Virus record (IMG/VR): IMGVR_UViG_3300008517_000063
Location: 1-24,536 of that record
Length of the DNA stretch: 24,536 bases
Direction: 5' to 3' (one strand)
Source of the DNA: a virus
Shown here: piece after piece, positions 1 through 24,536 of the stretch
Position numbering within the stretch: position 1 is the first letter of the stretch
Layout of the letters: every line of letters starts with the position of its first letter
Translations under genes and position numbers: made by a program
Notes under the pieces: model-generated
Databases searched by the model: none
What the model saw: only the letters and a program-made list of their open reading frames with translations
What the model was told of the DNA's origin: nothing

Positions 1-30
1 GAGCGACCCCAAGTAACTCCAGGAGAAAAA

Positions 31-519
31 ATGGCCTCCAAAGCTCAACTGAATAAGATCTACGCTGACTTCCGGGACATTGAGAACCTCGGGGGCCGGA
101 CTTTCGATGCCTCACTCGCAGACTGGAAAAAATACTCTGGCGTTGATTCCTTCAAGGCTCTATCTCTGATCCAAGCCTCCAAGATCATCAAAACCAACAT
201 CTCGAACCTCGCCAAACTCAAGAACGTCGCCCAACTGAACAAAGAAAGAACCGACAGGGAGAGCAAAGAAGCTACGGAGACAGAGCCACAAGGGGATCTT
301 TTGCACGAGAAGCCACCTTCTCCAGACAAGGATAAAGTCCTTCGCGCAATTAAGGATGCACTCGCCGAACTCGGATGGGATGCTGAAGACGAATCCCTTA
401 CCCAGACTTTGCTCTCACCCTACAACTTGAAGTCTATGGACGAGTTGGAAAAGGCGGACATCTCCGTACTCCAGAAGGTGCTCAATGATGTAGGAGGGGG
501 AGGCGGGGGGTCAAAATAG
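31..519 (+). CDS. Hypothetical acidic phage protein with Gly-rich tail
   Basis: A 162-residue protein that I do not recognise. The ATG is preceded by CAGGAGAAAAA, a good ribosome-binding site. The N-terminal ~65 residues look like a compact helical domain (NKIYADFRDIENLGG, then QASKIIKTNIS, which resembles the small helical 'EASxLI' tails of some phage DNA-binding proteins). A Lys/Glu-rich linker (about 70-100) follows, then a second helical segment (about 101-155), and the protein ends in six glycines before Ser-Lys. The AAGGAGG site of the next gene lies directly after the stop codon, so the two are probably co-transcribed. Function unknown; the recombination/ssDNA-associated idea is only a guess from the QASKII motif. 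Confidence 0.75.
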   Translation: MASKAQLNKIYADFRDIENLGGRTFDASLADWKKYSGVDSFKALSLIQASKIIKTNISNLAKLKNVAQLNKERTDRESKEATETEPQGDLLHEKPPSPDKDKVLRAIKDALAELGWDAEDESLTQTLLSPYNLKSMDELEKADISVLQKVLNDVGGGGGGSK

Positions 520-533
520 AAGGAGGTACATTG

Positions 534-671
534 ATGCAAACAGAAGCAACAAAGACTAGCGCCAAAGTTATAGACACTAAATTGAGAAATAGAATGGCGC
601 ACTTACACGAGAGGGAAACTGGCTTGAGAGAGCTGGCACTTCAAGTATCCCTCATGATGGGCAGATCTTAA
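534..671 (+). CDS. Small hypothetical protein, 5' part of an apparently frameshifted gene
   Basis: A 45-residue frame (MQTEATKTSAKVIDTKLRNR... ending MMGRS) that starts 8 nt after a strong AGGAGG at 521-526, so it is very probably translated. It is helical and charged. The frame stops at 669-671, but a coding-like frame in +1 continues from 658 to 813 with no start codon of its own (next entry). The simplest reading is one protein of about 94 residues broken by a single extra base near the GGG run at 659-661, giving ...SLMM-ADLNKDAQAWF... if one G is removed. It could be a sequencing or assembly error, a real mutation, or a programmed +1 shift; the sequence alone cannot decide. Confidence 0.6.
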   Translation: MQTEATKTSAKVIDTKLRNRMAHLHERETGLRELALQVSLMMGRS

Positions 672-813
672 CAAGGATGCCCAGGCTTGGTTTGCCGAGG
701 CCCAAGAGAAATACGGTTTGGATCCCGATTTCGTCTATGCCTACGAACACAAAACACAGCGACTGGAGAAACGATATCGCCGCACTATCCAGCCGCCCCC
801 TACTAAGGTCTGA
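658..813 (+). pseudogene. 3' part of the frameshifted gene, no start codon
   Basis: This frame reads ADLNKDAQAWFAEAQEKYG, then LDPDFVYAYEHKTQRLEK, and ends in IQPPPTKV before TGA. Composition (helical, DPDFVYAYEH) is protein-like, whereas the competing frame beginning at 677 is Pro/Arg/Ser-rich and looks like a shadow. The frame opens only after a TGA at 655-657 and has no ATG, GTG or TTG with a ribosome-binding site, so it can only be made as a continuation of the 534 frame through a +1 shift between 655 and 671. No known domain recognised. Confidence 0.55.
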
Positions 814-827
814 TGTACATTCTAGCC

Positions 828-937
828 CGCTCTGTGGCGTTCTGGCGAAAACACTATGAGGGATAGATGACTAGGGAGAACCGATACCCTTAAATGGGGC
901 GGAGTCATCAAAGTAGGTTCGAATCCTGCCAGGGCGG
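828..937 (+). ncRNA. tRNA-like structured element (degenerate or expanded tRNA)
   Basis: A perfect T-arm is visible at 913-929 (GTAGG, loop TTCGAAT, CCTGC), immediately followed by 930-936 (CAGGGCG), which pairs with 828-834 (CGCTCTG) as a 7-bp acceptor with one G-U. TG at 835-836 fits positions 8-9. 837-854 can form a D-like arm (GCGT/ACAC, one mismatch) with GG in the loop. There is no canonical anticodon arm. Instead 866-909 forms a long hairpin: GATGACT pairs with AGTCATC, with CCG/CGG and CCC/GGG inside it, closing a 7-nt loop TTAAATG. No CCA is encoded. It may be a decayed tRNA, an intron-bearing tRNA, or a tRNA mimic. Confidence in a working tRNA is low; confidence in structured RNA is moderate. 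Confidence 0.4.
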
Positions 938-958
938 GCGCGGAAGGAGATGATGTAA

Positions 959-1102
959 ATGTCACACTATCTGATAGATATTGAGTCGTTTATTCTCGTT
1001 GAATATGACGATAGACCAACGCAACAACAAGTGGAAGATTCTATCAGGGGAGGAATTGAAGGTCTTATGGATAATATGCGTATGAAAGTAGTTCGATATT
1101 AA
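959..1102 (+). CDS. Small hypothetical protein, 47 aa
   Basis: Begins MSHYLIDIESFILVEYDD and ends MDNMRMKVVRY before TAA. The ATG lies 9 nt after AAGGAG (944-949), which decides the start. The pattern of a short beta-strand (LIDIESFILVEY), a Gln/Glu linker and an amphipathic helix (QQQVEDSIRGGIEGLMDNM) suggests a small folded beta-alpha protein, perhaps a dimer. It sits between the tRNA-like element and a G-rich hairpin. Function not recognised. Confidence 0.6.
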   Translation: MSHYLIDIESFILVEYDDRPTQQQVEDSIRGGIEGLMDNMRMKVVRY

Positions 1103-1121
1103 CTTGCGCAGGGCGGGCAAG
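1103..1121 (+). promoter_or_regulatory. G-rich hairpin upstream of a small gene
   Basis: CTTGC (1103-1107) pairs perfectly with GCAAG (1117-1121) around the loop GCAGGGCGG, just 5' of the GGAAAGG ribosome-binding site of the 1135 gene. The core CAGGGCGGGC (1109-1118) is identical to 930-939 upstream of the 959 gene. There is no T-tract, so this is not an intrinsic terminator. Its role, such as translational control or processing, is inference. Confidence 0.35.
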
Positions 1122-1134
1122 GAAAGGAACACTA

Positions 1135-1359
1135 ATGAACAAATACCACAAATTTGCTAGGCAAGTAGCACAAACAATCTGCGATTGTATGAACCTGTTC
1201 TATAAGTACAGGGAGGCAGAACTATTCAGGAAAGAACTGCTCAACCAACTCTCTAGCCTCCGTTTTTCCACCAAGGATAACAGATTCTTTCTGCCAGCGA
1301 CGGAACCTATTACCGGACCTCAAATAAAGGAGATAACATGTTCAGCGATGAGGCCATAG
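1135..1359 (+). CDS. Hypothetical small protein, 74 aa
   Basis: Starts MNKYHKFARQVAQTICDCMN after GGAAAGG. Helical and basic at the N terminus with two Cys; no domain recognised. Its last 22 nt overlap the next gene, which suggests translational coupling. The C-terminal residues (QIKEITCSAMRP) are encoded within that overlap and are probably unstructured. Confidence 0.6.
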   Translation: MNKYHKFARQVAQTICDCMNLFYKYREAELFRKELLNQLSSLRFSTKDNRFFLPATEPITGPQIKEITCSAMRP

Positions 1360-1892
1360 CGCTAACCAAAGACACTATCGCGGCTATCAAAATCCTTGCC
1401 GCGAAAGCTAGAGGGGGAATCTCCCAGCAGGAAATGATTAGTCGCGCCAGAGAGTCCCTCGCTAAAAAAGAACGCGGAGCCTACCACTTAGTTTACACGA
1501 AGGATCGCAGGACTATTGTTGCCGAACCAAGAGATTGGGAGTGGGAGCCGGAGGTGGGGGAGTGGTGCATTAGGGGAGTCAAAACGCTAGGATTGATAAG
1601 TGATGTTAGGGGAAGGCAGTGGTTATCAATTCCTCATTATGAGCACGAACTACATAAGGATAACGTTACCCCCCTCCTCCATTGGGAGCGGCTTGTATCC
1701 ATAATGCTCTCGCTCGGCTACTGGATGGATGTGGAGTGTGCCCAAACCACAAAAACCATCATCTACAACACCGTCAAGATATTCAACCCCAGGAAGAAGG
1801 ATCCCGTTTACACAAAAGTCTACTGTGGCACGCAAGAGTCTGTAATGCTCGCTATAATCGAGTTCGCAAAGGAGCAAAACCATGCCAAATGA
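1338..1892 (+). CDS. Hypothetical phage protein, 184 aa
   Basis: ATG preceded by AAGGAGATAAC. The N-terminal ~50 residues are helical (ISQQEMISRARESLAKKE). A segment of the form 'EWEPEVGEWCIR...' follows (about 71-81), resembling the small phage/bacteroidete proteins that open with a Trp-rich 'W.P.vGdw' beta motif and often follow with 'WLP...': here LISDVRGRQWLSIPHYEHE. The rest carries a conserved-looking HWERLVSIMLSLGYWMD helix and a C-terminal helix (ESVMLAIIEFAKEQNHAK). This is a familiar class of uncharacterised phage early protein; no enzymatic motif is visible. It overlaps the next gene by 11 nt. Confidence 0.75.
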   Translation: MFSDEAIALTKDTIAAIKILAAKARGGISQQEMISRARESLAKKERGAYHLVYTKDRRTIVAEPRDWEWEPEVGEWCIRGVKTLGLISDVRGRQWLSIPHYEHELHKDNVTPLLHWERLVSIMLSLGYWMDVECAQTTKTIIYNTVKIFNPRKKDPVYTKVYCGTQESVMLAIIEFAKEQNHAK

Positions 1893-2280
1893 GGACTGGT
1901 ATTTAGACAAAACCGGTTATCTTCACCTTTTCACCCCGAAACAAATAGCCAAAGCCGCCGGTTGCCAACCCGTCCTAATCCACAAGTATATCCACTTTGG
2001 CGTCAGAGGAGTCGGCAAGCTACGATACCAGGCTGTCGATGAGCACGGTCAACCGCTGATAAGTCTCGACGCACTCAGCGAGTTTGGTCTAAAGCACACC
2101 GGCTACGCCCGTGATTACGCTCTCAAAGCAGTTAAGGCATTGAAAGGAGCGGATCCAAGAATTTCCTCCCAAAGTGGGGAGCTCTCCCAGCAAATCACTG
2201 ATCATAGAGGCAGCCCAAACGCCAAAAAACTTTCTCCAGGCCAGAGACAGCATTCTGACAAAACAGGGGGGGCAAAATGA
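1882..2280 (+). CDS. Putative MerR/excisionase-like DNA-binding protein
   Basis: 132 residues, start after AAAGGAGCAAAACC inside the end of the previous gene. Residues about 17-70 fit the plan of a winged HTH of the excisionase/MerR type: FTPKQIAKAAGCQPVLIHKY as helix-turn-helix, then a short wing (GVRGVGKLRYQAVDEHG), then PLISLDALSEFGL, like the final helix that follows 'r.p..aleeFl' in excisionases. The last ~40 residues are polar and probably disordered. DNA-binding, perhaps transcriptional control of the early region, is inference from this pattern. The stop overlaps the next start (ATGA). Confidence 0.6.
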   Translation: MPNEDWYLDKTGYLHLFTPKQIAKAAGCQPVLIHKYIHFGVRGVGKLRYQAVDEHGQPLISLDALSEFGLKHTGYARDYALKAVKALKGADPRISSQSGELSQQITDHRGSPNAKKLSPGQRQHSDKTGGAK

Positions 2281-2477
2281 AGCGTCTAGGACTAGCTCAT
2301 AGCCAGTCTGGAGTCTGGACTCTCTGGATCTCCCTGGGTAAGTTCAGGCTTATTCTCAAGAAAAATAAAGTCTGGGCACTACTAGAGCTCTGGGTCCCAA
2401 CTCGTTCTTTTACTATCGAGACTGGCTTTGCCAGGTTCCCGGGATTCAGGGTTCGTTTCTGGAGTCCGGCATCATAA
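2277..2477 (+). CDS. Hypothetical small beta-rich protein, 66 aa
   Basis: Starts in an ATGA overlap with the previous gene, downstream of a G-run (AGGGGGGG) that can serve as ribosome-binding site. Repeating Trp/Phe strands (SGVWTLWISLGKFRLI, KVWALLELWVP) suggest a small beta-sheet protein. It is basic and has no Cys. No homologue recognised; gene status is supported mainly by tight packing between two better-supported genes. Confidence 0.5.
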   Translation: MKRLGLAHSQSGVWTLWISLGKFRLILKKNKVWALLELWVPTRSFTIETGFARFPGFRVRFWSPAS

Positions 2478-2495
2478 TCTTAAAAGGAGCTACTT

Positions 2496-2786
2496 ATGAA
2501 AAGACAGCATGTAGAGCATTTTGAGTACCTTGACCGCCACTTTTCCGCCCTTTTCTGGCGTTACTGTTGTATGTGCGATAAAGACTTTCGCAGGGAATGG
2601 GGCTGGAGAGCCCTAACCGGTCCGTGGGGCAACGGAGGGGGAGTTGTCAGATTTCTTTGTGGCACCTGCGCTCCCACGAGGGCCGATGCTGACAAGATAT
2701 TTCTCAAGCGCCTTTGGCTCGGCAAGCGCCCTAAGCATCCCCCGAAAGGAGCTTCCAGTGGACAAACGAAACAGCCTAGTACATAA
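2496..2786 (+). CDS. Small Cys4 (zinc-ribbon-like) protein, 96 aa
   Basis: ATG follows AAAGGAGCTACTT. The protein contains CCMC near residue 25 and CGTC near residue 53, separated by a Trp-rich loop (REWGWRALTGPWGNGGG), the spacing expected of a treble-clef or zinc-ribbon fold. The tail is basic and Lys/Pro-rich (LGKRPKHPPKG), consistent with nucleic-acid or protein binding. It overlaps the start of the next gene by 29 nt. Function unknown; zinc binding is inferred from the two CxxC knuckles. Confidence 0.65.
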   Translation: MKRQHVEHFEYLDRHFSALFWRYCCMCDKDFRREWGWRALTGPWGNGGGVVRFLCGTCAPTRADADKIFLKRLWLGKRPKHPPKGASSGQTKQPST

Positions 2787-2943
2787 CCAAAGCATCTCAC
2801 GCTCTCTCAAGGGCCGTAGGCCGTGGAACAAAGGCATCGGTCTTGAGGACCCTCGTATCCGCAAAGGCATCCAAACCCGGCGCGAGTTCGCCAAGCTACG
2901 GGAGCTCATCAAATTAATCTACCAGGAGGTCTCAAATGATTAG
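2758..2943 (+). CDS. Small basic protein with NUMOD3-like motif
   Basis: I place the start at the GTG at 2758 because AAAGGAG (2745-2751) lies 6 nt before it; an ATG in the same frame at 2644 would overlap the upstream gene almost entirely and has no ribosome-binding site. The 61-residue product contains LKGRRPWNKGIG (about residues 14-25), matching the 'GxxxWNKG' core of NUMOD3, the DNA-binding module of phage homing endonucleases and their regulators. A basic helix (TRREFAKLRELIKLIYQEV) follows. No nuclease domain is attached, so this may be a free-standing DNA-binding module or a remnant. Confidence 0.6.
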   Translation: MDKRNSLVHNQSISRSLKGRRPWNKGIGLEDPRIRKGIQTRREFAKLRELIKLIYQEVSND

Positions 2944-3388
2944 ACGCACAACCCTTATTCTCTTTTCTCATCTCATCGTTGCTCTCTGCGTGCTTCTCTT
3001 CGCACGCATGAACCCAGAACTTCCTGTTTCCGCCACTCAAATCTCAACATCTGAGCTAATTCCAATCACCTTAACCGCGTACTCTCCGTGCCCGACCCAA
3101 ACCCAGGGACACCCACGTCAAATGGCTTCAGGAAAGTATGCATCCTGGCCTAAGATCCGGGGATTCTATTACGTCGCCGTATCACGTGACCTCAAGAAGC
3201 GCTACAACCTCTCCTGGGGTGATAGCATATTCCTCGAATTCAAACTTGAGGACCTTATGGCCACATCATTCAATGGTGATCCAATCACCAATACGATTGA
3301 TATGTTCGTTCCAACGGAAGAGATGGCTAACGATATCGGCCGCCAAACTTGGAGGAGGATCTTCTTTGTCAGACAATCCGCACCTTAA
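2936..3388 (+). CDS. Membrane-anchored 3D-domain (double-psi beta-barrel) protein
   Basis: 150 residues. An N-terminal signal anchor (MIRRTTLILFSHLIVALCVLL, residues about 5-24) is followed by a short linker and a 3D domain: ITLTAYSPCPTQTQ, a glycine/alanine stretch ending YVAVSRDL, GDSIFLE, and ITNTIDMFV...DIGRQTWRRI. This order (TAYSP, AVS, G(D/T), the Asp-rich NxIDxFV strand) is diagnostic of the YorM/YabE/MltA-type 3D barrel, found in peptidoglycan-cleaving or wall-binding proteins. Predicted location is the outer face of the cytoplasmic membrane. It lies in the early region rather than beside lysis genes, so a role at entry, in superinfection exclusion or in lysis cannot be separated. 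It overlaps the next gene by 23 nt. Confidence 0.75.
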   Translation: MIRRTTLILFSHLIVALCVLLFARMNPELPVSATQISTSELIPITLTAYSPCPTQTQGHPRQMASGKYASWPKIRGFYYVAVSRDLKKRYNLSWGDSIFLEFKLEDLMATSFNGDPITNTIDMFVPTEEMANDIGRQTWRRIFFVRQSAP

Positions 3389-4586
3389 CCAAATTCTCGA
3401 AGATCTCCACGGCCCAAAATCTTCGTTTCTACAACTCTATCTCGATTATGCCACGCAAGTTTGTGATGCTCCTCCAGTTTTCCATCAATTTATTTCCTAT
3501 GCCATCATCGCCACGGCGCTGGGGAATAAAGTCTGGTTCCAGTTCGGCGACCAGAGAATCTTTCCACATCTGTGGCTGATTCTCCTTGCCCCCTCATCCC
3601 TCTACCATAAATCTTCGGCTCTCGGTGTCGGCCACCGTCTCCTCAATCGCGTTTCCGAGGATCTCGTTTATCCCACGGAATTCAGTCCAGAGGAGCTCCT
3701 ACGAATTATCCAGGACCAACCCTCGGGGGCGTTCTTTTTCTATGAGTTTATGAGCTTCGCGACCTACCTCGAGAGAGATTACATGCTCGGGACCAAGGGC
3801 TTATTTACAGAACTCTACGACTCTCCACCGTACCGTAAGCGCAAGATCCGCAAAGAATCCTTTGTTGTCCGCTATCCTTCTTTCTCCATCTTCTCAGCCA
3901 CTACAACCGAGTGGTTTCTCGAAAAAGCCAGGGAGCGAGATCTCTTCGGCGGCTGGCTACCCCGCTATATATTCCTAGCTGATACCCAGCAACTAAGGCA
4001 GGATGACTTCCCTCCACCGCCGGATATGAGCAAGCAAAATGCGTTGGTCAAGCAACTCTACCATATATCCGAACTCAAAGGCGAAGCTCACTTTACTGCC
4101 GATGCTCACAAACTCTACAAACAACTCTACCGTCAGTTTGTCGCCAAAGCCGCAACCTCCGATCCCACGCTTGTTGCGTTCTACACCCGTCTCCAAATGT
4201 ACCTCCTCAAACTAGCTCTCATCCTGGAAGTTGGTAATGATCCCCACCGCTTTGCCGTTAGCTTCGCCATCACTTCGCACTCGGTCCAAGCTGCTCATCA
4301 ACTCACTTCATTCCTCTCCTCCAAACTCCAGCGTCTCATCGAGGAGGAGTTTGTGTTCACCAAGTTCGCCTCGGCGCGAAAGAAGGTCCTTAATCTCATC
4401 CAATCAGCGAGTCCCGAAGGGATCTCACGCAGAGATCTACTCCGCAAATCCAGGCTTTCAGTTCGATTCTTCGACGATGTTCTGGTAGCGCTATCCCAGG
4501 AAGAGCGGTTTGATGTCAAGACTCTCAAGGTCGAAGGCTCACGCAAATCTTCTAAGCTCTATGTTTACAAACTCTCTCAACCGTAA
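3366..4586 (+). CDS. DUF3987-like P-loop protein with C-terminal winged helix
   Basis: A TTG at 3366, 7 nt after GGAGGAGG (3351-3358), is the best start, giving 406 residues (SDNPHLNQILEDLHGP...); an in-frame ATG at 3138 would overlap the 3D gene by 250 nt. The layout follows DUF3987/primase-helicase-like proteins: an N-terminal helical lead (FHQFISYAIIATALGNKVW), a P-loop region LILLAPSSLYHKSSALGVG, a middle segment with FFFYEF as the Walker B-like strand, SIFSATTTEWFLE, and GGWLPRYIFL. The Walker A glycines are replaced (APSSLYHKSS), though the Lys-Ser pair remains. Residues ~320-400 form a wHTH (ISRRDLLRKSRLSVRFFDDVL). A role in replication or helicase loading is inferred from the family. 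Confidence 0.7.
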   Translation: MSDNPHLNQILEDLHGPKSSFLQLYLDYATQVCDAPPVFHQFISYAIIATALGNKVWFQFGDQRIFPHLWLILLAPSSLYHKSSALGVGHRLLNRVSEDLVYPTEFSPEELLRIIQDQPSGAFFFYEFMSFATYLERDYMLGTKGLFTELYDSPPYRKRKIRKESFVVRYPSFSIFSATTTEWFLEKARERDLFGGWLPRYIFLADTQQLRQDDFPPPPDMSKQNALVKQLYHISELKGEAHFTADAHKLYKQLYRQFVAKAATSDPTLVAFYTRLQMYLLKLALILEVGNDPHRFAVSFAITSHSVQAAHQLTSFLSSKLQRLIEEEFVFTKFASARKKVLNLIQSASPEGISRRDLLRKSRLSVRFFDDVLVALSQEERFDVKTLKVEGSRKSSKLYVYKLSQP

Positions 4587-4596
4587 GGAGTTAATT

Positions 4597-5055
4597 ATGA
4601 GCAAAAAAGATCTAGCATTTGGCAGGGTCAACGAGTTCCTCAAAACATTTCAACCCGTCTCCCCAGACTCTTCCTCTTCTACCACCGACGATCATCTTCC
4701 ACGTCATTCTCTTCCAGCCATGGAAATCTCCCCGGACTTCAAACCCGATTGTCCTTTCTGCCCCATTGAGCGCAAAACGCCCTGGTATCTCTCTGACGTC
4801 ATTCACGACATCGTTGTCTGTCAGGATCTCCACCATCGTCAATATACCCTACGCATCCTCGTCGTTGGTTCAGGACTTCGTTGGCACGAACCCTGGAGCT
4901 CTCTCCCACATGTTTACCAAGATCTCTTCGTTGCTCTTGCGGAGGCGTTTGCCGCCTACGCCATTACTAAAGGACAGGCCAAGGAGCTCGTCGTAATTGA
5001 AAACATTCACTCTCTATTCCCAGGCCACGCTCATATACAAGCGTGCCTAATGTAA
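4597..5055 (+). CDS. HIT-like protein with HxHxQ motif
   Basis: The start MSKKDLAFGRVNEF follows AAGGAGTTAATT; a longer in-frame ATG at 4510 overlaps the upstream gene and lacks a ribosome-binding site. After a Ser/Pro-rich linker (about 20-45) comes CPFCPIERKTPWYL (zinc or substrate knuckle of HIT proteins), IVVCQDL, LRILVVGSGLRWHEPW and the terminal FPGHAHIQACLM. The HxHxQ form is that of the GalT/Ap4A-phosphorylase branch of the HIT superfamily rather than the classical HxHxH hydrolases. HIT proteins bind nucleotides and transfer or hydrolyse phosphates, so a nucleotide-signal or metabolism role is plausible. The protein ends right after the motif, as is usual for the family. 152 residues. 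Confidence 0.65.
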   Translation: MSKKDLAFGRVNEFLKTFQPVSPDSSSSTTDDHLPRHSLPAMEISPDFKPDCPFCPIERKTPWYLSDVIHDIVVCQDLHHRQYTLRILVVGSGLRWHEPWSSLPHVYQDLFVALAEAFAAYAITKGQAKELVVIENIHSLFPGHAHIQACLM

Positions 5056-5066
5056 GGAGGTCCATA

Positions 5067-5342
5067 ATGTTCATCACAGTAGGTTTATACGAAGTATTCC
5101 TGGTCGACACTGACCAGGCCAAAGAGCTGTTCTACGCTCGCGCCGTCGCTAACTCCCCTGAATCGGCTATAGCCCAAGTACAATCCGTACTCGTCTCATC
5201 AAAGCCCATCAACTTCAAAGCCATACGCTTCTTCACCCGCTGCATCGGCACCTGGACGGATACGTCCCCAATGCAACTCAACGCCCCAGTAGTAATTCCA
5301 CCACCACAAAAGAAGGGAGGTAAAAAAGATGAGCCTTTTTAG
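5067..5342 (+). CDS. Hypothetical protein, 91 aa
   Basis: ATG preceded by AAGGAGGTCCATA; an in-frame ATG 24 nt upstream falls inside the previous gene. The product starts MFITVGLYEVFLVDTDQ and alternates strands and a helix (SPESAIAQVQSVLV), an alpha-beta pattern of about 70 residues similar in outline to small phage proteins that pair with polymerase or nucleotide enzymes. The tail is a Pro run then Lys/Gly-rich (PPPQKKGGKKDEPF). No domain recognised. It overlaps the next gene by 14 nt. Confidence 0.65.
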   Translation: MFITVGLYEVFLVDTDQAKELFYARAVANSPESAIAQVQSVLVSSKPINFKAIRFFTRCIGTWTDTSPMQLNAPVVIPPPQKKGGKKDEPF

Positions 5343-5670
5343 ACGATTTCTCGACTGGTTTAACGGCAGGGATAAACTTACCAAAGCGCAACTGAAGGAA
5401 GTCGTTTCCGATCTAGCTCCACCGCAAGGGGCTCCTCAAGTCCGCACGCTCCAGGATCTCCGAGCTGCCCAGGAAATCCGTGCTCTTCAAGATCTTGTGG
5501 TCTTCGCAGATGAGGTCCGCAAAACACTCGCGATCATGAAGACCTCTGCGCAAAAGCGTGTCGACAATGATGCTGTTCTCAAGAAATCAATCGACTCGCT
5601 CTACGTTGAGGTCGGTAATCTCGCAGACAAAGTTCGCGCGTTTGCGCCCCGGGAGAAGGATAAACAATGA
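5329..5670 (+). CDS. Coiled-coil protein, 113 aa
   Basis: Start MSLFRRFLDWFNGRDKLTKA after GGGAGGTAAAAAAG. The N terminus is a short amphipathic helix (LFRRFLDWF) that could touch a membrane. Residues ~30-105 are nearly continuous helix with heptad-like leucines (LQDLRAAQEIRALQDLVVF, then VLKKSIDSLYVEVGNLADKV), so a coiled coil is likely. There is no catalytic motif. The stop overlaps the next start (ATGA). Function unknown; a membrane-associated or structural helper would fit the shape but is inference. Confidence 0.65.
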   Translation: MSLFRRFLDWFNGRDKLTKAQLKEVVSDLAPPQGAPQVRTLQDLRAAQEIRALQDLVVFADEVRKTLAIMKTSAQKRVDNDAVLKKSIDSLYVEVGNLADKVRAFAPREKDKQ

Positions 5671-5936
5671 AATTAAAAGTAGGTCAAACATATCGCACTC
5701 ACGGCGGATGGGATGCCAGAGTTATTTGGATATCCCCATCTACGATCAAAGAACTCGTTACAGTCCTAGCCGTTCATTTTCCTGGTAATGCGGAAAAAGA
5801 AACTGTGGTGCATCACCGACTCGATGGAACTGCACATCCCGTTTTAGGATTCTTCGAGCCACCGACATTCGACCACCCGCATCCAGCAGACCTGATTGAA
5901 GAATGGCGCAGCCTCGTCAAGTTCACAAAAGACTGA
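5667..5936 (+). CDS. Small beta-barrel-like phage protein, early paralogue A1
   Basis: 89 residues: MKLKVGQTYRTHGGWDARVIW, then VHHRLDGTAHPVLGF and HPADLIEEWRSL. It belongs to a type seen often in phages, where a 'YxTxxGxxAxV' opening strand, a central 'xGxxxWxxDGxxxx' strand and a 'DL(I/V)xxW' end form a small SH3/barrel-like fold. It is clearly related to the 14930 gene in the late region (shared YRT.GGW.A.VIW, DGTAH and PADL in the same order). Start chosen by ATGA overlap; the previous gene's tail supplies GGGAGAAGG. Function unknown. Confidence 0.7.
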   Translation: MKLKVGQTYRTHGGWDARVIWISPSTIKELVTVLAVHFPGNAEKETVVHHRLDGTAHPVLGFFEPPTFDHPHPADLIEEWRSLVKFTKD

Positions 5937-5965
5937 GCAAAGAGGCCTAAATCGTGGCAACACCT

Positions 5966-5990
5966 CCTGCCAGTCTCTTTGTCTGGCGGG
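5966..5990 (+). promoter_or_regulatory. 8-bp hairpin in an intergenic leader
   Basis: CCTGCCAG (5966-5973) pairs with CTGGCGGG (5983-5990) through one G-U, around the 9-nt loop TCTCTTTGT, within the 82-nt gap before the 6019 gene. AGGC at 5943-5946 could also pair with GCCT at 5994-5997 outside it. The CCTGCC...GGCGGG core is the same as at 925-938. There is no T-tract. It may stabilise mRNA or bind protein; function not known. Confidence 0.4.
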
Positions 5991-6018
5991 GCTGCCTAAC
6001 CAAGAAAGGAGAAAGTCT

Positions 6019-6183
6019 ATGTCCAATCTAAGTACTGCTATCGAACATTTGGAAGATGCGCGAGAACTCGTAGAAACTGAGTCAGAGATAGATGAAGACA
6101 AAGCAGATGCACTCTTGACTGTGGCAGATTCAATTCAACTATGTGAGCATGACCTTCGAGAGTTAGCGGGGGAGGAGGACTAA
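6019..6183 (+). CDS. Small acidic helical protein, 54 aa
   Basis: Start MSNLSTAIEHLEDARELVE follows AAAGGAGAAAGTCT; an in-frame ATG further upstream would run through the hairpin and inside the previous gene. The product is strongly acidic and helical (ESEIDEDKADALLTVADSIQ, EHDLRELAGEED), with spaced hydrophobics compatible with a helical hairpin. Small acidic phage proteins of this kind are sometimes DNA mimics or inhibitors, but nothing here proves that. Its stop is 1 nt before the TTG start of the nuclease-like gene, and its last codons (GGGGGAGGAGGAC) supply that gene's ribosome-binding site. Confidence 0.65.
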   Translation: MSNLSTAIEHLEDARELVETESEIDEDKADALLTVADSIQLCEHDLRELAGEED

Positions 6184-6184
6184 A

Positions 6185-7033
6185 TTGAAAAACCGGACAA
6201 CTAACTTCAACACCCCTCACTCGGACCTAATAGATAATCTCGTAGCAAATCGCCTCGCCATGCACTTCATAGTCTTTGCTGAGGTCGGCATCGGAAGCCG
6301 TTGGCTACAGGCTAGTAACCTCCCCGTGCCTGATGTATTGTCTCTGCGCTACAGCTATACCCAACCAGATATAACAATCTATGAAGTCAAGATCTCTCGG
6401 GGAAATCTCATGCAAGGCATTAACCAGGCTAAATATCGACGCTATCTCCCCTATTGCGACCGCTTTTATTTTGCCACTCCCGCTGGCATGCTCCGTAAGA
6501 ACGAAATTCCTCAAGATGCGGGTTTGATAGTCCACAGTTCGGAAAAGGATACCTGGAGCGTGGTCAAAGCGTCGCCCAGACACAAAGCAACAGAAATGGG
6601 CCCAATGCAGTGGCAATCCTTAATGATGGCTAAGTATGCTACTGAACGCAGAGTGCGCAGACTCAAGGATCGTATTGTCTGGGAAGAGAACGCCAGCGTC
6701 GCGGATAAGGCTAAGAATCTAAGCTACGAAATCGCCACCAAAATCAGGGAAGCGGACGGGGTAGATGAAAAGATCAGAGCAATCAAGGAAATAGTTGCTG
6801 AGGGTTTAGGCATAGACCCGGAGGAGCTTTACAAGCGGGGGGGCTGGGATTTGAAGAATTGCATCCATCAAGTAATAAAACACCTAACCGTACCCAGGAA
6901 GAAGGAGCTTTCTGCACTCATCATAAGCGAACTAGCAGATCTCCTTTGCGGCGACTACACTTATTACAAAAGCGATCAACTCATAGCAAAACTTCAGGAA
7001 CTAATTACGCTCCTGAAGCATAAGGAGGAATAA
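6185..7033 (+). CDS. MmcB-like PD-(D/E)XK nuclease family protein
   Basis: TTG start 1 nt after the previous stop, with GGGGGAGGAGGAC just before it. 282 residues. The N-terminal ~150 match the MmcB-like restriction-endonuclease fold: an N-terminal helix with early Asp/Glu, QPDITIYEVKISRGNLMQ with the D...ExK core (Asp, Glu, Lys at about 59, 63 and 65), then QAKYRRYLPYCDRFYFATPAGM and IPQDAGLIVHS. The C-terminal ~130 residues are helical, a separate module of unknown role. A DNA-repair or DNA-processing nuclease is the likely activity. It is followed closely by a coiled-coil protein and a second probable nuclease. Confidence 0.7.
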   Translation: MKNRTTNFNTPHSDLIDNLVANRLAMHFIVFAEVGIGSRWLQASNLPVPDVLSLRYSYTQPDITIYEVKISRGNLMQGINQAKYRRYLPYCDRFYFATPAGMLRKNEIPQDAGLIVHSSEKDTWSVVKASPRHKATEMGPMQWQSLMMAKYATERRVRRLKDRIVWEENASVADKAKNLSYEIATKIREADGVDEKIRAIKEIVAEGLGIDPEELYKRGGWDLKNCIHQVIKHLTVPRKKELSALIISELADLLCGDYTYYKSDQLIAKLQELITLLKHKEE

Positions 7034-7036
7034 ACA

Positions 7037-7549
7037 GTGAAGGAAGAAAAAGAAGAAAAAAAGGTCGGTAAACTCGTTAATATCACCGGAGATGTAGACC
7101 CCAAGAAACTCGGGAAAGTCTATCTCGTAGAGTTCCACTGGTTTGGGAAGAGAGTCGGATCCCTGGAATTCAAGGGGGAGAAACTACACTTCAAGGGAGA
7201 TGTAAATAAATCAGCCAAACTCTTCTTCGATGTACTGAAAGAGTTTGTGGAGCAATACATCCAAGAGAGGTTGATATCCGAATGTCAGGGGGTTTATTCT
7301 AGTAAGTTACTAGATAAGCTGAATACGACTCTTGTTCACATCACCGAGTCACAGCAAATAATCAGACAGATAGAACAATTAGTCGAGAACCTAGCGACGG
7401 ATGCGCTAGAGCGGAAGAGGAAAGAGAATAAGATTGAGGAGGCAGCAGAAAAAAACGCTCTCAAGGAAAAGATGGAAGAGCTAAAGAGATCAGAAACCTA
7501 TGGAGCATATCCGCTAAAAGGCGACACTCATAAAGAGCACCAGAGCTAA
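7037..7549 (+). CDS. Hypothetical beta domain plus coiled-coil, early paralogue B1
   Basis: 170 residues from a GTG after AAGGAGGAATAAACA. After a charged lead, residues ~25-82 hold VYLVEFHWFGKRVGSLEF, KGEKLHFKGDVNKSAKLFF and VEQYIQERL; this block is shared with the late gene at 15207 (GQLDL, VSFRGQADKAARVFF, GYIAERL). Residues ~95-165 are a long charged helix (IRQIEQLVENLATDALERKRKE...), a probable coiled coil not present in the late paralogue. Function unknown. The end overlaps the coding region of the next nuclease-like frame. Confidence 0.7.
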   Translation: MKEEKEEKKVGKLVNITGDVDPKKLGKVYLVEFHWFGKRVGSLEFKGEKLHFKGDVNKSAKLFFDVLKEFVEQYIQERLISECQGVYSSKLLDKLNTTLVHITESQQIIRQIEQLVENLATDALERKRKENKIEEAAEKNALKEKMEELKRSETYGAYPLKGDTHKEHQS

Positions 7550-7937
7550 AGGCAACGCCTTTCAAGATTTTTGTGCTAAGTGGCTAGTGGAACAGGGCTA
7601 CGATGTCTATAACCAGAAGACCGTAGCCCACCGTCTCAAAAGCGGCATCTGGGTTTCCCTGGCAGCGGATGTGTTTGGATGCGATCTAATATGTATTAAA
7701 AAGGGCGAGAAGCCTCTGTTCATCCAGGCAACGTTGCACACGGCCGTGCAGAAACGCCTTGATGAATTCCTGCAACATCCCTGGCCGCTGGAATATGTGC
7801 GGGTCCAGCTTTGGCAAAAGAGAGGCCACGTAGTGAACATCAAGGAATTAGATGGCCAGCGGCTACTCGATTACAAAAAAATCATCAAGAGAAAACTCCA
7901 CCCGGAGGATCCCACTCTCAAGGAGTCTGGATTATGA
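7530..7937 (+). CDS. Probable PD-(D/E)XK (resolvase-like) nuclease, start uncertain
   Basis: The frame is open from 7518. Coding-like sequence begins at RAKGNAFQDFCAKWLVEQGY, the opening helix typical of small PD-(D/E)XK nucleases and phage resolvases, but contains no ATG, TTG or GTG before GTG 7587, which would cut that helix away. AAAAGG (7516-7521) sits 8 nt before an ATA at 7530, a possible rare start. Downstream is ADVFGCDLICIKKGEKPLFIQAT: Asp, then a strand, then QxT in place of ExK, a variant known from phage resolvase-like proteins. The opening Glu is replaced by Gln (NAFQ). 135 residues from ATA, 116 from GTG. Alternatively it is translated by coupling with, or a shift from, the overlapping upstream gene. 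Confidence 0.6.
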   Translation: MKSTRAKGNAFQDFCAKWLVEQGYDVYNQKTVAHRLKSGIWVSLAADVFGCDLICIKKGEKPLFIQATLHTAVQKRLDEFLQHPWPLEYVRVQLWQKRGHVVNIKELDGQRLLDYKKIIKRKLHPEDPTLKESGL

Positions 7938-8098
7938 GAAAAAAAGTAATTCATCTCGGTTTCGGCTTCGGTACAGGGAAAGAGCGATTTGCGTGCGGAG
8001 CAAAAGGAAAGGGTTATTATACCGGGGCCAAAAAGCTCGTTACCTGCAAGAGATGTAAGGCCTCTTTCATTTACCAACATCTAGCGAGCTGGAGTTAA
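7934..8098 (+). CDS. Small basic Cys3 zinc-finger-like protein, 54 aa
   Basis: ATGA overlap with the previous stop, AAGGAG upstream. MRKKVIHLGFGFGTGKERFACG, then GAKKLVTCKRCKASF: a Cys at about residue 21, then CKRC (C-x2-C) around 38-41, with His in the opening strand and another His near the C terminus that could complete a zinc site. The overall look is of a small ribosomal-protein-like zinc ribbon. Basic, so nucleic-acid binding is plausible. Function unknown. Confidence 0.65.
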   Translation: MRKKVIHLGFGFGTGKERFACGAKGKGYYTGAKKLVTCKRCKASFIYQHLASWS

Positions 8099-8100
8099 TA

Positions 8101-8301
8101 ATGCGCTGCCATAATTGTCTTCGCAAACTCAATCCCCTTCTCAAAGATTACCATGCCATCCAAATTACTCTTACCAAGTGTATTTACATCCACTATCCTC
8201 ACTGCCCCCCTGAAGCAGATTCTTTCGCCAATTTTAAGCAGCATGAACGCAAGCGCCTCCGAGAATCACATTCAGGCCGCATTTCCGTCCCCACCCCTTG
8301 A
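8101..8301 (+). CDS. Small Cys/His protein, last early gene, 66 aa
   Basis: Starts 2 nt after the previous stop, MRCHNCLRKLNPLLKDYHAI. Contains CHNC (C-x2-C) near the N terminus and KCIYIHYPHCPPE (~27-38), so a zinc knuckle of Cys and His is likely. The C-terminal half is basic and probably disordered. Its TGA stop (8299-8301) lies within the -35 box of the late promoter, which marks the end of the early block. It has a weak ribosome-binding site (GGAGTTAATA), suggesting coupling to the gene before it. Confidence 0.6.
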   Translation: MRCHNCLRKLNPLLKDYHAIQITLTKCIYIHYPHCPPEADSFANFKQHERKRLRESHSGRISVPTP

Positions 8302-8325
8302 CACTCTTTTTTTTTGTGCTACACT
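8298..8325 (+). promoter_or_regulatory. Sigma-70-type promoter of the late (virion) operon
   Basis: A perfect -35 TTGACA (8298-8303), a 16-bp spacer containing a run of nine T, and TACACT (8320-8325) preceded by TGC, an extended -10. Transcription should start near 8332, giving a leader of about 165 nt before the capsid gene. The -35 overlaps the stop codon of the last early gene. This is the only near-consensus promoter I see. Confidence 0.7.
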
Positions 8326-8361
8326 ATTATCGCAATCACACACACTAACACTCACCAAATC

Positions 8362-8436
8362 GCTAGACCGAGGAAAGCACGCGTCTAGCCGACCATAGGG
8401 CTTGCCTTCCAGGTCCGAGGAAAGCACGCGACCTGG
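8362..8436 (+). ncRNA. Tandem hairpins with identical loops in the late leader
   Basis: Hairpin 1: GCTAGAC (8362-8368) pairs with GTCTAGC (8383-8389). Hairpin 2: CCAGGTC (8409-8415) pairs with GACCTGG (8430-8436). Both stems are 7 bp and perfect, and both close the same 14-nt loop CGAGGAAAGCACGC. Four of the seven base pairs differ between the copies, each with compensating changes, so the RNA structure rather than the DNA sequence is being kept. A 19-nt spacer separates them. They lie between the promoter and the ATG at 8496, inside the mRNA leader. The loop contains GAGGAAAG, which looks like a Shine-Dalgarno sequence without a start codon. I do not recognise this as a named RNA family. Roles to consider: protein-binding site for autoregulation, RNase target, or loop-loop contact. 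Confidence 0.75.
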
Positions 8437-8495
8437 TGGAACGCCTAAGACACACCTACGGTCCAACCACTAATTATCTATCCTAGAGGTATTCC

Positions 8496-11117
8496 ATGAA
8501 ATACCTATCTCACCTACGTTTGCTAGAGTCCAAAGACCCCCAGGGCAAAGATTGGGACATCGTAGTCATTGAAGCAGGCCTGGGGAAAAATGATCATTTC
8601 TACTCTCCCCAAGTACTCGACAAAGCAACATCCCTTTATGAACATGTTCCCGTCTATCTTTTCAAACTCGGCGGCCTGGCCGACCACTTACCAGATGCTC
8701 TTACCGATCAAAAAAAGCGTCTTGTTGGCAACCAAGTTGGCTGGTTAGAGGACCCCCATTTCACTTCCTTCAAAGCCGACGGTAAATCAAAGCAGGGGAT
8801 CCTGGCCCGATTACACATTGACGATGGATTCAAGAACCTACGAGCCAAACTCCTAGATGCTTGGAATCATGGTCTTAAAACATTATACGGACTCTCTCAC
8901 GACGCCAGAGGCGATACCACCAAAGACGATACCACCGGCATTGAAACCGTAGATGAGATAAAGGAAGTTTCCTCTGTCGAACTCGTCACCTACCCAGCAC
9001 AGGGGGGGCAATTTATTCGACTGCTCGCCAGTCAAGGAGGCACTACAATGAAGTTCCCCAAATTAAGACAAGCTCTACTCGGGATCCTGACCAAACTCGA
9101 ACCTACATTAGTGGAGGGACTTGATGAGAGTAACATCACCAATGACCAATTCCTCGAAATGGTCGACGCGCTCCACGAGAAGGATGAGTTCTACACAGAG
9201 GCTCAAACTCTCGAAGCTAAAGGACCATTTATGCAGTCCGTTATCGCCAAACTTATCACCCTCCTAAAGGGGGATAAGAAAGAGCAGGCTCTCAAAGTCT
9301 TAACCCAGTTGCAGACCAAGCTCAAGGACTACACTTACCCCGCACCTGCCAAAGCCAAGGATTCCGACTCCGATAAGACCAAGGATTCCGGTGTTCTAAC
9401 CCTGGAAGATCTCTTCGGCGGAGCGGACGTTGATGAGTCGGCTTACACTGAGTGCATGAAGACGCAAATGAAAGCCGGTAAGTCCATGGCAGACGCAGCC
9501 AAGATCTGCAAGGTCAAGGCCAAGAAGCCGGAGCCTGCTGACAAGGACAAGGACAAGGACGACCAGGTTAAGGACGCCCTTGCTCGCGTAGCCAAAGTCG
9601 AGGAAAACATCAAAAAAACTGCATCCGCAACTATCCTCGATCAGGTCTTAAAGGCCTCGGATCTCTTCGAGCCTGTTAAGGAAAAAATCCGCAACCAATA
9701 TAAAGATCGCATCTTCGAGAAGAAAGACCTCGAAGAGTCCCTGAAGCAGGAGAAGGCTACCCTGGCCAAACTCACAGAATCCGGCAACCTCACAGGTCTT
9801 GGACAGTCCAGAGTCGAGGTCACTCTTGCTGAAAGTGACAAGCACCAAATCGCCATGGATCTCTTATTCGAGAACGAAGTTAAGGATCCGAAGGGAGTCA
9901 CAGCCTATAGGGGTATCAAGGAAGCCTATAAGAGTTATAATCCCCAGGACCCCGATGTAACCTTCCAGTCTCGCAGACCTAAACGTCTCTCCGAAGCTAC
10001 TATGGTAGTAGCGGACTTTGATAACGCACTCGGGACCTCCATGATGAAGAAGATGTTAAAGGTCTATAAGCTCATGGACCTTCCTTGGAAAGAGTTTGTT
10101 AATATCGTACCTGTAAGTGACTTCAAACAGCAGGAACGTATCCGCTGGGGAGGTTTCGGCGAGCTTCCAACTTACGACACTGAAGACGCGGAATATGCCG
10201 ACATCGCATTCCCTACGGACGAGAAGGCAACCTATACTCCCTTAACCAAGGGGGGCCTCTTCCCTATCTCTCGCAGATCCATCAAAAACGATGACATGAA
10301 CATGCTCAGACAGGTTCCTCGCAGACTTGCCAGAGCAGCCGCACGAACCCTCAACAGTTTTGTCTGGGCGTTTCTAATCAACAACTCCACTATCTATGAT
10401 AACGCAGCTCTCTTCACCGCCGCACGCGGCAACCTCGGTGCATCCGCCCTCGACTTCGATACTCTCTCCGTCGCTGTAACCGCACTCAAAGGAATGAGAG
10501 AAAAGGGTAACTATGCAGTGGAAGGAACGGTAACCGGAGTATCCGCCTCAACGTTGGAGACCGGCAAAACGTGGACGGCAAGCCAGTACGACGATTACTA
10601 CGTCAGAATCGTTTACGGAACCGGAGTAGGACAGTATAGGAAAATCGCCAGCCACACGACTGGCGGAGTAATTACGCTGGACGCTGATTGGACAACTAAT
10701 CCTGATACGAGTTCAAAGTACGAAATATTCCAACACCTAGATGAGAAGATCGGACTGAAACCTGCTCATATCGCAGTACCCTCAGAACTCGAACCAACCC
10801 TGGATGTTATTCTCCAATCCAAACTCGAACCCGGAACGGTTGAGAACAACATCAACGTAATGAAGAACGTCGCTAAGAAAATGGTTCCTCCTAATCTAGT
10901 TGACGTAAATGACTGGTATGTCATAGCCGATAAGACTTGGTTGGACCTGTTCGAGCTCGGCTTCATAGATGGCGCACAGAATCCAACTATTCTCATTCAG
11001 GATCAACCTAATGTTGGCACAATGTTTACCCGTGACAGAATCACTTACAAAATAAGGCACGAATATGGCGGAGCACCGGTTGACTATCGTGGCTTCTACA
11101 AAGCCGTAGTCAGCTAA
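8496..11117 (+). CDS. Prohead protease-scaffold-major capsid fusion protein
   Basis: 873 residues. Residues ~1-178 resemble a prohead serine protease: IVVIEAGLGKNDHFYSPQVL at the start, ILARLHIDD, TLYGLSHDARGD with Ser134 as candidate nucleophile (His125/His135 nearby), and EIKEVSSVELVTYPAQGG. Residues ~185-500 are Lys/Glu-rich and helical, including a Cys motif (AYTECMKTQMKAGKSMADA) and a coiled scaffold-like stretch. Residues ~500-873 are a Mu gpT-type HK97-fold capsid protein (MVVADFDNALGTSMMKK, WGGFGELPTYDTED, RAAARTLNSFVW, PTILIQDQPNVG). A ~67-residue beta-domain is inserted at ~677-743. Protease-capsid fusions of this type are known in phages; self-cleavage is presumed to release the capsid protein. 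The start follows AGAGG in the structured leader. Confidence 0.85.
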   Translation: MKYLSHLRLLESKDPQGKDWDIVVIEAGLGKNDHFYSPQVLDKATSLYEHVPVYLFKLGGLADHLPDALTDQKKRLVGNQVGWLEDPHFTSFKADGKSKQGILARLHIDDGFKNLRAKLLDAWNHGLKTLYGLSHDARGDTTKDDTTGIETVDEIKEVSSVELVTYPAQGGQFIRLLASQGGTTMKFPKLRQALLGILTKLEPTLVEGLDESNITNDQFLEMVDALHEKDEFYTEAQTLEAKGPFMQSVIAKLITLLKGDKKEQALKVLTQLQTKLKDYTYPAPAKAKDSDSDKTKDSGVLTLEDLFGGADVDESAYTECMKTQMKAGKSMADAAKICKVKAKKPEPADKDKDKDDQVKDALARVAKVEENIKKTASATILDQVLKASDLFEPVKEKIRNQYKDRIFEKKDLEESLKQEKATLAKLTESGNLTGLGQSRVEVTLAESDKHQIAMDLLFENEVKDPKGVTAYRGIKEAYKSYNPQDPDVTFQSRRPKRLSEATMVVADFDNALGTSMMKKMLKVYKLMDLPWKEFVNIVPVSDFKQQERIRWGGFGELPTYDTEDAEYADIAFPTDEKATYTPLTKGGLFPISRRSIKNDDMNMLRQVPRRLARAAARTLNSFVWAFLINNSTIYDNAALFTAARGNLGASALDFDTLSVAVTALKGMREKGNYAVEGTVTGVSASTLETGKTWTASQYDDYYVRIVYGTGVGQYRKIASHTTGGVITLDADWTTNPDTSSKYEIFQHLDEKIGLKPAHIAVPSELEPTLDVILQSKLEPGTVENNINVMKNVAKKMVPPNLVDVNDWYVIADKTWLDLFELGFIDGAQNPTILIQDQPNVGTMFTRDRITYKIRHEYGGAPVDYRGFYKAVVS
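9034..9050 (+). promoter_or_regulatory. Internal in-frame start with strong ribosome-binding site
   Basis: AAGGAGG (9034-9040) lies 7 nt before an in-frame ATG (9048-9050, Met185 of the fusion protein), precisely at the boundary between the protease domain and the scaffold. It would give a 689-residue scaffold-capsid product (MKFPKLRQALLGILTK...) without the protease, in the manner of nested scaffold genes such as lambda Nu3 within C. This could set the ratio of protease to capsid. It is stronger than the site at the annotated gene start. Confidence 0.55.
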
Positions 11118-11160
11118 GCACCGTCTCCTTAACCTTGAACGCGAACTAAACACTTTGCGA

Positions 11161-11186
11161 TCAGGTCTCCCCCAGGGGGGGCCTGA
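11161..11186 (+). promoter_or_regulatory. GC-rich hairpin between capsid and fibre-like genes
   Basis: TCAGGTCTCC (11161-11170) pairs with GGGGGCCTGA (11177-11186), ten pairs including three G-U, with a 6-nt loop that can tighten further. It lies in the 86-nt gap before the 11204 gene. There is no T-tract, so it is more likely an mRNA-stabilising or processing hairpin, or a weak attenuator, than an intrinsic terminator. Confidence 0.45.
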
Positions 11187-11203
11187 ATCAAGGGAGAAAA
11201 ACA

Positions 11204-14200
11204 ATGGGCGCATCAACTTTCAAACGCACACACATCGTCCTGGGGAAAGACGGCGCAGGCCAGGATTTTAAGGCCTTCGGAGACACCTCCGGCGCTTACA
11301 TCCGCTGGGACCACGCAAACGACAAACTAATCTTCGCTGGTGGAGCCGATATGGACATGGGTTCATTCGGTACGCCTCTCACCCTCAACCAATCAAACAA
11401 TTATCTTTTCGGTATTTTCGGCGACGTGTCGGTCGCGAACGCTACCGGCACCAATGTCGAAAGAGGCATTTGGTCCCGGGTCAAAGTTTCCGCAGCTCAG
11501 ACTGGAGCCTTCTCCATCTTCGGCGGACAGCTTCAATTCCGCTGGGCCGATGGATGCACAACTCTCGGTTCCGGCACTGAGAACGCTCAGTATGCTGGAG
11601 CATGGCTTTACCTCGAACAGGACACAACTGGGCAAGCACTCGCTGATTACGCACACGCTTCTGGAGTAGTTGTCCAGGTCGAAACCTTCGGAGCTCTAAC
11701 TATACCAACCAACGCTCATCTCTCCGGGGTCCAAATCGAATCTCGCCTGGGAGCTGCTAATGGCGCAGCTATCTCACTCAATAGCGGAACTATCGCAGGA
11801 GTATTCATCACTAAATCTCCTGCCGCCGCGGGTGTAACGGCTGCTGATTGGCCATTCGGGATCTTCATTGAGGATTGTACGGTGGCCATGCGGGTAGAAA
11901 CCTCCCTACCAGTTCAGTTCAGAGACGCGAATACCTACATCTCCTCATCGGCAGCAAGCGTCCTGGACATCGTTGCTGCAACCGCGATTAAGATAGAAGG
12001 CGATCTCCGAACGGATCGCTGGCAGGATGAGGTCAAAAATACCCTAATCGGTGTTGATGTCGCTGGTGCTGATGGTTTATCATCGGGAGCGCTACACAAT
12101 ACGGGAATCGGCTACCAAGCTCTATATAGCCTCACTCTCGGTACTCACAATGTAGCGATCGGTGGTTTAGCTCTATACACCTGCGCCACGGCGGACAAGA
12201 ATACGGCCGTTGGATTTAACGCTCTCAAGACCTATAACTACGATGGAGCTGGGTGGAACGTAGCGGTTGGATATAATGCGCTCGGTCTGGCAACTGGTTC
12301 CGCTGGTGATTGGGGCATGGGTAACGTTGCTGTTGGCTCCAGATCCGGCGATCACATCACCTACGGAGCTTATAACATCGTAATCGGTTACCAAGCTGGT
12401 GATAATATCACAACTGCCGACCATTGCATCATAATCGGTAATCAGGTCGATGCTCCTTCTGCTACCACTGATGCTCAGATAAAGATTGGCGGAAGCACTG
12501 CTGAACAGGGATATATCCTAGGCGATGGCGCTGGGGATATGACAATCAATGCTATAGATGCTCACGATGTTCATCTAGCTGTAGCTGACGTTGACGTGGT
12601 GAGTGTAGGTTCTGCTGTTGTTGCGATAGTTCAGCCAACGACCGTAACCTTAGCGGCGGGAACCGGAGTGCATTCAGCGGTCACTGCTGTGGCTGCATAT
12701 ACTGGATGGGCTTTAGGATACTGGGGTCAGGCTATTATCTCAAACACTGAAGGGAACGCTGCTAACGCTGCTGGTGGATGTTTTGAGATAAATGTTACGG
12801 ATACGCATACAGGGGGTAAGTCGGGAATTTGGGCTGGTATTTATGTTGGATGTTTTGCGAGTTCGGCGACTGCGGGGTCCATTCCGACTGCGGGAATTTA
12901 TATTGAGAATATTGCTGGTGCTGAAATAGATATGTCTGACGTTCCTATGATAAGTCTGGTAACAAGTGGAGGGGGAGGTGCAGGAGAACAGTCTGCTATT
13001 GCATTTGAATTTGGTAATGCTGAGGCAGCAAAGGAAGTTTCGATTGGCGCTGGAGGTATGTGGCAAGAGCAGACAATAAGATGCGTAATAAATGGTACAG
13101 CGTACTTTATACCAATGTCGACTGGCGAAGGAACATACACGACTGCTTATCCGATAATATCTAGCTATTCGGCCGGATCTGCGGTGGCTGTCACCTCAAC
13201 CGCTCCGACAACTGCTACCAATGCAATCTCGAGTGCAGTAAATATAACGGACGGTTGGGCGAGCGGAGAGATAAACGCTATCTATGGCAAGGTGACGATA
13301 ACTCCCGCTGCTGGAGTGACATACAGTGCTGCTGGGGGTCATTTTGAGCTAGAGATGGTCGGGAACGCGACGAGTGGTCACGGTCTGCTGTGCGGAGCGA
13401 TGGTTAAATTCACTTCGGACTTAGAGCAACCTAATGCGATACTGTATCTGGAATCATATCCTACTGGATCCTGCGACCTATCCGAGACTCCCTTTATAAC
13501 ATTCTGTGACTATAAGTCAGGTAGCGGGGTTAAATCTAATACTCTATTCAGGATAGGGGATCCCATGATGGCGCAAGCTATCTCAACAGGAAGCGGCAAA
13601 CTCTCTTACAATCAGACGCTTCGGTGCGCTCTTTATGATACCCCGATTTATCTCGTGACTTCAACTGAACAGGGCACCTACACGACTGCTTATCCGATAG
13701 AATCATCGAGTAGAAATGCTTTTAGTTCTGCTGCGATCTTTGTTCCATCTACCAGTGTTGGAACGGATTATGTTTTCGCAATGGGAACATACGGCACTCC
13801 ACTTGATGTCACATATGCTTCTGGTGCTGGTGCTCAACATTTCCTCCCATTCCAGATGAATGTCACGCCCATAGGAGCAGACCCAGAATCTTCAAGCTCA
13901 ACTAACTTGATGACTTGTGTGATTACTCACGACACTCTTGCTATGCCTCATGGACGACTAAAATGTACAGACTTCTACACCAACATATCAAAGAATGTTT
14001 TGGATGCTTATGTCTATCAGGGCGAGCTTAATTTCTCTGATAGTTCTGCTTTCAATGAGGCTGCTGCTCTCGGTTTATGCGTGAATGCTAGTAGTGGAAC
14101 AGTTGCTGGGAAACTTCGTGGCATAATTGTTCAAATGCAGGGGGCTTCTCAACCAACGGATACAATGGCTATTGAAATTAGAAACATCGGAAGCGGAGCA

Positions 14201-14416
14201 ACCATTAAGGACGGAGTTATGATGAACGCTGCTGATACAATCACCAACGGCGTAAGAATGTGGGGAGATGTTACGAATGCCTTCGCTTTTGAGGCTGCTG
14301 ATACTGGCCCTGTAATAACTGGTTGCGATAATGTTGATGACCGTGAAGGTTCAATAAAGATTACAGTTGCTGGGGTTGCGAAATATCTACACTACTGGCC
14401 GAATGCAGCATCATAA
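11204..14416 (+). CDS. Large multidomain fibre/decoration-like virion protein
   Basis: 1070 residues, ATG after AAGGGAGAAAAACA. Residues ~1-290 are beta-rich. Residues ~299-416 carry repeats of the form N(T/V)AxGxxAL (NTGIGYQALYSL, NVAIGGLALY, NTAVGFNALK, NVAVGYNALG, NVAVGSRSGD, NIVIGYQAGD), the YadA-type left-handed beta-roll of trimeric adhesins and phage fibres. Two tandem copies of a ~180-residue module follow (~470-650 and ~653-830), each ending near QT(I/L)RC...GTYTTAYPI. The C terminus ends GSIKITVAGVAKYLHYW, a small strand motif often closing such proteins. Its place between the capsid gene and the head-tail connectors suggests a head-attached fibre rather than a tail spike. The second half is more AT-rich than the first. 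Trimerisation is inferred. Confidence 0.7.
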   Translation: MGASTFKRTHIVLGKDGAGQDFKAFGDTSGAYIRWDHANDKLIFAGGADMDMGSFGTPLTLNQSNNYLFGIFGDVSVANATGTNVERGIWSRVKVSAAQTGAFSIFGGQLQFRWADGCTTLGSGTENAQYAGAWLYLEQDTTGQALADYAHASGVVVQVETFGALTIPTNAHLSGVQIESRLGAANGAAISLNSGTIAGVFITKSPAAAGVTAADWPFGIFIEDCTVAMRVETSLPVQFRDANTYISSSAASVLDIVAATAIKIEGDLRTDRWQDEVKNTLIGVDVAGADGLSSGALHNTGIGYQALYSLTLGTHNVAIGGLALYTCATADKNTAVGFNALKTYNYDGAGWNVAVGYNALGLATGSAGDWGMGNVAVGSRSGDHITYGAYNIVIGYQAGDNITTADHCIIIGNQVDAPSATTDAQIKIGGSTAEQGYILGDGAGDMTINAIDAHDVHLAVADVDVVSVGSAVVAIVQPTTVTLAAGTGVHSAVTAVAAYTGWALGYWGQAIISNTEGNAANAAGGCFEINVTDTHTGGKSGIWAGIYVGCFASSATAGSIPTAGIYIENIAGAEIDMSDVPMISLVTSGGGGAGEQSAIAFEFGNAEAAKEVSIGAGGMWQEQTIRCVINGTAYFIPMSTGEGTYTTAYPIISSYSAGSAVAVTSTAPTTATNAISSAVNITDGWASGEINAIYGKVTITPAAGVTYSAAGGHFELEMVGNATSGHGLLCGAMVKFTSDLEQPNAILYLESYPTGSCDLSETPFITFCDYKSGSGVKSNTLFRIGDPMMAQAISTGSGKLSYNQTLRCALYDTPIYLVTSTEQGTYTTAYPIESSSRNAFSSAAIFVPSTSVGTDYVFAMGTYGTPLDVTYASGAGAQHFLPFQMNVTPIGADPESSSSTNLMTCVITHDTLAMPHGRLKCTDFYTNISKNVLDAYVYQGELNFSDSSAFNEAAALGLCVNASSGTVAGKLRGIIVQMQGASQPTDTMAIEIRNIGSGATIKDGVMMNAADTITNGVRMWGDVTNAFAFEAADTGPVITGCDNVDDREGSIKITVAGVAKYLHYWPNAAS
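13136..13156 (+). repeat. Internal repeat, copy 1 of the fibre module end
   Basis: 21 nt coding for (T)YTTAYPI, identical to 13679-13699 in the same frame. It marks the end of the first of two tandem protein modules; flanking codons differ, so the modules are diverged at DNA level except here. Confidence 0.7.
13679..13699 (+). repeat. Internal repeat, copy 2 of the fibre module end
   Basis: Second copy of the 21-nt stretch at 13136-13156, again encoding (T)YTTAYPI at the end of a ~180-residue module. Retention of exact identity here while flanking DNA diverges suggests recent recombination or gene conversion. Confidence 0.7.
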
Positions 14417-14435
14417 TCACTAAGAATTAAAGGCT

Positions 14436-14462
14436 AGGGGCTGGCCCCTTCCAAACAGCCCC
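14436..14462 (+). promoter_or_regulatory. Mutually exclusive hairpins after the fibre-like gene
   Basis: Two competing stems: AGGGGC (14436-14441) with GCCCCT (14444-14449), which leaves only a 2-nt loop so the inner pair must open, and GGGGCTG (14437-14443) with CAGCCCC (14456-14462) around a 12-nt loop. The second is a perfect 7-bp stem. There is no T-tract. It could be an mRNA end or processing structure; with the 11161 hairpin it brackets the large gene. Confidence 0.4.
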
Positions 14463-14487
14463 ACACTAACCTAATAGGAGGTTACCA

Positions 14488-14928
14488 GTGAAACTCACAA
14501 CCATCGAGCGCCTCACTCTGCTCAACATTTTCCCGGCAGAGGACAACATCGTGACCATGCGGACCACTCGCAGCACCAGGGAGAAACTCAGCTTCTCGGA
14601 CCAGGAACAGATCGACTTTGAGTTCGTCAATGTCTGGGAGTGCCCGGTCTGCAAGACCGAGGTTGATAAGCCGATTACCACTTTACTTCCTCCCCCCTGT
14701 CCCAACTGTGAGAAGAAATGTGAGAATTGCGGACACGTCATGGGGAAACCCACCCTCGTCAACACTGGCAAAATGAAATGGAAGACCAAGGATGTTAAGC
14801 CCAAAGATCTCAAATTCGGTGGCAAAGCTAAGGAGCTTATCCGCAGTGTTCTCACGAAACTCAGTACCGATAAGAAGATCACCGAAGCTCATATCAGCTT
14901 GTACGACAAGTTCATAGGGAAGGACTAA
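14488..14928 (+). CDS. Small phage protein with inserted zinc-ribbon
   Basis: 146 residues, GTG start after AGGAGGTTACCA. The frame (KLTTIERLTLLNIFPAEDNI, MRTTRSTREKLSFSDQEQID, then GKMKWKTKD, FGGKAKELIRSVLTKL, ITEAHISLYDKFIG) matches a small phage family I recall from virion regions, in which the two halves meet at a short turn. Here the turn is replaced by ~35 residues carrying WECPVCKTE, PPPCPNCEKKCENCGH (Cys at about 52, 55, 71, 74, 78 and 81), a multi-Cys zinc module. The next gene starts 1 nt after the stop. Function unknown; probably a small head-region or regulatory protein. Confidence 0.7.
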   Translation: MKLTTIERLTLLNIFPAEDNIVTMRTTRSTREKLSFSDQEQIDFEFVNVWECPVCKTEVDKPITTLLPPPCPNCEKKCENCGHVMGKPTLVNTGKMKWKTKDVKPKDLKFGGKAKELIRSVLTKLSTDKKITEAHISLYDKFIGKD

Positions 14929-14929
14929 C

Positions 14930-15241
14930 ATGGCTAAGAACTCCAAAGGCAAACTCACGGAAATCAAACTCGCAACGTACCGTACACTCGGGGGCTGGAA
15001 AGCCCTCGTTATCTGGTTGGCTGTCAATGATCCTAATAAGGGGGGGTATGCGATTCACCGACCAGGGGAGAAGGGAGAGAGCCCTCCAATTTATCACGCA
15101 GCGGATGGCACGGCTCACGCAGCATTTCAGCAATCTGCCTGCGCACCACCGCGTTACGGTCTAGCTCTCCCCGCTGATTTAGTCGAAATAGCTAAGGAGG
15201 AATCAAGTGGCAAAGAAAACAAAAATCAAGAAACAGAATAA
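14930..15241 (+). CDS. Late paralogue A2 of the 5667 small beta protein
   Basis: 103 residues. After a Lys-rich lead come LATYRTLGGWKALVIWLA, a divergent loop (NKGGYAIHRPGEKGE), IYHAADGTAHAAFQ and LALPADLVEIAKE, in the same order as in the early gene (YRTHGGWDARVIW, LDGTAHPV, HPADLIEEW). The tail (SSGKENKNQETE) overlaps the next gene by 35 nt. The family is uncharacterised; a small barrel is inferred. Confidence 0.7.
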   Translation: MAKNSKGKLTEIKLATYRTLGGWKALVIWLAVNDPNKGGYAIHRPGEKGESPPIYHAADGTAHAAFQQSACAPPRYGLALPADLVEIAKEESSGKENKNQETE

Positions 15242-15614
15242 GCCCACAGTTGGAGGACTCCAAAAGGGACCAGGCAAATGGATCCTGCTTTCCATACACG
15301 ATGCTGATAAAAAGATTGTCGGGCAACTGGATCTCGTTGGTAAGACTGTTTCCTTCCGGGGCCAGGCCGACAAAGCAGCTCGTGTTTTCTTCGATACTTC
15401 CAAGATTTTCATTGATGGTTATATCGCCGAACGTCTTACCGAGCATATCCCTGATGAGGAGGAGACCATAGGTTATGAGCTCGACTCCTCTGTCTTCACC
15501 AAAGTTATCAGACAACTGGGGCTCAAGCCCGATGATGTTCTTTCCCATACTGAATACCCTGACCGCATTGTCATCGTTACCAAGAACGGCAAGAAGTTCA
15601 AAGTTCCAATTTAA
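15207..15614 (+). CDS. Late paralogue B2 of the 7037 protein
   Basis: 135 residues from a GTG preceded by AAGGAGGAATCAA. KWILLSIHDADKKIVGQLDL, VGKTVSFRGQADKAARVFFD and IDGYIAERL align with the early gene (GSLEF, HFKGDVNKSAKLFFD, QYIQERL). The C-terminal part differs: instead of a coiled coil it carries VIRQLGLKPDDVLSHTEYPD and a strand pair (RIVIVTKNGKKFKVPI). Same neighbour as in the early region (paralogue A). Function unknown. Confidence 0.7.
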   Translation: MAKKTKIKKQNKPTVGGLQKGPGKWILLSIHDADKKIVGQLDLVGKTVSFRGQADKAARVFFDTSKIFIDGYIAERLTEHIPDEEETIGYELDSSVFTKVIRQLGLKPDDVLSHTEYPDRIVIVTKNGKKFKVPI

Positions 15615-15626
15615 GGAGTTTAATCT

Positions 15627-15977
15627 ATGTCACAACGACAATGCACTACACATAAGCTCTTGGCTTCGGCCGAGCGCGTTGCAGGCACTTACAATTCTGA
15701 TCCCTGGCTAAAGGTAGGCTCATTCATAGAGGGTCTCCTGATGGTTAGCGTTACCGCAGCGAGTACTGGAACACCCACTCTCACTATCACGGTGCAGGTT
15801 TCCCCCGATGAGGGGACAACCGCTGTTACCCACACCACCCTAAGTGCGATCTCGGCTGTGGGCACCGTTGTGTCCAAACTGACTCACCTGGGCGAATGGA
15901 TCCGAGTAAGCGCCGTAGTAGCTGGCACCAATACCCCCAAATTCACGTTCTCAATTCATCTCGCGGTGAAGAGCTAG
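15627..15977 (+). CDS. Small virion beta protein (decoration-like)
   Basis: 116 residues after AAGGAGTTTAATCT. A run of Ser/Thr/Val strands (LLMVSVTAASTGTPTLTITV, VSPDEG, VSKLTHLGEWIRVSAVVAG, KFTFSIHLAVKS). The 'lGewIRv...gt..ftfsi.' ending is typical of small head decoration or fibre proteins in phage structural operons. It lies just before the adaptor gene. No enzymatic motif; role in capsid decoration is inferred from position and composition. Confidence 0.65.
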   Translation: MSQRQCTTHKLLASAERVAGTYNSDPWLKVGSFIEGLLMVSVTAASTGTPTLTITVQVSPDEGTTAVTHTTLSAISAVGTVVSKLTHLGEWIRVSAVVAGTNTPKFTFSIHLAVKS

Positions 15978-15980
15978 GCC

Positions 15981-16670
15981 ATGTCAAAACTCTCGGATTA
16001 TAATTCCAGGGTCGATGCCTTAGTCCAGGATGATGCTGGTTTCATCGAATCGGCTGAGATCGACGAGGCCATCACCATGGCCGTCAAACGCTACTCGCTG
16101 CATCGCCCGCAGGAGAAAGCCCAGGAGTATGCAGGCGACGGCGGTTATGACTATGACCTTCCTAGCGATTGGGTCCAGGGATTCTCTCGCATTGTCTCCG
16201 TTGAGTACCCTTACGATGAACAGGATCCTAATTTTATTCCCAAAGAAGAGTGGACTATCTTCCTCAAACTCGTTGGGAGCACACAAACGCGTGTCCTTCG
16301 CTTCCTGACTACTTCACCCGCAGCAGCGGATTCCGTCCGCGTCGTCTACACCATCCCTCATCTCGTTGATGACTCATCCTCCACGGTCTATGCTAATGAT
16401 TTCGAGGCTCTTTCCTCCCTCGCCGCCTCATACGTTTGCGGGATGTTATCCAGGAAGTTCCTCCAGACCTCGGATTCCACTATCGGAGCCGATGCAGTCT
16501 CCTACGCAGCCAAGTCCTCCGCGGCTGCTTCCCGCGCCAAGGAACTCCACCACTCATACCTCGATCACCTGGGCCTCGCTGAGACTCCAGCCAGCGGGGG
16601 CATAAAAGAATTTGATACCGGCTTTGTCTGGGGCTCAGAGCATTTAACACACAAAAGTTGGCAGAGATAG
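15981..16670 (+). CDS. Head-tail adaptor protein
   Basis: 229 residues, MSKLSDYNSRVDALVQDDAG, then IDEAITMAVKRYSLHRPQEK, YDYDLPSDWVQGFSRIVSVE, and a helical half (LSSLAASYVCGMLSRKF, DAVSYAAKSSAAASRAKEL). The Asp-Asp-Xxx helix followed by 'AI..Av..YS..RP' and 'lP.dw......i..ve.P' is the plan of phage adaptor proteins of the HK97 gp6-like fold that sit under the portal. Start by position 3 nt after the previous stop; the ribosome-binding site is weak (GAGCTAGG). Confidence 0.75.
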   Translation: MSKLSDYNSRVDALVQDDAGFIESAEIDEAITMAVKRYSLHRPQEKAQEYAGDGGYDYDLPSDWVQGFSRIVSVEYPYDEQDPNFIPKEEWTIFLKLVGSTQTRVLRFLTTSPAAADSVRVVYTIPHLVDDSSSTVYANDFEALSSLAASYVCGMLSRKFLQTSDSTIGADAVSYAAKSSAAASRAKELHHSYLDHLGLAETPASGGIKEFDTGFVWGSEHLTHKSWQR

Positions 16671-16679
16671 GATTAAACA

Positions 16680-17294
16680 ATGGCATCAGATGACACAACC
16701 ATCAAACTCGAATTCAAGGGGAAACTCTTGACCGATACTCTCGGGACAACTCAGATTTTCCACGACGAGTATCTCAACGGCTTTGAAAATTCATTGAAAA
16801 CTCTGCGGGATTATATTCGTGCACGCTGTCCTATCGGAGTTTCCGGTCGTCTTCGCAGTTCCGTCAACTATCGTGCAGAGGAACTCACTCCTCGGGGTCG
16901 TTTCGGTTTCCCAACTGGTCCGCTCGAATTCGAGGGCGAGGTCTACGCCCGCTCCGAAGCGGAATACCATTTCGGCATCTTTCCTACCCCGTGGTCGGCC
17001 ATTTGTCCCTACTCCAGAGCGGTCGAAATTGGGACTCGCCCTCATTTTCCACCTATGATTCTACTTCGCGACTGGGCTTCCCGTGTTCTCTTTCTAGCTC
17101 GTCCAGCGGCCACCCTCGCAGCCTATTTCATCGGCCGTTCGATCTCCAAGCATGGCACCCGCGGTCGCTTTATGTTCCGAGATGGACTTACACAATTTGA
17201 ATCCGAGAAAGTTTTTGAAAATAATATGGAAAAAGCGGTAGCCATAGCTACCCAAAAAACCGCGGTAGAGACTCCGTGGTGGGCTGCCTTCTAA
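16680..17294 (+). CDS. HK97 gp10-like neck/tail completion protein
   Basis: 204 residues. Key signs are RARCPIGVSGRLRSSVNYRA (the 'P.gTG.LR.Si' motif), then EVYARSEAEYHF, and AVEIGTRPHFPPMILLRDWA (the 'VE.GT.PH.PP' motif), which in this order define the gp10/minor head family. C-terminal residues (LTQFESEKVFENNMEKAVAI) form helices that pack in the ring. Expected to form a ring between head and tail. Confidence 0.8.
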   Translation: MASDDTTIKLEFKGKLLTDTLGTTQIFHDEYLNGFENSLKTLRDYIRARCPIGVSGRLRSSVNYRAEELTPRGRFGFPTGPLEFEGEVYARSEAEYHFGIFPTPWSAICPYSRAVEIGTRPHFPPMILLRDWASRVLFLARPAATLAAYFIGRSISKHGTRGRFMFRDGLTQFESEKVFENNMEKAVAIATQKTAVETPWWAAF

Positions 17295-17386
17295 ATGTTA
17301 CTATCTCACGCACACACTTTACCACTGCCTTCACCCAACATCCAAATTTCGGCACTCTATGGCGTTATTTTCGGGGGAGATGCAGT

Positions 17387-17836
17387 ATGAGTTATTCTAC
17401 GATTTTAGCCCAGATCTTATCGACTCTCCAGGGCGTTACCGGCATCGGCACCAAAGTCTACGATTATGAGCGCTATGCCGCAACCTGGAAAGAGTATCTC
17501 GACCTCTTCAAAGCGAATGACCTTATCAAAGGTTGGACGATCACTCGTATTGCCACTCCCGAGGAAACAAAAAATGTCACTACCAATCTACGCACTCATG
17601 TTTTCGTCATTCGCGGTTTCTACTCTCTTGATGATTCCGCAGCTACGGAGAAAACGTTCCAGGTTCTTATCGAGAGCATCTGCACGGCTTTCAGAGAGGA
17701 CCCAACTCTCAGCGGCGTCGCCTTCGATTCCGGCCCCGTGCAAGTGGACACCGTTGGCCCAGTCATGTTCGGCCAGGTTCTTTGCCACCACTGTGAACTC
17801 AGATTACCAGCTCAGGAGGAAGAACAGTGGCGCTAG
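17387..17836 (+). CDS. Tail terminator-like protein
   Basis: 149 residues; the ATG is preceded by GGGGGAGATGCAG, and an in-frame ATG at 17276 would cross a 92-nt gap with no coding character. MSYSTILAQILSTLQGVTGI, KVYDYERYAATWKEYLDLF, WTITRIATPEET, HVFVIRGFYSLDD, TFQVLIESICTAFRED and FGQVLCHHCELRLPAQEEE follow the plan of phage tail-terminator/Gp37-type proteins that cap the tail tube. Position after the gp10-like gene agrees. Gap 17295-17386 holds nothing I can identify. Confidence 0.7.
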   Translation: MSYSTILAQILSTLQGVTGIGTKVYDYERYAATWKEYLDLFKANDLIKGWTITRIATPEETKNVTTNLRTHVFVIRGFYSLDDSAATEKTFQVLIESICTAFREDPTLSGVAFDSGPVQVDTVGPVMFGQVLCHHCELRLPAQEEEQWR

Positions 17837-17867
17837 TCATTCCTATTCTATCTACCGGAGGTTTCTG

Positions 17868-18086
17868 ATGAGTTCCAACTCTTTCAAGAATCCAGTGGTC
17901 GCGACTCTGTGTGTCGCTTTCGTCGCTTTCTGCATCGCCATCGGCAGCTACTCGACCTACGCTTACCGCACTTCGATGGAGAATCGCGAGCGCATCGCTG
18001 TTCTCGAATCCACACAGCGAATCATGCTACAGAAATTAAATGAGATCTCACTCGATGTTAAAACTCTTTTGTCCTCAAGGAGATAA
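17868..18086 (+). CDS. Small membrane protein with C-terminal coiled coil
   Basis: 72 residues, ATG after GGAGGTTTCTG; longer readings of this frame lie inside the previous gene. A hydrophobic segment (PVVATLCVAFVAFCIAIGSY, about 9-28) precedes a charged helix (ENRERIAVLESTQRIMLQKL) resembling the coiled coil of haemolysin/XhlA-type proteins, but with order reversed (membrane segment first). An unusual place between tail terminator and tail tube genes. Candidate holin-like or membrane-docking protein; uncertain. Confidence 0.6.
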   Translation: MSSNSFKNPVVATLCVAFVAFCIAIGSYSTYAYRTSMENRERIAVLESTQRIMLQKLNEISLDVKTLLSSRR

Positions 18087-18088
18087 TA

Positions 18089-19513
18089 ATGGCAGGCTCA
18101 GGTAAGCAATCTCATCTCGGCATAGCCAAAGAAGTCATCTGGGGCGAGGCTGTAGCTGCCACAGATCATCTCAAATACTCCTCAGAGAAACTTATTTTCG
18201 ACCCAGAGGAGTTAGTCGCCTCCTCCATACCATCTTTACGCGATGAGCCCGACAGCTACGAGGGCTTAAATAACATCGGTGGCCCATCGGTTCACGAAGT
18301 TCATCCCGATGGTCTCGGCTACATTCTCCGTTCCTGGTTCGGTAAATGCCTTACTACTAATCCTACCGGCACGGTCTTCAAGCATGTGTTTACCCCAGGT
18401 TTGGATAAGGAAGCATCCGGGACCGCGAATTCCGGCACCTCCACCACGTTAATAGACGCAGCTCTCGTCGCTACGGACGACATGTATAACGGCTGCTGGC
18501 TTCATATTATCTCCGGCACTAATTCAGGTGAGTGGCGCATTATTACCGATTCTGTGGCATCTTCCAACCAACTCACGGTAGCCCCCGCTTTTACCGCGGC
18601 TATCAACAATACTTCTGTTTTCGAGATTCGTAATGGTCCGAAGGATTGTATTCTACCACCTTACACCCTGGAAGCTCATCGAGATCTTGCTAAAGCCTTT
18701 CAATTCAAAGGCTGTGTACCCAATACGCTTTCCTTCGCCATCAGCACCGTGGCTAAGATCCTCATGCTCACCGCTGACTGGATCGCCAAGGACGTCGCGC
18801 TCGTCGATCCCACGTCTCCGGATCCTGAGGATACTGAACCATTTCGCTGGAACCAGGCAATACTACTCATCGGCCGTGATTATTCTAGCACCGTGGATAT
18901 AGATGGCAATACCAATACTACTACCAAGATTTATGACGTTGCTGCTTCCTACACCATTGACGCCCTCATCGGCAAATATATTCGCATGACCTCCGGGACC
19001 TGCATCGACCAAATCCGTAAGATTACGGATAACACGGCTACAACTATTACCTTCTCACCGGCTATGTCCGCAGCTCCCTCAAACGCCGATACGTATGAGG
19101 TTTGGACTGAGGACGGCACGATGGAGACACTCGCCCTCGCTATTTCCAATGGTCTCCTGGCTGTGCCGTTACTGAATAATTCTAAATGCATCGCTAAAAT
19201 AGTCGGCGATGTCTTCAGGCTCGGCACCATCGCAGCAACTTTCCACGTTGAGAATCGCACTAATTGGGAAACCTATTTCAAAGACTGGACGACACGCCCC
19301 TGGTTCCTACTCTTCCGGGGTGCTTCCCGTACCAGCACCGCATTCTATTACGAGTTACAGTTTCATCTACCGAAGGTGCTTTTTACCGCTTACCCCCTTG
19401 GCACCGATGGCCCCGGCCAACTCACAGTCGGAGCCACCGGGAAAGTTAAGTACGATTCAACTTCGGAGTATCTCGCTAAATGCGTGCTCTTTAACGCTAA
19501 ATCTAGTTATTAA
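18089..19513 (+). CDS. Tail tube protein with two inserted beta domains
   Basis: 474 residues from an ATG after AAGGAGATAATA. Starts SHLGIAKEVIWGEAVAATDH, the usual 'g...iG.E...Gt.v.p...l......' opening of major tail/tube proteins, then ILRSWFGKCLTTNPTG and a C-terminal tube core (ISNGLLAVPLLNNSKCIAKI, LLFRGASRTSTAFYYELQFH, YDSTSEYLAKCVLFN). Two beta domains are inserted at about 108-182 (WLHIISGTNSGEWRIITDS) and 270-342 (YIRMTSGTCIDQIRKITDN), both related to the domain in the capsid protein (YVRIVYGTGVGQYRKIASH). These probably project from the tube surface. Most single-domain tube proteins are shorter. The 72-nt gap after it shows nothing certain. Confidence 0.75.
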   Translation: MAGSGKQSHLGIAKEVIWGEAVAATDHLKYSSEKLIFDPEELVASSIPSLRDEPDSYEGLNNIGGPSVHEVHPDGLGYILRSWFGKCLTTNPTGTVFKHVFTPGLDKEASGTANSGTSTTLIDAALVATDDMYNGCWLHIISGTNSGEWRIITDSVASSNQLTVAPAFTAAINNTSVFEIRNGPKDCILPPYTLEAHRDLAKAFQFKGCVPNTLSFAISTVAKILMLTADWIAKDVALVDPTSPDPEDTEPFRWNQAILLIGRDYSSTVDIDGNTNTTTKIYDVAASYTIDALIGKYIRMTSGTCIDQIRKITDNTATTITFSPAMSAAPSNADTYEVWTEDGTMETLALAISNGLLAVPLLNNSKCIAKIVGDVFRLGTIAATFHVENRTNWETYFKDWTTRPWFLLFRGASRTSTAFYYELQFHLPKVLFTAYPLGTDGPGQLTVGATGKVKYDSTSEYLAKCVLFNAKSSY

Positions 19514-19585
19514 GCCGCGGGGAAGGATGGCGATTCACAAGAAGCCTCTCGCTAACAACCTTCTCCGCTTTATTATGAGGTTACT

Positions 19586-19981
19586 ATGTCTCTGATCTCG
19601 TTATCACTCATCCTGAAGGACATTATCTCCCGCATCGCCAACGCTGCTGCTTCGTTCTTCCAGAAGCTCTTTGACCTCGCTCTACTGTTTATTTCTCTTT
19701 ACCGGGGAATTGCTGCTCTTTTCCTTACCTCATCTCAGAAACTACGTTTCCTTATCACGAAGTACGCTTCCCAACAGGTCTCACGCTTTACCGAACACAC
19801 CACCATCGCTCAAGCAGCGCTCCCCGATCTCCTTTCGCCGGAGACAACTACGGATGTTATTCGTGATCTTACTAGCATTACATCGCAAGCCCAGGCTGCA
19901 CGCATCGGCGTTCTCGGTCTAGTCGCTCGCATCGCTAGAATGCGCAGCCGCACGATTATTAAATACATCTACGTTGATTAA
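19586..19981 (+). CDS. Short tape-measure-like or chaperone-position protein, 131 aa
   Basis: ATG after TGAGGTTACT. SLISLSLILKDIISRIANAA, a hydrophobic helix (LFDLALLFISLYRGIAALFL) and a C-terminal helix-plus-strand ending RTIIKYIYVD. The opening 'LxLxLKDxxS' and the closing '(S/K)(R/K)TI.....IYV' are shared with the next gene and are like the ends of phage tape-measure proteins. It lies where tail assembly chaperones are normally found. Alternatives: a diverged chaperone, or a second ruler subunit. Confidence 0.6.
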   Translation: MSLISLSLILKDIISRIANAAASFFQKLFDLALLFISLYRGIAALFLTSSQKLRFLITKYASQQVSRFTEHTTIAQAALPDLLSPETTTDVIRDLTSITSQAQAARIGVLGLVARIARMRSRTIIKYIYVD

Positions 19982-19992
19982 CGAGGTTTAAT

Positions 19993-20601
19993 GTGAAAAA
20001 ACTTGCCGTAACTATTATGCTCAAGGATCTTTTCTCCGCTGCACTCAAAACGGTAGCCACAGCGGTGGAGGTCTTTACCGGCAAATCCAAGAAACTTGAG
20101 TCGCAGATGAAGGCCGAGGTCTCAGCCATCAAGGAGCGCACTCGGCAGGTGGAGACAGCGCTACAGGAGCAAATGGACGCGGAGGATGCTGCGGTTCGCG
20201 CAGTCGGGAAAGCCGCTGAGGAGTACGAAGCAATCCTGGAAAAAGAGCGGTCAGCTCTCAGCGGCAAGGTCAAGGAATACGATTCGATTCGCAGCGCATC
20301 ATCTCAAGCAGCCAGCGCAGTTCGCAGCCTCAACTCAGCTATTGGTTCGCTCAAATCCAAGACCATCACTATCACTACCATTTATGTTTACAAGACGAGG
20401 GGCTCGAAGGGCTCGAATCCTTACGAGGGTTCATCCAAAGGCTCCAACCCATATTCTTCATCGGCTCCCACTACAGGTCCCGGGTTATCCTCAACCACTG
20501 ACGCCGCGGACGCCAAGGATATTGTCGAGAAAACAGTGCTTCCGGCACTTAAAACGCTGGCCAGGGAAGGTAAAGTCTCCGAGGAGGTAGTCTTACAATG
20601 A
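19993..20601 (+). CDS. Very short tape-measure-like protein, 202 aa
   Basis: GTG start (an overlapping ATG is followed at once by TGA) after CGAGGTTTAAT. LAVTIMLKDLFSAALKTVAT opens it like a tape measure; residues ~28-115 are coiled coil (SQMKAEVSAIKERTRQVETA, ASSQAASAVRSLNSAIGSL); LKSKTITITTIYVYKTRG is the beta motif common near the end of tape measures; then a Gly/Ser/Asn linker (GSNPYEGSSKGSNPYSSS) and a C-terminal helix. At about 0.15 nm per residue this would span roughly 30 nm, a very short tail, if it is the ruler. The stop overlaps the next start (ATGA). Confidence 0.6.
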   Translation: MKKLAVTIMLKDLFSAALKTVATAVEVFTGKSKKLESQMKAEVSAIKERTRQVETALQEQMDAEDAAVRAVGKAAEEYEAILEKERSALSGKVKEYDSIRSASSQAASAVRSLNSAIGSLKSKTITITTIYVYKTRGSKGSNPYEGSSKGSNPYSSSAPTTGPGLSSTTDAADAKDIVEKTVLPALKTLAREGKVSEEVVLQ

Positions 20602-20963
20602 GCGCAATCAGAGTCACAGACGGTACAACAACGATTGACTTCGATCCGGCTGAGGGGTACATCGAGCCTAAGATCCTGGACAAGACTCACCAGCGAGCTA
20701 TCGACGGGACTGGCTACGCTTACAAATGGTGGGCCAAAGAGCGTTGGGAGATGCCTCTGGACAGAATCGCCAAAAGCGATGCCGACCAATTCAATACCTG
20801 GTGGGAGGCCATTACTCCCCTAACCCTTACCCCCGATATGGTCAATGCCGCTACGACCACTTTCACCGTACTTTTAAGAAATGATACCGCACCCGTATCC
20901 GCGATGCAATCCAAGGTATTCGCTGTTCATTACGCGGGCGTACTAATTTTCGAGGAGTCATAA
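20598..20963 (+). CDS. Small tail protein, 121 aa
   Basis: ATGA overlap with the previous gene. MSAIRVTDGTTTIDFDPAEG, YKWWAKERWEMPLDRIAKSD, DQFNTWWEAITPLTLTPDM and VFAVHYAGVLIFEES: the order of a Trp-rich strand pair, 'l..i...d...l..Ww....pl..t.d' and a terminal 'y.G.l.l.e' is typical of small baseplate/distal-tail or tube-related proteins. Role in tail assembly inferred from position after the ruler-like genes. Confidence 0.65.
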   Translation: MSAIRVTDGTTTIDFDPAEGYIEPKILDKTHQRAIDGTGYAYKWWAKERWEMPLDRIAKSDADQFNTWWEAITPLTLTPDMVNAATTTFTVLLRNDTAPVSAMQSKVFAVHYAGVLIFEES

Positions 20964-20964
20964 A

Positions 20965-21399
20965 ATGGGATTCCCCACAGTAACAAATGATGACGGTACA
21001 GGTCTCACGGGGACCAGCTTTAGCGCAGCCTTCTTCACCCTGGTAGAAACGCATGGTCAAAAGGTGGCCAGGACAGCCACGGTGGTGGATTTGTCTGGCG
21101 CCGCGGCTACGCTCATCGCCCTGCATTGTGAGCGCGCCTGCACTCTGCTTAAAGCCACTCTGCTTTACACCGAGGCTTCCAGCGGTGATGCGGGAATAGC
21201 TGTCAAGATTGGGAAGGAAACTGACAACGATTATTTCTACACGGGAACGTCCGAGGTCAGCAAAGCGCAGTGGTATTCCAAGAACGTTACTCTCTTACAG
21301 ACCGCGGTTGGGGCCGGTGATACCGTAATCCTCTCCAGTGCGGGGAGTAAATCCGGCACCGGCGAAATAATGCTGATCCTCGAATATGATTACACATAG
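20965..21399 (+). CDS. Small tail-tip/fibre beta protein, 144 aa
   Basis: ATG after GAGGAGTCATAAA. After NDDGTGLTGTSFSAAFFTLV the rest is beta-rich: KVARTATVVDLSGAAATLIA, CERACTLLKATLLYTEASSG, NVTLLQTAVGAGDTVILSSA, ending EIMLILEYDYT. The layout resembles the small jelly-roll fibre subunits next to phage tail genes. No catalytic motif. Confidence 0.6.
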   Translation: MGFPTVTNDDGTGLTGTSFSAAFFTLVETHGQKVARTATVVDLSGAAATLIALHCERACTLLKATLLYTEASSGDAGIAVKIGKETDNDYFYTGTSEVSKAQWYSKNVTLLQTAVGAGDTVILSSAGSKSGTGEIMLILEYDYT

Positions 21400-21408
21400 A
21401 GAGATATC

Positions 21409-21912
21409 ATGACAGTAGCACCCGCGGAATTAAAGCTCTACGCAGCTCTCAAGATGCCGAGGAACGATTTTGGAATCAACGGCGGCGGCATAGATACCGA
21501 TGAGGAAATTACCGGGGTTGTCCTCGAAGTCTTTAAGGACCAGTATTCGCTAGTCGCTGGCAGCGGCGGTAGAATCGTCTACCGCAAAGTTTTCTTCAAG
21601 AGTACGAATAGCATCGACACCCTCAGCGACGCGGTGGTGTGGATGAGCGTGGATGATAATAACTGGATTACCCTCGATATGGACGATGCCGTTGACGGCT
21701 CCTCAACCTCAGTCAATAGAGTTACTGCACCATCCAGCCGCACCTTCGCCGAGCATAACACGGAGGCTACGGCTCATGCAATTCCCGGAGGCGCTTTAGC
21801 TCCAGGAGAAGCTATCGGCATCTGGCTGAAACTTACGATCCCAGAGGGGCAGAGCGCAGATTCCTCAATCAAGGCGACGTTGAAATGCTTAGGATCAGTA
21901 ATAAGTGTATGA
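21409..21912 (+). CDS. Virion beta-sandwich protein, 167 aa
   Basis: ATG 9 nt after the previous stop with AGAGAG upstream. ELKLYAALKMPRNDFGINGG, ITGVVLEVFKDQYSLV, VYRKVFFKSTNSID, WITLDMDDAVDG, AIPGGALAPGEAIGIWLKLT. The 'fKstnsidtls...vw....dNnwi.l' and 'L.pGeaigiWlkltIP' pattern is a recurrent phage virion beta-sandwich, of unknown role. The stop precedes the next start by 22 nt. Confidence 0.65.
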   Translation: MTVAPAELKLYAALKMPRNDFGINGGGIDTDEEITGVVLEVFKDQYSLVAGSGGRIVYRKVFFKSTNSIDTLSDAVVWMSVDDNNWITLDMDDAVDGSSTSVNRVTAPSSRTFAEHNTEATAHAIPGGALAPGEAIGIWLKLTIPEGQSADSSIKATLKCLGSVISV

Positions 21913-21934
21913 AAAAAATAACAAGGAGAGTCAA

Positions 21935-22465
21935 ATGATTAAGCTATTGAAACAGATCGACCGGTTTTTGGGAAAACTGATATTCGGGACATTGCGCAAG
22001 CGGACCAAGAATTCCTTTGATCTCAACGATACTCTGTGGGCGAAGCACTATGACAAGAACGGCAAGCTCATCGAGAAACGTTGTCTCGGCCACAATCTAG
22101 TCGTAGATGATGGGATGGAGCATATCGTTGATTCCTGGCAGGATTCCACGACTTACCCTCTGGATGAATGTAAATACCACGATACAGGGATTGGAACTAC
22201 CGGCGCGGCCGCTGACAACCCGGCGATGGAAACCGCTACTGGATTCACGCGAGCTACTGGGTCTCTCACCGAGGGAGATAACGCTAAGGAATTCAAGAGC
22301 GTCGGAACCGTATCCTGCACGGGAACCAAAGCTGTTACCGAATGGGGGCTTTTTAGTGCGTCAACAAACGGAGTCCTGATCGCACGGAATACTTTCTCGG
22401 CCATTAACGTAGTGAGCGGGGACAGTATAGAGTTCACCTGGGAATGTCAGTTAGCATCTAGTTAA
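21935..22465 (+). CDS. Tail fibre-like protein, 176 aa
   Basis: Start MIKLLKQIDRFLGKLIFGTL after AAGGAGAGTCAA; an in-frame ATG at 21905 lies in the end of the previous gene. An amphipathic N-terminal helix is followed by a fold often seen in phage structural operons: CLGHNLVVDDGMEHIVDSW, YHDTGIGTTGAAADNPAM, KEFKSVGTVSCTGTKAVTEW, GLFSASTNGVLIARNTFSAI, DSIEFTWECQLASS. The 'kYHdtGiGtt....' and 'itEwGLFsast.G.liar..Fsai.v' motifs are the signature. Confidence 0.75.
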   Translation: MIKLLKQIDRFLGKLIFGTLRKRTKNSFDLNDTLWAKHYDKNGKLIEKRCLGHNLVVDDGMEHIVDSWQDSTTYPLDECKYHDTGIGTTGAAADNPAMETATGFTRATGSLTEGDNAKEFKSVGTVSCTGTKAVTEWGLFSASTNGVLIARNTFSAINVVSGDSIEFTWECQLASS

Positions 22466-22478
22466 ATAGGAGGTTTAG

Positions 22479-22982
22479 ATGGCTTATCGAGAAGTAAATC
22501 TACCAGCGGGTAGCTGGAATTATCCTACAAGTAATCCTGCTCCTTTAGATAGAGATGTGGGAACTAACAGCGGAATGTTTATTCAAGTCTTTGATAAAAC
22601 GACGGAGGAATTTGTTCTACTGGAACCTGCATTTGAATTGCCTAATAATTTGGATGGGTCAGGGACGGTCTATTTCAGTTTGATTGGCTACGCAAAGACG
22701 GCTGATGGAAACGAAGTGCAATTCCGAATTTCTCATTCGGCTAAGGCTAAAGGAGAAGATTGGGATGCACCTTATGATACCCTAGATAGTGGGGATTATG
22801 TGACAGATGGACAGCAGGACGAGTTAGACCAGATTGAATTCAATGAAACTGTGAGCAATTTAGCTTGGACTGCTAAGGATTCGCTTAGACTGATGCTGAG
22901 TAGAATAGCGATAGATGATGGAAGTATTGTCAATGATGATTATTACATAACGAATCTGAAAATAAGAATACCTGTAACCTAA
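22479..22982 (+). CDS. Fibre-associated beta protein, 167 aa
   Basis: ATG after AGGAGGTTTAG. REVNLPAGSWNYPTSNPAPL, FIQVFDKTTEEFVLLEPAFE, GTVYFSLIGYAKTADGN, VQFRISHSAKAKGEDWDAPY, and LRLMLSRIAIDDGSIVNDDY. A jelly-roll-like virion protein as often found beside fibre genes. Codons here are AT-rich compared with the genes before it, suggesting separate origin. Role in receptor binding is inferred from position. Confidence 0.6.
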   Translation: MAYREVNLPAGSWNYPTSNPAPLDRDVGTNSGMFIQVFDKTTEEFVLLEPAFELPNNLDGSGTVYFSLIGYAKTADGNEVQFRISHSAKAKGEDWDAPYDTLDSGDYVTDGQQDELDQIEFNETVSNLAWTAKDSLRLMLSRIAIDDGSIVNDDYYITNLKIRIPVT

Positions 22983-22992
22983 AGGTGATTAG

Positions 22993-24536
22993 ATGGCATT
23001 AGAATTTGATGGGAATGACCAAAAAGTAACCAATCCTACCTTATTAAATGTTGTTCCTGCAGCAATCAGCATAAGTTGTTGGATTAAAACAGGAACTGAG
23101 AATGCTGGCATACTTATACACAAAGATAATATTACTGATGAAGATAGATTTTACCTTCAGGTAACTGGTGGAATTATAAACTTTAGAACGGAAGAAAATA
23201 ACAATGGTTTCAAACATTTATTCGGAGAAATAGCTATAGATGGTGATAAATGGCATAACATTATGGTAATTTGGGATGGTGGTAGTGGAAAAAGAATATT
23301 TGTTGATAGCGTTCTTGATGTAATAGATGGGGTAGAAACAACGCTGATGAGGAATGGGACGGCTTCAGATTTTAATATCGCTTGTAGTCCAGTTTTGGGG
23401 AACTACTACGATGGTCTCTTTAGTGATGTCCGTGTCTATAATCGTAATATTTCCCTGGCAGAAATAAAATCAATCTATTATGCCCAAGGTGCTGATAACA
23501 TCATAAACGGTCTTTTGGGTCGCTGGCTAATGAACGAAAAGCCAGATGGAACTGCTGCCGCAGGAGCTAATGTAGTAATTGACATATCGGGAAATGGGAA
23601 TCATGGAACGCCTGTCAATGCTCCAGTTTATCGGGCGGGGACTGTGCGGTTGATCCGTCCAACTCTTAAATCACCATTATTAAATTGGACTGTACCCAAA
23701 GCTCTAGCCGATCCTCTCGCTTTCACTGACACCATTGTCAAGAAACCATCCAGGCTATTAGCGGATACCCTCGCCTTTACGGACGCCATCGCTAAGTTCA
23801 CTTCAAAGATCCCATTCACGGACAACCTTGCTTTCACTGATGTTCTCTCCCACGTCGTGATTTGGGGCAAGGCATTAGCAGATTCCATAGGACTCACAGA
23901 TTCTTTCATCGCCAAGTGCAAAAAAGTCTTCGCAGATGACTTGACCTTCACGGATGCTATTGCCAAATTCACCACAAAGATCCCATTCACCGACTCTCTT
24001 GCTCTCACGGATGCTATCGCCAAGGAGACAAAGCGGTTGCTAACCGATGGCCTGGCCTTAACGGACTCACTCCTCGGCAAAATCTATAAAACTAGGGACA
24101 TCGTCTACGACATCGTGAGCCGCAGTTGGCTCTCAGCTCATAGCATTAAAGTCATCCTCAATCTCCTCCGCAAATTTGTCTATGACGCCACGCACGAAAC
24201 CTCAAAAATCCAGGCTCTTGGTTCGATCAGCAGAATGGCCTCCAAAATCGTTTCCGGGGGGACTCAGGTAACTCTGGTCAACACGGCACAGTATTGGAAT
24301 AAATTCCTGTCCGACAAGACTAACATTCGGCAGACGGCAACTCTCCAACTCGGAGTCGGAGTTGAGAATACCATCGCACGAGCTGGCGTTGCCCGAGCGG
24401 GAATCACCGTAGCCAATTTAACCACGCTCAAGACCGGCAGCGTGGTCTCCAGCGGGATTTTCGTTCCCGGTGCGGGTCAATGGTTTGATGTTCTAACCGG
24501 TTGGGGGGATGATCCGCTTTTCCAAGGCTCTTATAC
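22993..24536 (+). CDS. LamG-like fibre protein with heptad of repeats, partial at 3' end
   Basis: Open from ATG 22993 (AGGTGATT upstream) to the window edge, at least 514 residues, no stop. Residues ~1-220 have the laminin-G/concanavalin-like plan: MALEFDGNDQKVTNPTLLN, AAISISCWIKTGTEN, DGDKWHNIMVIWDGGSGK, GNYYDGLFSDVRVYNRNISL, LGRWLMNEKPDGTAAAGANV, DISGNGNHGTPVNAP. Seven 18-20-residue repeats follow (about 237-363, consensus aDxLxFTDxIxK), then a helical and beta stretch to the edge (TSKIQALGSISRMASKIVSG, VENTIARAGVARAG). It probably binds surface glycans, with the repeats as a spacer. Confidence 0.7.
   Translation, partial: MALEFDGNDQKVTNPTLLNVVPAAISISCWIKTGTENAGILIHKDNITDEDRFYLQVTGGIINFRTEENNNGFKHLFGEIAIDGDKWHNIMVIWDGGSGKRIFVDSVLDVIDGVETTLMRNGTASDFNIACSPVLGNYYDGLFSDVRVYNRNISLAEIKSIYYAQGADNIINGLLGRWLMNEKPDGTAAAGANVVIDISGNGNHGTPVNAPVYRAGTVRLIRPTLKSPLLNWTVPKALADPLAFTDTIVKKPSRLLADTLAFTDAIAKFTSKIPFTDNLAFTDVLSHVVIWGKALADSIGLTDSFIAKCKKVFADDLTFTDAIAKFTTKIPFTDSLALTDAIAKETKRLLTDGLALTDSLLGKIYKTRDIVYDIVSRSWLSAHSIKVILNLLRKFVYDATHETSKIQALGSISRMASKIVSGGTQVTLVNTAQYWNKFLSDKTNIRQTATLQLGVGVENTIARAGVARAGITVANLTTLKTGSVVSSGIFVPGAGQWFDVLTGWGDDPLFQGSY
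23700..24082 (+). repeat. Seven in-frame repeats of an 18-20-residue unit
   Basis: Units begin ALADPLAFTD, LLADTLAFTD, PFTDNLAFTD, ALADSIGLTD, VFADDLTFTD, PFTDSLALTD and LLTDGLALTD. Units 2-3 and 5-6 share an AAAGATCCCATTCAC stretch (around 23804 and 23977), so a two-unit block appears to have been duplicated. Adjacent minus-strand frames are long only because of this repeat. Confidence 0.75.

Follow-up and report, generated by a model that had tools for sequence, protein, structure and literature searches.

The window analysed here is a stretch of 24,536 nt from virus record IMGVR_UViG_3300008517_000063 (positions 1 to 24,536) that encodes, on the strand shown, a fusion of head protease, scaffold and major capsid protein. 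The region ahead of this gene contains a sigma-70-type promoter followed by two tandem hairpins, H1 and H2, which an earlier note made from the sequence alone had placed between the promoter and the protease-capsid start; their coordinates and sequences, with perfect 7-bp stems and the same 14-nt loop, were verified, as was their position relative to both neighbours (Table 1). Taken alone the promoter match in the window is weak evidence because shuffles of the same region yield 0.7 such sites; TTGACA is found at the equivalent position in all five leaders described below (window, L122, L150, L151 and L152). Immediately after the capsid gene lies a 1070-aa structural protein (11204-14416) that weakly resembles tail spike and virion structural PHROGs. 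We also noted a domain of ~75 aa (YYVRIVYGTGVGQ-RKI) common to the C-terminal region of the capsid protein and to a minor tail protein.

Table 1. Features of the capsid leader in the window and of related loci (window positions unless a record is named).
Feature	Position	Strand	Details
Sigma-70-type promoter, TTGACA-16 nt-TACACT	8298..8325	+	10 of 12 matches; TG ahead of second hexamer
Hairpin H1, GCTAGAC-CGAGGAAAGCACGC-GTCTAGC	8362..8389 (loop 8369-8382)	+	7-bp stem, 14-nt loop; five-phage covariation at 5 of 7 pairs
P1 5′ strand, GACCATAGG	8391..8399	+	pairs with 8455-8463, one A-C mismatch; alignment-wide helix
P2 5′ strand, GCCTT	8404..8408	+	imperfect in window; GNCUUU/AAAGNC-type helix in relatives
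Hairpin H2, CCAGGTC-CGAGGAAAGCACGC-GACCTGG	8409..8436 (loop 8416-8429)	+	7-bp stem, 14-nt loop; covariation at 3 of 7 pairs
Conserved 3′ bulge, TGGAACGCCT	8437..8446	+	between H2 and P2; consensus TGGAANGCH; TGGAACGC at 8437-8444
P2 3′ strand, AAGAC	8447..8451	+	pairs with 8404-8408
P1 3′ strand, CCTACGGTC	8455..8463	+	counterpart in L150, L151 and L152 forms the 5′ arm of the predicted U9 terminator; not so in window
Shine-Dalgarno-like AGAGG	8485..8489	+	within weak predicted hairpin 8466-8490, about 2.4 kcal/mol (fold)
Head protease-scaffold-major capsid fusion protein	8496..11117	+	PF25209 Phage_capsid_4; PHROG 133/29592; ATG at 8496
Carriers of short ~75-aa domain	window 8496-11117 and 18089-19513; L128 12262-12480		
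L152 variant loops, CGAGGAATGAGCGA and CGAGGAATGCGCGT	L152 2867-2880 and 2914-2927		A-to-T change in both
Protein with ligase domain	L128 5960-10036; L126 7629-2287	L126 minus	
Leaders of distant capsid relatives	L274 3470-3612; L275 3374-3545; L276; L277 1866-2007; L280 940-1095		

The loops of H1 and H2 are identical in the window and four of the seven stem pairs are swapped for other Watson-Crick pairs, so the compensating changes noted earlier are present in the sequence. A linker of 19 nt (8390-8408) separates the two hairpins, with similar linkers in the relatives, and a 16-nt direct repeat in the leader was the only repeat detected within the surrounding 400 nt. Chance occurrence, which the earlier note had named as grounds for dismissing the hairpins, was assessed in 100 first-order Markov sequences as long as the window by counting pairs of hairpins with 7-bp stems and 14-nt loops no more than 100 nt apart. 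None of these sequences held a pair sharing 10 or more of the 14 loop bases (best 5 of 14), against one pair sharing 14 of 14 in the window; the tandem-hairpin observation is correct and lies far beyond chance. Folding energy alone would have missed the leader, as its 161 nt have only a modest energy advantage over shuffles (z -1.85).

Searching viral contigs by protein and by pattern identified four uncultivated phages with the same element, designated by their records L122 (=L126), L127 (=L150), L128 (=L151) and L152 (=L245). Alignment over the available length gave 61-66% identity to the window protein for the capsid proteins of three of them. In all five phages the tandem hairpins occupy the same position ahead of the capsid start, in one copy per record; five is a lower bound (at least five, among the matches listed), and L150 and L152 are close to each other. 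The five-leader alignment also revealed a third covarying helix, formed by P1 and P2, that encloses H2 and contains a conserved TGGAANGC bulge. This nine-base bulge repeats the GGAANGC of the two loops, and its TGGAA-GC is invariant in all five leaders. Between P1 and P2 lies an internal loop, which in the relatives is two by one. The window has a strong P1, with one mismatch, and a weak P2. The original two-hairpin description was thus accurate for the hairpins themselves but incomplete, having overlooked the helix that encloses H2 and the bulge TGGAACGC.

The named structure comprises 28 pairs, and 89.3% of its cells are paired across the five leaders, a percentage biased toward the structure because it was drawn from the same five sequences. 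Less subject to this bias are changes on both sides of a pair, which occurred in 14 of the 28 pairs compared with 5.8 in shuffles. The covariation score was 0.475 versus 0.274 in shuffles, none of 500 shuffles scoring as high, and the pairing signal collapsed when the partner was slid by 1-3 columns. RNAalifold, given no structure, proposed the same three helices. A covariance model, a kind of check that the earlier note had suggested, was built from the four relatives alone and recovered the window with 71.8 bits (E=6.5e-17), and the model of all five sequences scored true members at 102-134 bits, with nothing above 17 bits elsewhere in 1.08 Mb of other loci. Selection on stem shape and loop sequence, as first proposed, is therefore borne out by hairpins, loop and covariation in the four relatives, where the idea could have failed had they lacked the hairpins or kept the stems without the loop. 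That an RNA family exists is near certain.

The 3′ strand of P2 and P1 (AAAGACATTCTTCAG and counterparts) has a second potential partner in L150, L151 and L152, where it also provides the 5′ arm of a long hairpin with a run of nine U after it, placing a predicted intrinsic terminator 12-21 nt upstream of the capsid ATG in three of the five leaders. This assignment comes from sequence and folds; a simple terminator scan missed the L150 terminator, whose stem is too long for the scan pattern or out of register with it. Since one strand is common to P2/P1 and terminator, the two structures are mutually exclusive and, like the conservation and covariation of the element, this exclusivity in three phages is demonstrated at the level of sequence. 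The shared strand of L151 differs from those of L150 and L152, yet both pairings are kept. When growing transcripts of the three leaders were folded, H2-P2-P1 formed at about 110-120 nt and was displaced by the terminator once the terminator 3′ arm emerged. The duplex of the shared strand with its upstream partner was predicted at -12.1, -12.7 and -13.9 kcal/mol in L150, L151 and L152, respectively (8-16 of 2000 shuffles as good), and that with the downstream arm, which precedes U9, at -21.3, -20.5 and -19.2 kcal/mol. With the terminator arm blocked the RNAs folded at -41.9, -36.5 and -35.4 kcal/mol, compared with -58.4, -60.3 and -50.1 kcal/mol for the full RNAs, and equilibrium favours the terminator by about 15-24 kcal/mol.

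A strand with two partners, the downstream one followed by a U-tract, is the general signature of a terminator/antiterminator leader; it is present in these three relatives and absent from the window and L122, and on this basis a putative switch in the three relatives is well supported, terminator and antiterminator both being predicted structures. In the window there is no U-tract terminator, and over the ribosome site only the weak hairpin at AGAGG; its output step may be translational or lost. The L122 leader keeps the element, lacks the U-tract terminator, and has a 6- to 7-bp hairpin that covers GGAG and the GTG start. In L150, L151 and L152, promoter, folded RNA and U9 terminator also make a complete unit, of which each record has one copy and which is constant while upstream gene modules differ, as might be expected of a free-standing phage small RNA gene of ~130-150 nt with its own promoter and terminator, acting for example in virion assembly or packaging, or as a decoy that a host RNA-binding protein would bind. 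Its adjacency to the capsid gene would then be incidental or served by read-through. We consider such a gene rather unlikely, because in L122 and the window no U-tract terminator comes after the element, which there must be a capsid mRNA leader, because a terminator arm common to P1/P2 would be unneeded in a simple RNA gene, and because the element always lies immediately before the capsid start.

On balance, the element is probably a cis-acting leader of the capsid gene whose loops are read by one partner that favours antitermination; the trans-acting partner, its identity, the ON direction and the timing are what we infer. Transcription would start at the promoter adjoining the element, and the nascent RNA would fold H1 and then H2 on the longer, irregular P2/P1 helix with its bulge. 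H2-P2-P1 would serve as the antiterminator in L150, L151 and L152, and terminator formation would destroy it. As the terminator wins at equilibrium, transcription would by default stop before the capsid gene, and a partner gripping both loops, and probably also the bulge with its repeat of the loop motif, would hold H2-P2-P1 in place and let polymerase enter the capsid gene. Default OFF and partner-stabilised ON would be the simplest reading, and the large energy gap would demand of the partner either kinetic action or very good binding. Given the terminator/antiterminator arrangement in three relatives, regulated transcription attenuation is likelier than the functions offered in the earlier note.

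The ten hairpins of the five leaders share the loop consensus C G A G G A A W G N R C G N. Within the 14-nt loop (CGAGGAAWGNRCGN) C1-G13 and G2-C12 are probably paired, with a predicted remaining loop of 9 or 5 nt. Changes are paired within individual leaders, A8 being replaced by T in both L152 loops and A11 and C14 occurring in both window loops, as expected if one partner reads both. A partner shared by the two loops, already suggested from the window, is thus a sound proposal that stands together with selection and novelty; the suggestion of a ribosome decoy does not, as GAGGAAAG is complementary to the anti-Shine-Dalgarno sequence of the 16S 3′ end over at most 4 nt and is followed by no conserved start codon. 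Three further candidates were rejected: a GNRA-type tetraloop (GAAA) is ruled out by U at position 8 in L152, loop-loop kissing through GCGC by the loss of GCGC in the window and L152, and leader peptide attenuation by small ORFs that are not conserved among the five leaders. Parts of hairpin 2 may also resemble SRP and RNase P sequence strings, partly at variable stem positions.

As to what the partner might be, the available L122 and L128 sequence shares with the window the capsid protein only, besides the short capsid/tail-protein domain; many proteins are shared with the L127 and L152 phages. The upstream module thus differs in L122 and L128 yet the RNA is kept, indicating that it stays with the capsid gene. 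Compatible partners would be the capsid protein itself, a downstream-module gene, a ligand, RNA polymerase or a host factor. No partner was found among the proteins compared between the window and its relatives. The capsid as the one protein detectably common to these three phages, and the cis-linkage of element and capsid gene in five of five, would suit autoregulation in which the protease-scaffold-capsid fusion or an assembly intermediate binds its own leader hairpins and tunes its own synthesis. We think this unlikely, as binding of the conserved fold would favour read-through and so create positive feedback, unusual for a structural protein; moreover, the sharing of the capsid alone covers L122 and L128 sequence that ends short of the downstream genes, where another shared protein is possible, the domain scan recognised no RNA-binding domain, and more distant capsid relatives carry a different leader. 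That a late-made protein, perhaps the capsid-scaffold or an assembly intermediate, reads loops and bulge and opens a conditional terminator, so that capsid synthesis would follow the state of virion assembly, is a slim prospect; the element would then represent a new class of phage regulatory RNA.

In L274-L283, whose capsid proteins are 35-48% identical, the element is absent. Capsid relatives at 40-48% identity have a different, conserved leader in which a TTGACA promoter precedes ATTAGCCAA, a hairpin, GTAGCCAAA and, in most of them, a U-tract terminator; several also show CAATTC/GAATTG pairing. This may be a second leader RNA class. As several L274-L283 phages have this other promoter-leader-terminator layout, conditional termination before the capsid gene may extend beyond the RNA described here. 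Immediately upstream of the capsid promoter (Table 1) we also observed a protein of 1358 aa that carries an ATP-dependent DNA ligase domain (PF01068, E 5.6e-27); it occurs in L274-L280 phages as well and is absent from the window. At about 500-1650 of L122 the ligase-containing ORF has an extra internal segment that appears intein-like, with a putative homing-endonuclease part.

The impression that the hairpins belong to no named RNA family agrees with Rfam 15, in which neither window nor relatives had a match at the gathering threshold; the best sub-threshold match of the window leader was a chance miRNA on the opposite strand (16.4 bits versus 78). The L150 leader had no blastn match among 50,697 phage records at E up to 1, and leader searches of plasmids were likewise negative. 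Exact matches to the loop occurred in 119 stretches of viral contigs, all of them chance except the element, and tandem-loop matches in L123, L124, L125, L148 and L149 were coding repeats or chance, with no stems. Scanning 84,980 species genomes gave 19 matches, none with both hairpins, and host genes thus seemingly do not use the element. The CsrA consensus is ANGGA. A small-molecule riboswitch or CsrA-type site, whose tandem GGA-containing loops would sense host physiological state, could account for the aptamer-like layout with its switching basal helix and for the GGA that each of the five leaders has in its two loops and its bulge; we give it hardly any weight, given G instead of A two bases ahead of GGA, an invariant part far longer than GGA and the lack of a tandem element with hairpins in the species genomes. 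The RNA family is undescribed in the literature searched, a scope outside which most subscription journals fall.

The usual account of late-gene control in tailed phages invokes DNA-binding activators or proteins that modify the polymerase. If true, a conserved RNA switch before the capsid gene would be a further way to time synthesis of the shell protein, and would yield a novel RNA-protein pair, with a loop both long and specific, that could serve as a tag or synthetic switch. The covariance model provides a handle for finding the element in other phages.

Several known systems resemble parts of this arrangement. In the guanidine-II (mini-ykkC) riboswitch, too, two small hairpins in tandem have the same conserved loop, there an ACGR tetraloop, and the element has no Rfam match. 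The dfn leader recognised by LoaP combines a hairpin and an intrinsic terminator ahead of a long operon (PMC12691694); that system uses a single UNCG-type hairpin and a NusG paralogue, in contrast to the two 14-nt loops without UNCG found here. HK022 putL, of about 70 nt and just downstream of PL, consists of two stem-loops (PMC9378689), and the element too offers two stem-loops soon after a phage promoter and ahead of a long operon. Processive antitermination of the put kind, in which stem-loops bind the emerging RNA polymerase and terminators are ignored without a dedicated protein, is nonetheless very unlikely here: put touches the polymerase beta′ zinc-binding domain by its two stems, whereas here the loops are invariant; put serves early genes and the element a capsid gene; the predicted terminator overlaps the element instead of being distant; and the L150 leader has no sequence similarity to any of the 50,697 phage records.

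The closest logic is that of the ANTAR target RNAs (NasR, AmiR and EutV), in which one dimeric protein reads two tandem leader hairpins with the same loop and the second hairpin competes with an intrinsic terminator (PMC3369931). Two tandem leader hairpins of at least 3 bp with the same loop are likewise present here. Exclusion of the predicted terminator operates through P1/P2 in L150, L151 and L152; the window and L122 have no terminator. ANTAR hairpins have hexaloops with A1 and G4 and a linker of 5-12 nt, longer or shorter linkers having impaired eutP (PMC3369931), as opposed to the 14-nt loop and 19-nt linker of the element, in which competition with the terminator would run through a separate helix below H2. 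With neither the defining A1/G4 hexaloop nor a short linker, the element is not a member of the ANTAR group, and no ANTAR domain was found among 20 ORFs scanned in the window and relatives; we class it as a new RNA family and, among terminator/antiterminator leaders, as a new variant.

Follow-up and report, generated by a model that had tools for sequence, protein, structure and literature searches.

A very probable miniature tape measure protein, and its possible hydrophobic partner, encoded behind the tail tube gene of a phage

Two short ORFs lie directly behind the tail tube gene of a phage, and the second of them, ORF2, very probably encodes a tape measure protein (TMP) of miniature size. 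The explanation that we consider probable as a whole is that ORF2 serves as tape measure in a phage whose non-contractile tail is unusually short, and that its hydrophobic neighbor ORF1 has a role beside it, which we assign tentatively. The window analyzed here, meaning the whole stretch of DNA, is part of a virus record and comprises 24,536 bases (Table 1). Profile comparisons were done with HMMER and hhalign.

Table 1. Positions in the window of the ORF pair and of the structural genes around it
Feature	Coordinates	Strand	Length	Evidence and remarks
Head maturation protease/major capsid fusion	8496..11117	+	873 aa	PF25209, E 1e-33; PHROG 133, E 5.8e-49; anchors the structural module
Tail tube protein	18089..19513	+	474 aa	PF18906 (Phage_tube_2), E 2.4e-11, 44.2 bits versus a cut-off of 27; PHROG 290 (minor tail), E 1.3e-13
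ORF1, tentatively a hydrophobic TMP-like protein	19586..19981	+	131 aa	ATG start; possible membrane-active partner of ORF2
ORF2, very probably a miniature TMP	19993..20601	+	202 aa	GTG start
KSKTITITTIYV motif	20353..20388	+		Inside ORF2, residues 121-132
Candidate distal tail protein (by position)	20598..20963	+	121 aa	Overlaps the ORF2 stop
5' part of tail/hub-like LamG protein	22993..24536	+	1068 aa when complete	PF13385, E 3.1e-17; complete in the sister contig (L002 10499-13705)

Both ORFs are real, intact genes. A GAGG element (Shine-Dalgarno, SD) is found 5-7 bases upstream of the start in each, and their codon usage resembles that of the other genes in the claimed frame only (0.069 for ORF1 and 0.120 for ORF2, with the five other frames at or below -0.074). 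The initial annotation had their coordinates and lengths right. Its description of two proteins that open with LxxxLKDxxS and end with TI...IYV fits ORF1 (LSLILKDIIS and RTIIKYIYVD), but holds for ORF2 only in part: the opening VTIMLKDLFS has V instead of the first L, and TITITTIYV is not terminal, as KSKTITITTIYV is followed by 70 more residues.

The pair follows immediately upon the gene with the PF18906 match and precedes a region presumed, by its position, to encode the tail tip. The PF18906 match itself is stretched, with residues 5-270 of the protein aligned to positions 1-173 of the profile; together with the 316-aa length of the tube-position protein in Microcystis phage Mae-JY22, this suggests an inserted domain in the 474-aa tail tube protein. 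For the 121-aa ORF behind ORF2, we found no Pfam or PHROG match, and its AlphaFold model is unusable (pLDDT 36). A 'hub' role for the 1068-aa LamG protein is suggested by position and size; several degenerate repeats of the form ALADxLAFTDxIAK can be seen by eye in this protein, at 23680-24080 of the window. At the head end of the module, protease and major capsid protein are encoded as a single ORF. Between the capsid and neck genes, a 1070-aa ORF (11204-14416) looks like a tail-spike or virion structural region (PHROG 6002 and 4636, E ~1e-11), an odd location for a spike.

The coiled coil and LKSKTITITTIYV of ORF2 have their match near the C-terminus of long TMPs, which span 647-1943 aa. Using hmmscan against the PHROGs, without the motif as a filter, we aligned ORF2 residues 44-132 to positions 1483-1583 of the 1761 columns of PHROG 37622 (E 6.5e-4); two PHROG families named tape measure also matched, with E 0.11 each. 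One member of PHROG 37622 (1298 bits) is a long TMP of 1376 aa (L092), which also matches a family named tail length tape measure protein (E 2.1e-36). A first scan of viral contigs yielded six loci that were confirmed by tblastn. One of these is the sister contig described below, and all five others are ORFs of 1030-1943 aa, one of them open at the 5' end, with a C-terminal coil and motif that match ORF2.

A pattern scan for KSKTITIT-like codons returned 93 stretches, 17 of which lie inside ORFs of at least 500 aa. The chance background of the pattern is seen in the other 76 matches, in frames below 500 aa, most of which are plainly non-genes. [LIP]KSKTITIT, a condition chosen after inspection of the ORFs, is present in 11 of the 17 long ORFs, always 118-230 residues from the ORF end, and five of these 11 belong to contigs already found in the tblastn-confirmed scan; the remaining six long ORFs have KTK, KRK or VKSK instead. 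The only short ORF with the [LIP]KSKTITIT context among the 93 stretches is the copy of ORF2 in the sister contig (L112). Because the motif served as the search pattern, the constancy of KSKTITIT in these relatives is partly built in. When eight of the 11 long proteins were scanned against the PHROGs, five matched TMP families at E <1e-5, and three (L059, L031 and L086) had no TMP family match at that threshold. A 10-row profile of long-TMP C-terminal stretches matched the motif and preceding coil of ORF2 with E 1.2e-10 and a probability of 97% (hhalign). The association of the motif with TMP ends, made in the initial annotation, is borne out by this profile match, by PHROG 37622 and by the 11 long ORFs. 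One feature of TMPs, a hydrophobic membrane-spanning stretch, is missing from ORF2 (19-residue hydropathy maximum of 1.39, versus 1.85 in ORF1), although such a stretch may not be universal among TMPs.

A single-sequence AlphaFold model of ORF2 consists of a confident helix (residues 2-120), a low-confidence linker and a second helix (residues 171-191). The pLDDT of the long helix is 81-96 per 10-residue block over residues 1-110 and 78 over 111-120, in agreement with the coiled coil first noticed in the sequence. AlphaFold continues this helix through the motif, to residue 135, at low confidence, and no strand is predicted. Comparison of the model with the PDB by Foldseek gave no significant match; the best was the P22 tail needle, the protein to which g11 of the Rhodobacter capsulatus gene transfer agent (RcGTA) was likened, and at E 3.2 we discarded it.

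The available portion of a study of phiCbK gives a 295 nm tail for 1,964 aa, or 0.15 nm per residue (PMC3556154). By this value, the ~118 helical residues of ORF2 correspond to ~18 nm, all 202 residues to 30 nm, and ORF1 and ORF2 end to end to 50 nm. The tail near 30 nm that had been predicted is thus the upper end for ORF2 alone, and needs correction to ~18 nm because only ~120 of the 202 residues would form the ruler helix. We propose that this N-terminal helix, probably as a trimer, sits in the lumen of the tail tube, and that the protein would be anchored in the tail tip, the starting site of assembly, by its KSKTITITTIYV segment together with the C-terminal helix. Tube rings would then be added along the helix over its full length, ~18 nm or 4-5 rings, whereupon the terminator would cap the tube. 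The lack of a match to a sheath protein suggests that the tail has no sheath.

The evidence on ORF1 is of a different kind. Its first 35 and last 40 residues, compared in order with the corresponding parts of ORF2, give a score of 80. Of 4000 shuffles in which local composition was preserved, one reached this score, the regions having been picked after the first reading had named them; the best of the 26 other ORFs in the window scores 49 in this comparison of ends with ORF2. Plain BLASTP between the two proteins gives E 0.31, and the general TMP C-terminal profile matches ORF1 weakly, in the same register (E 0.014, probability 3%; hhalign). The ORF1 protein is hydrophobic and has a basic composition (15 K+R, 8 D+E), with a hydrophobic stretch at residues 28-47 and a strand motif at its end. 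Given that it shares both ends with ORF2 and has the hydrophobic segment that ORF2 lacks, a division into ruler and membrane functions is plausible, if unproven, and comparison with the TMPs of TP901-1 and the R4C roseophage (below) suggests, short of demonstrating it, that ORF1 supplies the hydrophobic part.

ORF1, translated just ahead of ORF2, would most likely have arisen as a tandem copy of the TMP that has diverged and in which only the head, the hydrophobic segment and the strand motif are left. It may provide the kind of membrane-inserting stretch found in the middle of long TMPs and missing from ORF2. Taken to its full extent, a tandem-duplicated TMP would be divided by function, with ORF2 as ruler helix and tail-tip anchor, and ORF1 as a hydrophobic segment that occupies the same tube and opens the host membrane; we offer this complete version tentatively, as possible rather than probable. 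Of the two outcomes originally envisaged, an unusually short tail or a two-part ruler, the first would follow from ORF2 as a miniature TMP, itself well supported, and the second is possible, and depends on the weak similarity between ORF1 and ORF2.

A tail assembly chaperone (TAC) gene is usually situated between the tube and TMP genes, where ORF1 lies, and ORF1 could be an ordinary TAC in front of a miniature TMP, its likeness to ORF2 being due to chance or convergence. The weak similarity by BLASTP would be expected on this alternative, and in Mae-JY22 the tube-position and TMP genes are likewise separated by two small ORFs (162 and 80 aa). Programmed frameshifting into an overlapping ORF is usual for TACs, though not universal. 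ORF1 does not overlap ORF2, and stops ending at 19962 and 19977 interrupt the ORF2 frame, which leaves no room for the usual type of frameshift extension. Chaperone assignments, named at the outset as evidence that would count against tape measures here, are absent: no TAC family is among the Pfam or PHROG matches of either ORF (up to E 1 for ORF1). Chaperones of the lambda gpG/gpGT type share the gene location of ORF1, but ORF1 differs from them in its lack of a frameshift arrangement or family match, and in being hydrophobic and basic with a strand motif at the end. We regard a chaperone role for ORF1 as unlikely, while giving it serious weight.

For the region downstream of the window, we used a sister contig from metagenome 3300028837 (25,799 bases), which matches window positions 13106-24536 at 99.93%. 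All eight mismatches are in 13111-13183, and the two records are identical over 13184-24536. The sister contig extends 13,757 bases past position 24536, and this extension encodes the rest of the 1068-aa LamG protein, a 342-aa protein and an M15-type endolysin (PF13539); encoded on the opposite strand are a portal, a terminase and a 1515-aa protein that contains an ATP-dependent DNA ligase domain (PF01068). A list of every frame of 250 residues or more in the window and extension (38 kb) contains no further candidate TMP; the downstream check proposed in the initial annotation thus found no full-length tape measure in the 13,757 added bases.

Several features of the two records deserve mention in their own right. 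The ligase domain (E 1.6e-17) occupies residues 696-887 of the 1515-aa ORF (L014 4739-9286), which adjoins the portal gene and has no other Pfam or PHROG match. Comparison of window positions 12495-13183 with L002 1-689 shows no alignment upstream of ~13106, inside the 1070-aa ORF, for which a strain difference, recombination or an assembly joint are candidate explanations. The genome is incomplete, since neither the left end of the window nor the right end of the sister contig is closed. At the latter (L010 8440-8799) lies a degenerate repeat array, GTTAAGACGTTA..., with periods of 16-106, which is perhaps the reason that assembly stopped there.

TMP genes often carry repeats and may collapse in assembly, and in an incomplete genome the pair could be what decay or such a collapse has left of a long TMP, with the true ruler elsewhere or lost in assembly. 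We consider this improbable, as the two records agree base for base from 13184 on (though their reads may be shared), the window has no tandem repeats, and each ORF has its own SD, start, stop and in-frame codon usage, whereas a collapse would be expected to leave one fused or broken frame. That both ORFs are chaperones and the TMP lies elsewhere would fit their location behind the tube gene, but is very improbable given the TMP C-terminal sequence in ORF2 and the lack of another candidate TMP in 38 kb.

No independent relative carrying the ORF1-ORF2 pair was found among viral contigs and phage records. Searches by tblastn with the tube protein, ORF2 and the 1068-aa protein gave no match in 50,697 phage records; ORF1 and the tube protein retrieved only the sister contig from viral contigs, and the terminase found no relative in genome contigs. 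Apart from the sister contig, the 1068-aa protein was matched in its LamG part only. Relatives of the major capsid protein and terminase are present in a second metagenome, with 61% and 63% identity, on short contigs of 8,634 and 4,475 bases (L012 and L015). PDB sequence searches gave chance matches only. The accessible portions of the literature on tape measures that are short, split or double contain no description of a two-gene miniature TMP. In those portions, mentions of 'two tape measure' for Streptomyces phage Shady and phiCbK concern chaperones, and those in papers on SuMu and on TMP evolution are unrelated.

TMPs measure the tail and also participate in DNA entry, and with both roles in one very long protein it is difficult to separate them. 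To our knowledge, length control and DNA delivery are done by one protein in the known long-tailed phages. If ORF2 is indeed the ruler and ORF1 its membrane-active partner, the divided TMP would separate length control from DNA delivery, and a 202-residue ruler with a separate hydrophobic companion would constitute a small natural system in which each can be removed alone.

Mae-JY22 is the nearest named phage, by a capsid protein match of 31% that covers 77% of the query and, weakly, by the neck protein (E 2e-3). It encodes a 631-aa protein annotated as tail tape measure-like, preceded by the two small ORFs behind the tube-position gene. By eye, the ends of ORF2 resemble this protein ('VPALNDAL', 'VLPALKTL'), a likeness that we set aside as unconvincing: the N-terminal score was reached by 138 of 5000 shuffles, which is marginal, and the C-terminal score by 610 of 5000, which is not above chance. 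ORF1 has no match to the 631-aa protein above chance (2052 of 5000 shuffles).

Long siphophage TMPs (PHROG 37622, 1533, 167, 58 and 1535) resemble ORF2 in having a coiled coil and then [LI]KSKTITIT near the C-terminus. They differ in having a long middle region, which ORF2 lacks, and in the distance from motif to end, which is 82 residues in ORF2. According to the available part of a study of lactococcal phage TP901-1, infectivity needs the first hydrophobic region of its TMP along with 154 aa at the N-terminus and 60 aa at the C-terminus (PMC5099701). These minimal parts, as described there, are approximately what ORF2 and ORF1 jointly offer, in one protein in TP901-1 and in two here if our reading is right. 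The TMP of the R4C roseophage has two predicted transmembrane segments in the middle, as stated in the accessible part of its description (PMC10276861).

A known counterpart of similar size is g11 of RcGTA (Rcc01694), which fills the tail tube and, in the portion of the structural report available, is a trimer composed of a long helix (113 residues), a part with strands and loops (83 residues) and a short helix (20 residues); the tube has five discs with a pitch of 38.3 A, and the whole tail measures 49 nm (PMC7296036). As far as that portion describes it, g11 shares with ORF2 a length of ~200 residues, a long N-terminal helix, a middle part and a short C-terminal helix, a likeness drawn from the described layout and the predicted model of ORF2. 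In place of the 83 residues of strands and loops reported there, ORF2 has ~50 residues of motif and linker with no strand predicted. It also differs from g11 in its KSKTITIT motif and in the hydrophobic look-alike that precedes it. A short TMP as such is therefore already known from RcGTA, and a tandem hydrophobic partner would possibly be new; as a ruler, ORF2 would show that tape measures of RcGTA size are not confined to gene transfer agents.
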